Below, piece after piece: positions 1 to 64,000 of a stretch of DNA of 64,000 bases. The notes beneath the pieces were generated by a model. The model was given only the letters and a program-made list of their open reading frames with translations, searched no databases and was not told the DNA's origin. The first letter of the stretch is position 1; the number at the start of each line of letters is the position of its first letter. Made by a program: the position numbers and the translations under genes. The DNA comes from Anaeromyxobacter diazotrophicus (GTDB lineage: Bacteria > Myxococcota > Myxococcia > Myxococcales > Anaeromyxobacteraceae), in NCBI RefSeq assembly GCF_013340205.1, contig NZ_BJTG01000003.1, forward strand, positions 496,001 to 560,000, written 5' to 3'.

Positions 1-788
1 AGCGCGCGGAGGATCCCGTAGACGCCGGTCTTGATCATGACGCCGGAGAGGAGCGCCGAGATGTGGCTCGGGGCGGCGGGGTGCGCCTCGGGCAGCCAGA
101 CGTGGAGCGGGACGAGGCCGGCCTTGGTGCCGAAGCCCACCACCGCCAGCGCGAAGAGGAGGGCGGCCGGGACGGCCGGACCGGCGCCGCGCGCCGCCGC
201 GAACGCCTCGAAGTCGAACGACCCCGCCTGGCGCCCGAGCAGCACGAAGAGCGCGAAGAGGAAGGCGGTGCCGAGGTGCGAGGCGACGAGGTAGACGAGC
301 CCGGCGCCGCGCACCTCCGCGTCCTCGTGCTCGAAGACGACCAGCAGGAACGAGGCGGCCGCCATCACCTCCCACGCCACCAGGAACAGCACCGCCTGGC
401 GCGCCGAGAAGACGAGCGCCATCGCGGCGAGGAGCAGATTCTGGAAGAAGAGGAAGCCCGGCAGCCCGCGCCGCCCGAGGTGCGGCCGCATGTAGGCGTG
501 GCCGAAGATCGCGGCGGGGATGGCCAGCGCGAAGAGCGCCACCTCGAAGAAGGCGGAGAGCGGGTCGAGCCCCACGCGGAAGGCGGCGAGCGGCGCGGTC
601 CAGGGCAGGGTGAAGAGCTGCTCGCCGCCGCCGGCGAGCGCGGCCAGGGCGGCCGCCAGGCCGAGCGCGCTGCCCGCCACCGCGCTGGCGGTGCCGGCGC
701 GCAGCGCGAGCGCCGGCCAGCGCCCGAGCGCGAGCGCGGCGAGGCCGCCCAGGAGGAGCAGGGCGAGCGCGGCGAGGTGGAGGGTCAC
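1..788 (-). CDS. HyfB-like proton-conducting membrane subunit, 3' part beyond window
   Basis: Membrane subunit of the complex I / Mrp antiporter family, closest in style to component B of hydrogenase-4 or formate hydrogenlyase complexes, where it would move protons or Na+ in the inner membrane. 262 residues are visible, almost all in hydrophobic helices. The diagnostic stretch is GFGTKAGLVPLHVWLPEAHP followed by APSHISALLSGVMIKTGVYG, with the conserved Lys and His of this family. The start is GTG at 788, overlapping by four bases (GTGA) the stop of the HTH-EIIA gene upstream, which implies translational coupling. The C-terminal half lies before base 1, so the full subunit family (HyfB versus NuoL/NuoM-like) is not settled. 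Confidence 0.85.
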   Translation of the reverse strand, partial: MTLHLAALALLLLGGLAALALGRWPALALRAGTASAVAGSALGLAAALAALAGGGEQLFTLPWTAPLAAFRVGLDPLSAFFEVALFALAIPAAIFGHAYMRPHLGRRGLPGFLFFQNLLLAAMALVFSARQAVLFLVAWEVMAAASFLLVVFEHEDAEVRGAGLVYLVASHLGTAFLFALFVLLGRQAGSFDFEAFAAARGAGPAVPAALLFALAVVGFGTKAGLVPLHVWLPEAHPAAPSHISALLSGVMIKTGVYGILRA

Positions 789-1495
789 GTGGGCTCCTCG
801 GCGGGGCCGGCGCGCCGCTGCGCGAGGGCGGCCTCGACCCGGTCGAACGCCTCGAGCAGCGCGGGCTCGCCGGCGCGGGAGGCGACGAGCTCCGCCACCG
901 CCGGGTCGCGCAGCGCCGCCGCGAGCACGGCCAGGAGGTGCAGGTGGACCCGCATCGAGCGGGAGACGAGCGTGAAGAGGGTGTGCACGGGGGCGCCGTC
1001 GAGCGCGTCGTAGGCGATGGGCTGCGCCAGGTACGACACCGCCACCATCGGCGCCGGCACCCGCAGCAGGATGGGGTTGCGCGGGTGCGGGATGGCGACG
1101 CCGTGGCCGAGCCCGGTGGAGCCGAGGTGCTCGCGCGCGAGCAACATCTGGTGGAGGAAGCCGCGGTCGACGGCCGGCGGCAGCCGCAGCGCGTCCACCA
1201 CCGCGCGCAGCACCGAGGCCTTGTCGGTCCCCGGGACGGCGTGCTGGACGCCGCCCGCGCGCACCGCCTCCGAGAGGCGGGGCAGCGCCGGGCCGCCCTC
1301 GTCCGGCTCGGCCAGCATCTCGGGGGGCACCGCCAGGCCGCGCGCCGCGGCGAACTCGAGCAGGTCGAAGCGGTCGAGCTGCCACTGCTCGTGGACGCGC
1401 CGGGCGGAGATCTCGCCCCGGCGGATCCACCGCGTCAGCGTGGCGTCGTCCACGCCCAGGAACTTGGCTGCGGAGCGGAGGTCGAGCTGCGTCAT
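785..1495 (-). CDS. HTH domain fused to PTS EIIA (PtsN/fructose-type) regulator
   Basis: About 236 residues. The N-terminus (roughly 1-50) reads like a MerR/excisionase-type DNA-binding fold (SAAKFLGVDDATLTRWIRRG then a WQL..FDLLEF wing). Residues from about 85 are an EIIA domain of the mannitol/fructose/Ntr type, with the phospho-acceptor histidine in GVAIPH. No transporter domain is present, so the role is regulatory: phosphorylation by the PTS-Ntr chain would control DNA or partner binding. I chose ATG 1495; an in-frame ATG at 1525 would add ten Pro/Arg-rich residues. It overlaps the HyfB-like start by four bases, so it probably responds to energy or carbon state on behalf of that membrane complex (inference). 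Confidence 0.8.
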   Translation of the reverse strand: MTQLDLRSAAKFLGVDDATLTRWIRRGEISARRVHEQWQLDRFDLLEFAAARGLAVPPEMLAEPDEGGPALPRLSEAVRAGGVQHAVPGTDKASVLRAVVDALRLPPAVDRGFLHQMLLAREHLGSTGLGHGVAIPHPRNPILLRVPAPMVAVSYLAQPIAYDALDGAPVHTLFTLVSRSMRVHLHLLAVLAAALRDPAVAELVASRAGEPALLEAFDRVEAALAQRRAGPAEEPT

Positions 1496-1584
1496 CGCGA
1501 TGGGCGGGGCCTGAGGGGGCCGCACCGCCCGTGTCGCCGCACACTACTCGTCCGGGGATCGTGGCGCAAGAACGCGCCGCGCCG

Positions 1585-3114
1585 TCAGCCGCCGCGCGGC
1601 GGTCCGCCGGCCACCTCGCCCGGCGCGGCCTGCGCGGCGCGCAGCTCGGCGAGCTCGACCGCCTCGCCCACCGCGCGCAGCCGCGGCTGCTCCGGGGTCC
1701 CGAAGTTCCCCACCAGCGCCGGGCCGGACGCCACCCCGACGCGGACGGCGAGGCGGGGCGCCGCGCGCGCCGCCTCCAGGTCCCGCGCCAGCTCGGCGAG
1801 CGCGGCGCCGCAGCGCGCGGCGCTGGCGGGCGCGCCGTCGTCGCGGGCGACCAGCCCGAAGACCGCCAGCAGCCCGCCGCCGAGCCGCTCCTCGACGGCG
1901 GCGCCCGCGGCGCGGGCGGCGGCCGCGAGCGCGGCCTGCAGCGCCAGCACGCGCGCGGTCACCTCCGCCGCCGGCAGCGCCGCCGCGGCCGCGTCGAGCC
2001 CGCCCAGCGCGACCACCACCGCGCCGGCCTGCTCGCGCAGCACCGGCTCGAGCGGATCGCGCTCGGCGACGTCGGCGCGCAGCAGCGCCGCCGCGGCCGC
2101 CTCGTCGAGGTGCTGCAGGAGGAGCTGGCGGAGCTCGTCGCCCGCGCGCGTCCGCTCGGCGATGCGCATCCGCTCCACCGCCAGCGCGGCCTGGAACCCG
2201 ACCTGGGTGGCGAGCTCGAGGTCGTCGGCGTTGAACGCGTCGGCGAGGCCGCGCTCGAGCAGGAGCACGCCCAGGATCCGGTTGTCCGCCCAGATCGGCG
2301 CGCAGATGCACGACCGCATGCCCTGGGCGATGATCGACTGGCTCTGGGCGAACCGGAGGTCCTGCTGGGCGTCCAGGGTGAGGATGCCGGCCCGGCTGCG
2401 CAGGGTGGCCTCGATCAAGGTCGCGGAGCGGCGCGGCGGGGCCTCGGCGGGCTGCGCCGCGACCGAGGTGAGCTCGCCGCGCTCGTCCATGAGCAGCACG
2501 CTCGAGCTCTCGGCGCCGGTGGCGGCGGAGAGGACGTGCAGGAGCCGCTCCAGGGCCTCCGCCAGCGTGGCCGCGCCGAGCTGCGCCCGGCCGATCTCGT
2601 TCAGCACGCCGATCTGGCGGCGGGCCACCCCGGTCGTGCCGCCGCCGCGCACGGTGTCGCGGCGCGGCGTGCCCTCGTCCGGGGCCACCGCCTCGGCGAT
2701 GGAGGTGGCGGCGGCCGGCGGTCCAGCCGGCGGGAGCGGGGCGACGCCGGCCTCGGCCGAGAGGTCGGCGATGTAGCGGATGATGGTGCGCTGGTCGGAG
2801 AGGATGCCGGGCGGCGGGGCCGGCTCGGCGCGGGCCCGCAGCTCGGTCGAGGTCCGCCCGAAGCGCAGCCGCGCGCCGGGCTGGATGGGCGCCTCGTGCA
2901 CGCGCTGCTCGTCGACGAAGGTGCCGTTGCGGCTGTCGAGGTCGACCACCCACAGCTGCTCGCCGCGGCGCTCGAACAGCGCGTGCATGCTCGAGATCCA
3001 GGGGTCGGCCACCTGGACGTGGCACTCCGGAGAGCGCCCCAGGACCGTGGGGACGTCGGGCAGGAAGAAGACGGTCCCGCCGCAGATGCCGTTCACCACG
3101 AAGAGCTCGGCCAA
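1585..3114 (-). CDS. FHA-GAF protein with degenerate adenylyl/guanylyl cyclase-like C-terminus
   Basis: 509 residues. An FHA phosphothreonine-binding domain fills about 23-90 (GRSPECHVQV, then SSMHALFERRG and DSRNGTF). A GAF domain follows at about 140-290 (RQIGVLNEIGRAQLG at its start, then ICAPIWADNRILGVLLLERG). The C-terminus from about 310 follows a class III nucleotide cyclase: VRVGVASGPALVGNFGTPEQ matches the G-x-V-x-G-N-x-G segment. The first metal-binding segment, normally F-x-D-I-x-G-F, is VVVALGGL and has no Asp. The G-D-x-V-N-x-A-x-R segment reads GEAVELAEL, losing the catalytic Asn and Arg. It is probably a catalytically dead sensor. It is divergent from the Ser/Thr kinase at 3175, whose product could be read by the FHA domain. 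Confidence 0.8.
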   Translation of the reverse strand: MAELFVVNGICGGTVFFLPDVPTVLGRSPECHVQVADPWISSMHALFERRGEQLWVVDLDSRNGTFVDEQRVHEAPIQPGARLRFGRTSTELRARAEPAPPPGILSDQRTIIRYIADLSAEAGVAPLPPAGPPAAATSIAEAVAPDEGTPRRDTVRGGGTTGVARRQIGVLNEIGRAQLGAATLAEALERLLHVLSAATGAESSSVLLMDERGELTSVAAQPAEAPPRRSATLIEATLRSRAGILTLDAQQDLRFAQSQSIIAQGMRSCICAPIWADNRILGVLLLERGLADAFNADDLELATQVGFQAALAVERMRIAERTRAGDELRQLLLQHLDEAAAAALLRADVAERDPLEPVLREQAGAVVVALGGLDAAAAALPAAEVTARVLALQAALAAAARAAGAAVEERLGGGLLAVFGLVARDDGAPASAARCGAALAELARDLEAARAAPRLAVRVGVASGPALVGNFGTPEQPRLRAVGEAVELAELRAAQAAPGEVAGGPPRGG

Positions 3115-3174
3115 GGGTCCTCGCTAGGAGACGATGGCCGCCGATGATAGCCTAACCTCGAGCCGAGCGCCGAG

Positions 3175-4611
3175 ATGCCGACCTGTCCGACCTGCCGGAG
3201 GGCATGCGAGGAGGGCGCCACCGCGTGCCCGGTGGACGCGACCCCGCTCGTCCCGGATCCGCTCCTCGGGCAGATCCTCGGAGAGCGCTATCGCCTGCTC
3301 GCGGTCCTCGGCGAGGGCGGCATGGGGACCGTCTACCGCGCCGAGCACGTCGTGCTGCGCAAGCGCATGGCGGTGAAGGTGCTCCGGCCGGAGCTGTCGG
3401 CGGACCAGGACCTGGTGCGCCGCTTCCAGCAGGAGGCGGTCGCCGCCAGCGCCATCGGGCAGGAGAACATCGTCGACGTCACGGACTTCGGGCGCACCGC
3501 CCAGGGCGCGCTCTACTTCGTGATGGAGGAGCTGGAGGGGCAGGGCCTCTCGGTCCTGCTCGCCGCCGGCCCGCCGCCCCTGGAGCGGGCGCTGCTCATC
3601 CTGGCGCAGGTCTGCCGCGCCCTCGCCGCCGCGCACGGCCGCGGCATCGTCCACCGCGACCTCAAGCCGGACAACGTGATCGTGGTCCGGCGCGAGGACG
3701 GGACGGACTTCGTGAAGGTGGTGGACTTCGGGATCTCGAAGAACGGCGCCGGCCCCGAGCCCGGGCGGCTCACCACCCGCGCCGGCTTCATCATGGGCAC
3801 CCCGGAGTACATGGCGCCCGAGCAGGGCGCCTCGGCCACCGTCGACCACCGCGCCGACATCTACGCCTTCGGCGTGCTCGCCTACGAGCTCTTGACCGGC
3901 CGGCTCCCGCTCCGCGGCGAGACCGCCATCGCCACCCTGCTCGAGCACCAGACCAAGGTGCCGGAGGCGCCCAGCCAGCTCCGCCCCGGGCTGCCCCCGG
4001 CGCTCGACGCGCTCGTGATGAAGGCGCTCGAGAAGCGGCCCGAGCAGCGCCAGCAGAGCATGTTCGAGGTCGCCGCCGAGCTCACCCCGGTGCTCGCCGG
4101 GCTGGGGTTGCCGCCCGTGTACGAGCGCGCCCCCACGCCGGCGCCGCGCTTCGCCCCGGGATCGGGCCTGACCCAGCGCTTCGAGTCGCTGGCCGGGCCG
4201 GGGTCCGCCCTGTCCCGCTCGACCGGTCGCGGCGCGACCCTGGCGCTGGAGGAGGGGCAGACCGCGGGGTCCCGGCGCGGCCGCGGCCGGCGCGCGCGCT
4301 ACGGCGCCGCCCTCGTCCTGGCCGTGGCCGCGATCGCCGTCCTGGTCGCCCTGCGCCGCGCTCCGGCCCCGGACGCCGCGGCGGCGCGCGCGCCCGGGGA
4401 GCGCGCCGCGGCCGCGCGGGGCGAGCCCACCCCGGCGCCGCCTGCGCCCGCGCCCGACCTCCCCTCACAGACACTCACCGTCACCCCCGCCCCATCCCGG
4501 GCGGAGCAGCGGATCTCGCCGCCGGCGCGCGGCCGAGCGCTTGGCGGGCGGCCTGCGAGCGGCGACAATCGCGGCCGCAAGCTCGACGATCTGAAACCGG
4601 ACCCCTTCTGA
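3175..4611 (+). CDS. membrane Ser/Thr protein kinase with N-terminal zinc ribbon
   Basis: 478 residues. A short Cys cluster (C4, C7, C11, C18) looks like a small zinc ribbon. The Hanks-type kinase domain runs from about 39 to 300 with every catalytic landmark intact: GEGGMGTVYRAEH glycine loop, AVKVL lysine, HRDLKPDN catalytic loop, DFGIS metal loop and GTPEYMAPEQ activation segment. A single transmembrane helix follows at about 376-395 (GAALVLAVAAIAVLVAL), and the C-terminal 80 residues are an Ala/Pro-rich tail outside the membrane without a recognised sensor domain. It heads a co-directional run with the TPR/PEGA protein and the beta-helix lipoprotein, and faces away from the FHA-GAF gene with about 60 bases between their starts, so a shared promoter region is likely. 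Confidence 0.92.
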   Translation: MPTCPTCRRACEEGATACPVDATPLVPDPLLGQILGERYRLLAVLGEGGMGTVYRAEHVVLRKRMAVKVLRPELSADQDLVRRFQQEAVAASAIGQENIVDVTDFGRTAQGALYFVMEELEGQGLSVLLAAGPPPLERALLILAQVCRALAAAHGRGIVHRDLKPDNVIVVRREDGTDFVKVVDFGISKNGAGPEPGRLTTRAGFIMGTPEYMAPEQGASATVDHRADIYAFGVLAYELLTGRLPLRGETAIATLLEHQTKVPEAPSQLRPGLPPALDALVMKALEKRPEQRQQSMFEVAAELTPVLAGLGLPPVYERAPTPAPRFAPGSGLTQRFESLAGPGSALSRSTGRGATLALEEGQTAGSRRGRGRRARYGAALVLAVAAIAVLVALRRAPAPDAAAARAPGERAAAARGEPTPAPPAPAPDLPSQTLTVTPAPSRAEQRISPPARGRALGGRPASGDNRGRKLDDLKPDPF

Positions 4612-4641
4612 CGCGCGCGGGGGCGCGCGACGCTGGGATGC

Positions 4642-5562
4642 ATGCGCGCCCTCCTCGCCGCCCTCCTCCTCGCCGCCGCCGCGCCCGCCGCCGGGCAGGA
4701 CCCGCTCGCCGCGGCCGGCGAGGCGACGGCCCAGGCGAAGGCGCACTTCCGGCGCGGGACCGAGCTCTACCGCGCGGCCCGCTACCGGCCCGCCATCGCC
4801 GAGTTCGAGGCCGCCTGGCGGCTCCGGCCGCACGGCGCGATCCAGTACAACCTCGGGCAGTGCCACGAGCGCCTGGGCGAGCTCGGCCCGGCGCTCGCCG
4901 CCTACCGCGCCTACCTGAAGGCGGCGCCCGAGGCCCAGGACCGCCGGGCGGTCGAGGCGCTCATGGCGGCGCTGGCGGCGCGGCTCGGCGCCCGCGGGGT
5001 GCAGCAGCTCTTCGTGGAGAGCGCGCCGCCCGGCGCCGAGGTGAGCGTCGACGCGCTGCCGCGCGGGCCGACGCCGCTCGCGGCCGAGCTGCCGCTGGGC
5101 GCGCACCGGCTCCTGCTGGAGAAGCCCGGCTTCGCCCCGCTCCGGCGCGAGGTGGTGCTCGCGCCCGACCGCACGCTCGAGCTCTCGCTGCCGCTCGCGC
5201 CCGAGGCGCCGCTCGCGCGCCGCGCGCCCGACCTCGCTCCGGCCGCCGCGGCCGCCCCGCTCTCCGCCGGCGCCGGGCTGGCCGCGCCGCCCGAGGTGAA
5301 GGTCAGCGCCGGCGGCGCACGCCGCTACACCTGGGTCGCGGCCGGCGTCGCCGGCGCGGCGCTCGTGGCCGGGATCGCGTACGGGCTCGCGGCGCGGAGC
5401 GCGAGCGCCGAGCTCCGCTCCAGCGAGCACACCGGGGCGACCGCCCAGCAGCTCGCCGCCGACGCCGCCGCGCGCGCCCGCAACGCCAACGTCCTCTACG
5501 GCGTCGCGGCGGCGGCGGGCGCGGCCGGGGTGACGCTGTTCTTCCTGGAGGGCACCTTCTGA
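4642..5562 (+). CDS. exported TPR/PEGA-domain protein
   Basis: 306 residues. The first 18 residues are a signal peptide. Residues about 30-100 hold TPR-like helices (FRRGTELYRAARYRPAIAEF, then IQYNLGQCHERLG). A PEGA domain follows at about 125-180: VESAPPGAEVSVDALPRGP and LPLGAHRLLLEKPGF are the classic surface-layer beta motif. Near the C-terminus two hydrophobic segments (TWVAAGVAGAALVAGIAYGL and VLYGVAAAAGAAGVTLFFL) flank a short polar loop. In myxobacteria such proteins usually sit beside Ser/Thr kinases, as here. It probably works in the envelope as an assembly or signalling partner; the exact role is unknown. It overlaps the next gene at ATGA. Confidence 0.8.
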   Translation: MRALLAALLLAAAAPAAGQDPLAAAGEATAQAKAHFRRGTELYRAARYRPAIAEFEAAWRLRPHGAIQYNLGQCHERLGELGPALAAYRAYLKAAPEAQDRRAVEALMAALAARLGARGVQQLFVESAPPGAEVSVDALPRGPTPLAAELPLGAHRLLLEKPGFAPLRREVVLAPDRTLELSLPLAPEAPLARRAPDLAPAAAAAPLSAGAGLAAPPEVKVSAGGARRYTWVAAGVAGAALVAGIAYGLAARSASAELRSSEHTGATAQQLAADAAARARNANVLYGVAAAAGAAGVTLFFLEGTF

Positions 5563-6875
5563 TGCGCGCCGCCGCGCTCCCGCTCGCCCTGGCGCTCTGC
5601 GCCTGCCAGGTCGCCACCGAGGGCGCGCCGTGCTCGTCGGCGGCGAGCTGCCCGTCCGGCCAGAGGTGCGGGGCGGACGGGCGCTGCAGCGCGAGCGCGG
5701 CCTCGTGCCCACCCCCCGGCCTCGCCTTCCACGTCGATCCGGTCGCCGGTTCGGACCTCGCGCAGGTGCCGGAGCCGACCGGCGCGCTCGCGCCCGCCGC
5801 CTGCCGCTTCCGCGCGCTCGGCCCCGCCCTCCTCGCCGCCGCCCAGGCGGCCGGCCCCGGCGGCGCGGCGGTGACGGTGCAGGTCCACGGCGGGACGGCC
5901 TCCGGCCCGGCGGTCTTCACCGAGCTGTTGCCGCCCATCGCGGCCGGCGTGTCGCTCTCGGGCGGGGACGGGCCGGACGGCGCCTACGTGCTGCAGCCCC
6001 CGAGCCCCATCGTGCTCGTGCCGGGCGCCAGCCTCTCGGGCTTCGTGCTCCGCCCCGGGGCGGACCGGATCGACGGGGTGGTGGTGGCCTGCGCCGGGGC
6101 CTCGGCGCTCGCCGCCGTGGTCCACGACGTCCGGGTCGAGGGCGCGGCGCCCGGGGGCGCGCCGCCGAGCTTCTCGGCCGGCGTGCGCTCCACCGGCGCG
6201 TGCTCGGTCACCGTGAAGGACGCGACCTTCGACGGGGTCGCGGTGGCCGTCCAGGCGAGGGCGGGCGGGACGCTGCTCGTGGACGGCTGCACCATCGTCC
6301 GCGGCGGCCGGGGCGTCTGGCTCGACGGCTCGGTGCCGCTCACCGCGACGATCCGCGACACCACCATCGAGCAGGGGAGCGACACCGGGCTCCAGGTCGA
6401 CCAGGCCACCCGCGCCACGCTCACGCTCGCCGGGAACACCATCGACCGCAACTGCGCCATCCGCCAGCGCTCGGGGCGGCGCGGCGGCGGGGTGGTGTTC
6501 CTGGGGGGGACGCCTGGCCAGCTCGCCTTCACCGGCAACCGCGTCTACGGCAACGGCTACGACCAGGTGCTGGTCGATCCGGCCGGCGCCGAGGAGCAGG
6601 ACGCGCTCCAGCTCGTCGGCGCCGCCGACGCCGCGCGCTGCGCGACCGAGGCCAACCAGCTCGACTGCTATGACCCGCTGCACGGGGGCATGGGCGTGGC
6701 GTGGGCGGGGGGGCAGGGCGGTGTCCACGTCGCGGCGCAGGGGAACTCCTGGGCGGCGGGCCCGCCCGCGCAGGGCGCGGACTACGGCGCCGGCGTCGAC
6801 GCCGGCGCGGCCGGCGGCTGGTACTGCCCGGCCGCGGTCCTGCCCTGCCCGCAGCCGCCGGTCGCCTGCCCGTGA
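5562..6875 (+). CDS. secreted lipoprotein with right-handed beta-helix repeats
   Basis: 437 residues, starting at the ATG of an ATGA overlap with the preceding gene. The first 15 residues (MRAAALPLALALCAC) form a short lipoprotein-type signal with C15 as the likely lipidated residue; the lipobox is not textbook. A small Cys-rich segment follows (CSSAASCPSGQRCGADGRC). The rest is rich in short beta strands, Gly and Asn, typical of a parallel beta-helix: repeated turns such as VHDVRVEG, VKDATFDGV, VDGCTIVRGG, IRDTTIEQG and LAGNTIDRN. This fold is common in adhesins and polysaccharide-binding proteins. No catalytic residues can be assigned. It is probably exposed on the outer membrane, co-expressed with the kinase and PEGA protein. 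Confidence 0.78.
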   Translation: MRAAALPLALALCACQVATEGAPCSSAASCPSGQRCGADGRCSASAASCPPPGLAFHVDPVAGSDLAQVPEPTGALAPAACRFRALGPALLAAAQAAGPGGAAVTVQVHGGTASGPAVFTELLPPIAAGVSLSGGDGPDGAYVLQPPSPIVLVPGASLSGFVLRPGADRIDGVVVACAGASALAAVVHDVRVEGAAPGGAPPSFSAGVRSTGACSVTVKDATFDGVAVAVQARAGGTLLVDGCTIVRGGRGVWLDGSVPLTATIRDTTIEQGSDTGLQVDQATRATLTLAGNTIDRNCAIRQRSGRRGGGVVFLGGTPGQLAFTGNRVYGNGYDQVLVDPAGAEEQDALQLVGAADAARCATEANQLDCYDPLHGGMGVAWAGGQGGVHVAAQGNSWAAGPPAQGADYGAGVDAGAAGGWYCPAAVLPCPQPPVACP

Positions 6876-6885
6876 CCCAGGGCGC

Positions 6886-7872
<987 letters not shown>

Positions 7873-7894
7873 GGACCTGGACCTATCCGGCCCG

Positions 7895-8161
7895 TCACAG
7901 CGCCGCACGGCGCGGTCGCATGGCCGCGCCCGCGATGACGAGCAGCAGGATGGCGCCGATGAGGCTGCCCAGGAACCCGGCGCCGTGCAGCTCCTGCACC
8001 GAGCCGCCGCCGAGCGCGGTGGCCACCAGGCCGCCGACGAGCGAGCCCGCCACCCCGAGCAGCGTCGTCATGACGAAGCCCATGTGCTGCCGGCCCGGCA
8101 CCAGCGCGCGCGCCAGGAGGCCGATGATGAAGCCGAAGACGATCCAGGCGATGATCCCCAT
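7895..8161 (-). CDS. GlsB/YeaQ/YmgE family small membrane protein
   Basis: 88 residues with three hydrophobic helices and many glycines ([22 protein letters not shown], then [14 protein letters not shown] and [16 protein letters not shown]). This is the transglycosylase-associated-protein family, usually a stress-induced inner-membrane protein of unknown biochemical role. ATG 8161 is preceded by a good GGGGGAGCA Shine-Dalgarno; the upstream extension to 8245 is not membrane-like. Twenty-two bases separate it from the aldo/keto reductase on the same strand, so the two could be co-transcribed. Confidence 0.85.
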
Positions 8162-8282
8162 GTCGTGCTCCCCCTTTCCAGCCGCAAGGTACGTCCCCGC
8201 CGCCCTCGCCGCCCGCCCGGCCGGAGGCTCCGCCGGCGTCCGCACGCTTTACCGGGCGCGACCCGTTCGCTAGAACGGCGCG

Positions 8283-8723
8283 GTGACCTCGCTCCTCGCC
8301 GCGCTGGCGCTGGCCGCCGCTCCGCCCGCCTGGCGGGTGGAGGTCGCCACCCTGGGCGGTCTCTCCGGGCGGGGCGCGGGCGCCGTCAAGATCTCCTCCG
8401 CGGGCGAGGTGGAGGTGGTGGCGCCGTCGGGGCAGCGCTGCCGGAGCCAGCTCGCTCCGGCCGAGCTCGCCCGGCTGGCGCGCGCGGTCCGGCGCGCCCG
8501 CCCCGCGCGCTGGCGGCCCCGGTACTACCTGCCCGACAACCCCACCGGCTGCTGCGACCAGACGGCGACCACGCTGGCGCTGCTCCACGGGCCGCGCGCC
8601 GCCCCGCGCGCGGTGACCGGCTGGTACGACGAGAGCCGGCAGCTCGTGCCGGCCGACGCCCTGGCGTTGCACGACGCCGCCCTGGACGTCGCGGCCTCGC
8701 AACCAGGTTGTTTCTCCCGCTGA
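8283..8723 (+). CDS. secreted protein of unknown function
   Basis: 146 residues from a GTG start. The first 15 or so residues are a signal peptide (LLAALALAAAPPA). The mature part has four cysteines including a CC pair (NPTGCCDQTATTLAL) and otherwise no motif I recognise. It is divergent from the YeaQ-like gene. Codon use matches the host, so I treat it as a normal chromosomal gene of unknown role. Confidence 0.6.
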   Translation: MTSLLAALALAAAPPAWRVEVATLGGLSGRGAGAVKISSAGEVEVVAPSGQRCRSQLAPAELARLARAVRRARPARWRPRYYLPDNPTGCCDQTATTLALLHGPRAAPRAVTGWYDESRQLVPADALALHDAALDVAASQPGCFSR

Positions 8724-8799
8724 GCGTCGACCCGTGGTAAACGTTCGCGCCCTGCTCCAACCGGGGCCTCTCTCCAACTGTCGCTGCGCCTGCTCCGCC

Positions 8800-8820
8800 G
8801 GCCCCCTACAAGGAGGGGCC
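8800..8820 (+). promoter_or_regulatory. hairpin before the RND operon
   Basis: GGCCCCCT pairs with AGGAGGGGCC across a three-base gap, 26 bases ahead of the efflux operon start. The right arm contains AGGAGG, so the structure could also bury a ribosome-binding sequence. It may instead be the terminator of the small secreted-protein gene; there is no T-tract, so I leave both open. Confidence 0.35.
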
Positions 8821-8846
8821 GTGACTCCCCCGGTGGTGATCCCCGC

Positions 8847-9983
8847 ATGACACACAAGAGCAAGCTCTGGCTGCTGGTCGTCGTCGCCCTGCTGGTGGTG
8901 GTGGCAGCCATCGTGGCCATCAAGGCCACCCAGATCACCGGCATGATCAAGGCCGGCAAGTCGTTCGTGCCGCCGCCCGAGTCGGTCACCTCCGCCACCG
9001 TCGAGGCGTCGCGCTGGGAGGCGTCGCGCGAGGCGGTGGGCACCCTGGTGGCGGTGCGCGGCGTCACGGTCGGGGCCGAGCTGCCCGGGGTCATCCGGGA
9101 GATCGGCTTCGACTCCGGCGCGTCGGTGAAGCGCGGCGCCATGCTGGTGAAGCTCGACACCGCCACCGAGGAGGCGCAGCTCGCGGCGGCGCGCGCCGAC
9201 GCGGCCCTGGCCAAGGCCACCCTGCAGCGCGCGCGGCAGCTGCGCGCCGGCGGCGCCAACACCCCCGCCGATCTGGACGCGGCCGAGGCGCGCGCCCAGC
9301 AGACGGCCGCGACGGTGACCGGCCTCGAGACCACCATCGCGAAGAAGACCATCCGGGCGCCGTTCGACGGGCGCGTCGCCATCCGCCAGGTCGAGCTCGG
9401 CCAGGTGGTGTCGGCCGGGGCGCCCATCGCCGCGATGCACTCGGTCTCGCCCATCTACGCCGAGTTCGCGCTGCCGCAGCAGGCGCTGGCCGACCTCACG
9501 GTGGGCCAGCGCACCCGCCTGCGCACCGACGCCTTCCCGCGCGCGCAGTGGGAGGGGCAGGTGACGACGGTGAACCCCGAGGTGGACCCCGCCACCCGCA
9601 ACGTGCGGGTCCGCGCCACCTTCCCCAACGCCGACGGGCGGCTCCGCCCCGGCATGTTCGTCAACGTGGAGCTCCTGTCCGGGCAGAGCCGGCCGGTGCT
9701 CCTCGTGCCCGCCACCGCGGTGCTCTTCGCGCCGTACGGCGACTCGGTCTTCCTGCTGGAGGAGAAGAATGACGCGGCCGGCAAGGCCGGGCTCGTGGCG
9801 CGCCAGGCCTTCGTGCGGCTGGGCGAGCGCCGGGGCGACTTCGTGGCGGTGACCGAGGGGCTCTCGGCCGGGCAGCGCGTCGTGAGCAGCGGCGCGTTCA
9901 AGCTGCGCAACGGCGCGGCGGTGGTGGTCAACGAGGCGCTGGCGCCGGCGGCCGAGCTGGCCCCGCGGGCCAAAGAGGAGTGA
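8847..9983 (+). CDS. RND efflux periplasmic adaptor (membrane fusion protein)
   Basis: 378 residues of the AcrA/MexA type. An N-terminal anchor helix (LWLLVVVALLVVVAAIVAI, about 6-24) is followed by the split lipoyl domain (VGAELPGVIREIGFDSGASV and IRAPFDGRVAIRQVELGQVV), a helical hairpin (about 110-160) and the beta-barrel and membrane-proximal domains (ATRNVRVRATFPNADGRLRP). It links the permease encoded ten bases downstream to an outer-membrane channel, exporting toxic compounds or envelope metabolites. No tolC-like gene is present in the window, so the outer-membrane partner is elsewhere. Confidence 0.92.
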   Translation: MTHKSKLWLLVVVALLVVVAAIVAIKATQITGMIKAGKSFVPPPESVTSATVEASRWEASREAVGTLVAVRGVTVGAELPGVIREIGFDSGASVKRGAMLVKLDTATEEAQLAAARADAALAKATLQRARQLRAGGANTPADLDAAEARAQQTAATVTGLETTIAKKTIRAPFDGRVAIRQVELGQVVSAGAPIAAMHSVSPIYAEFALPQQALADLTVGQRTRLRTDAFPRAQWEGQVTTVNPEVDPATRNVRVRATFPNADGRLRPGMFVNVELLSGQSRPVLLVPATAVLFAPYGDSVFLLEEKNDAAGKAGLVARQAFVRLGERRGDFVAVTEGLSAGQRVVSSGAFKLRNGAAVVVNEALAPAAELAPRAKEE

Positions 9984-9993
9984 AGGGCGCGCC

Positions 9994-12900
9994 ATGAGCT
10001 TCACCGATCTCTTCATCCGGCGGCCGGTCATCGCGATCGTGGTGAACCTGGTGATCGTGATCGCCGGGGTCCAGGCGATGCGGACGCTCAACGTGCGGCA
10101 GTACCCGCGCAGCGAGAACGCCGCCATCACCGTCACCACCGTGTACGTCGGCGCCAGCGCCGACCTGGTGCGCGGGTTCATCACCACCCCGCTCGAGCGC
10201 GTCATCGCCGCGGCCGACGGCATCGACTACCTCGAGTCCGAGAGCAAGCAGGGGATGTCCACCATCACGGCCCACCTGCGCCTCGACTTCGACGCCACCA
10301 AGGCGCTCTCGGAGATCGGCTCCAAGGTGGACCAGGTCCGCCGCGATCTCCCGCCCGAGGCGGAGATCCCGATCCTCAACATCGTGTCGACGGACAGCCA
10401 GTTCGCCTCCGCCTACCTGAGCTTCTCGTCCGAGCTGCTGAAGCAGAACGAGATCACGGACTACCTGGTGCGGGTGGTGCAGCCGCGGCTCTCGGCCCTC
10501 GAGGGCGTGCAGCGCGCCGACATCCTCGGCGCGCGCACCTTCGCCATGCGCATCTGGCTGAAGCCGGATCGGATGGCGGCGCTCGACGTGAGCCCGACCC
10601 AGGTCCGCCGCGCGCTCGCCGCCAACAACTACCTGGCGGCGGTGGGGCAGACCAAGGGCGCGCTCGTCCAGGTGAACCTGACCGTCAACACCGACCTGCG
10701 CTCGGTGAAGGAGTTCCAGCAGCTCGCCATCCGCGAGAAGGACGGGGCGGTGGTGCGCCTCTCCGACGTCGCCGACGTGGTGCTCGGCGCGGAGGACTAC
10801 GACACCGCCGTCAACTTCAGCGGGCAGACGGCGGTGTTCGTCGGGATCTGGGCGCTCCCCAACGCCAACTCGCTCGACGTCATCCGGCGCGTCCGGGCCG
10901 AGATGGGGTCGCTGCAGAAGGAGCTCCCGGAGCAGATCAAGGCCTACATCGCCTACGACGCCACGAGCTACATCCGGAGCGCCATCCGCGACGTCGAGTC
11001 GACGCTCCGCGACACCCTCCTCATCGTCATCGTCGTCATCTTCCTCTTCCTCGGCTCGCTGCGCTCGGTGCTGGTGCCGGTGGTGGCCATCCCGGTCTCG
11101 CTCATCGGCGCCGTCTTCCTCATGCAGGCGTTCGGGTTCACGCTCAACCTGCTCACGCTGCTCGCCATCGTGCTCTCGGTCGGCCTGGTGGTCGACGACG
11201 CCATCGTGGTGGTGGAGAACGTCGAGCGCCACCTGCGCGAGGGGGTCAGCCCGGTCGAGGCGGCGCTGCAGGGGGCGCGCGAGCTGGTCGGCCCCATCCT
11301 CGCGATGACCGTCACCCTGGCGGCCGTCTACACGCCCATCGCCTTCCAGGGCGGGCTCACCGGCTCGCTCTTCCGCGAGTTCGCGCTCACGCTGGCCGGC
11401 GCGGTCGGCATCTCGGGCGTGGTGGCGCTCACGCTCTCGCCCGTCATGTCGTCGGCGCTCCTGCGCCGCGGGCAGGAGGAGCACGGGCTGGCCGGCCGCA
11501 TCAACCGCGCCTTCGACCGGCTGCGCGCCACCTACGTCCGGCAGCTCGAGGGCGTGCTGCGCGCGCGCGGCGCCATCTACCTCGCCTGGGTGGTGGTGAG
11601 CGTGCTGGCGGGGCTCATGTTCTGGCAGTCGCCCAAGGAGCTGGCGCCGGCGGAGGACCAGGGCGTCATCTTCGGGGTGGTGAACACGCCGGCCAACTCC
11701 ACCATCGACCAGGTGATGCAGTCGACGCGCGCCGTGGACAAGGCGGTGCGGTCGTTCCCCGAGACCGAGTTCACGTTCCAGATCACCTTCCCGAACGGCG
11801 GGTTCTGGGGCATGGGGCTGAAGCCCTGGGACGAGCGCAAGGCCACCGCCTCCCAGCTCCTGCCGCAGGTGGGGGCCAAGGTCGCCGCCATCCCGGGAGT
11901 GCAGACGTTCCCCATCGTCCCGCCGGCCCTGCCCGGCGGCGGCAACTTCCCGGTCGAGTTCGTGCTGGCCTCCACCGCCGAGGCCTCCGAGGTGCTCGGC
12001 TTCGCGAAGCAGCTCCAGGAGAAGGCGGCCGCGAGCGGCATGTTCGCGTTCCCGCCCCTCATCGACGTCAAGATCGACCAGCCGGAGACCGAGCTCGAGA
12101 TCGACCGCGACAAGGTGGCGGCCCTCGGCCTCGACCTGCAGACGGTCGGCCAGGACCTGGCGGCGGCCGTCGGCGGCAACTTCGTGAACCGGTTCAGCAT
12201 CGGCGGCCGCAGCTACAAGGTCATCCCGCAGCTCGTGCGCGGCGAGCGGCTCAACGCGGCCCAGCTCGCGGACCTCAACGTGACCGGGCCGGGCGGACAG
12301 CTCATCAAGCTCTCGTCGATCGCGACCCTGCGCCACAGCGTCACCCCGCGCTCGCTCAACCGCTTCCAGCAGCTCAACGCGGTCAAGATCAGCGGCGTGG
12401 CGGTGCGCCCGCTCGACCAGGCGCTGGGGTTCCTCGAGGCCGAGGCGGCCAAGATCCTGCCCAACGGCTACAACCTCGACTACACCGGCGAGTCGCGGCA
12501 GCTCCGCACCGAGGGGAACAAGTTCCTGCCCGCCTTCCTCCTGGCGGTGGTCCTGATCTTCCTGGTGCTGGCGGCGCAGTTCAACAGCTTCCGGGACCCG
12601 TTCGTCATCCTGGCCGGCTCCGTCCCGCTCGGCATGTTCGGCGCCGCCCTGATGACCTTCCTCAAGATGCCCAACCCGAACCTGCCGTCCTTCACGAACG
12701 GCTGGACCACCACCCTCAACGTCTACTCGCAGGTGGGGCTCGTCACGCTGGTCGGGCTCGTCTCGAAGAACGGCATCCTCATCGTCGACTTCGCCAACAA
12801 GGCGCAGCTCGAGGGCCTCAGCAAGCTCGACGCGGTGAAGCGGGCGGCCGCCACCCGGCTCCGACCCATCCTCATGACGAGCGTGGCCACGGTGGCGGGG

Positions 12901-13119
12901 CACTTCCCGCTCACCCTGGTGACCGGGCCGGGCGCGGCGGCGCGCAACAGCATCGGCCTGGTGCTGGTGGCGGGGATGGCGGTGGGCACGGCCTTCACCC
13001 TCTTCTTCGTGCCCGCCATCTACCTGCTCATCGCCAAGGACCGCGGCCCTCAGGCCTCGGCGTCGGGCAGCTCCAGCCCCTCCGACTTGGCGAGCTCGCC
13101 CAGCACCACCGTCGCGTAG
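9994..13119 (+). CDS. RND efflux transporter permease (AcrB/MexB-like)
   Basis: 1041 residues, normal length for the hydrophobe/amphiphile efflux class. Twelve hydrophobic segments occur in the usual arrangement: one at the N-terminus (PVIAIVVNLVIVIAGVQAM), a large periplasmic loop, helices 2-6, a second loop, and helices 8-12. GLVVDDAIVVVENVERH carries the paired Asp residues of the proton relay. It is driven by the proton gradient and pairs with the adaptor just upstream. Its last 70 bases overlap the tail of truD on the other strand; the final 25 residues (Ser/Pro-rich) have no counterpart in typical AcrB and are probably an overlap-derived extension. Confidence 0.95.
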   Translation: MSFTDLFIRRPVIAIVVNLVIVIAGVQAMRTLNVRQYPRSENAAITVTTVYVGASADLVRGFITTPLERVIAAADGIDYLESESKQGMSTITAHLRLDFDATKALSEIGSKVDQVRRDLPPEAEIPILNIVSTDSQFASAYLSFSSELLKQNEITDYLVRVVQPRLSALEGVQRADILGARTFAMRIWLKPDRMAALDVSPTQVRRALAANNYLAAVGQTKGALVQVNLTVNTDLRSVKEFQQLAIREKDGAVVRLSDVADVVLGAEDYDTAVNFSGQTAVFVGIWALPNANSLDVIRRVRAEMGSLQKELPEQIKAYIAYDATSYIRSAIRDVESTLRDTLLIVIVVIFLFLGSLRSVLVPVVAIPVSLIGAVFLMQAFGFTLNLLTLLAIVLSVGLVVDDAIVVVENVERHLREGVSPVEAALQGARELVGPILAMTVTLAAVYTPIAFQGGLTGSLFREFALTLAGAVGISGVVALTLSPVMSSALLRRGQEEHGLAGRINRAFDRLRATYVRQLEGVLRARGAIYLAWVVVSVLAGLMFWQSPKELAPAEDQGVIFGVVNTPANSTIDQVMQSTRAVDKAVRSFPETEFTFQITFPNGGFWGMGLKPWDERKATASQLLPQVGAKVAAIPGVQTFPIVPPALPGGGNFPVEFVLASTAEASEVLGFAKQLQEKAAASGMFAFPPLIDVKIDQPETELEIDRDKVAALGLDLQTVGQDLAAAVGGNFVNRFSIGGRSYKVIPQLVRGERLNAAQLADLNVTGPGGQLIKLSSIATLRHSVTPRSLNRFQQLNAVKISGVAVRPLDQALGFLEAEAAKILPNGYNLDYTGESRQLRTEGNKFLPAFLLAVVLIFLVLAAQFNSFRDPFVILAGSVPLGMFGAALMTFLKMPNPNLPSFTNGWTTTLNVYSQVGLVTLVGLVSKNGILIVDFANKAQLEGLSKLDAVKRAAATRLRPILMTSVATVAGHFPLTLVTGPGAAARNSIGLVLVAGMAVGTAFTLFFVPAIYLLIAKDRGPQASASGSSSPSDLASSPSTTVA

Positions 13120-14099
13120 GAGCCGCGCGGCAGCTCGAAGCGGGCGCGGTAGCCGCCCTCCACCGGCTCGAGCTCCACGGCCACCGGGAGCCGGCCGGGG
13201 CGGCGCGTCCCCTCGGTCTCGCCGCCGCCGCGCGCCAGGTCGGCCGGGCCGAGCCCCTCGGCGGCGAGCAGGCGCTCCTCGCGGCGGAGCGCCTCGCCCG
13301 CGGCGGGCTTGAGCTTGTGCCCGAACATGGGCCCGGCCGGCGACACCTCGAACCGCTCCACGCGCGGCCCGTCGGCGGCCGGGTCCTCGCAGGTGAAGAC
13401 GCCGCCCGAGTCGAGCTTCTTCAGGACGTCGCCGGCGAGCGCGGTCGCGAAGAGGCCGTCGCGCAGCCGCTCCGCCAGCCAGGCGTTGAAGACCCGCGAC
13501 TGCCAGGCCGACAGCACCAGCCGCCGCAGGAAGCGGTCGCGCAGCGCGCGGCGCACCTCGGGGTCGCGCGCGTCGCCGAGGAGGAGCTTGCGCCCCACCT
13601 CCGCGTTCCGCCCGGCGGCGCCGAAGCGCTGGGCGCCGAAGAAGTTGGCGAGCCCGCGCGCCTGGAGCGCGGCGGCGCAGGCCTGGGCGCGCGCGAGATC
13701 GCCGCCGCGCACCACGGCCGCGAAGACGTTGCCGCGCAGGTGGCCCGTCCGGAGCTTGTTCTGGTGGCGCGAGGCCTCCAGCACGCGGAAGCCGTCGCCG
13801 GCCAGCGAGGCCGGATCGGGGTCGCGCGCCACCGGGAAGGAGAGCCACTGGGTGGTGACCGCGGCGCGGTCCTTCATCCCGGCCCAGCCCGCCTCGCGGT
13901 CGGGCACCCCCAGCGCCGCCGCCAGCGCGCGCACCACGTCGCGGGTGGTGCGGTCGCGCTTCTCGACCCGCAGCCACAGGTGCGGGCCGGTCCCCTGCGG
14001 CAGGTAGGCCGGGACCTCGTCGACGCGGAAGTCCTCCGGCGAGGCCTTCACGGCGCCGCCCGAGCCGGGCAGGTCGGCGGTGACGAAGGGCAGGGTCAC
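13050..14099 (-). CDS. truD: tRNA pseudouridine(13) synthase
   Basis: 349 residues. Converts U13 of some tRNAs to pseudouridine. Family landmarks are present: an N-terminal FRVDEVPAYLPQGTGPHLWL, then HQNKLRTGHLRGN, GLANFFGAQRFG (conserved NFFG-QRFG motif) and GWAGMKDRAAVTTQW, whose Asp is the catalytic residue. The start is GTG 14099 within a GTGA overlap with the DUF4388 gene, so it lies in an operon with that gene and the DsbA-like gene. Its 3' end overlaps the convergent RND permease gene by 70 bases. Confidence 0.93.
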   Translation of the reverse strand: MTLPFVTADLPGSGGAVKASPEDFRVDEVPAYLPQGTGPHLWLRVEKRDRTTRDVVRALAAALGVPDREAGWAGMKDRAAVTTQWLSFPVARDPDPASLAGDGFRVLEASRHQNKLRTGHLRGNVFAAVVRGGDLARAQACAAALQARGLANFFGAQRFGAAGRNAEVGRKLLLGDARDPEVRRALRDRFLRRLVLSAWQSRVFNAWLAERLRDGLFATALAGDVLKKLDSGGVFTCEDPAADGPRVERFEVSPAGPMFGHKLKPAAGEALRREERLLAAEGLGPADLARGGGETEGTRRPGRLPVAVELEPVEGGYRARFELPRGSYATVVLGELAKSEGLELPDAEA

Positions 14100-15370
14100 C
14101 GGAGCTCCGCCAGCGCCTCGAAGCGCTCCTTCACCTCGCGCCCGAGCCGCTCGTCCTCGGCGCGCGCGAGCAGCTCCCCGCTCTGGAACAGGTAGAACAG
14201 GACGAGCTCGTGCAGCGCGTCGAAGAGCACCGTCAGGCGATCGCCGTCGTCGTCGGAGACCCGCGCCGCCTCCACGTTCGCCCGCACCGCCGCCGGGTCG
14301 ACGGCGCCGTCGCGGGCGGGGGCGATGCCGGTCCAGGCGAAGGCGAAGCGGCCGGCCGGATCGGCGAGGAAGGCGCGGACCGCGGCCAGGAAGGGCTCGC
14401 GGCCGCCCGCCGCCTCGACCGCCACCGCCACCTCGCGCAGGATGCCGGCCATCCCCTCGCCGATGGCGCCGGCGCGCTCGTCCGGCGACTGCCCTCGGGC
14501 GCCGAGCGGCTGGGCCGACGCCTCCAGGTAGCCGGCCTCCGCCAGGTGGTAGAGCACCTTGGTGGCGTCGAACGGGGAGAGGTGCGCGCGCTGCGCCACC
14601 TCGGCCACCGTGCGCCGGCCGTCCACCAGCCCCAGGAGCTCCCGCTCGACCGGCTGGAGCGTGATCGGCACCTTGGGCTCGCGCCGGCGCAGGAACGCCT
14701 CCGGCCCGGGGATGCGCGCCCGGAACAGGCTCAGCTCGTCGATGCGCCGGATGCCGTCCATGAGGAGCGACTGGGTGTTCACGGAGAGCGGCGTGCCGAG
14801 CTCCGGCGCCTCCTCGTCGAGGAGCGTGAACACGCCCTCGCGCGAGAGGAGGATGGCGTGGAACACCGCCGCCACCTGCTCGTGCAGGCACTTCCAGAGG
14901 TCGGGCGCGGAGACGAGGCCCCCGTCGACGAGCGCCTTGCCGAGCCCGGCGGGCCCGGCGGCGGCGCGGAGCGCCTGCTCGAGCCCCGCCGGCCGGAGGT
15001 ACCCGAGCCGCACCGCGATCTCCCCCAGGCGCTCGCCGGCGGCCTGGGAGTGCGCCCCGCGCACCTCGCCCTCGCGGAAGACGACCGTGCGGTCCCCGCC
15101 GGCGGCCGCCACCCTGAGGAGGCCGGAGAGCCGCGACTGGTGGACGAAGGCGATGAAGTCGGCGATGGGGAACGCCGCCAGGTCGCCCGCCAGCACGCAG
15201 CGCGGGCGCTGCGAGGCGCCGCCGGCGGCCGGGGTGCGGCGGCCGAGGAGCAGGTCGGGCGCGGACGGCAAGAGCTCGAACCGGCCGGCGCGGTCGGCGA
15301 GCAGCCGCCGCGCCTGGTCGTCCTGCGGCACGATCCGGCCGTGGGCGTCGATGTCGACGTGGAGCGGCAT
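14096..15370 (-). CDS. DUF4388 (PatA N-terminal-like) domain protein
   Basis: 424 residues. The segment at about 60-210 (LAAFPIADFIAFVHQSRLSG, then VVFREGEVRGAHS) is the DUF4388/PatA-type domain found in many myxobacterial signalling proteins; a winged-helix-like segment (LLGLVDGRRTVAEVAQRAHL) follows at about 245-290. No receiver domain is attached. The function is unknown; members occur with gliding motility and two-component genes. It lies between the DsbA-like gene (six bases upstream) and truD (four-base overlap), so the three are probably one transcript, although their activities have no obvious link. Confidence 0.78.
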   Translation of the reverse strand: MPLHVDIDAHGRIVPQDDQARRLLADRAGRFELLPSAPDLLLGRRTPAAGGASQRPRCVLAGDLAAFPIADFIAFVHQSRLSGLLRVAAAGGDRTVVFREGEVRGAHSQAAGERLGEIAVRLGYLRPAGLEQALRAAAGPAGLGKALVDGGLVSAPDLWKCLHEQVAAVFHAILLSREGVFTLLDEEAPELGTPLSVNTQSLLMDGIRRIDELSLFRARIPGPEAFLRRREPKVPITLQPVERELLGLVDGRRTVAEVAQRAHLSPFDATKVLYHLAEAGYLEASAQPLGARGQSPDERAGAIGEGMAGILREVAVAVEAAGGREPFLAAVRAFLADPAGRFAFAWTGIAPARDGAVDPAAVRANVEAARVSDDDGDRLTVLFDALHELVLFYLFQSGELLARAEDERLGREVKERFEALAELR

Positions 15371-15376
15371 GGGGGG

Positions 15377-16258
15377 CTAGTCGCGCTCGAAGTGCCCGGC
15401 GCGGAGCCACTCCTCCTCGTCCTCGAGCGCGAAGAGCAGGAGGTCGAGGGCGTCCTTGACCGGGCCGAGCTCCAGCCGCCGGCCGTTCAGGAACAGCGTC
15501 GGCGTCCCGACCAGCCCGCCGGCGCGCGCCTCGGCCTGCGAGGCGGCGATGCGGCCGCGCCGGCGGCCCTCCGCGATCGCGGCCAGCAGGTCGTCCGGGT
15601 CCCCGCCCAGCGCGCGCGCGTCCGCGGCCAGGTCGTCGTCCGAGAGCTCGTGCGGGTGCGAGAAGAGGCGGTCGTGCATGGGCCAGAACAGCCCGTGGTC
15701 CCGCGCCCACTCGCCCGCCAGCGCCGCCTCCTGGGCGCGCGGGTGGCTGGCGATGGGGAACGGCTTGTAGACGAGCTTCAGCCGCCCCTCGTGCTCGCGC
15801 ACGAAGCGCTCCAGCTCGGGCCGGAGCGCCTGGCAGAAGGGGCAGGTGAAGTCGGAGAACTCGACCAGCGTGACCTTGGCCGCGGGGCTCCCGAGCGCGG
15901 GGCCGAAGCCCGCCACGTCGAGCTTGGCGCGCCGCGCCGGGTCGAACGCGGCGTAGTAGGCGGTGAGCGCGCGCAGCACCTCGCCCGTGCCGAGCCCCTG
16001 GCCCGCGAGGCGCACCACCAGCGACGCCATCCGCGGCGCGTGCTTGCAGCCCTTGTGCTCGCGCAGGCAGCCCGCGAGCGTGTGCGGGCACCCGCAGTGG
16101 CAGAACTCGTCGGCCGCCACGCGCCGCACCACCTCGGCCTGGGCCGGGGTGAGGCCCGAGAGATCGACGCCCGGCAGCTCGTCGGCGGCCGGCGCCGCGG
16201 CCGCGGGCGCCGCGGCGGCGAGGAGGAGGGCGAGGGCGGCGCTGGGGAATAGGGGCAT
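15377..16258 (-). CDS. DsbA-family thioredoxin-fold protein with CcmH-like Cys segment
   Basis: 293 residues with a signal peptide (about 1-22), so periplasmic. The thioredoxin fold occupies about 125-285, with active site CPFC at 139-142 and the cis-Pro loop VGTPTLFLNG. Between signal and fold is a second Cys-rich stretch, EFCHCGCPHTLAGCLREHKG (residues 51-70), plus a following helix resembling the CcmH/CcmL region that handles cytochrome c cysteines. The likely activity is thiol-disulfide exchange on secreted proteins; the extra segment suggests a dedicated client such as apocytochrome c, which these bacteria make in large numbers (inference). Confidence 0.8.
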   Translation of the reverse strand: MPLFPSAALALLLAAAAPAAAAPAADELPGVDLSGLTPAQAEVVRRVAADEFCHCGCPHTLAGCLREHKGCKHAPRMASLVVRLAGQGLGTGEVLRALTAYYAAFDPARRAKLDVAGFGPALGSPAAKVTLVEFSDFTCPFCQALRPELERFVREHEGRLKLVYKPFPIASHPRAQEAALAGEWARDHGLFWPMHDRLFSHPHELSDDDLAADARALGGDPDDLLAAIAEGRRRGRIAASQAEARAGGLVGTPTLFLNGRRLELGPVKDALDLLLFALEDEEEWLRAGHFERD

Positions 16259-16422
16259 GGGGCTGGCCGCGTGGATTGTAGTGGCTCGGGGCCGGAGTTC
16301 CGAGCCGTCCGGGCCGCGGAGCGCTCGTGTACTCCCGGGCGGGGCGAGGAGGCAAATGCGCCCGGTGGCGTCCGCGCCGCCCGCGGGGTAGGTTCAGCGC
16401 CTCATGGAGCGGAGCCGTCCAG

Positions 16423-18225
16423 ATGCGTAGGGCGGGGGTGGGTCCCCCGCCGCCCGGCGCCGCGCCGCTCGAGCGCGGCGCGGTGCGGAAGGACCCCGGC
16501 GGCAAGCTGCGGGTGGCGCTCGTCTACCCGAACACCTACCGCGTCGGGATGGCCAACCTCGGCCTCCACGCCGTGTACCGGCTCTTCAACGCCCACCCGC
16601 GCACGGCCTGCGAGCGCGCCTTCCTGCCCGAGGCGCCGGACGAGGCGCCGCGCACCGTCGAGTCGGGCCAGCCGCTCGCCGACAACGACGTGGTCGCGTT
16701 CTCGCTCTCGTTCGAGGAGGACTACCGGCACGTCCTCGCGCTCCTCGACCGCGCCGGGCTGCCGCTCCGCGCCGCCGACCGCGACGCGCGCCACCCGCTG
16801 GTTGTGGCGGGCGGGATCGCGGTGCAGATCAACCCGGAGCCGGTGGCGCCCTTCTTCGACCTGCTCCTGGTGGGCGAGGGCGAGGAGCTGTGCGCGCCCT
16901 TCCTCGACCAGCTCGCGGGCGGCGCCCGCGACCGCACGCGCCCGGCGCTCCTCGCCGAGCTGGCGCGCCTGCCGGGCAGCTACGTGCCCTCGCTCTACGA
17001 GGTGGAGTACGCCGACACCGCCGCGCCCGCGGGCGCCTGGGTGACGCGGTTCGAGCCGAAGGAGGGCGCGCCGGCGCGGGTGGTGCGGCGCTACGTCGAG
17101 GACCTGCGGACCGTCCCCACCTCGCGCGTGGTGGACTCGCCCGACGCGCAGTTCGGCGACCTCTTCCTCACCGAGGTGGCGCGCGGCTGCCTCTGGGGGT
17201 GCCGCTTCTGCGCCGCCGGCTTCGTGCAGCGACCCTACCGCGAGGTGGACCTCGAGACCCTCCGGGCGGAGGCGCGCCGCGGCCTCGCGGCGGGGCTGCG
17301 GGTGGGCCTGGTGGGCCCGGACACGAGCGACTACAGCGGCCTCGACGCGCTCACCTGCTCCATCGCCGAGGAGGGCGGGACCTTCAGCCCGTCGTCCCTG
17401 CGGGTGGACGCCATCACCCCCGCGCTGGCGGGGCGCATGGCAGCCGGCGGCGAGCGCTCCATCACCCTCGCGCCGGAGGCCGGGACCGAGCGGCTGCGCC
17501 GGGTCATCAACAAGGACTTCCCGGACGACCTGGTGGTGAAGGCGGCCGAGCACGCGCTCGGGCAGGGCATGCAGCACGTGAAGATGTACTTCATGTGCGG
17601 GCTGCCCACCGAGACCGACGAGGACGTGCTCGGGATGGCGCGCCTCGCCGTACGCATCCGCGAGGAGGTCATGCTTCCGCGCGCCAAGGCGACCGGGCGC
17701 ATGGGGCGCCTCTCGCTCTCCGTGAACCCCTTCATCCCCAAGCCGTGGACGCCGTTCCAGTGGGCGCCCATGGCGGAGCGGGGCTGCCTCGAGGCGAAGC
17801 GCAAGCTCCTCGAGCGCGAGCTGCGCCCGCGCGGCATCGACGTCGAGATGATGAGCCCGCGGGAGGCGTTCCTGCAGGCGCTGCTCTCGCGCGGCGACCG
17901 CCGCGTCGCCGACCTGCTGGAGCTCGCCCACCGCGAGGCGGGCGGCGACCTCAGGAAGGCGCTCGCGCGCTGGGGCCACGCCCCGGAGTACTTCGCCAGC
18001 CGCGAGATCGGCGTGGACGAGGCGCTCCCCTGGGACTTCCTCGACCAGGGGCTCACGAAGAAGTACCTCGCCCGGGAGCTCCGGCGCGGCGTGGGCGCGA
18101 AGGTGACCCCCAAGTGCCAGGTCGAGACCTGCCGCGCCTGCGGCCTCGCCTGCGCCGACCACCCGGAGCTCCTCCAGCCGCTGCGCCCGCCGGCGCTCGC
18201 CGCCGGGCCGCTCGCCGGCGGGTGA
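16423..18225 (+). CDS. B12-binding-like/radical SAM protein (TIGR03960-type)
   Basis: 600 residues. The N-terminal half is a cobalamin-binding-like fold (VALVYPNTYRVGMANLGLHA, then LVVAGGIAVQINPEPVAPFF and LLVGEGEE). The radical SAM core begins at about residue 245 with RGCLWGCRFCAAGF, the C-x3-C-x2-C cluster motif. Later markers are VDAITPAL, TLAPEAGTERLRRVINKD and YFMCGLPTETDEDV. The C-terminus has another Cys cluster (CQVETCRACGLAC). The family is widespread and its reaction is unknown; in many genomes it is linked to a DUF2344/TIGR03936 partner, not seen here. ATG 16423 is preceded by GGAGCGGAG; an upstream in-frame start at 16327 gives only Arg-rich sequence. Confidence 0.88.
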   Translation: MRRAGVGPPPPGAAPLERGAVRKDPGGKLRVALVYPNTYRVGMANLGLHAVYRLFNAHPRTACERAFLPEAPDEAPRTVESGQPLADNDVVAFSLSFEEDYRHVLALLDRAGLPLRAADRDARHPLVVAGGIAVQINPEPVAPFFDLLLVGEGEELCAPFLDQLAGGARDRTRPALLAELARLPGSYVPSLYEVEYADTAAPAGAWVTRFEPKEGAPARVVRRYVEDLRTVPTSRVVDSPDAQFGDLFLTEVARGCLWGCRFCAAGFVQRPYREVDLETLRAEARRGLAAGLRVGLVGPDTSDYSGLDALTCSIAEEGGTFSPSSLRVDAITPALAGRMAAGGERSITLAPEAGTERLRRVINKDFPDDLVVKAAEHALGQGMQHVKMYFMCGLPTETDEDVLGMARLAVRIREEVMLPRAKATGRMGRLSLSVNPFIPKPWTPFQWAPMAERGCLEAKRKLLERELRPRGIDVEMMSPREAFLQALLSRGDRRVADLLELAHREAGGDLRKALARWGHAPEYFASREIGVDEALPWDFLDQGLTKKYLARELRRGVGAKVTPKCQVETCRACGLACADHPELLQPLRPPALAAGPLAGG

Positions 18226-18255
18226 GCGCCGCGGGGCGGTGGTACAACCTCCGCC

Positions 18256-18705
18256 GTGACCGTCGAGGAGGCCATGGACGAGGCGCTCGCGCTGGCGCGC
18301 GCCGCGGGGGAGGCGGGCGAGGTGCCGGTCGGCGCCGTGGCGCTGCACGAGGGCGCGATCGTCGGCCGGGGCGCGAACCGGCGCGAGACGGACCGCGACC
18401 CGACCGCCCACGCGGAGCTGCTCGCCATCCAGGAGGCGGCCCGCGCCCTCGGGCGCTGGCGCCTCGCGGGCGTGACCCTGGTCGTGACCCTCGAGCCGTG
18501 CGCGATGTGCGCCGGCGCGATGGTGCTCGCCCGGATCGACCGGCTCGTCTACGGCGCGGACGACCCCAAGGCGGGCGCGGCGGGCTCGCTCACCGATCTG
18601 ACCGCGGATCCGCGCCTCAACCACCGCTTCCCGGTGGAGCGCGGGCTCCAGGCGGAGGCGTGCAGCGAGCTCCTCAAGGCGTTCTTCCGCGCCCGGCGGG
18701 GGTAG
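18256..18705 (+). CDS. tadA: tRNA-specific adenosine deaminase
   Basis: 149 residues from GTG. Deaminates A34 of tRNA-Arg(ACG) to inosine. The zinc and catalytic residues are all present: H52-A-E54 in PTAHAELLAIQ and PCAMC at 81-85. Length and ending (GLQAEACSELLKAFFRARR) are normal for TadA. It follows the radical SAM gene by 30 bases and directly precedes the tRNA-Ser pair. Confidence 0.95.
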   Translation: MTVEEAMDEALALARAAGEAGEVPVGAVALHEGAIVGRGANRRETDRDPTAHAELLAIQEAARALGRWRLAGVTLVVTLEPCAMCAGAMVLARIDRLVYGADDPKAGAAGSLTDLTADPRLNHRFPVERGLQAEACSELLKAFFRARRG

Positions 18706-18776
18706 GCGGAGCCGTCCGGCAGGAAAATCGCGCTTGGCGCTTGGCGCCCCGAAGGAAATCGGCTAGATCGGCCGGC

Positions 18777-18865
18777 GGAGAGCTGGCCGAGCCTGGTCGA
18801 AGGCGCCTGACTCGAAATCAGGTGTACCGGCAACGGTACCGGGGGTTCGAATCCCTCGCTCTCCG
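18777..18865 (+). tRNA. tRNA-Ser(CGA)
   Basis: 89 nt. Acceptor GGAGAGC pairs with GCTCTCC at the 3' end. The anticodon stem is CCTGA/TCAGG around the loop CTCGAAA, giving anticodon CGA. A long variable arm (GTACCGGCAACGGTAC) identifies a class II tRNA, and GGTTCGAATCC is the T loop. CCA is not encoded. It reads UCG codons. Confidence 0.95.
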
Positions 18866-18904
18866 CTTCTTTCCCTTTTATCCCTGGGCAGCCAGGGCAG
18901 TTCG

Positions 18905-18994
18905 GGAGAGGTGACCGAGCGGCCGAAGGTGCACGACTGGAAATCGTGTGTCCGGGGAACCGGACCGTGGGTTCAAATCCCACCCTCTCCGCCA
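18905..18994 (+). tRNA. tRNA-Ser(GGA)
   Basis: 90 nt including an encoded CCA. GGAGAGG pairs with CCTCTCC. The anticodon loop CTGGAAA gives anticodon GGA (UCC/UCU codons). The long variable arm and GGTTCAAATCC T loop are class II. It lies 39 bases after the first tRNA-Ser and about 18 bases before the SRP RNA. Confidence 0.95.
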
Positions 18995-19012
18995 CAAGTC
19001 GTGGCAGCAGCA

Positions 19013-19121
19013 GAGCCGGTCCAGAATCCTCGGGCGACGTGGGGGCTTCCAAACCCCGCCAGGCCCGGAAGGGAGCAACGGTAGGAGGTCTTCCGTGCGC
19101 CCGGGGATTGTGGACCGGCTC
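19013..19121 (+). ncRNA. ffs: bacterial signal recognition particle RNA (4.5S type)
   Basis: About 109 nt. The ends GAGCCGGTCCA and TGGACCGGCTC pair perfectly. The apical domain CCAGGCCCGGAAGGGAGCAA (19059 onward) contains the GGAA tetraloop and the AGCA side of the symmetric internal loop that binds Ffh. The short form without an Alu domain is as expected for a proteobacterium-type SRP RNA. A T-rich stretch (CGTTTCGTTTTC) follows directly and may end the transcript. Position immediately before dnaX is a common arrangement. Confidence 0.93.
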
Positions 19122-19208
19122 GTTTCGTTTTCATCGGGGCCGCTGCCTCGCCCTGCGCGCCTTCCTTCCGGGTACTAAAGCTGGTACCTCCAATCCCCGG
19201 TCCCGGCC

Positions 19209-20987
19209 ATGGCTTACCTCGTCCTCGCGCGCAAGTACCGCCCTCAGACCTTCGAGGAGATGTCGGGCCAGGAGCACGTGGTCCGCACGCTCTCGAACGC
19301 GCTCAAGAGCGGGCAGCTCGCGCACGCCTTCCTCTTCACCGGGCCGCGCGGGGTGGGGAAGACGACGAGCGCCCGCCTGGTCGCGAAGTGCCTCGACTGC
19401 GTGGAGGGGCCGACCGCCACCCCGTGCGGCGTGTGCGCGCCCTGCGTCGAGATCGCCGAGGGGCGCTCGGTCGACGTGATCGAGATCGACGCCGCCTCCA
19501 ACAACGGCGTCGACAACGTCCGCGACATCGTCGAGGCGGTGAAGTACCGGCCGGCGCGCGACCGCTTCAAGGTCTTCATCGTGGACGAGGTCCACATGCT
19601 CTCGGCGGGCGCGTTCAACGCGCTCCTCAAGACGCTGGAGGAGCCGCCGGAGCACGTGAAGTTCGTGCTCGCCACCACCGACGTCCACAAGGTGCCCGAG
19701 ACCATCGTCTCGCGCTGCCAGCGCTTCGACTTCCGCCGCCTCACCCAGCAGCAGCTCGTGGCGCAGCTCCGCAAGGTGGCGGACGCCGAGCGGCTCGCCG
19801 TCTCCGACGCGGCGCTGGCGCTGGTGGCCCGGAGCGCCGAGGGCGGCATGCGCGACGCGCTCTCGATGCTCGACCAGGTGCGCGCCGCCTGCGGGGACAG
19901 CGCCTCCGACGCGGAGGTGGCCGAGGCGGTGGGGGCGGTGGACGCCGGGGCGGTCGGCCGCATCGCGGGCGCGCTCGTCGGCCGCGACGGCGCGGCGGTG
20001 CTGGCCGAGCTGGCGGGCCTGCACGCGCGCGGGCAGGAGATGAAGCGGGTCGCCGAGGAGCTGGTGCGGCACCTGCGCGACGTGGTCGTGGCGAAGCTCG
20101 TGCCCCAGGCGCCGCTCGACCGGACCGACGCGGAGCGGCGCGAGGTGCTGGCCCAGGCGGAGGCCGCTCCCGCCGCGCAGCTCACGCGGCTCTTCGACCT
20201 GGTGCAGGCCGCGGTGGCCGAGGTGAAGGTCGCCGAGCAGCCGCGCTACGCGCTCGAGGTGGCGCTCCTCAAGGCGTGCTTCCTGGCGCCGGGGGCGGAG
20301 GTGCAGGAGCTCCTGGCGCGGCTCGACGGCCTCGGGACCGGCGGCGGCGCGCCGCGCGGCGGCAGCGGCAGCGCGCTCGCGGGCGGGACGCCGGGGTGCG
20401 CGGCGGGGACGAAGCCGTCGGCTCCGGCCGCCAGGCCGAGCTCGACCGCGACGGCGGCCGCGAGCTCGACCGCGACTTCGACCGCGACCTCGATGGCGAA
20501 AGCCCCCGCGCCCCCGGCCGCGCCCCGAGAGCCGGCCCCGAGCCCGTCCTCGGGCGCGAAGGACGACCCCGCCGCCCCGGCCGCCGACCGCTGGCGCGCC
20601 GCCGTGGCCGAGGTCGAGCGGGCGAGCCCCGCGCTCGCGAACGCCCTCAAGCACGCCGTGCTGACCGGCCTCACGGACGGCGAGGTGGCGGTCCGGATGT
20701 CCCCCGGGATGCCGCTCTCCACCGTGGAGCGGCGCCGCGCCGACATCGAGGCGCTCTTCGCGCGGCACTTCGGGCGGCCGGTCCGGCTCGAGCTCGCCAA
20801 GGCGCCCCCCGGCGCCGAGCCGGCCGCACCCTCTCCCGCCGCCGCGCCGCAGTCGCTCGCCCAGGCCGAGCAGGCGGAGCGCGCCGCCCGCACCTCCCGC
20901 GTGACCGGCGCCGCCCGCGCCCACCCCGGGATCCAGCAGGCCACCCGCATCCTGGACGGCGAAGTCACGAAGATCGAGGAGCTCTAA
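19209..20987 (+). CDS. dnaX: DNA polymerase III gamma/tau subunit
   Basis: 592 residues. Clamp-loader ATPase of the replicase. Walker A is GPRGVGKT (45-52), the zinc-binding cysteines lie in CLDCVEGPTATPCGVCAPC, Walker B region is FIVDEVHMLS and the SRC arginine finger is in IVSRCQRF. The domain III helices follow. Residues about 380-460 form a low-complexity linker containing Ser-Thr-Ala repeats, encoded by a hexanucleotide-type tandem repeat at 20438-20498. A C-terminal tau-like domain follows. It heads the dnaX-ybaB-recR operon, abutting ybaB with no gap. Confidence 0.96.
   Translation: MAYLVLARKYRPQTFEEMSGQEHVVRTLSNALKSGQLAHAFLFTGPRGVGKTTSARLVAKCLDCVEGPTATPCGVCAPCVEIAEGRSVDVIEIDAASNNGVDNVRDIVEAVKYRPARDRFKVFIVDEVHMLSAGAFNALLKTLEEPPEHVKFVLATTDVHKVPETIVSRCQRFDFRRLTQQQLVAQLRKVADAERLAVSDAALALVARSAEGGMRDALSMLDQVRAACGDSASDAEVAEAVGAVDAGAVGRIAGALVGRDGAAVLAELAGLHARGQEMKRVAEELVRHLRDVVVAKLVPQAPLDRTDAERREVLAQAEAAPAAQLTRLFDLVQAAVAEVKVAEQPRYALEVALLKACFLAPGAEVQELLARLDGLGTGGGAPRGGSGSALAGGTPGCAAGTKPSAPAARPSSTATAAASSTATSTATSMAKAPAPPAAPREPAPSPSSGAKDDPAAPAADRWRAAVAEVERASPALANALKHAVLTGLTDGEVAVRMSPGMPLSTVERRRADIEALFARHFGRPVRLELAKAPPGAEPAAPSPAAAPQSLAQAEQAERAARTSRVTGAARAHPGIQQATRILDGEVTKIEEL
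20438..20498 (+). repeat. CGACCG-type tandem repeat inside dnaX linker
   Basis: GAGCTCGACCGCGAC occurs twice (20438-20452 and 20463-20477), followed by further TCGACCGCGAC units. It encodes a Ser/Thr/Ala linker. The same unit, in the reverse orientation, is expanded in the M23 gene at 58258-58340. Confidence 0.75.
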
Positions 20988-21308
20988 ATGCCAGGCATCG
21001 ACATCCAGCACCTCATGCGGCAGGCGCGCAAGCTCGAGAAGGCCATGGCCGACGCGCGCGCCTCGCTCGACCAGATCGCCGTCGAGGCGGAGAGCGGCGG
21101 CGGGCTCGTCAAGGTGAAGATGGACGGGCGCTGCAACCTGCTCAAGCTCGAGATCGACGCCAAGGCGATCGACCCGGCCGACAAGGGGATGCTCGAGGAC
21201 CTCGTCACCGCCGCCGTCAACGCCGGCGCGGAGAAGGCGCGCGCCGCGGCGGACGAGCACCTCAAGAAGTCCACCGGCGGCATCCAGGTCCCGGGCCTGC
21301 CCTACTAG
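20988..21308 (+). CDS. ybaB: YbaB/EbfC nucleoid-associated protein
   Basis: 106 residues. A small dimeric DNA-binding protein usually encoded between dnaX and recR, as here. The signature is [21 protein letters not shown], followed by [20 protein letters not shown] and a short acidic-basic C-terminus. It begins one base after the dnaX stop and its TAG shares a base with the GTG of recR, so the three are translationally coupled. Confidence 0.93.
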
Positions 21309-21904
21309 TGTCGGTCGCGGATCCCATCGCCCGGCTCGTGAAGGAGCTGGCGCGGCTGCCCGGCATCGGCGAGAAGACCGCCCAGCGGCTCGCCTTCCAC
21401 ATCCTCAAGGCGGGCGCCGGGTACGCCGGCGAGCTCGCCGGCGCCATCACCGGCGTGGTGCGCGACGTGAGGCTCTGCTCCTCGTGTCAGACGCTCACCG
21501 ACAAGGACCCGTGCGCGCTGTGCGCCGACCCCCGCCGCGACGCGCGGACGATCTGCGTGGTGGAGGGCGTACCCGACCTGGTGGCCGTCGAGCGCACCCA
21601 TGAATACCGGGGCCGATATCACGTGCTGCACGGCGCGCTCTCCCCGCTCGACGGCGTGGGCCCCTCCGAGCTCAAGATCCGGGAGCTGCTCCTGCGGCTC
21701 GAGCAGAGCCCGGTGGACGAGGTGATCGTCGCCACCAACCCGGACGTCGAGGGGGAGGCGACGGCGCTCTACCTCACCAAGCTCCTCAAGCCGCTCGGCG
21801 TGAAGGTGACCCGCATCGCTCAAGGCGTTCCCATGGGCGGCGATCTGGAATACGCTGATCAAGTGACGCTCGCGCGTGCGCTCTCCGGCCGCCGCGAGCT
21901 CTAG
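21308..21904 (+). CDS. recR: recombination mediator RecR
   Basis: 198 residues from the GTG of a TAGTG junction with ybaB. Works with RecO/RecF to load RecA on gapped DNA. The N-terminal helix-hairpin-helix is ELARLPGIGEKTAQRLAFHI; the zinc finger is CSSCQTLTDKDPCALC; the Toprim domain includes ICVVEGVPDLVAVERT and DEVIVATNPDVEGEATALYL; the Walker-like C-terminus ends in LEYADQVTLARALSGRREL. Length matches the family. Confidence 0.96.
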   Translation: MSVADPIARLVKELARLPGIGEKTAQRLAFHILKAGAGYAGELAGAITGVVRDVRLCSSCQTLTDKDPCALCADPRRDARTICVVEGVPDLVAVERTHEYRGRYHVLHGALSPLDGVGPSELKIRELLLRLEQSPVDEVIVATNPDVEGEATALYLTKLLKPLGVKVTRIAQGVPMGGDLEYADQVTLARALSGRREL

Positions 21905-21959
21905 ATCCCCGAGCAGCGGCTCTCGAGTCGAAAGCGTCTTCGCGAGGAGCGAGAGGTCC

Positions 21960-22439
21960 ATGAACTCAGGGCTGGTGATGTACGAGGAGGAATTCCGGCT
22001 CATCGCCGGGATCTGCGACCGCCTCACGCGCGACGCCAACGCGAAGGTGGTCTTCCTCATCGACAAGAACGGCCAGCTCATCGCCTCGAGCGGCCAGGCG
22101 CAGAACCTCGACACGACCTCGCTCGCCTCCCTCACGGCGGGCAACGTGGCGGCCATGGGCGGCCTCGCCAAGCTCCTCGGCGAGAAGGAGTTCCCGAACC
22201 AGTTCCACGAGGGGGAGCGCGAGTCGCTCCACATGAGCATCGTGGGTGGCCGGGTGGTGCTGGTGGTCATCTTCGACGCGAAGAGCTCGCTCGGCCTGGT
22301 GCGCCTCCGCGTGAAGAAGGCGGGGGAGGAGCTCGCGAAGGTGTTCGAGGCGCTGGCGCAGAAGCAGGCGACCCCGGGGACGCAGAGTCCGTTCGCCGAG
22401 ATCACCGACGACGACATCGACCACCTTTTCAGCGAGTAG
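21960..22439 (+). CDS. mglB: polarity GTPase-activating protein MglB (roadblock/LC7)
   Basis: 159 residues, equal to the Myxococcus protein. It is a roadblock/LC7 fold that forms dimers and stimulates GTP hydrolysis by MglA, setting the lagging pole for gliding and pilus-driven motility. Landmarks are [38 protein letters not shown] and [24 protein letters not shown] 21960 is preceded by GCGAGAGG; a longer in-frame start at 21876 would overlap recR. It ends two bases before mglA. Confidence 0.95.
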
Positions 22440-22441
22440 AC

Positions 22442-23029
<588 letters not shown>

Positions 23030-23032
23030 GCC

Positions 23033-23479
23033 TCACTCGATCGGCAGCCACGACGGGCGCGCCAGCCGCCCCGGATCGTGGCAGCGCTCGAGCACGTCCA
23101 CCGCCAGGCCGCGGGCGTGGAGCGACAGGTCGTCGGCGCTCAGCACGCCGACGAGCCGCTCGGCTCCGTCGAGCACCAGGATCCGGCGGACCGCGTGCTC
23201 CTCCATCTGCCGGGCCGCCTCGCCCAGCGTGTCGTCCTCGTGGCAGAGGACGAGCCGCGGCGTCATCGCCTCGCGCACCACGGTGCGGCGGGGATCGCGG
23301 CCGGGCGCCACCGCCCGGACCACGACGTCGCGATCCGTGATCGCCCCGACGAGGTGATCGTCCTCGCGCACCGGCAAGAATCCCACCCCGCACGCCCGCA
23401 TCGCCTGCGCCGCCGCCTGCAGGGTCTCGCCGGGACCGATGGTCGTCACCCCCCGGGTCATCGCATGCTTGACCAGCAT
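23033..23479 (-). CDS. tandem CBS-domain protein
   Basis: 148 residues consisting of two CBS domains (MTRGVTTIGPGETLQAAAQA then VGAITDRDVVVRAVAPG; and MTPRLVLCHEDDTLGEAARQ then LVGVLSADDLSLHARG). Such stand-alone pairs bind adenine nucleotides and act as energy sensors. ATG 23479 has a strong GGGGAGGAGGT Shine-Dalgarno; the longer reading frame to 23797 is Arg-rich and unlikely. It is convergent with mglA and divergent from glycogen phosphorylase, an adenine-nucleotide-linked neighbour. Confidence 0.88.
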   Translation of the reverse strand: MLVKHAMTRGVTTIGPGETLQAAAQAMRACGVGFLPVREDDHLVGAITDRDVVVRAVAPGRDPRRTVVREAMTPRLVLCHEDDTLGEAARQMEEHAVRRILVLDGAERLVGVLSADDLSLHARGLAVDVLERCHDPGRLARPSWLPIE

Positions 23480-23588
23480 GACCGTACCTCCTCCCCATTG
23501 TGCGCGCGCGGGGGCCTCTCGAGCCCGGCCCGGCGAGGGCGGTTCGTTCGGGGCTTTCGCCCGTCCGGCGACGGCATAGGGTCGCGGC

Positions 23589-26156
23589 ATGGCGCCGCGA
23601 TCCGAGGCCCGGACCGCGCCTTCCGGCTCCTCCGCCGGAGGGCCGGCGCGCCGCACCCAGCTCTTCCTGGCGCGCGGGCTGCCCGCGGCCCTGGAGCCGC
23701 TGACCGAGCTGGCGCTCGACCTGCGCTGGACCTGGTCCCACGCGAGCGACGCGCTCTGGCGCGCGCTCGACGCGGACGCCTGGGAGCGCTCCGCCAACCC
23801 CTGGCTCGTGCTCCAGGACGCTCCCGCGGAGCGGCTGGAGGCAGCGGCCTCCGACGCGGCCTTCGTCTCGGCGGTGCAGCGCGCGGTCGCGCAGCACCGC
23901 GCGAGGCTCTGCGCTCCGGCGTGGTTCGAGGTGGCGCACCCGCAGGCCGCCCTCGCGCCGGTCGCCTACTTCAGCATGGAGTACGGCCTGGGCGAGGGCC
24001 TCCCGCTCTACGCGGGCGGCCTGGGCGTGCTGGCGGGCGACCACCTCAAGGCGGCGAGCGACCTCGGGGTGCCCCTCGCCGCCGTCGGCCTCCTGTACCA
24101 GGAGGGATACTTCCGTCAGCAGGTGGAGGCGAGCGGCGAGCAGCACGAGCGCTATCCGTACAACGACCCGCTCAGCCTCCCCATCCAGCCGGCGCTCGAC
24201 GCCGGAGGCGGCTGGCTCCACGTGCAGCTCGCGCTCCCCGGCCGCCCGCTGTGGCTGCGCCTGTGGCGGGCGCAGGTGGGGCGGACGACGCTCCTCCTCC
24301 TGGACGCGAACGACGCGCTCAACGCGCCGGCGGACCGGGGCATCACCGCCAAGCTCTACGGCGACGGCTCGGAGGTGCGCCTGCTGCAGGAGATCGTCCT
24401 CGGGGTGGGCGGGTGGCGGGCGCTCGAGGCGGCCGGCGTCACGAGCGAGGTCTGCCACCTCAACGAGGGGCACGCCGCCTTCGCGGCGGTCGAGCGCGCG
24501 CGGCGCTTCGCGCTCGCCCACGGCGCGACGCTCGGGGAGGCGCTCTGGGCCACGCGCGCCGGCAACGTCTTCACGACGCACACGCCGGTGGCGGCCGGCT
24601 TCGACCGGTTCCCGCCCGAGCTCGTGCGCCGCTATCTCCCCGCGTTCGAGCTCGAGGCCGCCGGCGCGACCGGCGAGGCGCTCCTCCGCCTCGGCCGCCG
24701 CGACCCCGGCGACGCGCGCGAGCCGCTCAACATGGCGGTGCTGGGCCTCAGGACCTGCGCTCGCACGAACGGCGTGTCGCGCCTCCACGGCGAGGTGAGC
24801 CGGGAGCTGTTCCAGGAGCTCTTTCCGCGCTGGCCGCGGACGGAGGTGCCGATCGGGCACGTGACCAACGGCGTCCACGTGCCGAGCTGGGACTCGCACC
24901 TGGCCGACCGGCTGTGGACGGACGCCTGCGGCAAGGCGCGCTGGCTCGGGACCTTGTCGAACCTGGAGGAGGGGCTCTGCGCCGTGCCGGACGCGGCGCT
25001 CTGGGAGCTGCGCACGGTGTCGCGAGGCGACCTGGTGCGCTACGCGCGCTTCCGACTCGAGCAGCAGCTCGGGCAGCGCGGCGAGGGGCCGGCAGCGGCC
25101 GCGCAGGCGGCGGCGGTGCTCGACCCCACCGCCCTCACCCTGGGGTTCGCGCGCCGCTTCGCCGAGTACAAGCGCCCGAACCTCCTCCTCTCCGATCCGG
25201 CGCGCCTGGCGGCGCTGCTCGGCCGCGCCGACCGCCCGGTCCAGCTCGTGGTGGCCGGCAAGGCGCACCCCGCGGACGAGCTCGGGAAGCGCTTGGTCGC
25301 GGAGTGGGTGCGCTTCAGCCACCGCGCCGACGTCCGCGCCCGCGCCGTGTTCCTGGAGGACTACGACGTGGCCCTGGCCCAGCGCCTGGTCGCGGGGGTG
25401 GACGTCTGGATCAACACCCCCCGGCGCCCGTGGGAGGCGTGCGGGACGAGCGGCATGAAGGTCCTCGTCAACGGGGGCCTCAACCTCTCGGCGCTCGACG
25501 GCTGGTGGGCCGAGGCCTGGACGCCCGAGACGGGGTGGGCGCTCCCGCCCGGCGGCGACGACGCCGCCGACGCGGCCGCGCTCTACCGGCTGCTGGAGGA
25601 GGAGGTCGTCCCGATGTTCTACCGCCGGGGGCCGGACGGCGTCCCCGGCGCCTGGGTGACCCGGATGCGCGCCAGCATGGCGCGCCTGGCGCCGCGCTTC
25701 AGCGCCAACCGCATGGTCCGCGACTACGCGGAGCGCGTGTACCTGCCCGCGGCGGCGTCCTTCCGGCGCCGCTGCGCGGACGGCGCCCGGCTCGCGCGCG
25801 AGCTGGCGCGCTGGGCGGCGGAGCTCGACGCGCGCTGGCGCGAGGTGCGCATCGGGCCGGTCCGGGTGCGCTCGGACGAGCACGGTCACGGCTTCGAGGC
25901 CCAGGTGGAGTGCGGCGAGGTGCCGTGCGAGGCGATCCGGGCCGAGGTGTACGCGGACCCCGAGCCCGGCGGCGCGGAGCCGGTGCGCGTCGCCATGACC
26001 TGCGGGGCCGCGCTCGCCGGCTCCGCGGAAGGTCACCTCTGGACGGCGCGCGTCGCGACGCGGCGACCCGCCGCCGACTTCACCATTCGCGTGGTACCCA
26101 GCCACCCCGAGGCGGCGGTCCCCGCCGAGGCCTGGCACATCGCCTGGCAGCGCTGA
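23589..26156 (+). CDS. glgP: alpha-glucan (glycogen) phosphorylase
   Basis: 855 residues. Releases glucose-1-phosphate from glycogen or maltodextrin using pyridoxal phosphate. Landmarks are YFSMEYGLGEGLPLYAGGLG, the CHLNEGHAAFA segment, FTTHTPVAAGFDRF, GFARRFAEYKRPNLLL and EACGTSGMKVLVNGGLNLS, in which Lys (about 624) binds the cofactor. The shape is that of the shorter, mostly archaeal/bacterial GlgP branch (TIGR02094-like), with a DUF3417-like N-terminus (LTELALDLRWTWSHASDALW). It is followed 12 bases later by the adenosine-specific kinase family gene. Confidence 0.94.
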   Translation: MAPRSEARTAPSGSSAGGPARRTQLFLARGLPAALEPLTELALDLRWTWSHASDALWRALDADAWERSANPWLVLQDAPAERLEAAASDAAFVSAVQRAVAQHRARLCAPAWFEVAHPQAALAPVAYFSMEYGLGEGLPLYAGGLGVLAGDHLKAASDLGVPLAAVGLLYQEGYFRQQVEASGEQHERYPYNDPLSLPIQPALDAGGGWLHVQLALPGRPLWLRLWRAQVGRTTLLLLDANDALNAPADRGITAKLYGDGSEVRLLQEIVLGVGGWRALEAAGVTSEVCHLNEGHAAFAAVERARRFALAHGATLGEALWATRAGNVFTTHTPVAAGFDRFPPELVRRYLPAFELEAAGATGEALLRLGRRDPGDAREPLNMAVLGLRTCARTNGVSRLHGEVSRELFQELFPRWPRTEVPIGHVTNGVHVPSWDSHLADRLWTDACGKARWLGTLSNLEEGLCAVPDAALWELRTVSRGDLVRYARFRLEQQLGQRGEGPAAAAQAAAVLDPTALTLGFARRFAEYKRPNLLLSDPARLAALLGRADRPVQLVVAGKAHPADELGKRLVAEWVRFSHRADVRARAVFLEDYDVALAQRLVAGVDVWINTPRRPWEACGTSGMKVLVNGGLNLSALDGWWAEAWTPETGWALPPGGDDAADAAALYRLLEEEVVPMFYRRGPDGVPGAWVTRMRASMARLAPRFSANRMVRDYAERVYLPAAASFRRRCADGARLARELARWAAELDARWREVRIGPVRVRSDEHGHGFEAQVECGEVPCEAIRAEVYADPEPGGAEPVRVAMTCGAALAGSAEGHLWTARVATRRPAADFTIRVVPSHPEAAVPAEAWHIAWQR

Positions 26157-26168
26157 GAGGAGGTCGCG

Positions 26169-26651
26169 ATGCAGCTCTCCACCGTGTCGATCGACAAGCC
26201 CGAGGACGTGAACGTCATCCTCGGGCAGGCGCACTTCATCAAGACGGTCGAGGATCTCCACGAGGCGCTCGCGGGGGCGTCGCCGCAGCTCCGCTTCGGG
26301 GTCGCCTTCTGCGAGTCGAGCGGGCCGCGGCTCGTCCGGCGGAGCGGGAACGACCCGGCGCTGGTCGAGCTCGCCACCCGCGCCGCGCTGGCGGTGGGGG
26401 CGGGGCACAGCTTCGTCGTCTTCCTGCGCGAGGGCTACCCGGTCAACGTGCTGAACCAGGTGAAGGCGGTGCCGGAGGTGTGCCGGGTCTTCTGCGCCAC
26501 CGCCAACCCGGTGCAGGTGGTGGTGGCCGAGACGGAGCAGGGGCGGGGCGTCCTCGGCGTGGTCGACGGCGCGGTGCCGCTCGGCGTGGAGCGCGAGGAG
26601 GACGTCCGCGACCGCAAGGAGCTGCTCCGGCGCATCGGGTACAAGCTGTAA
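26169..26651 (+). CDS. adenosine-specific kinase family protein (DUF355)
   Basis: 160 residues with an AGGAGGTCGCG Shine-Dalgarno. The family signature is clear: VNVILGQAHFIKTVEDLHEA, then RFGVAFCESSGPRLVR, GHSFVVFLREGYPVNVLNQV and FCATANPVQVVVAETEQGRG. The family name comes from structural work on a Pyrobaculum homologue reported to bind adenosine nucleotides; a bacterial reaction is not established. Coupling to glgP and the CBS protein hints at an energy-related role (inference). Confidence 0.85.
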   Translation: MQLSTVSIDKPEDVNVILGQAHFIKTVEDLHEALAGASPQLRFGVAFCESSGPRLVRRSGNDPALVELATRAALAVGAGHSFVVFLREGYPVNVLNQVKAVPEVCRVFCATANPVQVVVAETEQGRGVLGVVDGAVPLGVEREEDVRDRKELLRRIGYKL

Positions 26652-26658
26652 CCGCGGG

Positions 26659-27804
26659 TCAGTGGGCCTGGACCGCGCGCGGCGGCCCGGCGCCCGCCAG
26701 CTCGCGCGCGCTCATGCGCGCCAGCGCCAGGAAGAAGGCGATGACGAGCGGGCCGGCCAGCACGCCGATGAGCCCGAACATCTCGATCCCGCCGAGGAGC
26801 GCCAGGAAGACGAGCCCGGTGTGCATCTCGGCCGAGCCGCCGAGGAGGAGCGGGCGCCCGACGTGCTCGGCGCCGACCACCGCCACCAGGCACCAGGCGG
26901 CGAGGCCCAGGCCGGCGCCGAGGTGGCCCGTGACGGAGAGCAGCACCACCGCCGGCACCCACACCGCGAGCGTCCCCACCACCGGCACGAACGAGGCGAG
27001 CGCGGTGAGGAGCCCGAAGAAGAAGGCCTGCGGCACCCCGAAGATCGCGTAGCCGAGCCCCGCCGCGACGCCCTGGAACACGGCCGCCACCACCGTGCCG
27101 AGCAAGGTCGCCACCGCGACCTTGCGGAACTCCTCGATGAGCTCGCGCGTCTGGCCGCGCCGGAGCGGCGACACGTCGGAGAGCCAGCGCACGACCACGT
27201 GCCCGTCGAGGACGAGGAAGTAGAAGGCGCCGAGCAGGATGAGCGTGTGGAAGGCCGCCTCGCCGGAGGCGGCGAGGAGCGACGGCGCGGCGTGCTCCCC
27301 CCAGACGCGCGCCTGGTCCATCCAGCCCGCGAGCTGCTCACGCGAGACGTGCGCCAGCGCGAGCGCGTGCGCGAGGACGTCCTGCGCCGGGCCGGGGAGC
27401 TGGGCCAGCGAGAGGTCGCTCACCCTCCGCACGCCGAGCGTGTCGCGCAGGAAGGCGAGCCCCGCCATCACCTGCTGGGTGGCGAGCCCGAGGAGCGTCG
27501 CGAACGGGGCGATGATGGCCGCGAACACCACCACCGTGAGGAGCCCTCCCGCGGTGCGCCGCCGGCCGCCGAGCAGGCGGGTGGACCACCGCAGGGCGGG
27601 CTGGAAGGCGGCCGCCAGCACGGCGGCGATGAAGAGCGGCGCGCGGAACGGCCAGACGACGCAGCCGAGGAGCGCGATCGAGACCCCCAGCAGGACGACG
27701 AGCGCGCGGCGAGGCCGCGACCCGTCCTGGCCGCGCGCCTCTGCCGGGCGGGGCGGCGCCTCGTCCGGGCGGGGCTCGAGCGGCAGCTGCGGCTGGTCTT
27801 GCAT
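26659..27804 (-). CDS. AI-2E family (PerM/YdgG-type) permease
   Basis: 381 residues, about eight transmembrane helices: ALVVLLGVSIALLGCVVWPF at the start, two middle pairs, and a conserved C-terminal block (FFFGLLTALASFVPVVGTLA, then GRPLLLGGSAEMHTGLVFLA and FGLIGVLAGPLVIAF). Members export small signals or ions; substrates are mostly unproven. Convergent with the adenosine-specific kinase gene, seven bases apart, and divergent from udgB. Confidence 0.88.
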   Translation of the reverse strand: MQDQPQLPLEPRPDEAPPRPAEARGQDGSRPRRALVVLLGVSIALLGCVVWPFRAPLFIAAVLAAAFQPALRWSTRLLGGRRRTAGGLLTVVVFAAIIAPFATLLGLATQQVMAGLAFLRDTLGVRRVSDLSLAQLPGPAQDVLAHALALAHVSREQLAGWMDQARVWGEHAAPSLLAASGEAAFHTLILLGAFYFLVLDGHVVVRWLSDVSPLRRGQTRELIEEFRKVAVATLLGTVVAAVFQGVAAGLGYAIFGVPQAFFFGLLTALASFVPVVGTLAVWVPAVVLLSVTGHLGAGLGLAAWCLVAVVGAEHVGRPLLLGGSAEMHTGLVFLALLGGIEMFGLIGVLAGPLVIAFFLALARMSARELAGAGPPRAVQAH

Positions 27805-27866
27805 GGAAGCTCCGCGTCGGAGGCGGTGGATAAGCTGCGGCCGGCGGGAGGAGAGGGGAAGAGCGG

Positions 27867-28505
27867 GTGCGGGACACCCTGGAGCGGATCGCCGAGGACG
27901 TGACGCGGTGCCGCGCCTGCCCGCGCCTGGTGGCGTGGCGCGAGGAGGTGGCGCGGGTGAAGCGGCGCGCCTACCGCGCGGAGACCTACTGGGGGCGCCC
28001 GGTCCCGGGCTTCGGCGACGCGCCCGCCGCGCTCCTCGTGCTGGGCCTCGCGCCCGGAGCCCACGGCGCGAACCGCACCGGGCGCATGTTCACCGGCGAC
28101 GCCTCGGGCGACTTCCTCTACGCCGCGCTGCACCGCGCCGGGTTCGCCTCGCAGCCCACCTCCGAGCGCCGCGGCGACGGCCTCACCCTGCGCGGCTGCT
28201 ACGTGAGCGCGGCCGCGCGCTGCGCGCCGCCGGACAACGCCCCCTCCGCGGAGGAGCTCGCCCGCTGTGCGCCGTTCCTCGACCGCGAGCTCGCCGCGCT
28301 GTGGCCGCGCGCGATCCTGGCGCTCGGCGCGGTGGCCTGGGAGGCGGCGCTCGGAGCGCTCGCGCGCGCCGGCATCGAGGTGCCGCGGCCGAGGCCGCGC
28401 TTCGCCCACGGCGCGGAGCTCGCGCTCCCGGGCGCGCCGGCGCTGCTCGCGAGCTACCACGTGTGGAGCATGGCACTTTGGCGGCTGCCTGCCTGGCTGC
28501 TGTAG
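27867..28505 (+). pseudogene. udgB: family 5 uracil-DNA glycosylase, 3' end replaced by an integrated element
   Basis: Base-excision-repair glycosylase of the UDGb family. 212 codons now remain. Fe-S cysteines are C15, C18 (CRACP), C119 and C134. Motif 1, GLAPGAHGANRTGRMFTGD, is intact at residues 60-78. The protein matches the family up to ASYH-V (198-199) and then reads VWSMALWRLPAWLL to a stop encoded by the element. The missing end, with the conserved motif SRQNTQTGRLT, is at 42200-42281. Joining 27867-28462 to 42200-42281 gives 678 bases, 226 codons including the stop, all in frame. The present product lacks the second catalytic/DNA-contact motif and is probably inactive or altered. GTG start at 27867. 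Confidence 0.93.
28459..28462 (+). other. attL core (ACGT)
   Basis: Host side GAGCTACC, then ACGT, then element sequence GTGGAGCATGGC. The core covers the end of the His and the start of the Val codon of udgB (CAC GT). As expected for serine integrases the shared core is very short. Confidence 0.85.
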
Positions 28506-28601
28506 GCGAGGAGCGGCCCCGAGCGGCGGACACCCTACGTTGCAGAGGCCCATCTCGCGGCCTTACACTGCGGGTCGCTGCTCGTAGCTACCTAGCCCCG
28601 C

Positions 28602-28643
28602 AACGACCACCAAGCGCCGCAGTTCCTTCCGCTGGAGGTCGTT
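28602..28643 (+). promoter_or_regulatory. hairpin covering the Shine-Dalgarno of the first element gene
   Basis: AACGACC (28602-28608) pairs with GGTCGTT (28637-28643); after an A-A mismatch, CCA-GCG (28610-28616, one bulged A) pairs with CGCTGG (28630-28635). That is a 13-bp stem with a 13-nt loop. The right arm contains GGAGG (28634-28638), the only ribosome-binding sequence before the TTG at 28648. It could therefore repress translation of the operon's first gene, or act as a protein-binding site. Confidence 0.5.
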
Positions 28644-28647
28644 CGCG

Positions 28648-28923
28648 TTGCCGCTCCTGCTCGACACCCGCCACGTCATGCTCGCGCTCGGCTGCGGCCC
28701 TCGGCTCGCGCGCCGGGTCTGCCGTGAGCGTGGCGTGAGGCTCGGGGCGAGGCGGCTCTTTATCGCGAGCGACGTGCTGGATCGCCTTGCCGGCGGTGGG
28801 GTCGGAGGGCGGCTGCCGTCCATCGAGAGCGGCCAGCATACCACTGGCTCCACTGCCGGCCCTTCCATCGACGCGACGCTCTTCGTGGCGCTCGTGCGCG
28901 TGCTGCGAAAGGAGCGCCGATGA
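28648..28923 (+). CDS. small excisionase/HTH-like protein of the element
   Basis: 91 residues from a TTG start with GGAGG ten bases upstream (ATG 28678 is an alternative). Residues about 8-50 (TRHVMLALGCGPRLARRVCR, then LGARRLFIASDVLDRLAGG) have the helix-turn-helix plus wing pattern of excisionase/AlpA-type DNA-binding proteins. It is the first gene of the left operon and close to attL, where a recombination directionality factor or early regulator could sit. Its stop overlaps an ATG (ATGA) that opens a 19-codon ORF. Confidence 0.55.
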   Translation: MPLLLDTRHVMLALGCGPRLARRVCRERGVRLGARRLFIASDVLDRLAGGGVGGRLPSIESGQHTTGSTAGPSIDATLFVALVRVLRKERR

Positions 28924-28979
28924 AGCCTGCTCTTCGACTCGTCCGCCTTCGCCAGGTCCAGCTCGTGAGGAACCGATGA
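28920..28979 (+). CDS. 19-residue coupled micro-ORF
   Basis: ATG 28920 overlaps the preceding stop as ATGA, and the ORF ends in TGA overlapping the ATG of the next gene (28976). The peptide MKPALRLVRLRQVQLVRNR is very basic. Both junctions being ATGA suggests ribosomes pass through it, serving translational coupling rather than a protein function. Expression is unproven. Confidence 0.35.
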   Translation: MKPALRLVRLRQVQLVRNR

Positions 28980-29527
28980 GCGACCACGTCCGAGACGCTG
29001 ACCCCTCGCGTCCGATCGGCTTGATCGCGGACCTCGGCAAGAGGCGCGGTGACACGCCCTGGCACGACGCAGGGATGGACGCCCGCGCGGAGGCGGCGGC
29101 GAGCTACGAGAAGACCTTCGGCCCCGCAGTCGAGCCCATCCAGCCCGCGACGCCGGACACCTCGGGGAAGCTCCGAGCGGAGCTGCTCGTGCAACGCGCG
29201 GCCGTGAGCGTCGAGGCGCAGGTCCCGCTCCTGCTCCACGTCCAGAACGGGCACGAGCACGAGGTCCGGGTCCAGAGCGTCACGCTCCACGCATCGCCCG
29301 CCGGGAGCGCCCAGCTCTCGCATCTCGACTTCTCCGGGCCTGTCCCGCCTCCCGTAGTCGAGCCTGGGGGTGATGCCCACCTCGCGCTCTCGTGCTCCTT
29401 CCTTCACCCGCGCTTCGGCCAGGCTCGCGAGTACGCGGTCGGAGCCAGCGTCCGCTTCACGGACGGCTCGCAGGGCTCGCAGGTCGAGGCCGAGCCCACC
29501 ACCATCACCGTCCGTCCTATCGCGTAA
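28976..29527 (+). CDS. phage-type protein of unknown function, beta-rich C-terminus
   Basis: 183 residues. The first 65 residues are polar and probably disordered; from about 66 the sequence alternates as a beta-sandwich (LRAELLVQRAAVSVEAQVPL, then HEVRVQSVTLHASPAG, YAVGASVRFTDGSQ, TTITVRPIA). That resembles Ig-like or minor virion proteins, but I cannot match a named family. ATG follows AGGAACCG. It is the first sizeable gene of a tightly packed run leading to the large terminase. Confidence 0.6.
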   Translation: MSDHVRDADPSRPIGLIADLGKRRGDTPWHDAGMDARAEAAASYEKTFGPAVEPIQPATPDTSGKLRAELLVQRAAVSVEAQVPLLLHVQNGHEHEVRVQSVTLHASPAGSAQLSHLDFSGPVPPPVVEPGGDAHLALSCSFLHPRFGQAREYAVGASVRFTDGSQGSQVEAEPTTITVRPIA

Positions 29528-29542
29528 GGAGAACCCCATCAC

Positions 29543-29968
29543 TTGCCCGTGAACTTCTCGAACCTCTCCCCAAATCCGCAGCAGTGGCCCACCGCCTTCA
29601 TCCAGCAAGTCGTGGAGATCGACCTCGCGCTCACCGGCCAGGGCGCGAGCGCTCCGCTCTTCGTTCCGCAGAACTTGGGCCTTTCCTCCATCTCGCGCAC
29701 GTCCGCCGGTCTGTACGTGCTGAATTTCGCGTTCGCCTTCGCCTACGGGCTCCTCAACTGCTCGCCCTGCTTCAAGCCGAGCGGCATCGTCCCGGCGAGC
29801 CTCGTGCAGGACGTCGTCGTGGCCGCCGACAACTCGACCAGCACCAGCTCGCCGTCCATCTCGATCCAGGTCGTGGCGAGCACGTCCTCCACGAACCCGA
29901 CCCTCATCGCGGCGGACCTCGCGGCGAACGACGGCCTCCTCCTCACGCTCCGGTTTAAGAGCGGATGA
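29543..29968 (+). CDS. phage-type protein of unknown function
   Basis: 141 residues from TTG 29543 with AAGGAG 11 bases upstream; GTG 29549 is the alternative and is farther from that site. The sequence is neutral, rich in Ser/Thr and beta strands (FIQQVVEIDLALTGQG, LVQDVVVAADNSTST, ISIQVVASTSST), consistent with a structural protein, with a CSPC pair in the middle. No family recognised. Ends by ATGA overlap with the next gene. Confidence 0.6.
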   Translation: MPVNFSNLSPNPQQWPTAFIQQVVEIDLALTGQGASAPLFVPQNLGLSSISRTSAGLYVLNFAFAFAYGLLNCSPCFKPSGIVPASLVQDVVVAADNSTSTSSPSISIQVVASTSSTNPTLIAADLAANDGLLLTLRFKSG

Positions 29969-30153
29969 AGACCTTGAGTGACGCCCACGCAATGACCCGC
30001 TTCATCGAGACGCTCCGTCGCGCATGTTCCTCGTGCCGGGAACGCCTCGGCCTCTCGTACCCGGCAGAAGCTCCCCCCGGGCCGTGTCACCTGTGCCCGG
30101 AACCCGCAGCGACCACCACAGCTTCACAGACGAAGGAGGACAACGTTGGCTGA
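29965..30153 (+). CDS. small zinc-ribbon-like protein
   Basis: 62 residues, start within an ATGA overlap. CSSC and CHLC are 17 residues apart, the spacing of a simple zinc ribbon. The C-terminal third is polar. Its stop lies inside the start region of the following TTG gene (eight-base overlap). Unknown role in the element. Confidence 0.55.
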   Translation: MKTLSDAHAMTRFIETLRRACSSCRERLGLSYPAEAPPGPCHLCPEPAATTTASQTKEDNVG

Positions 30154-30343
30154 CAGGAAGAGTGGGCAGAGCAAGACCGGATTCGCGGACGGCGCCAAGG
30201 ACATCGGGCCGTGGGGTCCGGTCTGCGTCCCGCGCCCTCGCGTCAACATCCCGGACCACGCCACGAGCGACGAGCACGCCGTGAAGCGCGAGCGCGAGAG
30301 CATCCTGCGGCGCGACTACGGCCACACGCCCGGAGGGAAGTAA
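30146..30343 (+). CDS. small basic protein of unknown function
   Basis: 65 residues from TTG 30146 with an excellent AAGGAGGA five bases before it, which decides this start. The sequence (MADRKSGQSKTGFADGAKDI, then GPVCVPRPRVNIPDHATSDE) is polar, without predicted membrane or coiled-coil parts. No family recognised. Confidence 0.6.
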   Translation: MADRKSGQSKTGFADGAKDIGPWGPVCVPRPRVNIPDHATSDEHAVKRERESILRRDYGHTPGGK

Positions 30344-30346
30344 GCC

Positions 30347-31027
30347 TTGGCCGATCCCGGCATCCTTTCCGACCTCGGTGCGAGCCAGGGCGCTCCTGCC
30401 CGCGACTCGGGCGCTTCACCGCCCACAGTCTCGGGCCAGGAGCGGTCAACAGACGAGCATCCTCGCGAGGGCACCGACTTCCGTAGTTGGGAGCGTCGGG
30501 TGAAGGACCCGCTCGGTGGCATCTCCGCGACGCCCGCCGTCGAGCGCAGCGCGGACGACCCCATGCAGCGCGCCAGGGACACGCTCTCCGGGAAGGGGAC
30601 AAGCGCGGCGAAGCGCCATGCGGACCTCGCCCGCCGGGAGGCGACGGTGAAGGCCCAGCGCGAGCAACTGCTGGAGGACGCAACCCGCCTCGCTCAGTTC
30701 GCTCATGCACAGGGGGGCGAGGTGCCTGCGCGACTGGCCGCTGCCGCTCGGGAGATGCAGCAGTCCGAGGACGCCCGCGCCTTCAAGCTCTGGGCCCAGG
30801 ACATCACCGAGAAGGTGAAGGGCTCGCCCGAGTACGAGTTCACGAACCGGGTGGGCGACCCTAGCGAGGTCGCGGCCTACATCAAGGCCACCTGGGAAAG
30901 GACCGGCGGCAAAAAGGCCCTCTCGTGGAAGGAGGCCGCCGCCGAGGTGGAGGCCTTCTACGAAAAGAAGTACCGCGAAGCGTCCCAGACCTCGAAGGCT
31001 CGTCGCATCATGCGGAGTGGCACTTGA
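30347..31027 (+). CDS. phage-type helical protein, possibly scaffold-like
   Basis: 226 residues from TTG 30347, with CGGAGGG ahead of it. The N-terminal third is polar and disordered. Residues about 85-150 are strongly helical and could form a coiled coil (AKRHADLARREATVKAQREQ, LAAAAREMQQSEDARAFKLW). The end (ALSWKEAAAEVEAFYEKKYR) recalls phage proteins encoded near terminases. A scaffold or internal virion role is possible but cannot be shown from sequence. Ends with TTGA overlap into the next gene. Confidence 0.6.
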   Translation: MADPGILSDLGASQGAPARDSGASPPTVSGQERSTDEHPREGTDFRSWERRVKDPLGGISATPAVERSADDPMQRARDTLSGKGTSAAKRHADLARREATVKAQREQLLEDATRLAQFAHAQGGEVPARLAAAAREMQQSEDARAFKLWAQDITEKVKGSPEYEFTNRVGDPSEVAAYIKATWERTGGKKALSWKEAAAEVEAFYEKKYREASQTSKARRIMRSGT

Positions 31028-31410
31028 GCCTCGACGGCCAGGACGCCCCGATGCAGGCCTTCCAGCGGAAGGTCCTCCACGAGCTGGAGCAGCTCGCGCA
31101 GCGTGTGACGCATCTTGAAGACGAGGTCGCGGCGCTCCGTGCCGGCGCCCCACCCGCAGGGCCGCAGCTCGCGCACGTCGTCGCCACGAACCCGCACGCC
31201 ATCCCGGCGACCGCCGTCGCCGCCGCGCGCGCCGCCGCCGCCGCCGAGCACGCTGCAACAGCTCGTGTCGTGCTCGACCCGCCACCCGTAGCGCCGGAGG
31301 CCTTGCCGACATCCCCGTACGGCTTCGGGCTCGGCTCGCGTCCCTTGAACGCCGGCCGCACCGCCGCAGAGCCTCAGGCGCTCCCGGCGCCGTCCAACAC
31401 GGAGAAGTGA
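31024..31410 (+). CDS. small protein with N-terminal coiled coil
   Basis: 128 residues. TTG 31024 overlaps the preceding TGA (TTGA), with GCGGAG six bases before it. Residues about 10-40 (MQAFQRKVLHELEQLAQRVT then HLEDEVAALRAG) form a short leucine-zipper-like coiled coil, followed by an Ala-rich segment and a Pro-rich tail. It could oligomerise with the preceding helical protein. No family recognised. Confidence 0.6.
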   Translation: MSLDGQDAPMQAFQRKVLHELEQLAQRVTHLEDEVAALRAGAPPAGPQLAHVVATNPHAIPATAVAAARAAAAAEHAATARVVLDPPPVAPEALPTSPYGFGLGSRPLNAGRTAAEPQALPAPSNTEK

Positions 31411-31682
31411 TGCCCACCCAGAAGACGCTCGATGATTACCGGGGCCTCGCGATGCCGAAGCTGACCGACGAGGCGATCGAGAAGGCGGTCGAGCGCGCCG
31501 AGGCGATGCGCGAGCTGCACAGCGCCTCCACGCCGTTGTTCCAGCCGACCGACACGCCCTACGCCCGTGCGCGGCGGGTGATCGACATGCACCGCGCCCT
31601 CGACGCGGAAGCCGCGCCGCTCGACGGAGAGGACCTCACGAAGTTCCTGGCGCCTGCCCCAAAGCCGAAGAAGGAGGGTTGA
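31410..31682 (+). CDS. phage-type protein of unknown function
   Basis: 90 residues. ATG 31410 shares its A with the TGA before it (TGATG), with GGAGAAG just upstream; an in-frame GTG three bases earlier is also possible. The protein is helical (LTDEAIEKAVERAEAMRELH, ARARRVIDMHRALDAEAAPL). No family recognised. It belongs to the coupled run ahead of terL. Confidence 0.6.
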   Translation: MPTQKTLDDYRGLAMPKLTDEAIEKAVERAEAMRELHSASTPLFQPTDTPYARARRVIDMHRALDAEAAPLDGEDLTKFLAPAPKPKKEG

Positions 31683-31919
31683 TTGTCTTTCGCTGATTTC
31701 ATGAAGGCCAAGGAGAACCGAGAGGCCGCTCCGAAGGACGAGCCGGATGAGCGCGAGAGCGCCGGCCGCGACCTCGCGTCGGACCTGATCGACGCGATCA
31801 AGTCGGGCGATGCGGCCGGCGTCGTGGATTCCTTGCGGGCGCTCATGGCAACCATGGCACCTATGCCCGACAGTGAACCGAGCGACGGCGGCGAGCCGGA
31901 TGGGGACGAGGGCCCGTAG
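31683..31919 (+). CDS. small acidic protein of unknown function
   Basis: 78 residues from TTG 31683 directly after the preceding stop; AAGGAGGG lies four to five bases upstream, so TTG is well supported. MSFADFMKAKENREAAPKDE at the start, a helical middle (LIDAIKSGDAAGVVDSLRAL) and a strongly acidic tail (SEPSDGGEPDGDEGP). No family recognised. Confidence 0.6.
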   Translation: MSFADFMKAKENREAAPKDEPDERESAGRDLASDLIDAIKSGDAAGVVDSLRALMATMAPMPDSEPSDGGEPDGDEGP

Positions 31920-31920
31920 C

Positions 31921-32133
31921 TTGGCCTACGTGGACCGCTGCCTCTGTTCCTCTTGTCGCGCGGGCCGCACCAGGGCGCCCACGGCCGCCTCGTGGCGCAA
32001 GGGCGGGAAGCGTCGGTTCCCAGCCTTCGTCGCTGCCGCTGCCGGTGAGCGCGGCCCCTGCGACTGCGGACACGAGCCTCATACGCGCAGTGGATGCCTC
32101 GTCCCGGGCTGCGCTTGCCGGGAGCCGCGCTAG
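31921..32133 (+). CDS. small Cys-rich, probably zinc-binding protein
   Basis: 70 residues from TTG 31921, which follows the previous TAG by one base; GAGGG is eight bases away. Cysteines come in pairs (CLCSSC near the start; CDCGH, then CLVPGCAC near the end), suggesting one or two small zinc sites. The middle is basic (ASWRKGGKRRF). Such mini-proteins are common in phage genomes. It ends two bases before the proposed terL start. Confidence 0.5.
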   Translation: MAYVDRCLCSSCRAGRTRAPTAASWRKGGKRRFPAFVAAAAGERGPCDCGHEPHTRSGCLVPGCACREPR

Positions 32134-32135
32134 AG

Positions 32136-33755
32136 TTGCCCCGCGACCGGCTCGGCAAGCTCTCGACCCAGCTCGACGCTCTCGCTCACGGCGCGAGCCG
32201 TCCTGCGCCCACCACCGAGGAGCGCCCGGGACGGCCTGACCTGCTCGCGGACTGCCCCGAGCCCCAGCGTCACTTCATCCTCGACCCGAGCACGCTCAAG
32301 GTCGCCTTCTGCACGCGCAGAGCGGGAAAGAGCATGGCGGTCGCCATCGCGATGATCGTGGACAGCTTCGACCACCCTCGCGCCCACTACACCATCCTCG
32401 GAATCGCCAGGGGCGACCTGCGGGACAACTACTGGGACCCGATCTTCAAGGAGCTTGACCAACGGTACGCGCTTCACGCTACGTTCAATGAGTCGTCGTT
32501 GTCGATGACCATGCCGAACGGGGCCACGATCCGGCTCGTCGGGGCAGACACTTCACAGAAGGAGCACCGCAAGCTCCTGGGCGGCAAGAAAAGGGCCGTG
32601 GCCGTGGATGAATGCCAGGCCTTCGGGACCGACTTGCGCGAGCTTGTTTACGGGGTGTTGAAGCCCTCCGTGGCGGACTACAACGGCACGGTCGTGTGCG
32701 TCGGCACCCCGAGCAACAACCTCGTGGGCTTCTTCCACGACCTCACGAGGGGTTGCGAGGCCGGGAAGCCTGGGCCCGCCGGAATGCGTGAACCGGGTTG
32801 GTCGCTTGCGACGTGGAGCACCTCGCAGAACACGGCCCTCGTGGATGGCGAGAGGATGTGCGACCGCTTCGCCAGGGAGATTGCCCAGCTCCGGGCTGCG
32901 AACGAGTTCATCGAGGAGGTGCCCTGGTTCCGCCAGAACTACCTGGGCCAGTGGGTGGTCGAGACTGACGCCAGGTGCTACCGCTTCGACCCCGACAAGA
33001 ACGTCTTCGACGGGACGCTCCCGGAGTTCGAGGCGGGCAGGTGGCACTACACGCTCGCCTTCGACGTGGGCTTCTTCCCGGATGCTTGCGCCTTCTCTGT
33101 CAGTGCATATCACGACTTCGACGGGCGGCTGTTCTACGTGGAGAGCTGGAAGGCCTGGAGACTCGACATCACGGACGTGGCCGAGAAGGTAAAGGCCTAC
33201 CAGAAGCGGTACGACTTCGACTCGATCGTGCTCGACGGGTCGAACCTGCAGCTCGTGGAGGAGCTGCGCCGACGTCACGACCTGCCTCTCGTCTGCGCGA
33301 AGAAGCCCGACAAGGGGACCTGGATCGACCTCTTCAACGCGGAGTGCATCGCCGGCCGCATCAAGTTCGACCTGAGCCTCTGCAACCAGGGCGTCCACAA
33401 GGGCTACGACCCGGCCCACCCGAGCGCGGTGCAGGAGTCACTCTCCGTGGCGGACGAGTACGCCGGCCTGATCTGGAACGAGCGCAAGCTTCGGGAGACG
33501 GGGAAGCGCGAGGAGCTGGCGAGCTGCCCGAACCACTTGGCCGACTCCTGCCTCTACAACTTCCGGCACACCTTCCAGTACCTCGCGACCCCCGAGCCGA
33601 AGCGCGCGAAGATGGGCACGAAGGCCTGGTTCGACCAGCACGCCGAGGAGGAGTGGCAGCGCGAGATGGACGAGATGAACGAGCGCCTCGACGGGGAGCG
33701 CCGAGGCTTGGAGGACGTGGACCCCGGCAACATCGACCCCAGGTTCATCCATTGA
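32136..33755 (+). CDS. terL: phage terminase large subunit
   Basis: 539 residues from TTG 32136. The ATPase motor has a Walker A variant CTRRAGKS (Lys near 65) and Walker B AVAVDECQ (D158, E159). TIRLVGADTSQKEHRKLLGG is the helicase-like coupling segment typical of TerL. The nuclease (RNase H-like) half starts with LAFDVGFFPDACAF (Asp near 310), continues through SIVLDGSN, and ends in a region with NHLADSCLYNFRHT, which supplies a third acidic residue. It is complete by length and motifs. No small terminase, portal or capsid gene accompanies it, which is unusual. Its stop overlaps the next start as TTGA. Confidence 0.9.
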   Translation: MPRDRLGKLSTQLDALAHGASRPAPTTEERPGRPDLLADCPEPQRHFILDPSTLKVAFCTRRAGKSMAVAIAMIVDSFDHPRAHYTILGIARGDLRDNYWDPIFKELDQRYALHATFNESSLSMTMPNGATIRLVGADTSQKEHRKLLGGKKRAVAVDECQAFGTDLRELVYGVLKPSVADYNGTVVCVGTPSNNLVGFFHDLTRGCEAGKPGPAGMREPGWSLATWSTSQNTALVDGERMCDRFAREIAQLRAANEFIEEVPWFRQNYLGQWVVETDARCYRFDPDKNVFDGTLPEFEAGRWHYTLAFDVGFFPDACAFSVSAYHDFDGRLFYVESWKAWRLDITDVAEKVKAYQKRYDFDSIVLDGSNLQLVEELRRRHDLPLVCAKKPDKGTWIDLFNAECIAGRIKFDLSLCNQGVHKGYDPAHPSAVQESLSVADEYAGLIWNERKLRETGKREELASCPNHLADSCLYNFRHTFQYLATPEPKRAKMGTKAWFDQHAEEEWQREMDEMNERLDGERRGLEDVDPGNIDPRFIH

Positions 33756-34252
33756 GGCCCGGCCCGTTCACGCGCTCGTGCGCCACGCGCCAGCTCATGG
33801 CGCTCCACGAAAGCGGGCACGCCGCCACCATCACGACCTTCGGCGGCAGGGTCCCCTCGGTCCATGTGAAGCCGACCGGTGGGCTCACGCGCTGGCGAGG
33901 GGACCTCTCGCGCGAGCAGCACGCGGTCATCGCCCTGAGCGGTTACGCGAGCGAGGAGGCTCACGGGGGGATCTATCTCGGCCCCGTGGAGGAGGGCCTG
34001 CGCCGCTTCCACACGGGGTACATCGGCAGGGACGACCTCACGCGGGTCCTCGGCCTGGCCGTCACCGAGGAGATGGTGCGGCCCGCCCTTCGCGAACTGG
34101 AGCGCCTCTACGGGCTCGCGTTCGATCTCGTGCAGCGCCTCGGGCCGGTCATCCTGCCCATCGCTGCGCGCCTGATGGAGGTCGATCGCCTTCATGGCGA
34201 GGAGCTGGCCGAGCTGCTCCAGCCCGAGGAGGCACAGTGTCGTTCCGCGTGA
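33752..34252 (+). CDS. stand-alone FtsH-peptidase-like (M41-type) protein
   Basis: 166 residues. TTG 33752 overlaps the terL stop; ATG 33797 is a shorter alternative. LMALHESGH (H19, E20, H23) is a zinc-protease H-E-x-x-H site. The order of later segments follows the FtsH peptidase domain: SGYASEEAHGG (FtsH GGRAAEEIIFG) and YIGRDDLTRVLGLA (FtsH TGAQNDLERVTKLA), which supplies the third Asp ligand. There is no AAA ATPase or membrane anchor. In a phage setting it could be a maturation protease or act on a host regulator; neither is shown. It overlaps the next gene by 16 bases. Confidence 0.7.
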   Translation: MRPGPFTRSCATRQLMALHESGHAATITTFGGRVPSVHVKPTGGLTRWRGDLSREQHAVIALSGYASEEAHGGIYLGPVEEGLRRFHTGYIGRDDLTRVLGLAVTEEMVRPALRELERLYGLAFDLVQRLGPVILPIAARLMEVDRLHGEELAELLQPEEAQCRSA

Positions 34253-35208
34253 GGCGCGAAGCCAAGACCCACTTCGTCGCGGTCGGGAACGATGGGCGCG
34301 AGTTCACCATCGCGAAGGGCGGGCTCCGCTCTGCGACCGAGGAGCGTCTCCGCTCCCTTCTCGCTGATGATGATGACGAGGACGACGAGGAGCGGGGCTA
34401 CGCCGAGGGCGGCCGAGTGGGCAGCGCCGTGGACGACTACGCGCTCGTGAAGGCGAAGGAAGCGCTCGATTCCGACGACGACGACGAGGACGAGGACCCG
34501 GACGACCGGGACGAGAAGCAGTTCCTGAAGGACATGGCCCTCGGCGCGCTCCTCGATGTGGGCGGGCTCGCGCACGGTGGACAGGTCCGCCGCCGCTTCG
34601 ATGTCGGCGGCCCGGTCCAGGACGACGACCAGAGCCCCGCGCAGCTCGCGCTCACGGCGAGTGGACTCCCGAATCCCGTGCCGGCCGCACCCAAGGTCGC
34701 GGGCCAGGTCGCGTCGCAGCTCTACCAGCAGACCGCCCCGGACCGGGACTCGCTCGCGGCCCAGGCCGTCGCAGGGCTCACGGCGCTCCTGAAGAGGCGC
34801 GACTACGAGCAGAGCCTTGCGCAGGTGAACCAAGTCCTTCCTGCAGAGACTCGGTACGGGCCAACGCAGCTCGCTCGGCAGATGGGCATGACGACCGCGC
34901 TCGGCCCGGTCGCGAGCAAGCTCTCGCCGGTGATGCTTCAGACGGTGAAGCGGTTCTCGGAGCGGCTCGGTGTCCCACTGGAGGTGATCGCGCAGCACTG
35001 GTTTCCCGGAGGCGGGGAGGCGGTCGGGAGCACCGCGCAGCAGCTCGCGGGAGCCGGTCGAGAGGTGGCGCTCGACCAGGCGAAGGACGCGGCCCGGAGT
35101 GCCGTGACCGAGCCGCAGGGCGAGTACCAGGGCGGCCCGGTGCGGCGATGGGACGGCGCCTCGGGCTACGCCGCCGCGCAGGGCACGTACTCCAGGAACC
35201 GGCGCTAG
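34237..35208 (+). CDS. acidic protein with GG motifs, probable internal virion or ejected protein
   Basis: 323 residues from GTG 34237 with GAGGAGG upstream. Two Asp/Glu runs (DDDDEDDEERG; DSDDDDEDEDPDDRDE) are followed by GYAEGGRVG, LAHGGQVRRRF and FDVGGPVQDD. Short aromatic-x-x-GG-x-V motifs of this sort recur in phage proteins found near virion genes and may be anchoring or cleavage sites. From about 135 onward the chain is helical and Ala/Gln-rich (LAAQAVAGLTALLKRRDYEQ), with QGEYQGGPVRRW near the end. I do not recognise a named family. It ends on the same CTAG palindrome as the opposing RHH gene. Confidence 0.6.
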   Translation: MSFRVRREAKTHFVAVGNDGREFTIAKGGLRSATEERLRSLLADDDDEDDEERGYAEGGRVGSAVDDYALVKAKEALDSDDDDEDEDPDDRDEKQFLKDMALGALLDVGGLAHGGQVRRRFDVGGPVQDDDQSPAQLALTASGLPNPVPAAPKVAGQVASQLYQQTAPDRDSLAAQAVAGLTALLKRRDYEQSLAQVNQVLPAETRYGPTQLARQMGMTTALGPVASKLSPVMLQTVKRFSERLGVPLEVIAQHWFPGGGEAVGSTAQQLAGAGREVALDQAKDAARSAVTEPQGEYQGGPVRRWDGASGYAAAQGTYSRNRR

Positions 35209-35411
35209 CCCTTCCGGCTGCGGAGCCAGAGGTCGAGAGCCTCGCGGACGACCACGCTCGCGTCCGCCCGGAACTGCCCAGCGGCCTCGGCCCTCTTCAC
35301 CGCCTCCAGGATCACCGCGTCGTACTGCTGGGTCGTGACGCTCGCCGTGAGCTTCACGAAGCCCGACCTGGGGCCGACCCGCTTCGCGGCGTGGGGCTTC
35401 TTCAGGGCCAT
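35205..35411 (-). CDS. ribbon-helix-helix DNA-binding protein
   Basis: 68 residues. A basic N-terminus (MALKKPHAAKRVGPRSG) precedes FVKLTASVTTQQYDAVILEA and a second helix, DASVVVREALDLWLRSRKG, the strand-helix-helix pattern of CopG/Arc-type repressors. It is the only minus-strand gene between the two plus-strand modules, reading away from the intergenic region with TAACTAG repeats, so it is a good candidate repressor of the divergent operon starting at 35545. Confidence 0.7.
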   Translation of the reverse strand: MALKKPHAAKRVGPRSGFVKLTASVTTQQYDAVILEAVKRAEAAGQFRADASVVVREALDLWLRSRKG

Positions 35412-35469
35412 GGCTCCAGCCTAACGCTCTCTCTTCAGCCGGTCGATTTCCCGTCTCTTGCCACTTCCG

Positions 35470-35512
35470 TAACTAGGGACCAGCGTTCCAGTTATCGGCG
35501 ATCAGTAACTAG
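35470..35512. promoter_or_regulatory. paired TAACTAG repeats, candidate operator
   Basis: TAACTAG at 35470-35476 and 35506-35512, 36 bases apart, both preceded by G (GTAACTAG). The segment between has CCAGTTATCGG. They sit in the 133-base gap between the divergent RHH gene and the 35545 gene. A third copy, TAACTAGT, is at 39242-39249. The motif is AT-rich in a GC-rich setting, so chance recurrence is less likely. RHH binding is an inference. Confidence 0.45.
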
Positions 35513-35544
35513 TAACCAGACACAACGCCGGCAGGAGGCAGCAC

Positions 35545-35793
35545 ATGAAGCGGAAGACGAAGGTGGCGAGCCTCGCGGACCAGATCATCGCCTACGAGGA
35601 CGGCGAGCTGGACGACGGCAGGACCGTGGCGCTGTTCCAGCGGCTCGTGGACACGGGCCTGGCCTGGCAGCTCCAGGGGCACTACGGGCGGACCGCGCTC
35701 GCCTACCTGAACGCGGGCTTGGTTCACCCGGCGGAAGCAGCGGACGTTCTCATGATGGGCACCGCGCCAGTCGCGAAGGAGGGCGAGTCATGA
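35545..35793 (+). CDS. conserved small phage protein
   Basis: 82 residues with GCAGGAGGCAGC upstream of the ATG. The sequence LADQIIAYEDGELDDGRTVA followed by LFQRLVDTGLAWQLQGHYGR is the hallmark of a small protein found across many tailed-phage genomes, function unknown. This supports a phage origin for the middle module. It overlaps the lipoprotein gene by ATGA. Confidence 0.7.
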   Translation: MKRKTKVASLADQIIAYEDGELDDGRTVALFQRLVDTGLAWQLQGHYGRTALAYLNAGLVHPAEAADVLMMGTAPVAKEGES

Positions 35794-36458
35794 AGCGCAT
35801 CGAGACGTGGAGGCAGAACGCGGCGGAGCACGGCGTGCGGACGGCTGACCCGCCCGCCAGGCTGAACTGGAAGACGGTCGTCCTCACGGTCGCGCTCTCG
35901 GCCATCATCGGCGCCATCATCGGGTGCGGCGGTAGCGCCACCACGCCCACGGGTGGCGGCACGGCCACGGTCAGGCTCACGGCGACGATCTCGCAGGGCC
36001 TCTCTGGACCGCAGGACCCGAAGGCTCTCTCGGTCCCGACCGACATCGCGAGCGTGAGGCTCACCGTCACGGGCCCGAACATCGCCGGGAGCGTCGTGCA
36101 GACCATGACCAAGGTCGATGCGACGCACTACAGCGCCACGGTCACCGTGCCGGACGGCGGGCTCGACCACTTCCTCGCTGAAGCGCTCGCGAGCGACGGG
36201 ACGACCGTCATCTACAGCGGCTCGGCGGACTCCCAGATCGTGGGCGGGAACAGCTCGAACATCTCCATCCTGCTCCGCGAGACGAACCCGCCCACCGGCC
36301 CGAGCACGAGCGACTGCGGCTCGGTGAGCCCGAGCACGGGCGCGAGCGTGAGCTACTTCAACGCGAACACCGCCTCGGTCTGCCACATCACCGCCCTCGC
36401 GAGCGACACGGGCGGCGCGACCACGACCGGCACGATCGTCGTCGCAGGAAGGCCGTGA
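35790..36458 (+). CDS. element-encoded lipoprotein
   Basis: 222 residues from ATG 35790. A long polar n-region (29 residues) precedes a hydrophobic core and lipobox AIIGC with Cys46. The mature part is rich in Thr, Ser and Gly and looks like one or two beta-sandwich repeats (TATVRLTATISQGLSG, VPTDIASVRLTVTGPNIAGS, SNISILLRETNPP), with a C-terminal segment containing two cysteines. A surface lipoprotein expressed from a prophage is often a superinfection-exclusion or adhesion factor; that role is an inference. It overlaps the next gene at TGATG. Confidence 0.7.
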   Translation: MKRIETWRQNAAEHGVRTADPPARLNWKTVVLTVALSAIIGAIIGCGGSATTPTGGGTATVRLTATISQGLSGPQDPKALSVPTDIASVRLTVTGPNIAGSVVQTMTKVDATHYSATVTVPDGGLDHFLAEALASDGTTVIYSGSADSQIVGGNSSNISILLRETNPPTGPSTSDCGSVSPSTGASVSYFNANTASVCHITALASDTGGATTTGTIVVAGRP

Positions 36459-36691
36459 TGGGCACGGCTACGAAGCTCGACGCGCTCCTCCACCCCGCGA
36501 GGACGGCCGCGCTCTCCATCACCCGCACCAGCGAGGGGCTAGTGGGGCTCGACCTGCAGCGCGTCCCCGGTGGGCGCTGGGAGCGCATCGACCTCTCGCC
36601 CGAGGAGGCGACCAGGGTCGGGATGCTCCTCCTCAAGTCCGGGATCTGGCTCCTCGGTGAGCGGGTCGGGGAGACGAGCGAGCGCGGGTAG
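36458..36691 (+). CDS. small protein of unknown function
   Basis: 77 residues from ATG 36458 (GTG 36455 is possible). The middle reads as a small alpha-beta fold: AALSITRTSEGLVGLDLQRV then RWERIDLSPEEATRVGMLLL and a hydrophobic end (SGIWLLGERVG). No family recognised. It is the last gene before a strong hairpin. Confidence 0.55.
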   Translation: MGTATKLDALLHPARTAALSITRTSEGLVGLDLQRVPGGRWERIDLSPEEATRVGMLLLKSGIWLLGERVGETSERG

Positions 36692-36707
36692 TCCATGCGT
36701 CTACTGA

Positions 36708-36745
36708 CAGCGTGAGGGCGGGCCTTACGTTGCCGCCTCACGCTG
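36708..36745 (+). terminator. strong hairpin, terminator or operator
   Basis: CAGCGTGAGGGCGG (36708-36721) pairs with CCGCCTCACGCTG (36733-36745) with one bulged base and an 11-nt loop. It lies between the 36458 gene and the peptidase gene at 36775. The following CGTCTTCTTCAG is pyrimidine-rich but not a clean T-tract. It could end the 35545 transcript or lie in the 36775 leader. Confidence 0.5.
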
Positions 36746-36774
36746 CGTCTTCTTCAGTGAGGGGTCTTCGCGGA

Positions 36775-37314
36775 ATGGGTGACATCAGGAAGAGACTGCG
36801 GCACACCGCCTACCATGAGGCCGGCCACGCCGTGGCGAGCTTCTTCTTGGGCTGCGGGAACAAGTACCTGACGATCGTGCCGGACAAGGAGCAGGGCTCT
36901 ATCGGCCATCACGTCGGCGTCCCGACCGGGAAGTGGTTTCAGCCCGACGTCTATTCGGACGGGAAACACCGGAACAAGGTCGAGGCCCGCGTCATGGTGC
37001 TGTACGCGGGGGCCATCGCGGAATCGCTGGCACAAGGTCGCAAGCCACGGCTCCGGTCGGGGTCGCGATCCGACAGCGCCGCCGCCGCCGATCTGGCGAG
37101 CTACGTTGTGGGCTCGGGCGAGGAGTGGGGGGCGTACCTCGATTGGCTCTTCATCAGGGCCACGGGCTTCCTCCGGTCCCCCTTCCGCTGGCGCGCCGTC
37201 GAGGTGGTGGCCGAGGCGCTCCTCGCGAAGCGAACGCTCAAGGGCCGCGAGGTCCGCGAACTGATCCGAGGGAGCCTCCCGGCCCTGCCCCTGGTCCAAG
37301 CCAACGCGGTGTAG
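36775..37314 (+). CDS. second stand-alone FtsH-peptidase-like protein
   Basis: 179 residues from ATG 36775 (GAGGGGTC about ten bases upstream). YHEAGHAVASFFLGCGNKYL starts with the zinc site H14-E15-x-x-H18, identical to the FtsH consensus HEAGH. MVLYAGAIAESLAQG matches the A-E-E region, and SRSDSAAAADLASYVV can supply the Asp ligand. As with the 33752 gene there is no ATPase domain and no membrane helix. Sequence similarity between the two is limited to these motifs. A terminator-like hairpin follows at 37338. Possible roles are cleavage of a repressor or antitoxin, or of a host protein; none is shown. Confidence 0.72.
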   Translation: MGDIRKRLRHTAYHEAGHAVASFFLGCGNKYLTIVPDKEQGSIGHHVGVPTGKWFQPDVYSDGKHRNKVEARVMVLYAGAIAESLAQGRKPRLRSGSRSDSAAAADLASYVVGSGEEWGAYLDWLFIRATGFLRSPFRWRAVEVVAEALLAKRTLKGREVRELIRGSLPALPLVQANAV

Positions 37315-37337
37315 TTGAGCAACTGCGACCGCAGGTA

Positions 37338-37372
37338 AGGACGGCTCTATCTCTCCAGGTAGGGCCGTTCCT
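37338..37372 (+). terminator. probable intrinsic terminator after the peptidase gene
   Basis: AGGACGGCTCTA pairs with TAGGGCCGTTCCT across TCTCTCCAGG, allowing G-T pairs. It lies 24 bases after the peptidase gene stop. The downstream CTCTATCCC is only moderately T-rich. Confidence 0.5.
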
Positions 37373-37485
37373 CTATCCCACCCAGCCGACCGCCCGACAC
37401 GTTGACCGTCAGTCTTTTCAGGCCCGGAAGGGTGGACGATGCGCCCGCCTGCGGGGTGGCAGGTCCGCTCGCTATCGTTCCCGTC

Positions 37486-37764
37486 ATGGTCACTAACAGC
37501 AAGAGCCCCAGCCCGATTCGAGAGGCCCGCCTCGCGCGTCGCTGGTCGCAGATGGAACTCGCCGTCCGAGCCGGCCTCGGCATGGTCACCGTGTGCAACG
37601 CCGAGAAGTTCCCGGGCTCGGCCACGGAGCGCACGATCTTCCGGTGCGCGGCGGCGCTGGGGGTCACTCCCGCGAGCCTCGTGCCCACCCGCGCCACCAC
37701 CACGGAGCCCATCGCGAGCGCGTCGCCCACCGCCACGCCCGCGTTGCCCATCGAGCCCGAGTAG
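37486..37764 (+). CDS. XRE-family helix-turn-helix regulator
   Basis: 92 residues from ATG 37486. IREARLARRWSQMELAVRAG then MVTVCNAEKFPGSATERTIF and RCAAALGVTPASLVPTR form a Cro/CI-type HTH domain, with the R-W-S-Q-x-E-L-A recognition start. The C-terminus is a short Thr/Ala/Pro tail, so no cleavable dimerisation domain is present. It is a candidate lysogeny or replication switch protein directly upstream of the initiator-like gene. Confidence 0.7.
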   Translation: MVTNSKSPSPIREARLARRWSQMELAVRAGLGMVTVCNAEKFPGSATERTIFRCAAALGVTPASLVPTRATTTEPIASASPTATPALPIEPE

Positions 37765-37836
37765 AAATGGAAGCCCGGCGCCCGCTGGAGAACGGGGCCG
37801 GGCCGGAGGATCACATGCACTGCGAGGCACAGGTGA

Positions 37837-38253
37837 TTGCCGGATTCTAAGCTCCACATCGTTACACCGCAACGCGCGCCGTCTTCGACCACAGCGACCC
37901 CGCGCGTCTGGATCGACATCGCGGCCTTCAACGCGGCGATGGACGTCGTGACGCCGGGCCCGTACAAGCAGCTCACCCCCCTGGAGCGCGTCATCTTCTA
38001 CCGCATCGCCGCTCGTGCCGACGGGCAGGGCGTCGTGGCGGTCCCCTCCATGCGAGGACTCGCGCGCGACCTGAACGTGCCACGGACCACACTGGATGGC
38101 GTCCTCGCCCGAGGCCGGTACATCCGCCTTCTCTCCGTGGAAGACCCGAAAGAGCGGCCAGGATCGCGGCCACCTTGTGGCGAGAAGAGCGGCCACCCCA
38201 GAATCATGATCACGTTCCTATGCCCCAGCGCTTTTCGGGTTCTCTCACCGTAA
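37837..38253 (+). CDS. HTH replication-initiator-like protein
   Basis: 138 residues from TTG 37837 (the reading frame opens only there). The centre, YKQLTPLERVIFYRIAARAD then VAVPSMRGLARDLNVPRTTL and DGVLARGRYIRLLS, is a winged-helix fold of the kind found at the N-terminus of phage replication proteins (O/DnaD-like). The last 40 residues are encoded by DNA containing iterons and are low in recognisable structure. Position before an iteron cluster, as in lambda O, supports a replication role; I cannot exclude a plain transcription factor. Confidence 0.55.
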   Translation: MPDSKLHIVTPQRAPSSTTATPRVWIDIAAFNAAMDVVTPGPYKQLTPLERVIFYRIAARADGQGVVAVPSMRGLARDLNVPRTTLDGVLARGRYIRLLSVEDPKERPGSRPPCGEKSGHPRIMITFLCPSAFRVLSP

Positions 38254-38300
38254 AGAGCGGCCACACATACAGTCAAGGAGCGGCCAGGTTTGCGGCCACC
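38151..38300 (+). repeat. iteron cluster, candidate replication origin
   Basis: AGAGCGGCCA occurs at 38151-38160, 38186-38195 and 38254-38263, with GGAGCGGCCA at 38277-38286. The first and last are parts of a larger near-repeat, GAGCGGCCAGG-ATC-GCGGCCACC versus GAGCGGCCAGG-TTT-GCGGCCACC. An AT-richer palindromic stretch (GAATCATGATCACG) lies between. The cluster covers the 3' end of the initiator-like gene and about 50 bases beyond. Confidence 0.6.
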
Positions 38301-38303
38301 CTG

Positions 38304-38779
38304 CGCGGTAGTCCACGATGTGTTCTCGCGCGCGCGCCGAAGTACAGGAGCCCGCTCAAGGGGGCCTCGACGGCCGGCCCCCTCGCTGCCGCTCACCCCT
38401 CGGCCGTTTCTGGTCGCCTCGCTCTGCTCGGCTCGGGCCTCTCCGGTCCTCGCTGCGCTGCGGTCCTCGCGGGTCTTCACGTGTTGGGCGTGAGCCGGTG
38501 CCGGACTAGTGCTGCCGTTAGTCTGGGCTCTAGTCCGCCAGGTAGCAGCCGCTCTCGTACACGTACAGACCGAACCGCGTAGTTCGCGGCAGCATGCGAA
38601 CGGAGCGGGGCGGCATGAGCGGAGCGCAGCGCAGCGACCAGCCCCACGCAGTGGTCCGGGGTGGAGGGGCTGGACAGGCCCCCCGAGGACGCCGCCCCTT
38701 GGAACGCGCGCGCGAGCACGGCACTGAGGGTGACCCGGACCCATGGTAACTGGGCTCCGATGTCGCTAGAATCCACCCC
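38304..38779. other. non-coding region rich in dyads
   Basis: No convincing gene. Hairpin AGGGGGCC/GGCCCCCT at 38359-38383; CGGTCCTCGC twice (38445-38470 area); TCGCTGCGCTGCG (38450-38462) is an exact inverted copy of CGCAGCGCAGCGA (38625-38637), about 160 bases apart; GTTCGC/GCGAAC near 38582-38600. Just before the next gene is TAGAAT (38767-38772), a fair -10 box that would place the transcript start at or next to the GTG of 38780. Next to iterons, the region could be part of an origin, a packaging site or a structured RNA. Confidence 0.45.
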
Positions 38780-39055
38780 GTGGACCTCGTACCTCAGGAG
38801 CCCGGACAGCAGAAGGAGCCTGCGACGCAGGTGAAGAAGCGCGGCCGCGTGCTTCGGAGCCCCGAGAACCTGCGCCAGCTCGTCGCCAGCCAGATCCGCG
38901 CCGTCGAGCGCAGTGAGCTGTCCGTCGAGAAGAAGGCCCGCCTGCTGACCCCTCTCGCGAAGGAGCTGCGAGAGGCGATCATGCTCGTAGACCGAATCGA
39001 CCAGATCGAGGCGAAGCTCAGGCTCCTCCAGCAGCAGCGCGCCTCCGGGCGCTGA
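38780..39055 (+). CDS. small basic helical protein
   Basis: 91 residues from GTG 38780 with no ribosome-binding sequence; a TAGAAT box ends eight bases before it, so it may be made from a leaderless message. The chain is basic then helical (KKRGRVLRSPENLRQLVASQ, LREAIMLVDRIDQIEAKLRL), possibly a coiled coil with a DNA-binding head. Size and composition would suit a small terminase subunit, but there is no diagnostic motif, so I make no functional call. Confidence 0.55.
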   Translation: MDLVPQEPGQQKEPATQVKKRGRVLRSPENLRQLVASQIRAVERSELSVEKKARLLTPLAKELREAIMLVDRIDQIEAKLRLLQQQRASGR

Positions 39056-39414
39056 GCGCTCCCGCTGCCCCGCCCTGAGGCGATCGGCAGCGAGTCAGTG
39101 GGACGGGGCGGGTCGCAGCTCTGAAGCGCCAGAAGCGAACCTGGAGCGCCGGCCGTAAGCGAACGTTGCCCTCGCGTCCGGCTGCGTTAGGGCTGCCATG
39201 GCTCTGCGGGCCTTCCGGAAGCCCCAGAGCCTGTCGCGACCTAACTAGTGAGAGTTCCTCAGCTCACGCTCGCAGCGTCAGGTGCCACGAGTCGAACCTG
39301 ACGCTGGCGGCGCAAGGGGCGGGACTCTGGCGCCGGGGAAGCGAGCGGTGTCGGACCCGCCTGCTAGGCTCCTGTACGCCCGAGCAGGCAAACGGGCGAA
39401 CAGGGGGAACTACC
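39056..39414. other. intergenic region with two hairpins
   Basis: No gene seen. A long hairpin at 39200-39231 (GGCTCTG/CAGAGCC outer arms, GGG/CCC and CTT/AAG inside, loop CCGG) may terminate the 38780 gene. TAACTAGT at 39242-39249 is the third copy of the operator-like motif. An exact 11-bp inverted repeat, CAGCGTCAGGT/ACCTGACGCTG, lies at 39273-39306. These probably form the control region of the 39415 operon. Confidence 0.5.
39273..39306. repeat. exact inverted repeat, candidate operator
   Basis: CAGCGTCAGGT (39273-39283) and ACCTGACGCTG (39296-39306), 12 bases apart, about 110 bases before the 39415 gene. Could be a repressor site or hairpin. Confidence 0.5.
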
Positions 39415-39669
39415 ATGTCGGCAGTCGCTACCGGGCAGCAGGTCATCAGTGGTCCCGTCGCCACGAACGTCTTCGCCTACGAGGAGAGGACTCGCCAGGA
39501 GGTGTTCATCAACGTCGCGATGGCCTCCGTGCCGCGCGTCGGGGAGATGGTGCAGGTCGTCAACGACGTGACCGGCCAGCAGCAGCGCTACACGGTCAAG
39601 CAGGTTCTGTGGATTCCACGCGAGCACAAGGCGGTGCTGGACCTGCACCTCTTGGCCTGGGGCTCGTAG
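39415..39669 (+). CDS. small protein of unknown function
   Basis: 84 residues, ATG with GGGGGAAC upstream. It looks like a small beta-barrel: TRQEVFINVAMASVPRVGEM, VQVVNDVTGQQQRYTVKQVL, AVLDLHLLAW. No family recognised. First gene of the accessory group between the non-coding region and the integrase. Confidence 0.6.
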   Translation: MSAVATGQQVISGPVATNVFAYEERTRQEVFINVAMASVPRVGEMVQVVNDVTGQQQRYTVKQVLWIPREHKAVLDLHLLAWGS

Positions 39670-39672
39670 ACC

Positions 39673-40029
39673 ATGGGAGCCACCTGTAGCTGTGAGCGGT
39701 CGGCCGAGGGGAAGACCGAGAACCATGTGGACGGCACCGTCACGTTCCACACCTTCGCCGGCTGCCCGCGCGTGAAGCCCTGCGAGCACATCAAGAAGCA
39801 GTCGGACGTCAGCCTCGTCGGGCCGGATGGCCGCTGCACGAAGTGCTCGACACTGCACTGCAAGGCGCCCGGGTGCGGCAAGGACCTGCGGCGCCAGGGC
39901 CAGGAGCTGGAGCTGAAGAGCCCCATCCTCTGCCCGCACTGCGGTGCCGAGAACGTGCTCCAGATATCCGGAGCCCGCGGCTCGGGGGGTGCTGTCTCGG
40001 TGCTTCGGGCGCAAAGGCCGAAGGAGTAG
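39673..40029 (+). CDS. zinc-ribbon protein
   Basis: 118 residues, four bases after the preceding stop. Eleven cysteines, including C-S-C near the start, CTKCSTLHCKAPGC and CPHCGAENVLQI, indicate one or two zinc ribbons separated by a His-containing segment (CEHIKKQSDV). Likely nucleic-acid or protein binding. No family recognised. Confidence 0.6.
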   Translation: MGATCSCERSAEGKTENHVDGTVTFHTFAGCPRVKPCEHIKKQSDVSLVGPDGRCTKCSTLHCKAPGCGKDLRRQGQELELKSPILCPHCGAENVLQISGARGSGGAVSVLRAQRPKE

Positions 40030-40070
40030 CAGGCCCCAGAGCGTCAGGGTCAGAGCGCACTGTTCGACTC

Positions 40071-40652
40071 ATGGCAAGGTCGCGGGTCAAGCTGCCCGAA
40101 AAGGAAACCGAGTTCATCGAGCTGTTCCGCGCCGAGACGGACAGGGCGGCCGGGGTACTCGCCGTCAGTTACCTGGAGGCGAAGCTCGACCAGACGCTCA
40201 GGACCTGGTTCCTCGACTGCAGCGAGATGAATAGGGTTCTCGGCAGCTTCAGCGCGAAGGTAGACCTGGCGTTCGGCATGGGGCTGCTCAAGAAGCACCA
40301 CGCCGCCGACCTCCGCAGTCTGGGCGAGATTCGCAACCGCTTCGCCCACCATGTGCTGGAGTCGAACAGCTTCGACGTGAAGCCTATCCGCGACCTCATC
40401 CTCGACCTCTCGCTCACGAAGTTCTGGAAGGGGAAGCTGCCGAAGGATGAGTTCGAGAAGACGTCGCTGCGCGGGCTGTACCTGATGGCGGTTCGCTTCA
40501 TCTTGCTCGCGCTCGATGACGTTCGACTCGCGCGAAGGACCGACGAGCAGGTCCGTGAAGACGTTCACCGGATCCGAGAGAGTCGCAAGCCCATCGACCC
40601 CCTGATGGTGATCGGAGCCCTCCGTCGCATAGCTGGAGGGAAAGGCTCCTGA
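40071..40652 (+). CDS. MltR/DUF4145-like helical protein with HEPN-type motif
   Basis: 193 residues from ATG 40071. VLGSFSAKVDLAFGMGLLKK followed by SLGEIRNRFAHH matches the MltR (mannitol regulator) / DUF4145-type pattern; R-N-R-F-A-H-H is an R-x4-6-H motif as used by HEPN RNases. Helical throughout, no DNA-binding domain evident. Such proteins occur in sugar regulation and in defence islands. Here it sits last in the accessory group, 25 bases from the convergent integrase, so a defence or toxin-like function is plausible but unproven. Confidence 0.62.
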   Translation: MARSRVKLPEKETEFIELFRAETDRAAGVLAVSYLEAKLDQTLRTWFLDCSEMNRVLGSFSAKVDLAFGMGLLKKHHAADLRSLGEIRNRFAHHVLESNSFDVKPIRDLILDLSLTKFWKGKLPKDEFEKTSLRGLYLMAVRFILLALDDVRLARRTDEQVREDVHRIRESRKPIDPLMVIGALRRIAGGKGS

Positions 40653-40677
40653 GAGCGCGTGTGCCGCGCGGTCCCGA

Positions 40678-42156
40678 CTACGGCCGCCTCGCCGTCACGG
40701 TCCCGTCCGGCCGGAGGTAGAGCGGCTGGCCCTGGAGGAGAAGCTCCAAGGTCTTCCGCCAGGCCTCCGGGTCCGCACCCTTCCGGCGGCGCAGGAACCT
40801 CGCGCTCCGGCGGACGTCCGCGAACCGGACCTTCTCGGCTCTCGCCCTCGCCTCGCGCTGCTCGACGGAGAGGGAAGCCTGAGCGAGGCGCGACTCCACC
40901 TCGCGCCTCTCCTTCGCGACCTCCGCGAGCATCTTGTCGGCGGTCTCGTCCTCGAGTAGCTGGGCGTCGTTCCGGCGCTGGATCCGCTCCGCCTTCGCAC
41001 GTAGCTCGCCCATGCGCTTCTCGCAGGAGAGCTTCTCGCTCTCGTAGTCGATGGGCTCCCCCTGCTCGCGGCCCTCCTCATCGAAGATGAAGCGCTGGTT
41101 CTTCGGGTCCGCGAACATGGCGATGATGCGCTCCTCGACCAACTCGTCCACCTTCGGGACCGCGTGGAAGCGGCGGCAGGCGGGCTCGGGGCGCCGAGCG
41201 CAGACGTAGTAGAGCCTCGACTTCCGGCCCTTCCGCGCGCTGTCCTTCGTCCACCTCACGTGGACGGGACCGCCGCAGACGGCGCACTTCACGAGCTTCT
41301 GGAGGATGGCGCCCGACTTGCGGGGCGGTCCGCCGAGGCGGGTCGAGTGCTCCGTGAGCGCGACCTGGGCCTTCTCCCAGGTCTCACGGTCCACGATGGG
41401 CGGGCACTGGATCTCGATGCCCTCGCGCGTCATGACCCCGTAGGCGCTCGCGTCCTTCAGCAGCCTCGACGTGTGGCCCGCGCTCCACTTCACGCCGCCC
41501 GGCGTCGGGATGCCCCGCGCGTTCAGGTCCCGCGCGATGGAGCGCTGGCTCTCGCCCGCGAGGACGCGATCGAAGAGGGACTTGTAGACGGCGCGCTTCT
41601 CCTCGTCGTAGCCCCACGTCCCCTTCTCGACGTCCCAGGTCCGGCCGTAGGCCGCTCGGTACGGACGGCCAGCCCTCGCTGCCTGGAGCTTCCCGGCGGT
41701 CGTCCTGGCGCGGATGAGGTTTCGTTCGCGGTTCGCCATGGAGCCCTTCAAGCCCAGCATGAGGTCGCCGTCGTCGGTCGCGGGGTCGAACTCGCCCCCG
41801 TCCGCCTCTACCACCTTCGCGCCCGCCTCCGCGATGGCGTCGATGATGAGTCCTCTCTCGGCCCGGAGCGGCGTCCTCTGGACGCGGTCCCAGCGCTGGA
41901 CGCGCAGCTCATCGAAGGCGCGCTCACGGGCGAGCTGGAGGAGCTTCTGGAGGTCCGGGCGCTCCGCGAGGCGGAGGGCGCCCGAGACGGCGCGCGGCTC
42001 CTGGAGCGTCGCGACGCAGACCCCGGCGCGTCCCTGCGCGAGGCGGTCGAGCGCGGCTCGCTGCTGGGCTGGGGTGTCCTTGTCGTACTGCGTCTGGCCG
42101 GAGACGCGGATCACTTCCACGTACCGCACGGCCGTCGCTGGAGCTGGGGAGGCCAT
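40678..42156 (-). CDS. int: large serine recombinase (integrase)
   Basis: 492 residues. The resolvase catalytic domain (about 11-155) has the nucleophile in RVSGQTQ (Ser19). The recombinase domain follows (SQRSIARDLNARGIPTPGGV, WSAGHTSRLLKDASAYGVMT), then a zinc ribbon (KCAVCGGPVHVRWT, then YYVCARRPEPAC) and a coiled coil at about 370-440 that controls direction in this class. It starts 40 bases inside attR. A TTGACA box (42185-42190, reverse complement) lies between attR and the start, so its promoter is within the element's end. It is intact and probably inserted the element in udgB. Confidence 0.93.
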   Translation of the reverse strand: MASPAPATAVRYVEVIRVSGQTQYDKDTPAQQRAALDRLAQGRAGVCVATLQEPRAVSGALRLAERPDLQKLLQLARERAFDELRVQRWDRVQRTPLRAERGLIIDAIAEAGAKVVEADGGEFDPATDDGDLMLGLKGSMANRERNLIRARTTAGKLQAARAGRPYRAAYGRTWDVEKGTWGYDEEKRAVYKSLFDRVLAGESQRSIARDLNARGIPTPGGVKWSAGHTSRLLKDASAYGVMTREGIEIQCPPIVDRETWEKAQVALTEHSTRLGGPPRKSGAILQKLVKCAVCGGPVHVRWTKDSARKGRKSRLYYVCARRPEPACRRFHAVPKVDELVEERIIAMFADPKNQRFIFDEEGREQGEPIDYESEKLSCEKRMGELRAKAERIQRRNDAQLLEDETADKMLAEVAKERREVESRLAQASLSVEQREARARAEKVRFADVRRSARFLRRRKGADPEAWRKTLELLLQGQPLYLRPDGTVTARRP

Positions 42157-42195
42157 GCCCTACACCTAACCACCGTGGTCAACCTGTCAAGTCAG

Positions 42196-42199
42196 ACGT
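42196..42199 (+). other. attR core (ACGT)
   Basis: Element side GTCAAGTCAG, then ACGT, then host CTCCCGCCAGAACACG, which resumes the udgB frame as V-S-R-Q-N-T. Confidence 0.85.
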
Positions 42200-42281
42200 C
42201 TCCCGCCAGAACACGCAGACCGGCCGGCTCACCCCCGCCATGTTCGACGCGGTGGTGCGGCGGGTCGCGCGGCTTCGGTGA
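42200..42281 (+). pseudogene. udgB: displaced 3' end of udgB
   Basis: Encodes SRQNTQTGRLTPAMFDAVVR followed by RVARLR and TGA at 42279-42281. This is the C-terminal motif and helix of family 5 uracil-DNA glycosylases. It has no start signal and is separated from the front half by the element. Its perfect frame and lack of mutations suggest a recent or reversible insertion. Confidence 0.93.
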
Positions 42282-42429
42282 CGGTGAGCGGCCGGGGGAA
42301 TCGCATCGTTGCGGCGCAGGAACAGACCTGTGCGTATCCGAGGATTGCGCTAAATGAGCAACAGAGAGAGATTCCCCCCCGTCGCGAGCCGGACGTCGCA
42401 GGCTCGACGGAAAGAGAAAGGAAACGATC

Positions 42430-43074
42430 GTGAACACCGTGAAGCACAGCATGTTCAGGAGCTGGTTCCAGGCCGCAGTCGCGGTCGGCCTCGCCGCGAG
42501 CGCGGTGCCGAGCCGCGCGCTCGCCGGCGCGCCCTCCAACGCGCTCGAGCTGGGCGTGCAGGTGGGCTACGCCCAGGGCTTCGGGCCCGTCGGCGCCGGC
42601 CTCCCGACCCTGCAAGGGATCAGCACCGCCGGCGGCGCGCTGAAGCTCGAGGCGGGCTGGCGCATCGACCCGCGCTGGATGGTCGGCGCGTACGCCGAGG
42701 GCTCGCTCCTCGGGGGCGGGAACGTCCCGGGCAGCGACCACGCCACCGGCCTCGCGGCCGGCCTCCAGGGCCAGCTCCACGTCCTGCCCTTCGAGAAGTA
42801 CGACCCGTGGGTCGGCGTCGGCTTCGGCTGGCGGGGCCTGTGGGCGGATCGCGGCAACGGCACGCAGAGCCTGCAGGGGCTCGACCTCGCCCGCGTCGAG
42901 GTCGGCGTCGACTACCGGCTGACCGACAGCTTCAGCGTCGCCCCCACCGTCGGGGTGTCCCTGACGCAGTTCCTCTCCGAGAAGCCGGCCGGCGGGAGCG
43001 CCTTCGCCGACACGAGCGATCGCAAGCTCAACACCTTCGTCTTCGCCGGGGTGGGTGGACGCTTCGACCTGTAG
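42430..43074 (+). CDS. outer-membrane beta-barrel protein
   Basis: 214 residues from GTG 42430 with GAAAGGAAACG upstream. Signal peptide to about residue 33 (AVPSRALA). The mature protein is built of alternating strands (ALELGVQVGYAQGFG, ALKLEAGWRIDPRWMVGAYA, WVGVGFGWRGLW, ARVEVGVDYRLTDSFSVAPT) and ends in FVFAGVGGRFDL, the C-terminal aromatic needed for barrel insertion. OmpW/OmpA-like porin-type fold; substrate unknown. The 148 bases before it show no other feature. Confidence 0.82.
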   Translation: MNTVKHSMFRSWFQAAVAVGLAASAVPSRALAGAPSNALELGVQVGYAQGFGPVGAGLPTLQGISTAGGALKLEAGWRIDPRWMVGAYAEGSLLGGGNVPGSDHATGLAAGLQGQLHVLPFEKYDPWVGVGFGWRGLWADRGNGTQSLQGLDLARVEVGVDYRLTDSFSVAPTVGVSLTQFLSEKPAGGSAFADTSDRKLNTFVFAGVGGRFDL

Positions 43075-43258
43075 GCGCGACGCAGCTCCGTGAGCGACGG
43101 GCCGGCTCCCACCGGGGGAGGCCGGCCCGGCCGTTTCGCGGCCGCCAGCATCGTCCGCCCTACGGCCCCCTCGTCCGCCGGGCGGGCCGGCCGCGCCGGG
43201 CGCATCGCGCTGGTTGCGGCCTGAGCGCGCTGGCACGCGCGCTGCTCTCCCCGGCCGC

Positions 43259-44773
43259 GTGCTGGTGCGCGTCCGCTCCTCCGCCGTCCTCGGCGTCGCC
43301 GCCGTCGGCATCGACGTGGAGGTCGAGGCCCTCCAGGGCATGCCGCGCGTGGAGCTGGTGGGCCTCGCCACGAGCGCGGTCCAGGAGGCGAAGGTCCGGG
43401 TGCAGGCGGCGGTGCGGAACCTCGGGGTGGACCTGCCCGAGAAGCGCATCGTGGTGAACCTCGCGCCGGCCGACCTGCGCAAGGAGGGATCGAGTTTCGA
43501 CTTGCCCATCGCGGTGGCGCTCCTCGCCGCGTGCAAGCGCCTCCCGCCGGAGGCGCTGGAGGGCTTCCACTTCGCGGGCGAGCTGGCGCTGTCGGGCGAG
43601 GTGAAGCCCATCCGCGGCGCCCTGGCGCAGGCCATCGAGGCGCGCCGGGCCGGGGCGACCGCGCTGGTGGTGCCGGAGGCGAACGCGCTGGAGGCGGCGG
43701 TGGTGGAGGGGCTGCGCGTCCACCCGGCGCGCCACCTGGGCGAGGTGGTGGCCTGGATGAACGGCGTCGCCGAGCCTCCGACGCGCGCCCCGGCTGCGCC
43801 GCAGCTCGCGCCGGACGGTGCGCTCGATCTCGCCGACGTGGCCGGCCAGGAGCACGCGCGGCGCGCGCTGGAGGTGGCGGCCGCCGGCGGGCACAACCTG
43901 CTCCTCTTCGGGCCGCCCGGCAGCGGCAAGACGATGCTGGCCCGGAGGCTCCCCGGCATCCTGCCGCCCTTCACGTTCGAGGAGGCGCTCGAGGCGACGG
44001 TGGTGCACAGCGTGGCCGGGCTCACCCGCGACCGGGGGCTCCTCGCCGAGCGGCCGTTCCGGTCGCCGCACCACTCGGTCTCCGACGCCGGCCTGGTGGG
44101 CGGCTCCAATATCCCGCGGCCGGGCGAGGTCTCGCTCGCGCATCACGGGGTGCTCTTCCTGGACGAGCTCCCCGAGTTCCGCCGCCACGTCCTCGACGCC
44201 CTCCGGCAGCCGGCCGAGGACGGCGAGGTCTGCATCGTGCGGGCGACGCGGGCGGTGCGCTACCCGGCGCAGTTCATGCTGGTCGCCGCCATGAACCCGT
44301 GCCCCTGCGGCTGGTACGGGGACGCGCGCCGCGCCTGCCGCTGTACCCTGCACGAGCTCGCCGTCTACCGCCGCCGCATCTCCGGGCCGCTCCTCGACCG
44401 GATCGACCTGCACGTCGACGTGCCGGCCGTCCCCTGCGCCGCGCTGCCCTCGGCCGGGAGCACCGAGCCGAGCGCGGCGGTGCGCGCCCGCGTGCTGGCC
44501 GCGCGCGAGCGGCAGGCCGAGCGCGCCGGCCCCGGCGGGCCGCGGGTGAACGCGCGGCTCAAGGGGGCGGCGCTCCGGCGCGCCTGCCCGCTGCCGCCCG
44601 AGGGGCGGCGCCTGCTGGCCGAGGCGGTGGAGAAGCTCGGGCTCTCGGCGCGCGCGCACGACCGGATCCTGCGCGTCGCGCGCACCGTCGCCGACCTCGA
44701 GGGCGCCGACCGGATCGCCGTCGCGCACCTGGCGGAGGCCGTGCAGTACCGCGCGCTCGACCGGCGCGCCTGA
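43259..44773 (+). CDS. comM: ComM/YifB-family Mg-chelatase-like AAA ATPase
   Basis: 504 residues from GTG 43259, which gives the standard [12 protein letters not shown] start (the frame opens upstream at 43214 with unrelated residues). N-terminal Lon-like domain ([20 protein letters not shown]), then AAA+ with Walker [24 protein letters not shown], Walker [11 protein letters not shown] and sensor [11 protein letters not shown]. ComM is a helicase that moves branches during recombination of incoming DNA. Location directly before recA fits. Confidence 0.93.
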
Positions 44774-44783
44774 CCGACGAACG

Positions 44784-44804
44784 CCTCCCCGCGCCGCGGG
44801 GAGG
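44784..44804. terminator. palindromic GC-rich hairpin between comM and recA
   Basis: CCTCCCCGCG and CGCGGGGAGG, nearly adjacent, 11 bases after the comM stop. No T-tract. The sequence resembles the CTCTCCCC-type palindromes at 53831-53898, so it may be a dispersed repeat as well as a terminator. Confidence 0.5.
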
Positions 44805-44830
44805 GGAGAGGCCAACCCGTGGGAGGAACC

Positions 44831-45850
<1,020 letters not shown>

Positions 45851-45871
45851 CGCGGGGCAGGCGCTCGCGCG

Positions 45872-46474
45872 TCAGGCGCTGGGCGGCTCGGCGAAGCGCA
45901 CCTCGGTGAAGCCGAGCCCGGTGAGGAGCGCGCGGATCGCCCGCTCCGCCGAGGCGCGAGCGCGCGCCTTGAGCGCCCGGTCCGCCGAGAGCTCGCGCTC
46001 GAAGGCCGCCCGGGCGAGCTCCAGCAGGCGCGCCGTCTCCGCGGAGTCGAGGTTCGAGCCGATGATCTCGGTCTCGCCGGGCCGGAGCTCGACCGTGGCC
46101 GTGACCTCGGGGAGGGTGAGCTGCACGGTCCGCCCCGTCACCCGCACCCGGGAGGCGTCGAGGGCCGAGAGGTCGAGCCCGAGGTGCGCGTCGGCGAAGA
46201 CGATCGCCTTCCCGCGCGGCGCGCGGAAGGTGTGGCGGAGCCAGCCCGCCACGTCGCCCCACAGCGAGTCCGCGGGCGTGGGCTCCGGCGCGAAGGTCAC
46301 CTTCTTGTACAGGCTCACCTCGAGCGCCTCGAGCTTCGCCACCTCCCGGACCCGGAGCGCGACCGCCGGCGGATCGGGGAGCGCCGGCGCGCGCCGGGCG
46401 GCGACCGCGAGGACGAGCCCCAGCCCCGCGCCCGCCGCGAGGGCGGCCACCGCGAGCCTGGCCATGGAGCGCAT
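45872..46474 (-). CDS. DUF4230 membrane-anchored protein
   Basis: 200 residues. One N-terminal helix (LAVAALAAGAGLGLVLAVAA) anchors it in the membrane. The outer domain matches DUF4230: VREVAKLEALEVSLYKKVTF, AIVFADAHLGLDLSALDASR, VQLTLPEVTATVELRPGETE and the helical end ERAIRALLTGLGFTEVRF. Function unknown. Convergent with recA, 21 bases apart. Confidence 0.8.
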   Translation of the reverse strand: MRSMARLAVAALAAGAGLGLVLAVAARRAPALPDPPAVALRVREVAKLEALEVSLYKKVTFAPEPTPADSLWGDVAGWLRHTFRAPRGKAIVFADAHLGLDLSALDASRVRVTGRTVQLTLPEVTATVELRPGETEIIGSNLDSAETARLLELARAAFERELSADRALKARARASAERAIRALLTGLGFTEVRFAEPPSA

Positions 46475-46483
46475 CCCGCGATG

Positions 46484-46960
46484 CTACCGCGGACGGCGCG
46501 TGGCGCGGGTGCTCCCGCGCGCGCGAGGGGCGGCGCGCGTGGGCCTTCTGGCTACACCGGCCCCGGGGCGCGCCGGCTTCTCCTTCTCCTTCGCCTTGGA
46601 GCTCGGCTTCGGCTTCGCCTTCGCCTTCGCCGCCCGCGCCCGGAGCGCGGCGTCGAGCGCGAGCCGGGCCCACGGGAGCATCGCCTCGGCGCTCTCGTGC
46701 GCGTCGTCGGGCGGCCGGTAGTAGGAGGTGGTCATCACCCGAGTCCGGCTCTCGTAGACCCACGGCTGGCAGCCCGCCTCGACGAAGCGCGGCCGCGAGA
46801 CATCGTCCGCCTTGAGGTACAGCTCGTCGCGGTAGAGGAGCGCGAACATGACGCCCTCCGCGTAGATCCCGTGGCCGCTGAACATCGCGCGCGCCTGCAC
46901 CGGACCGACGGAGCCCAGGAGCTCGACCGCGTACTCCACGACGCTCGGGCGGGTGGCCAT
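46484..46960 (-). CDS. TfoX/Sxy N-terminal domain protein with basic tail
   Basis: 158 residues from ATG 46960. Residues about 1-105 are a TfoX_N domain (VEYAVELLGSVGPVQARAMF, SGHGIYAEGVMFALLYRDEL, YLKADDVSRPRFVEAG, MTTSYYRPPDDA). The C-terminus is a Lys/Arg/Ala/Pro tail (KAKAKPKPSSKAKEKEKPAR) of the histone-H1 type, which could bind DNA. TfoX proteins regulate competence in gamma-proteobacteria; comM lies nearby, but stand-alone TfoX_N proteins have no fixed role. Confidence 0.82.
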   Translation of the reverse strand: MATRPSVVEYAVELLGSVGPVQARAMFSGHGIYAEGVMFALLYRDELYLKADDVSRPRFVEAGCQPWVYESRTRVMTTSYYRPPDDAHESAEAMLPWARLALDAALRARAAKAKAKPKPSSKAKEKEKPARPGAGVARRPTRAAPRARGSTRATRRPR

Positions 46961-47020
46961 GAGGTCCAGGATCGCCGCGCCGGCCGCCGCCCGCACGCAC
47001 CAGGCGGGGCGCGGCGCGAC

Positions 47021-50000
47021 TCAGAAGAAGAAGTAGCGCAGGGTCACGTTCGTCACCCACGACGTCCCGTCGCGGAGCGCCGGGGTCCGGACGCCCTTGA
47101 TGTCGAAGGGGTGACCGAAGTGCACGCGCAGGAGGAGCGGGCCGAACAGCATGTTCACGCCGAGCACGCCGGTGAGCGTGCGCACGTCCCAGGCGCCGAG
47201 GTCGCTCGGCCGCACCTGGTTGCCGTCGGGGCAGCGGTCCCGCTGGATGTCGCAGCCGGCGCGCGTGCTCCAGTCGTTGAACACGCCGCCGAAGTCGAGC
47301 GCGGCCACCCCGAAGAGCGAGTCGAAGATGGCGAGGCGCAGCACGGGGTCGAGCGGGAGCTGCAGCTCGGCGTTCGCGACCCAGTAGTTGCGGCCGATGA
47401 GGTAGGCGAGGTCGTTCCAGTAGTAGCCGCGCAGGTTGTCGGCGGCGGTGAGCCACCAGGTGCGCGCCCAGGTGCGGCCCGGGTCGTCCGGCGCGAAGCT
47501 CGTGCCGGCGGCCGCGCGCAGGAAGAACTTCGCGCGGCCGGAGATCTGGAAGTAGGTCGTCGCGTCGCCGCGCGCGAACCCGCTCACCGCGCGCAGCCAC
47601 GGGAGGTACTGGCCGCCGACCTCGAGCAGGAGCGCGTTCCCGGCCAGCGGCCCCGCGGTCGGGTCGTAGCGCACGGTGTCGTAGCCGTAGCGGAAGGTGG
47701 GGCCGAGCTCGAGCTGGGTGCCGCCGTTGCGCTGCCGCCAGCCGGCGACGCCGGGCAGGGTCGGATCGACGCCGCCGCAGGAGATGAGCGAGTTGGTGAG
47801 GGTGGTGAGGCAGTAGCGCTGCACGCCGCCCACCGACAGCTCCGCCTCCCAGCGGCGGAACCGGTCGATGGGGAACCGGAGCGAGCCGAGCACGCCGAAG
47901 TCGCGCTGCAGGAACGCGAGGTCGGGGTTCACGAGGTCGAGCTGCTCCTGCACGAAGTGGAACGCGCCCAGCACCCAGGCCGTCCGCCCGGCGCGGCTCT
48001 CGAAGAGCGCCAGCGCCTGCGTGTACTCGAAGGAGCCGAGCACCGAGAGCTGCAGGTACCCGACGTGATCGCGGAGCACGTCCGAGAAGAGCAGGGCGGC
48101 GCTGCCCGCCACCGCGTTGGAGGCGCCGCCGCCGTAGATGTAGCCCGCCTCCGGCTTCCAGTTGCCGAGCGCGTACGGGTCGTAGCTCGGCACCGCCGGC
48201 GGGAACTCGTCCTGCGGGATGGCCAGGGGCGGCCCGGCCGCGGCCAGGTGGAGCGGCGGCTCGTCCAGCCAGGTGACGCGCGGGACCTCCACCAGCCGGA
48301 AGCGGCCCCGGTAGAAGGTCGAGGCCCAGACGCCGCGCGCCTGCGGCGCCACCGCCGGGGAGGTGAGCCCGGTCGCGAAGTCGGTGAGCCGCCGCACCTC
48401 CTCGCCGCGGAGCACGTAGAGGTCGGGCTTGCCCGCCGCGTCGCTCGAGAAGAGCACCGAGCCGTCGGCCTGCGGCCGGGGCGCCCGATCGTCCCACGCG
48501 CCGGTCGTGAGCCGGGTCCGCGCGCCCGTGGCCGGGTCGAGGCGGAACAGGTTGAAGCGGCCGTGGTCGGTCGCGTCCGACGAGGCGTAGAGGCCGTCCG
48601 CGCCCCAGGCCAGGTCGCGCTCGGCGTACGGGTCGTCGGTGAGCTGGCGCACCGCGCCGCCCTCCACCGGCACCACGTAGACGTCCTGCTGCCCGGCGTC
48701 GGTCATGCCCGCGAAGGCGATGAGCCGCGCGTCGGGGGAGAAGGTCGGGTCGGAGATCTCGATGAAGCGGCGGCCGCTCGGGTGGCGGAGGTCGAGCCGG
48801 CGCCGCTCGCCCAGGGCGAGCTCCGGCGGCTTTCCGCCCCGCGGCGGCACGTGCCGGAAGCGCTGCACGTAGAGCACGTCGCCCGCGCCGGCCTGCGCCG
48901 AGAAGGCGAGGACGCCCTCGGCCACCGCCATGACCGAGTGCTCGATGGGGTGGAGCGACTCGACCCCGGGCTGGTTGTCGGAGGCCACCCGCACCGCGCC
49001 GCGCGGCCAGCGCGCGTCCATGAGGTAGAGCCGCGCCCGGCCCGCTTCGCGGTCGATGCCGCGGAAGAAGACGAGCTGGCCGTCCGGCGAGACCTGCGCC
49101 GCCTCCGGCTCCGCCGGGAGCTCCGAGAGCTCGCGCAGCTGCGCCAGGTCTTGACGCCCGGCGTAGGCGGGGTAGTAGCGGCGCTTGAGCCACGCCCGCC
49201 AGCGCGTGTCCACCTGCTCCAGCGGCTCGTTGAGGACGCGCTGGGTGAGCGCCCCGAAGCCGTGCTCGCCGGGCGCGCTGCCGAGCATGACCGCGCTCTC
49301 GAGGTACGCCTGGATCTTCTCCGGCCCATAGACCTCGGCGACGAACGCGACCCGCGCCTGGCCCAGCTTGTAGGTCGGGATGTAGCCGCGGTAGCGGTCC
49401 TCGGCGAAGGCGACGACCTGGTAGTGCCGCTCGGGATCGGGGTTCCAGACGAGGTCGCGCAGGTAGAGGTCGGTCTCCGGGTCGAGGCCCCCCTTCGCGT
49501 AGTACTCGGCGAGGCCCTCGATGAACCAGAGCGGGAGCGCGTCGATGGGCGAGCTCGCGTCCTCGGCCCCGGCCAGGTCGAGCAGCTTCTGGATGGTGAA
49601 CTGGTGGACGAGCTCGTGCGTCGAGACCTCGCGGAAGAGCTCGTGGTTCCCGAAGTACGGGAGCGACATCTTGAGGTCGCGCGGCGAGGTGACGCCCAGC
49701 ACCGACTCGGACACCTGGAAGACGTTGGTGGCCTGGAACTCGCGCTGCGAGGCGTAGAGGATGTACGGGATCTGCTTCGTCGGCGTGTAGTGGAACTGAT
49801 CGACGAGCCGCAGGTACGCGTTGCGGATGACCGGCAGCGCCCGCTCGGCCACCGCGCGCTCGCGCCGGTAGTAGTAGAGCCGGATGCCGCCCTCGCCGCC
49901 GGTGGGCGACGGCACGTCGAGGTGTTGCCAGTCGAACTCGTACCAGGAGACCTGGTTCTGCCCCGGGCGCTCCGGCAGGACGAACGTCTGCTGGAGCGGG

Positions 50001-50155
50001 CCCGGCGCGGCGAGCCCGGTCCGGGCGGCCTGCTCGTGGAGCCGGTCCATCCGCCGCAGCGCCTCGCCGACGTCCGGGCGCCCCAGCTCGAGGCCCTGGG
50101 CGGCGGCGGCGAGCGGTGCAGCGGCGAGCCAGAGCGCGGCGAGCAGCCTGGGCAT
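47021..50155 (-). CDS. secreted MA-type metallopeptidase with beta-propeller and outer-membrane barrel
   Basis: 1044 residues from ATG 50155 with a signal peptide (LLAALWLAAAPLAAAAQG). A gluzincin peptidase region has H180-E-L-V-H184 in STHELVHQFTIQ and the downstream Glu in WFIEGLAEYYA. Residues about 355-640 are TolB/PD40-type propeller blades (ISDPTFSPDARLIAFAGMTD, LTDDPYAERDLAWGADG). From about 700 to the end the chain is barrel-like (TTYFQISGRAKFFLRAAAG, GVNMLFGPLLLRVHFGHPF) and ends in NVTLRYFFF, the terminal Phe signal for barrel insertion. The full layout suggests a protease tethered to the outer membrane. Confidence 0.83.
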   Translation of the reverse strand: MPRLLAALWLAAAPLAAAAQGLELGRPDVGEALRRMDRLHEQAARTGLAAPGPLQQTFVLPERPGQNQVSWYEFDWQHLDVPSPTGGEGGIRLYYYRRERAVAERALPVIRNAYLRLVDQFHYTPTKQIPYILYASQREFQATNVFQVSESVLGVTSPRDLKMSLPYFGNHELFREVSTHELVHQFTIQKLLDLAGAEDASSPIDALPLWFIEGLAEYYAKGGLDPETDLYLRDLVWNPDPERHYQVVAFAEDRYRGYIPTYKLGQARVAFVAEVYGPEKIQAYLESAVMLGSAPGEHGFGALTQRVLNEPLEQVDTRWRAWLKRRYYPAYAGRQDLAQLRELSELPAEPEAAQVSPDGQLVFFRGIDREAGRARLYLMDARWPRGAVRVASDNQPGVESLHPIEHSVMAVAEGVLAFSAQAGAGDVLYVQRFRHVPPRGGKPPELALGERRRLDLRHPSGRRFIEISDPTFSPDARLIAFAGMTDAGQQDVYVVPVEGGAVRQLTDDPYAERDLAWGADGLYASSDATDHGRFNLFRLDPATGARTRLTTGAWDDRAPRPQADGSVLFSSDAAGKPDLYVLRGEEVRRLTDFATGLTSPAVAPQARGVWASTFYRGRFRLVEVPRVTWLDEPPLHLAAAGPPLAIPQDEFPPAVPSYDPYALGNWKPEAGYIYGGGASNAVAGSAALLFSDVLRDHVGYLQLSVLGSFEYTQALALFESRAGRTAWVLGAFHFVQEQLDLVNPDLAFLQRDFGVLGSLRFPIDRFRRWEAELSVGGVQRYCLTTLTNSLISCGGVDPTLPGVAGWRQRNGGTQLELGPTFRYGYDTVRYDPTAGPLAGNALLLEVGGQYLPWLRAVSGFARGDATTYFQISGRAKFFLRAAAGTSFAPDDPGRTWARTWWLTAADNLRGYYWNDLAYLIGRNYWVANAELQLPLDPVLRLAIFDSLFGVAALDFGGVFNDWSTRAGCDIQRDRCPDGNQVRPSDLGAWDVRTLTGVLGVNMLFGPLLLRVHFGHPFDIKGVRTPALRDGTSWVTNVTLRYFFF

Positions 50156-50260
50156 GGGGACTCGCAGAGAGGAGAACGTAGGCGGCAGCGGCTGAGCGGG
50201 CAATGGGCTGGCCGCAAGCATACCCCGACCAGGCGGCGGCCCGGCCGGGAACGCGCGGGC

Positions 50261-50737
50261 TCACGCCTCGGCGGCGACGAGGTACTCCCGCCCCCCGAGC
50301 CGGAGCAGGAAGCGGCCCGGCGCGCGCGGGTCCTCCTCGAGCGCCAGCCCCAGGTCGACCTGCGCGGTGCGCGTGAACCGGGCGCGGTGGCCGCCCTTCA
50401 CCTGGCAGTGGAGGACCCCGGCGGCGTCGACGGAGAGGGTCGCCGGGTCGAGCGGCTCGACGGTGCCATCGGAGAGGTGCAGCCGCGCCGCGCCACCCTC
50501 GAGCGCCACGCCGCGGACCGCGTACGGCGCGTCCTCGATCCGGACGTAGCCGCTCTCGCGCCCCACCTGCACCAGGTACCGGCCGTCGGGCCGGCGCCTG
50601 AGGGAGCGCCACAGCACCTCGAGCGTCCGGGCGTGGGTGATGGGCTCGCCGCGGTGGCAGAGCCGCCCGTCGAGGTCGATGGAGAGGCCGCTCTGCTCCC
50701 GGAGGAGCTCCAGCGCCGCCTCGTCGTGCGCCGCCAT
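50261..50737 (-). CDS. DUF1285 family protein
   Basis: 158 residues. LSIDLDGRLCHRGEPITHAR then SLRRRPDGRYLVQVGRESGY and VRIEDAPYAVRGVALEGG are the conserved blocks of DUF1285, a small beta-rich cytoplasmic family of unknown function. ATG 50737. It is upstream of the large peptidase gene on the same strand with about 100 bases between them. Confidence 0.82.
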   Translation of the reverse strand: MAAHDEAALELLREQSGLSIDLDGRLCHRGEPITHARTLEVLWRSLRRRPDGRYLVQVGRESGYVRIEDAPYAVRGVALEGGAARLHLSDGTVEPLDPATLSVDAAGVLHCQVKGGHRARFTRTAQVDLGLALEEDPRAPGRFLLRLGGREYLVAAEA

Positions 50738-50808
50738 GCCCGCATCCTAACCGCCCCGGCACCGGCGGGCCGTTGCGGGCGCGGGTGCGGGGCGGATAGA
50801 AGGGGCGG

Positions 50809-51255
50809 GTGACGAGCGCGCGCACGGAGCCGGTGGTCCGCATCCGCTGTCCCTCCCCGGAGGACGCCGCCCGCTGCCGGCGCGTCCTCGAGGCCGCCGG
50901 GCTCGCGCCGGAGGAGTCGCTCACCTGGCTCCTCGTGCGCGACGCCGACCCGGACGCGGTGAACGCGCTCCTGGTGGCGGGGGGCGCGCACGGGCGGACC
51001 ACCGTCCGCGAGGACATCGGGAAGCTCGTGGGGTGGCTCCTCGATCGCCAAGGCGCGCTCGCGGGCCGTTCGCGCAACGTGAAGAGCCTGGTCGAGCGCA
51101 CGCTCTCGAACGCCGGGCTCGCGGAGCGCTACGCGCCCCTCGCCGACGACGCGCTCCTCGCCTCGGCCGAGGCGCTCTACCGGACGCTCCTGGCGGAGGG
51201 CGCGCCGCGCGTGAGCTGGGACCGCTTCCTCGAGCTGTTCTGCGCGCCGCGCTGA
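50809..51255 (+). CDS. conserved hypothetical protein
   Basis: 148 residues from GTG 50809. The first half reads as a small alpha-beta fold (PVVRIRCPSPEDAARCRRVL, then SLTWLLVRDADPDAVNALLV), the second as helices (NVKSLVERTLSNAGLAERYA, RVSWDRFLELFCAPR). No motif I recognise. Divergent from the DUF1285 gene and 17 bases before the DUF1275 gene, probably co-transcribed. Confidence 0.65.
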   Translation: MTSARTEPVVRIRCPSPEDAARCRRVLEAAGLAPEESLTWLLVRDADPDAVNALLVAGGAHGRTTVREDIGKLVGWLLDRQGALAGRSRNVKSLVERTLSNAGLAERYAPLADDALLASAEALYRTLLAEGAPRVSWDRFLELFCAPR

Positions 51256-51272
51256 GCGCGAAGGGAGGGCCC

Positions 51273-51968
51273 ATGGGCGACGAGCCCACCCGGCGCGAGG
51301 GCCTGCTGCTCTCCGGGGTGGCCGGGGCGGTGGACGGCCTCGGCTACCTGCTCCTCGGCGTCTTCACCGCGCACATCACCGGGAACACGGTCCACCTCGG
51401 CGCCGCGCTGGGTCGGGCCCAGCTCGCCGCCGCGGCCCACCCCGCCTTCGCCATCGCCGCCTTCGTGGCCGGGGTCGCCGCCGGGGCGGTCGCGCGCGAC
51501 GCCTGCGAGCGCCGCGGCCTGCCGGCGCGGCCGGTGGTGTTCGCGCTCTGCGGCGCGCTGCTGGCGGCGCTCCTGGGCGCCTGGACCGGCCTGGGCGGGG
51601 CGGAGGGGGCGCGCTTCTACGCGCTGGCCGCGCCGGCGGCGCTCGCCATGGGGTGCCAGAACGCGGTCATGCCCAAGGTCGGCGGGCGGCGCGTCCGCAC
51701 GTACATCACCGGCACCATGACCGAGCTCGCCGAGGCGCTCGTCGCGGCGGCCCGGCGGAGGGGCGGCGAGCGCGCCGCCGCGCTCGCGCGCGCGTCCGAG
51801 CTGCTCGGGGTGTGGTTGGCCTACCTCGCGGGTGCCGTCGCCAGCGGCGCCGCGGCCGCGCGCTGGGGGGCCGCCGGCGTCCTCCTCCCGCTGGCCGGGC
51901 TCGGGAGCGCGGTCCTGGCCGAGCTCCGGCGCTGGCGCGCCGCGGGGCCTCGCGCGCCGGAGGGATGA
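51273..51968 (+). CDS. YoaK/DUF1275 family membrane protein
   Basis: 231 residues from ATG 51273 with AAGGGAGGG upstream. Six hydrophobic helices. The N-terminal block GVAGAVDGLGYLLLGVFTAH then ITGNTVHLGAAL is the signature of DUF1275, and QNAVMPKVGGRRVRTYITGT is the second conserved block. Function unknown; probably an inner-membrane transporter. Confidence 0.85.
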   Translation: MGDEPTRREGLLLSGVAGAVDGLGYLLLGVFTAHITGNTVHLGAALGRAQLAAAAHPAFAIAAFVAGVAAGAVARDACERRGLPARPVVFALCGALLAALLGAWTGLGGAEGARFYALAAPAALAMGCQNAVMPKVGGRRVRTYITGTMTELAEALVAAARRRGGERAAALARASELLGVWLAYLAGAVASGAAAARWGAAGVLLPLAGLGSAVLAELRRWRAAGPRAPEG

Positions 51969-52001
51969 GCCGGCGCCGCGCCGCGTCCCGGGCGCCCGGG
52001 A

Positions 52002-53216
52002 TCAGCTGACCCCGCCCGCGAAGGCGAGCGCGCCCCAGGTGTTCACCGCCACCCCGAACAGCCCGAGCGCCCAGAACGCGCGCCCCATGGGCCGGCCTCC
52101 CACCGCGAGCAGCAGGAACAGGTAGGGCGTGTAGTCGAGGCTGAAGCGGTACCCGAACTGCACGTACCCGGTGTTCTGGTAGAGGAGGCCCGGCAGCGCG
52201 GCCGCCGCGGCCGCGAACGCCAGCGCCGGCGTCAGGCGCGCCCGCGCGCGCGGCCACAAGAGGAGGAACAGCGGGGTGGTGAGGAGGAGCGACATGCCGT
52301 CGGGGTGGTAGCCGAGCCGCCCGCCCTCCAGCCGCGGCAGCCGCGTGAACGCCGCGTGGAGCTGCTTCGGCAGGTAGTGCAGCGAGAAGAGGCCCCAGCG
52401 CCGGATGTCCGCGTTGACGCGGTTGTTCCAGAGGTGGGCGTGTCCGAAGTCGAGCGGCGAGCCGAACCGCTCCCAGTTGGCCCAGGCGGCGAAGAGGAGG
52501 AGCGGCGCGGCGCCGGCCGCGAACAGCGCCGCCTTCCGCCAGCGGGCGGGGTCGCGCCAGGTGGCGCCGCGCCGGAGCGCCTGGCCGAGGGGCCCGCCGC
52601 CGGCCAGCACCTCCGCGGCGAAGAAGGCGACCGTGAAGACGAGCGGCGTGCGCGTGATCGCGCCGAAGCTCCAGGCGATCCCCGCCAGGAGCGGGTGCGC
52701 GGCGCGGTGCGCGGCGAGCAGGTACAGGTAGGTGGCGGTGACGCCCAGCACCTCGGCCGTGAACCACACCTCGCCGCGGATGGAGCAGGAGAAGGCGACC
52801 GTGCCGAAGGCGAACAGGAGCGCCAGCGCGGCGTCCTCCCGCCGGGTGCGCGCACTGTCCCCCGCCCGGCGCAGCCGCTCCAGCACGAGGAAGAAGAGCG
52901 GGACGTTCAGCGCCGCGAACAGGAGCGTGAAGGTGACGTCGTCGAGCGCCACCCCCCACAGCGCGACCAGCGGCAGCATGAGGAGCGCCGGCCCGGGCGG
53001 GAAGGAGACGTACCAGCGGCCGCGCTCCCGAGCCCAGTCGTTCAGGTCCGGCGGCGCGAGGCGGAGCTGCAGCTGCCCGTGCAGCCAGGCGTCGGCCTGG
53101 TACATGAAGTGCGGCGCGTGCGACGGCCGGTGGTGGCCGAGCGAGAAGAGCCCCAGGACGAGCAGGCTGCCCGCGAAGAGTCCCAGCTCGAGCCGGTGCG
53201 CGCGCAGGAACGCCAT
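52002..53216 (-). CDS. multi-pass membrane protein, GT-C glycosyltransferase-like
   Basis: 404 residues from ATG 53216. About nine hydrophobic helices. The first outer loop (HFMYQADAWLHGQL, then WYVSFPPGPALLMLP) resembles the loop of dolichyl-phosphate-mannose/ArnT-type GT-C enzymes, which use lipid-linked sugars to modify envelope molecules, but the usual D-E/D-D pair is only partly evident. The assignment to GT-C is therefore tentative. The gene stands alone, convergent with the DUF1275 gene. Confidence 0.62.
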   Translation of the reverse strand: MAFLRAHRLELGLFAGSLLVLGLFSLGHHRPSHAPHFMYQADAWLHGQLQLRLAPPDLNDWARERGRWYVSFPPGPALLMLPLVALWGVALDDVTFTLLFAALNVPLFFLVLERLRRAGDSARTRREDAALALLFAFGTVAFSCSIRGEVWFTAEVLGVTATYLYLLAAHRAAHPLLAGIAWSFGAITRTPLVFTVAFFAAEVLAGGGPLGQALRRGATWRDPARWRKAALFAAGAAPLLLFAAWANWERFGSPLDFGHAHLWNNRVNADIRRWGLFSLHYLPKQLHAAFTRLPRLEGGRLGYHPDGMSLLLTTPLFLLLWPRARARLTPALAFAAAAAALPGLLYQNTGYVQFGYRFSLDYTPYLFLLLAVGGRPMGRAFWALGLFGVAVNTWGALAFAGGVS

Positions 53217-53960
53217 CGCCGCTGGTTGAAGCACGCCGCGCGCGAGGTGTCGAGCGGCGCCGGGAGAGGTGGGCCACACCTGCGGAGCTCCGGGCGGATG
53301 CGAGCGGTCCCTCGCGCCCGGCCTCTTCCCGCTGCGCGCTCGTGATTGGCCACAAGTTCTCCCTCGGCGCGCCCCCCAGCCGAGAGGTGCGTGGCCGTCC
53401 TGCGGTCGTCGCCTCGACGAGGCAGGGCACCGTCCGGCGAGCGCCGCCGGCCAGGCGCCGCCCCCACGTCCGCGGCGCCGTCCGCAAGATCGGCTCACGA
53501 TCCGGTACCGCGCGGTCGCTGCGTCAGCGTCGAGCCGGCGTTGTGCGCAGCTTCGCCGCACGCCCCTAAAGTGCTTCCGCTGGCGGAGTTGATGGAGCAC
53601 TCCGGTCCGCGTTCCTTCCGGAACTGATCCATGTGCTCCCTCCCGAAGACGTGCTCCGCGTGCAGGGAATTGGCTCGAGCGTGGCGCGGCACGCAGGCCG
53701 CGGCGCCTGAAGCTGCGGCGGGCACGCCTGCGCCACGGTCGAGTCGAGACCTCGGTTCGATGCGGACGCGGACATGGGCTCTCCCGAGGTCGCCCCGGGC
53801 CGATCCGCCGGGGTCCCCCCCGGGCTGTAGGGCGGGGGCTCGTCCCCCGCCGCGGTCCGTACTCCAGGTGCGGGTTCTCTCTCCCCCGCGGGGGAGAGGG
53901 CAGGGAGAGGGGGCCGCTCCGGTGGTCAGCTCTTCAAGGAGAGGAGGCCGTACCCTCGCG
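53217..53960. other. intergenic region with palindromic repeats
   Basis: 744 bases without a convincing gene; open frames here are Arg-rich and have no start signals. Two compact palindromes lie near the right end: GGCGGGGG/CCCCCGCC (53831-53851) and CTCTCCCCC/GGGGGAGAG (53879-53898), the latter followed by GGCAGGGAGAGGGGG. They look like dispersed REP-type repeats and may also terminate the VOC gene transcript. Confidence 0.55.
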
Positions 53961-54437
53961 TCACCTCTTCATGCGCTTCGCGAACTCCTCGGCGCCGTTC
54001 CGCATCTCCTCGGGCGAGAGGTCCTTCACGTGCGTGGCGAAGTGCCAGCCGTAGCCGTACGGGTCGAGCACCATCGACACCCGGTCGCCCCAGAACATGT
54101 CCTCCGGGGGCATGACGGCCTTGGCGCCGGCGTCCACCGCGCGGCGGAAGGCGGCGTCGCAGTCGGGCACGTAGAGCCACAGGCTCGCCGGCGAGGGGTG
54201 CGCGGCCGACGGCGCGCGGAAGGGGCCGCCCGGCATCTCGTCGCCCGCGAAGATCATCGAGTCGCCCACGCGGAGCTCCGCGTGCCAGACGCTCTTCCCG
54301 TCCGGCGACGGCATGCGCATGACCTCCTCGGCGCCGAGCGCGCGCTTGTAGAAGTCGAGCGCCGCCGCGCAGCCCTGGATGGTCAAGCTCGGGGTGACGG
54401 TGTGCATGCCCTGCGGGACGGGGTTCGGGTTCGCCAT
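53961..54437 (-). CDS. VOC/glyoxalase-fold protein (PhnB-like)
   Basis: 158 residues from ATG 54437 with GGAGGTCACCTC upstream. TVTPSLTIQGCAAALDFYKR, then ALGAEEVMRMPSPDGKSVWH, AELRVGDSMIFAGDE and VMPPEDMFWGDRVSMVLDPY are the standard PhnB/YkcA-like vicinal-oxygen-chelate blocks, including GYGWHFATHVKDLSPEEM at the end. Usually an uncharacterised dimeric metal-binding or small-molecule resistance protein. Confidence 0.87.
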   Translation of the reverse strand: MANPNPVPQGMHTVTPSLTIQGCAAALDFYKRALGAEEVMRMPSPDGKSVWHAELRVGDSMIFAGDEMPGGPFRAPSAAHPSPASLWLYVPDCDAAFRRAVDAGAKAVMPPEDMFWGDRVSMVLDPYGYGWHFATHVKDLSPEEMRNGAEEFAKRMKR

Positions 54438-54537
54438 GAGGTGACCTCCGGCGAGCACCGTTAGCGCGGCGCCCGGCGCGGATCGAAGCCCGGGTGGGCG
54501 TCAACGTCCGCTCACGGCCGCGCGGAGGCGCGGCGCC

Positions 54538-55776
54538 TCACCGGTCGCGCAGCAGCAGCCGGAGCTGGTTCAGCACGTCGTAGGCGCTCGTCTTGCGGAC
54601 GCGGTCGCGATCGCCCGGGAAGCGCCGCGCCCAGGTCTGGGTGCCGGTCGGGCCGGCGATGGCCAGGTGGACGGTGCCGACCGGCTTCTCGGGCGTGCCG
54701 CCGCCCGGCCCGGCGATGCCGGTGAGGGCGGCCGCCCAGGTGGTGCCGGCCCGGTCGCGCGCCCCCTCGGCCATGGCCCGCGCCACCGGCTCGGAGACGG
54801 CGCCGTGCGCGGCGAGCAGGTCGGCGCCGACGCCCAGGAGCGCCGTCTTCGCCGCGTTGGCGTACGTCACCACGCCCAGCGGGAAGACGTCGGACGCGCC
54901 GGGGACGCTCGTCACCAGCTCGGCCACGAGGCCGCCGGTGCAGCTCTCCGCGAGCGCCAGCGTCTCGCCCCGGGCCGCCAGGCGCGCCACCACCACCGGC
55001 GCCAGGTCGTCCTTGCCCTCGGCGAAGATGGCGTCGCCGAAGATCCGGCGCACCTCGCCCAGGATGCGCTCGGCGTGCGCCTCGGCGTCCGGCCCGGGCA
55101 CGCTCCACTTCACGTGGATCTCGGGCCAGTGAGCGCGGTAGCCGAAGCGGACGCCGCGGTGCTCGGGGGCGTCCATCACCGGCCGCATCGCCTGGTCGGC
55201 GTGCGACTCGGGGACGCCGATGAGCTTCACCAGGCGCGCCGCCGGCACCGCGCCCGCCCTCGCCGCCAGGCGGGGCAGCACCGCCTCGTCGCACAGGCCG
55301 CGGTACTCGACCGGCACGCCGGGCAGGCAGAAGAGCTCCGCGCGTCCGAGCGCGACCCGGAAGCCCGGCGCGGTCCCGAGCTGGTTGGGCAGGATGGTGG
55401 CGCCGCGCGGGAAGCGCGCCTGCTTGGCGTTGTTGGGCGTCATGGTGCGCCCGAGCTTCTCGAAGCGGGCGCGGATCGCCGCCAGCGAGGCCTCGTCCAG
55501 CTCGAGCGGCACGCCCATCGCCGCCGCCACGCACTCCGCGGTGAGGTCGTCCTCGGTGGGCCCGAGCCCGCCGCTCATCACGACCACCTCGGCGCGGGCC
55601 GTCGTCTCCGCCAGGGCGGCGGCGAGGTCCTGGCGGTCGTCGCCGACGAGCGTCTTGCGCCGGACCATCACGCCGAGGTCCCACAGCCGGTCCATGAGCC
55701 AGGCGCTGTTCGTGTCGACGATCTGCCCGGTGAGGAGCTCGTCCCCGGTGGAGAGGATCTCGACGTGGAGGCTCAC
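54538..55776 (-). CDS. cinA: CinA family nicotinamide-nucleotide amidohydrolase
   Basis: 412 residues from GTG 55776, within a GTGA overlap with pgpA. The N-terminal molybdopterin-binding-like domain has ILSTGDELLTGQIVDTNSAW and VVVMSGGLGPTEDDLTAECV. The C-terminal domain has LALAESCTGGLVAELVTSVP and GIAGPGGGTPEKPVGTVHLA. It recycles pyridine nucleotides (NMN deamidase) and in some bacteria is linked to competence. The pssA-pgpA-cinA order is a tight operon. Confidence 0.94.
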   Translation of the reverse strand: MSLHVEILSTGDELLTGQIVDTNSAWLMDRLWDLGVMVRRKTLVGDDRQDLAAALAETTARAEVVVMSGGLGPTEDDLTAECVAAAMGVPLELDEASLAAIRARFEKLGRTMTPNNAKQARFPRGATILPNQLGTAPGFRVALGRAELFCLPGVPVEYRGLCDEAVLPRLAARAGAVPAARLVKLIGVPESHADQAMRPVMDAPEHRGVRFGYRAHWPEIHVKWSVPGPDAEAHAERILGEVRRIFGDAIFAEGKDDLAPVVVARLAARGETLALAESCTGGLVAELVTSVPGASDVFPLGVVTYANAAKTALLGVGADLLAAHGAVSEPVARAMAEGARDRAGTTWAAALTGIAGPGGGTPEKPVGTVHLAIAGPTGTQTWARRFPGDRDRVRKTSAYDVLNQLRLLLRDR

Positions 55777-56354
55777 CGCGCGAGCTCCGCGCAGTAGAAG
55801 GCCCCGCCGCCGCATCCGAACGCCGCCTGCAGGACCAGGCGCGCGGCGAGCAGGACCGCGAGGGCCCACACCCCCGCGAAGACGTCGTCCATCACCACCC
55901 CGAAGCCGTTCTTCACCTGCCGGTCGAAGTAGCGCGCCGGCCACGGCTTCACCACGTCGAAGATCCGGAACAGGACGAAGCCCGCCAGCGCCCACTGCCA
56001 GGACCGCGGGAAGAGCGCCAGGGTGACGAGGTAGCCCACCACCTCGTCGATCACGATGGGCGAGGCGTCGACCACCTTCCAGTAACGCCCGGCGATGGCC
56101 GCCGCGTACGAGGCGAGCGCGGTGAGCGCGACGGTGGTGAGGAGGTAGAGCCCGAGCGGCAGGCCGCGCAGCGCCCAGAACAGCGGGATGGCGCCGAGCG
56201 TGCCGGCCGTGCCGGGGGCGAGCGGGACGTAGCCGCAGGGGCCCCAGGCGGCGAGCAGCACCCACGGGCCAGGCGGGCCGTCGGGGGTTCCCTTCTTCAG
56301 CTGAGGCCGCGGCGGCGCTGCGGGGGTGGGGGCGAGGTCGGGCAAGGTTCTCAA
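55773..56354 (-). CDS. pgpA: phosphatidylglycerophosphatase A
   Basis: 193 residues if translation begins at TTG 56354, which overlaps the pssA stop (TTGA); a GTG about 33 codons further in would give the core family length. It dephosphorylates PGP to phosphatidylglycerol in the inner membrane. LAPGTAGTLGAIPLFW, then ASPIVIDEVVGYLVTLALFP, RIFDVVKPWPARYFDRQVKN and GFGVVMDDVFAGVWA are the conserved PgpA blocks. Together with pssA it covers two branches of phospholipid synthesis. Confidence 0.9.
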   Translation of the reverse strand: MRTLPDLAPTPAAPPRPQLKKGTPDGPPGPWVLLAAWGPCGYVPLAPGTAGTLGAIPLFWALRGLPLGLYLLTTVALTALASYAAAIAGRYWKVVDASPIVIDEVVGYLVTLALFPRSWQWALAGFVLFRIFDVVKPWPARYFDRQVKNGFGVVMDDVFAGVWALAVLLAARLVLQAAFGCGGGAFYCAELAR

Positions 56355-57205
56355 ATGTACTCGTCGCCCTCGTCCTTCGCCTCCACGTCGTCGTCGTCCG
56401 GCTCGAGCGCCGGATCGGCCTCGAGCTGCGCCCGCACCGCTGGCGGCAGCGCCGCCACGGCCGGCTCGGGCCGGCCGCGCGAGATGATCCACTCGGCGAG
56501 GCCCATGACGATGTACGCGCCCATGTAGACGACCATCACGAAGGAGGCGCGGGTGGCGATGCCGACCGCGAGCCCGCCCGCGCACATGAGCGCGAAGACG
56601 GCCAGGCTCTTGCGCGAGAGGTGGACGTCCTTGAACGTGCGGTACCGGACGGTCGACACCATGAGGAACGACAGCAGCCCGACCACCCCGGCGATGAAGA
56701 CGCGGGTGGCGGTGTCGCCGATGGAGCCGTAGGCGCGGTAGTGGGCGATGACGATCGAGACGAGGGTGCCCGCGGCGAGCGGGATGGGGAGCCCGACGAA
56801 GAACCGCGAGCTCCCCTTCTCGCCGCGGTGGGCGAGGACGTTGAAGCGGGCGAGCCGCAGGGCGCCGCAGGTGGCGAAGGCGAACGAGAGGAAGAAGCCG
56901 GCGAAGCCGAGCGGCGCGAGCGCCCACTTGTAGACGAGGAGGGCCGGGGCCGCGCCGAACGAGACCACGTCGGCCAGGCTGTCGAGCTCGACGCCGAACT
57001 CGGACTGGGTCTTCGTCATCCGCGCCACGCGCCCGTCGAAGGCGTCGAAGAAGATGGCGAAGAAGATGGCGAGGGCGGCCTGGTTGAGCTGCGCCGGAGA
57101 GGCCTCTCCGGCGCACAGCGTCATCGCGTAGAAGCCGAGGAAGATCGAGCTGCACGTGAACAGATTCGGCAGCACGAACATGGCTTTGCGCAAGTTGATC
57201 TGCAT
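56351..57205 (-). CDS. pssA: CDP-diacylglycerol-serine O-phosphatidyltransferase
   Basis: 284 residues. Makes phosphatidylserine, precursor of phosphatidylethanolamine. The CDP-alcohol phosphotransferase signature D-G-x2-A-R-x8-G-x3-D-x3-D is complete in FDAFDGRVARMTKTQSEFGVELDSLAD. Several membrane helices follow. The C-terminal 35 residues are strongly acidic (DPALEPDDDDVEAKDEGDEY), an unusual tail. ATG 57205. Confidence 0.93.
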   Translation of the reverse strand: MQINLRKAMFVLPNLFTCSSIFLGFYAMTLCAGEASPAQLNQAALAIFFAIFFDAFDGRVARMTKTQSEFGVELDSLADVVSFGAAPALLVYKWALAPLGFAGFFLSFAFATCGALRLARFNVLAHRGEKGSSRFFVGLPIPLAAGTLVSIVIAHYRAYGSIGDTATRVFIAGVVGLLSFLMVSTVRYRTFKDVHLSRKSLAVFALMCAGGLAVGIATRASFVMVVYMGAYIVMGLAEWIISRGRPEPAVAALPPAVRAQLEADPALEPDDDDVEAKDEGDEYI

Positions 57206-57337
57206 GTCGTGACCATCCCAGGTCGTCGCGAGCGGAGGCTGTCATGCGCGCCCCGCTTTGTCGAGGGGCATCGGCCCCGGCGCGAGCTGGGTGACCATGT
57301 CCTACATGGGCGCCGGGCGCGCCGCCCGGGAGAGCGA

Positions 57338-58504
57338 TCACAGACCGCCGGCGCTGCCGCTCATCCGCGCGCCGAGCAGGGCCAGCGGGTCCTCCGCCCG
57401 GCCGCCCCGCCACACCTCGAAGTGGAGGTGCGGGCCGGTCGCGCGGCCGGTCGCCCCCACGAGCCCGATGGGCTGCCCTGCGTCCAGCCGGTCGCCCGCC
57501 CCGCACAGCAGGCGCGAGAGGTGGCCGTAGCGGCTCGTCAGCTCGCCGTCGTGGCGGACCTCGACCGCGAGCCCGTACCCCGGCGTGAAGCCGGCCCGGA
57601 CGACGAAGCCGCGCGCCGCCGAGGACACCACCCGGCCGGTGGCCGAGGCGAGGTCGATGCCCCAGTGCATGCGCCGGATGTGGTCGATCGGGTGCAGCCG
57701 CGGGCCGAAGCCGGAGGAGAGGCCCGCGTCGGCGATGGGCCAGCGCAGCACCGGCGGGCGCGTCACCGCGAAGAGCGACTGCCCGAGCGCGCGCGCCGCC
57801 TCGGCGCGCTGGCCAAGCCGCGCGAGCTGCGCGCGCAGGTGCGCCGAGAGCTCGGGCGAGGGCGCGCCGAAGCGGCGCCGGTCGAAGTCGAGCTCGGCCT
57901 CGAGCGCCACCCGCGCCCGCACCAGCTCGGCGAGCGGGGTCTGCGGCATGGGCCGGGCGAGGTACCGCTCGACCTCGAGCGCCAGGTCGTCCCAGGCGGC
58001 GGCGACCGCGGGCGGGAAGGCCGCGGCCCGCGGCAGCTCCGACCGGCGGGCGCGCGCGTCCGCCGCGAAGCGCAGCAGCGCCGCGTCGATGGGAGGGCCC
58101 GCCGGCGGCTCGGCCGCGGTCCGCTCCGGCGCCGGGTTCGCGACCGGCGGCAGCGGCGGCTCGTCCGGATCCACCGCCAGGAGCTGCTCGTCGCTGAACC
58201 CTGGGCCCGCGGCCGTCAGGGACGGCGCCGCTGCCAGCGTCGCGGTCGGACCCGCCGTCGCGGTGGCGGTCGAGCTCGCGGTCGCGGCGAAACTCGCGGT
58301 CGCGGTCGCGGTCGAGGTCGAGGTCGAGGTCGAGGTCGGGTTCGCGATCGCCTGGCCGGTCGCGATCAGGCTCGCGCCGCGGATCGCTTTCAGCCGCGCG
58401 GTCGGCCCGTAGGGCTCGCCTCCTTCGGTCGCGTCCCAGGCCAGCTTCGCCGGCGCGGTCGCGCAGGCCGCGAGCAGCAGGAGCGTGGGGAGGGCGCGGC
58501 GCAT
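57338..58504 (-). CDS. M23-family peptidase lipoprotein
   Basis: 388 residues. Lipoprotein signal LLLLAAC (Cys14). A long repetitive linker (residues about 55-95, NPTSTSTSTSTATATASF and similar) is encoded by hexanucleotide repeats. A helical region follows, then a LytM/M23 domain at about 260-375 with H-x-G-x-D in MHWGIDLA and the second site GPHLHFEVW; GFGPRLHPIDHIRR and YGLAVEVRHDGELTSRYGHL are typical. It should cut peptidoglycan cross-links or act as an activator of amidases at the outer membrane. All zinc ligands are present. Confidence 0.9.
   Translation of the reverse strand: MRRALPTLLLLAACATAPAKLAWDATEGGEPYGPTARLKAIRGASLIATGQAIANPTSTSTSTSTATATASFAATASSTATATAGPTATLAAAPSLTAAGPGFSDEQLLAVDPDEPPLPPVANPAPERTAAEPPAGPPIDAALLRFAADARARRSELPRAAAFPPAVAAAWDDLALEVERYLARPMPQTPLAELVRARVALEAELDFDRRRFGAPSPELSAHLRAQLARLGQRAEAARALGQSLFAVTRPPVLRWPIADAGLSSGFGPRLHPIDHIRRMHWGIDLASATGRVVSSAARGFVVRAGFTPGYGLAVEVRHDGELTSRYGHLSRLLCGAGDRLDAGQPIGLVGATGRATGPHLHFEVWRGGRAEDPLALLGARMSGSAGGL
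58258..58340 (-). repeat. hexanucleotide tandem repeats in the M23 linker
   Basis: Plus-strand runs of GGTCGC and four consecutive GAGGTC units (58313-58336), with CGGTCGAGCTCGCGG between. They code for Ser/Thr/Ala repeats. The unit length is a multiple of three, so copy-number changes preserve the frame. Confidence 0.85.
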
Positions 58505-58580
58505 CCGACCGCTCGAAGCCTAGCACGCAGCGTCGACCGATCTCCGCGGCCCCCCTGCCCGTGGGACGCGCCGCCGTGGG

Positions 58581-59612
58581 TCACGCTCCGACAGCGGCGG
58601 CGATCCTGCGCGCGGCCTCCTCGATGTCGGAGGCGCCGACGTCGAGGTGCGTGACGAACCGCAGCAGGTCGGGCCGGGAGCCCTCCGGGTTGCACAGCAC
58701 GCCCGCCTCGCGGAGCCGCGGCGCGAGCTCGGCCGCGCGCCGCCCGTCGAAGGCCACGAAGAGGAGGTTCGTCTCGACCGGGAACTGGAGCCGTGCGCCC
58801 GGCAGCTGCGACAGCAGCGCCCCGAGCCGGGCGGCGTTCGCGTGGTCCTCGGCGAGCCGCGCGACGTGGTGGTCGAGCGCGTACAGCCCCGCCGCGGCGA
58901 GGATGCCGGCCTGCCGCATGCCGCCGCCGAGCCGCTTGCGCAGCCGCCGCGCCTCCTGGACGAGGTCGCGCGGGCCGGCCAGCACCGAGCCGACCGGCGC
59001 GCCCAGCCCCTTCGACAGGCAGAGCGAGGCCAGGGTGGCGGGCGCGGCGTAGTCGCGGGCGGGCGTGCCGCTCGCCACCACCGCGTTCATGAGCCGCGCG
59101 CCGTCCATGTAGAGCGCGAGCCCGCGCCGCGCCGCGACCTCGCCCACCGCCCGCACCGCCTGGAGCGGCCACACCTTGCCCCCGCCGCGGTTGTGGGTGT
59201 TCTCGATGGCGACCGCCCGCGTGCGCGGGTAGTGCGGGTCGTCCGGCCGGATGGCGGCCTCGACCGCGGCCGGGTCGAGCACGCCGCGCTCGCCGGCGAG
59301 CGTGCGCGCCTGGATGCCCCACAGCGCCGAGAGGGCGCCGCCCTCGAACGCGAAGCAGTGCGCGCCCGCCTCGCAGATGACCTCGTCGCCGCCGCGCGCC
59401 AGCACGCCCAGCGCCACCTGGTTCGCCATGGTGCCGCTCGCGACGAGGAGGGCGGCCTCCTTGCCGAAGAGCTCCGCCACCCGCTCCTCCAGCCGGCGGA
59501 CGGTGGGGTCCTCGCCGTAGACGTCGTCGCCCACCTCGGCGCGGGCCATGGCCTCGCGCATGCCGGGGGTGGGGCGGGTGACGGTGTCGGAGCGCAGGTC
59601 GATCGGGCGCAT
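58581..59612 (-). CDS. ltaE: low-specificity L-threonine aldolase
   Basis: 343 residues. PLP enzyme cleaving threonine or allo-threonine to glycine and acetaldehyde. [20 protein letters not shown] then [20 protein letters not shown], the [13 protein letters not shown] block, [11 protein letters not shown], and [14 protein letters not shown] with the PLP-binding Lys give a confident assignment. ATG 59612, preceded by GGAGGCGCC. Confidence 0.93.
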
Positions 59613-59653
59613 GGCGCCTCCAGGGCGAGAGCGGACGGGCCGCGGATGCTAGC

Positions 59654-60394
59654 ATGCGCCCCGCGATGACGAGGCGAGCGGCGCGGCGGCCGCCCGAGCG
59701 CGAGCGCGCGCGGGCGGGCGAGGTGGTGGACCGGCTGGAGCGGGCCATGCCCGAGGCGCGCATCGCGCTCGAGTTCCAGGACGACCTCCAGCTCCTCGTC
59801 TCGGTCATCCTGTCGGCGCAGAGCACCGACGCCCGCGTGAACCTCGTCTCGCCGGCGCTCTTCGCGCGCTTCCCGGACGCCGCCGCCTACGCGCGGGTCG
59901 AGCCCGAGGCGCTGTGGCCCTTCATCCGCACGCTGGGCCTCTTTCGCGCCAAGGCGAAGGCGATCGTCGGCGCGATGCGCGCCCTCCAGGCTTCGCACGG
60001 CGGGCGCGTGCCGCGCGACCGCGCCGCGCTGGAGGCGCTGCCGGGCGTCGGCCGCAAGACGGCGGGGGTGGTGCTCGTGCACCTCGGCGCCGGCGAGGCG
60101 TTCCCGGTCGACACCCACGTCGGCCGGGTGGCGCGGCGGCTCGGCTTCACGCGGGAGCGGGACCCGGGGAAGGTGGAGGACCGGCTGACGCTGCTCCTCC
60201 CGCGCGAGCGCTGGGGGCGCGCCCACCAGCTCTTCGTCTGGCACGGCCGCCGCACCTGCAGGGCGCGGAGCCCCGCGTGCGAGCGCTGCGTGCTCGCGGA
60301 TCTGTGCCCGAAGGTGGGGGTCGCTACAGCGCGCTCTCGTGGCGCGAGGCCGAGCGGATCTGGTCGGCCTGCTCGGCGGCGCGCTCCTGCTTGA
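59654..60394 (+). CDS. nth: endonuclease III
   Basis: 246 residues. Base-excision glycosylase/AP lyase for oxidised pyrimidines. HhH motif LEALPGVGRKTAG with the catalytic Lys, FPVDTHVGRVARRL with the Asp, and the 4Fe-4S cluster CRARSPACERCVLADLC (C-x6-C-x2-C-x5-C). The last 25 residues are an Arg/Pro tail beyond the normal end; its DNA overlaps the def tail by 71 bases. ATG 59654 or 59666. Confidence 0.93.
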   Translation: MRPAMTRRAARRPPERERARAGEVVDRLERAMPEARIALEFQDDLQLLVSVILSAQSTDARVNLVSPALFARFPDAAAYARVEPEALWPFIRTLGLFRAKAKAIVGAMRALQASHGGRVPRDRAALEALPGVGRKTAGVVLVHLGAGEAFPVDTHVGRVARRLGFTRERDPGKVEDRLTLLLPRERWGRAHQLFVWHGRRTCRARSPACERCVLADLCPKVGVATARSRGARPSGSGRPARRRAPA

Positions 60395-60881
60395 GCTTCT
60401 TCATGCGCCGGCGGATGAGCTCGCGCTTGAGGCTCGACAGGTGGTCGACGAAGAGCGTCCCCTCGAGGTGGTCGTGCTCGTGCTGCACGGCGATGGCGAG
60501 CAGCCCCTCGCACTCGAGCTCGTAGGGCTTGCCGGCGTAGTCGAGCGCCCGCACCCACACCTTGGCGGCCCGCTCCACCTCCTCGGCCTCGCCGGGGATG
60601 GAGAGGCAGCCCTCGTTGTAGGTGGTGACCCCCTCCGTCTTCACGATCTGGGGGTTCACGAGGTGGATGAGCTTCTGCCCCTCCTGCCGGGGCGAGGCGT
60701 CGATGACGATGCAGCGCTTCCCGACCGCGATCTGGGGCGCGGCCAGGCCGACGCCGTCGGCGGCGTACATGGTCTCGGCCATGTCGTCGAGGAGGCGGCG
60801 GATGGTGTCGTCCACGCCGTCCACCGGCTTCGCGACCTGCTTCAGGACGGGATCGGGCCAGATGATGATTTCGCGAATCAT
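60324..60881 (-). CDS. def: peptide deformylase
   Basis: 185 residues from ATG 60881. Removes the N-formyl group from new proteins. Motif 1 GVGLAAPQ, motif 2 EGCLS (Cys ligand) and motif 3 HEHDH (two His ligands and catalytic Glu) are all present. The C-terminus has an extra Lys/Arg/Glu-rich helix (LIRRRMKKLKQERAAEQADQ). It is convergent with nth and their tails overlap. Confidence 0.95.
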   Translation of the reverse strand: MIREIIIWPDPVLKQVAKPVDGVDDTIRRLLDDMAETMYAADGVGLAAPQIAVGKRCIVIDASPRQEGQKLIHLVNPQIVKTEGVTTYNEGCLSIPGEAEEVERAAKVWVRALDYAGKPYELECEGLLAIAVQHEHDHLEGTLFVDHLSSLKRELIRRRMKKLKQERAAEQADQIRSASRHESAL

Positions 60882-60961
60882 GGAGTGATTCTGTCTAACA
60901 AAATCGGCGGGCCTTCGCCACACGCGGAGGCTGGGCGACAGCCCTCCTGCGGCTCCGGCCG

Positions 60962-61828
60962 CTACCGCCCCAGCGCGCGCCGGTAGGCCTCGCGCAGCGG
61001 GTCGTCCGCGAGCACGTCGCGCGCCTCGGCCAGGACGCGCCGGATCTCCTCCACCTTGTCGAGCAGGATGGCGTCGGAGGGGGGGACGCGCTCGGGCGCC
61101 AGCTCCTCGAGCAGCCGGCCGGCCGCCTGCAGCACGTCCTCCCGGCTGCAGTCCGGCGGCAGCCCGACGAGGTCGAAGTAGTCCGCCTGCTCCGCCTGGC
61201 GGAGCATCTCCTCCACCCACCCGCGGTCGAGCGGCCGGCGGCGCGGCGGCGCGGCGGGCGGTGGAGAGGAGGGAGCGGGTGCCGCCGGGGTGGCCGCCGC
61301 GACGAGCGACCGCTGCTCCTGCTTCCACCACAGCTCGCGCTCGGCCTGCCGCAGCTCCACCGCCTCGGCGCTGGCCGAGCTCGAGGTGTCGAAGGCGGGG
61401 GGGCGATTCGCGGTCGGGGCAGGGCTCGGGGCCGCGGTCCTGGTCGCGGTCGCGGTCGGGCTCCCGCTCCCGCTCGTCGAGGGCGGTTCCCTCGTCCCAG
61501 CGGCCGAAGGGGACGGGGCCGGCGCGCGGGGCCGCCGCGGGCTCGCCGCGAGCGCGCTCGCGACCTCCACCGCGGCCCTCGCGTCGAGCGGCCGCGGCAG
61601 CGCCGCCGCCGGCGTCCCCCGCGCCGCCATCGCGCGCAGGACCGCCGCCCCCTCGCCGCCGTCGCACTCGGGCGCGACGAGCGCCGCGTCCGCCGCGCCG
61701 CCGGCCACGGCGGCCAGCGCGTCGCTCGCGTTGGTCGCGAGCACCGTCTGGTGCCCCGCGCCGGCCAGCGCGCGCTTCACGGCCGCGATCTCGGCGAGGT
61801 CGTCGTCGACGAGCAGGATCCGCGGCAC
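60962..61828 (-). CDS. pseudo-receiver protein with J-domain-like C-terminus
   Basis: 288 residues from GTG 61828. The N-terminus [20 protein letters not shown] is a response-regulator receiver start, but the phospho-acceptor position reads [12 protein letters not shown] where D-x-x-M-P is expected, so it cannot be phosphorylated normally. A Ser/Thr/Pro/Ala linker follows (with the repeat at 61406-61480). The C-terminal 80 residues ([40 protein letters not shown]) resemble a DnaJ-type J domain lacking HPD. It is probably a protein-interaction module. It lies 49 bases after priA on the same strand. Confidence 0.72.
61406..61480 (-). repeat. hexanucleotide-type repeats in a linker
   Basis: Several GGTCGC/GGTCGG units and CTCCCG pairs, coding for a Ser/Thr/Pro/Ala linker of the pseudo-receiver gene. 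Same unit family as in dnaX and the M23 gene, shorter and more degenerate. Confidence 0.6.
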
Positions 61829-61877
61829 GGCGCCGATTGTGCCACACGCGCCGCGCCGCCGGATGAGCGCGCCGCAC

Positions 61878-64000
61878 CTACAGCATCGAGTAAGGATCGA
61901 CGTCGAACCGCACCGCCGCGCCGCCCGGTGGCCGGCGGCCGAGCGGCGCCAGCAGCGCGTGCACGCGCCGCAGCGGCTCGGCCGTCGCCGCCCGGAACAG
62001 GAGGTGCCAGCGGCTCTTCCCGCGCAGCCGCTCCAGCGCCGCCGGCGCGGGCCCGAGCAGCGAGACCCCGCCCGCCCCGTGGAGCGCCGGCCGCGCCGCC
62101 TCCGCCAGCGCGGCGGCGCAGGCGCGCGCCCCCTCCTCGCTGCCCTCCACCCGCACCGCCAGGAGCCGGGAGAAGGGCGGCCACCCCAGCGCGCGCCGCG
62201 CCGAGAGCTCCCCCTCGGCGAAGCGGGCGTAGTCGTGCCCGCGCGCGCAGTCGATGGCGGGCGAGGCGGCGCTCCAGGTCTGGACCAGGACCCGCCCCGG
62301 CTCGGCGCCCCGGCCGGCGCGCCCCGCCACCTGGGTGAGGAGCTGGAACGTCCGCTCGGCGGCGCGGAAGTCGGGGAGCGCCAGGGCGGTGTCGGCGAGC
62401 ACCACGCCGACCAGCGTGACCCCGGGGAAGTCATGCCCCTTCGTCACCATCTGCGTGCCGACGAGCACGTCCAGCTCGCGGTTGGCGAAGCGCGCCAGCA
62501 CCGCCGCCACGTCGTCGGCCGAGCCCACCGCGTCGCGGTCGAGCCGCCCCACCCGCGCCGCGGGCAGGAGCTCGCGCACGGCCGCCTCGACCTGCTCGGT
62601 GCCGACCCCGATGCCCCGGCGCGGGCCGCCGCAGGCGGGGCACACCGGCGTCACCTTCTCCTGTGCGCCGCAGTAGTGGCAGAGGAGGAGCCCGCGCCGC
62701 CGGTGGTAGGTGAGCGAGACCGAGCAGTGCGGGCAGCGCTCCTCCCGCCCGCAGTCCTCGCACACCACCAGCGTCTGGAACCCGCGCCGGTTGAGGAAGA
62801 GGATGGCCTGCTGCGAGGCCGCGAGCGTCGCCTGCAGCGCCTCCGCCAGCGGCGCGGAGAGGAGCCCCGCCGGCCGCCCGCCGCGGCGCAGCTTCGTGAG
62901 GTCCACGATCTCGACCGCCGGCAGCGGGCGGTCGTCGATGCGGCGCGGCAGCTCGAGCAGCCGGTACCGGCCGCGCCGCGCGTTCTCCAGCGACTCGAGC
63001 GACGGGGTGGCCGAGCCGAGCAGGCACACCGCCCCGGCCTGCTTGGCGCGCACCACGGCCAGGTCGCGCGCCTGGTAGGCGGGGCCGTCCTCCTGCTTGA
63101 AGGACGGATCGTGCTCCTCGTCCACCACCACGACGGCGAGGTCCTGCACCGGCGCGAAGACGGCGCTCCGGACGCCGACGCAGACGCGCGCCTCGCCCTG
63201 GCGCAGCCGCAGCCACTCGGCGTGCCGCTCGCCGTCGGAGAGCCCGCTGTGGAGGAGGGCCACCGCCTCCCCGAAGCGGGCGCGGAAGCGGCCCGCCAGC
63301 TGCGGGGTGAGGGCGATCTCCGGCACCAGCACCAGCGCCCCGCGCCCGGCCTCGAGTGCGCGGGCGATGGCGCGCAGGTACACCTCGGTCTTGCCCGAGC
63401 CGGTGACGCCGTGGAGCAGGAAGGGGGCGAAGGCGCGCGCGTCGAGCGCGGCCGCGACGGCCTCGAGCGCGGCGGCCTGGTCGGCGGTGAGCGGCGGCGG
63501 GGCCACCTGGCTGGCGAGGAGCGCGCCGTCCGGCACGACGGCCTCGCTCTCGATCACCGCCAGGCCCTTGTCCCGGAGGGCGGCGAGCGGGGTCCGGCCG
63601 GCGGGGAAGGCGGCGCGCAGCTCCTCCACCGGGATGCGGCCGCGCGCCAGGAGGTAGTCGAGCACCGCGTGCTGGGCGCGCGCGCGGCGGGCGAGCCCGG
63701 GGAGCGCCTCGGCCGCGCCGGCGGCGGGTGAGGCGAACTCGACGGCGCGGCGACGCGGGGCGGCGGCGCCGGCCCGTGCGTTGAGGCCCGGGGGGAGCGC
63801 CGCCCGGTAGAGCTCGCCCGGCGGGCACAGGTAGTACCCCTCCGCCCAGCGCACCAGCGCGAGGAGGTCGGGCGTGAAGAGCGGAAAGGCGTCCAGCACC
63901 GCCGCGACCGCGCGCAGCGCGACGCCGGGGGGCGCCGCCTCGGCGAAGCCGAGCACGTAGCCGGTGGCGCGCGGGCTCTTCCCGAACGGCACCGCCACGC
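61878..64000 (-). CDS. priA: primosomal replication protein N' (helicase), 5' end outside window
   Basis: About 707 residues visible; the first 40 or so lie beyond 64000, since the visible part begins inside the N-terminal DNA-binding domain ([18 protein letters not shown]). Restarts replication at stalled forks. Walker A is GVTGSGKT, the DEAH-like box VVVDEEHD, the zinc-binding block [20 protein letters not shown] and [19 protein letters not shown], and the helicase motif QVAGRAGRG. It heads a minus-strand pair with the pseudo-receiver gene. Confidence 0.95.

Follow-up and report, generated by a model that had tools for sequence, protein, structure and literature searches.

A phage-like element with a large serine integrase splits the uracil-DNA glycosylase gene udgB in Anaeromyxobacter diazotrophicus

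Phages and islands that carry a large serine integrase can insert into protein-coding genes, as exemplified by Listeria A118 in comK. To our knowledge, nearly every intragenic site-specific insertion allows precise restoration of the host gene on excision, and restorability is therefore not evidence of regulation. A DNA-repair gene is the target in Streptococcus pyogenes, where the chromosomal island SpyCIM1 occupies the 5' end of mutL, excises with growth phase and causes a measured mutator phenotype (PMC4689407). We describe here a phage-like element in udgB, which encodes a family 5 uracil-DNA glycosylase (UDG). The element lies in a stretch of 64,000 nucleotides from A. diazotrophicus that is called the window below. 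Its core is very short, its attB is coding sequence and both parts of the host gene are kept, as in other large-serine-integrase elements in coding genes such as A118. In contrast to these, the target is udgB, a full phage gene set is not recognised, and regulated excision is not in evidence here. With SpyCIM1 it shares the small size, the phage-like character and the interruption of a repair gene. However, it sits at the 3' end of its target, and it is known here from sequence alone. A literature search of open-access texts found no paper on a phage integrated in a gene for uracil-DNA glycosylase.

The udgB reading frame as it stands (27867-28505, plus strand) encodes a 212-aa protein of the UDG superfamily (PF03167, E 5.9e-25). 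Host residues 1-199 end in LLASYHV and are followed by 13 element-encoded residues, WSMALWRLPAWLL. The 26 missing codons are found intact at 42201-42278, just past the element. Including the stop codon, this detached 3' end (42201-42281, plus strand), which encodes SRQNTQTGRLTPAMFDAVVRRVARLR, is the only family 5 motif-2 sequence in six frames of the whole window. At the left junction, the attL core ACGT lies at 28459-28462, and the same four bases recur as the attR core at 42196-42199, directly 5' of the detached motif-2 sequence. A 4-bp repeat alone is trivial by chance, but the exact missing C-terminus of UdgB sits 13.7 kb away at this repeat. Thus, the insertion is real, and its boundaries are right to within four bases. 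When the flanks are joined at the common ACGT, a single 225-aa UdgB frame without stop results, of which residues 7-224 align with Thermus thermophilus UDGB (2d3y, E 5e-68). Identity to eight myxobacterial UdgBs is 60-72%. The family 5 enzyme of Thermus (2d3y, 2ddg, 2dem, 2dp6) is a full-length homologue of the rejoined protein, including SYHVSRQNTQTGRLT, but is intact in its host. Full-length similarity to this characterised enzyme, together with the H-V-S-R-Q-N-T block, places the rejoined frame in family 5, while in the frame as it stands the block after His-Val is gone. The short common core and the restoration of the host gene by flank joining identify the intervening DNA as an integrated mobile element with attL and attR. 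The preliminary description had correctly stated that the 3' part of udgB is unmutated and that precise excision would give back the full-length protein: both parts are free of stops and frameshifts. It had also recognised the truncation through motif 2, yet its count of 27 residues replaced by 14 new ones has to be corrected to 26 and 13, since Val199 is common to both versions. Dyad symmetry in attP has its best-supported centre within ACGT at GT (13/25, nominal P 0.005, one of 12 tests), which lends weak support to GT as the crossover centre. As both attB and attP can be deduced to within four bases, they could be of use as tools for integration in myxobacteria of very high GC content.

The element comprises 13,737 bp (28459-42195) with a GC content of 68.7%, compared to 75.3% in the rest of the window. 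Its integrase gene (40678-42156, minus strand) starts about 40 bp from attR. The 492-aa product has an N-terminal Resolvase, a Recombinase and a zinc ribbon domain (PF00239, PF07508 and PF13408, all above cut-off), lies within the length range of about 450-600 aa of large serine integrases and matches the integrase group PHROG 95 (E 1e-70). It is full length with conserved residues and looks intact. A TTGACA hexamer at 42185-42190 (minus strand) lies inside the attP arm, about 29-34 bp 5' of the integrase start codon. A consensus promoter scan around this start returned no full promoter; if the hexamer were part of a real one, the integrase could regulate its own transcription at attP. Further element genes encode a terminase large subunit (32094-33755, plus strand; PHROG 2, E 3.6e-23) and an HTH_3 repressor-like regulator (37402-37764, plus strand). 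By its integrase, terminase and repressor-like protein, the element is phage-like. With a length of only 13.7 kb and none of its genes recognised by family matches as encoding capsid, portal, tail or lysis proteins, it could be defective or else a satellite. Comparison of the element DNA with a phage collection gave no match. We also noted an M41-like (FtsH-type) peptidase domain protein at 36712-37314 (PF01434, E 3.7e-10), which is unusual for so small an element of phage type; A. oryzisoli (L060) encodes a weak homologue near the integrase.

A related element is present in another genome of the host family (G022). The two share the terminase (39-41% identity), and a protein without assigned function (28976-29527, plus strand) has a counterpart there with 51% identity over 59 residues. 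The 91-aa product of the left-end reading frame (28648-28923, plus strand) matches no family, but the G022 element encodes a homologue at its end; as a guess, the 91-aa protein is possibly a DNA-binding or excision protein. The G022 element, at about 4524300-4537700 of contig C1, is about 13-14 kb long and likewise carries no recognisable capsid genes. Elements of this type are possibly small phages or satellites of a family not yet described from Anaeromyxobacteraceae. The G022 element carries a tyrosine integrase, and attachment site and element body thus appear to be exchanged independently. This suggests a family of small terminase-bearing elements with an exchanged integration module.

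We consider it highly probable that the locus arose when the element integrated site-specifically, in the ordinary way, at a conserved coding motif of udgB and that the loss of UdgB is collateral. The element's own large serine integrase would catalyse recombination at the ACGT core, within the DNA that encodes SYHV/SRQNT. The gene would be hit because this conserved sequence holds the attB of the integrase, and not through evolution of the element towards control of repair. On this account, motif 2 of udgB would join the coding sequences in which serine integrases have their sites. The detached 3' end being intact, full-length UdgB could still be restored precisely, and this counts against collateral loss. 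However, a segment of only 81 bp is not expected to have decayed if the insertion is recent. A sub-case, not exclusive of such an integration, is that the element is fixed and has lost the ability to excise, with udgB becoming a pseudogene. This is a possibility of some substance, although we judge it rather doubtful. Phage functions and an excision factor would have been lost, and a size of 13.7 kb with terminase and repressor but no recognisable capsid, portal, tail or lysis gene would fit such decay. The full-length integrase with its conserved residues and the two undamaged parts of udgB argue against it, and the similar size of the G022 element suggests that about 13-14 kb may be normal. 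Moreover, excision factors are often not recognisable from sequence. The element may well be able to excise.

Truncation very likely abolishes UdgB activity. In family 4 UDG, the His of motif 2 is critical for catalysis (PMC5387724). The preliminary description had listed motif 2 as lost. Its His198 stays in the truncated protein, but its surroundings do not: the rest of the block, S-x-Q-N-T-x-T-G-x-L-T, and the C-terminal segment are gone. This block is invariant or nearly so in nine aligned UdgBs. That a truncated UdgB with its new tail is still functional, making the insertion neutral, is improbable. His198 and the N-terminal motifs are kept, but WSMALWRLPAWLL has no resemblance to the lost end, and all relatives read in detail as well as 2d3y keep the lost block.

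Loss of UdgB would be tolerated, since the cell retains other UDGs. The host genome encodes three further members of the superfamily: a family 4 enzyme (TIGR00758, 213.6 bits, cut-off 125.3), UdgX (TIGR03914, 276.5 bits, cut-off 190) and a more divergent protein below both cut-offs. The earlier remark that there is no second UDG in the window holds as worded, but not for the genome. Of 24 genomes of the host family, 22 have a family 4 UDG, whereas UdgB is found in only 8, this genome counted. No match to UdgB was obtained in several genomes with completeness scores of 98-100%, hence absence of UdgB is common in the family. The other three genes may buffer the effect of its loss. In Mycobacterium tuberculosis, however, mutation rates after deletion of only udgB, with Ung present, were higher by about 4-fold for rifampicin, 22-fold for isoniazid and 9-fold for ciprofloxacin (PMC8011731), and redundancy may therefore not hide a cost here either. 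The preliminary description had proposed to look for other UDG families and had named a redundant UDG masking any effect among the outcomes that would refute the switch; the three genes, including a clear family 4 enzyme, bear on such masking unless UdgB has a role of its own, as it is reported to have in M. tuberculosis.

A search of Myxococcota found 100 UdgB-bearing genomes, and in only one of these is the site occupied. Among the other 99 matches, 98 run through the site, while the last covers only residues 8-142 and ends short of it. The 29 other relatives that were read residue by residue have an uninterrupted udgB at this position. In two genomes (G004 and G019), relatives of the integrase are encoded at a distance of about 11 kb from udgB; a link was rejected, as udgB is intact in both. 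Searches of viral contigs with UdgB and the integrase recovered four distant integrases and no provirus at udgB. An integrase 38-41% identical to the one described here sits in A. terrae SG22 within a DUF763 gene, which is split in two at profile position 62-63 around a common CACTC. As in udgB, the insertion lies inside a conserved coding motif, but the target gene, whose function is not assigned, and the content of the element differ (L057/L061). On the SG22 contig (L057, 4382-13640), the serine integrase belongs to an element of about 8 kb, and the split DUF763 gene adjoins udgX. The DUF763-udgX pair is intact in the genome of the window (L002). An integrase beside a UdgX gene in genome G020 was considered as an udgX insertion and rejected, since the gene that it occupies is the adjacent DUF763 gene. 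Most simply read, conserved coding motifs serve this group of integrases as attachment sites, and what the disrupted gene does is incidental.

These findings bear on the regulatory role that the preliminary description had suggested. In this active lysogeny, the element would excise and reintegrate with growth or DNA damage and thereby turn repair by UdgB on or off, in the manner of SpyCIM1 at mutL (PMC4689407). An exactly restorable udgB with an intact 3' end, an intact-looking integrase and a small phage-like element speak for such a switch, and mutL offers a precedent. We nevertheless regard it as very improbable. The attB pattern occurs nowhere else in the genome's own assembly, the attP pattern has no match in viral contigs, and none of the element proteins was recognised as an excision factor. 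A recurrent association of element and udgB would support a switch, although it is not strictly required, and none of the 99 other loci is shown interrupted. The related integrase splits an unrelated gene, the related terminase element also lies outside udgB, and the genome holds other UDGs. The element probably has no regulatory role. Were the proposal true, it would imply an inducible change of the mutation spectrum in an Anaeromyxobacter relative and the first case of active lysogeny at a uracil glycosylase, and regulated excision would add another repair gene besides mutL to those controlled by mobile elements; the present data do not point there. An assembly or misjoin artefact has only the draft state (17 contigs) in its favour and is barely credible, as both junctions lie inside one 580-kb contig, the boundary coincides with the integrase gene and the common core, and the completeness and contamination scores of the genome are 100% and 0.07%.

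The neighbourhood of the element is one of DNA repair and recombination. Downstream of the detached udgB end (42430-45850) follow genes for a small outer-membrane-type protein and a ComM-like ATPase (43214-44773), and a gene at 44819-45850 that we take, from its sequence, to be recA. Further along the window, at 59654-60394 (plus strand), an HhH-GPD base-excision glycosylase with the iron-sulfur motif of endonuclease III is encoded.
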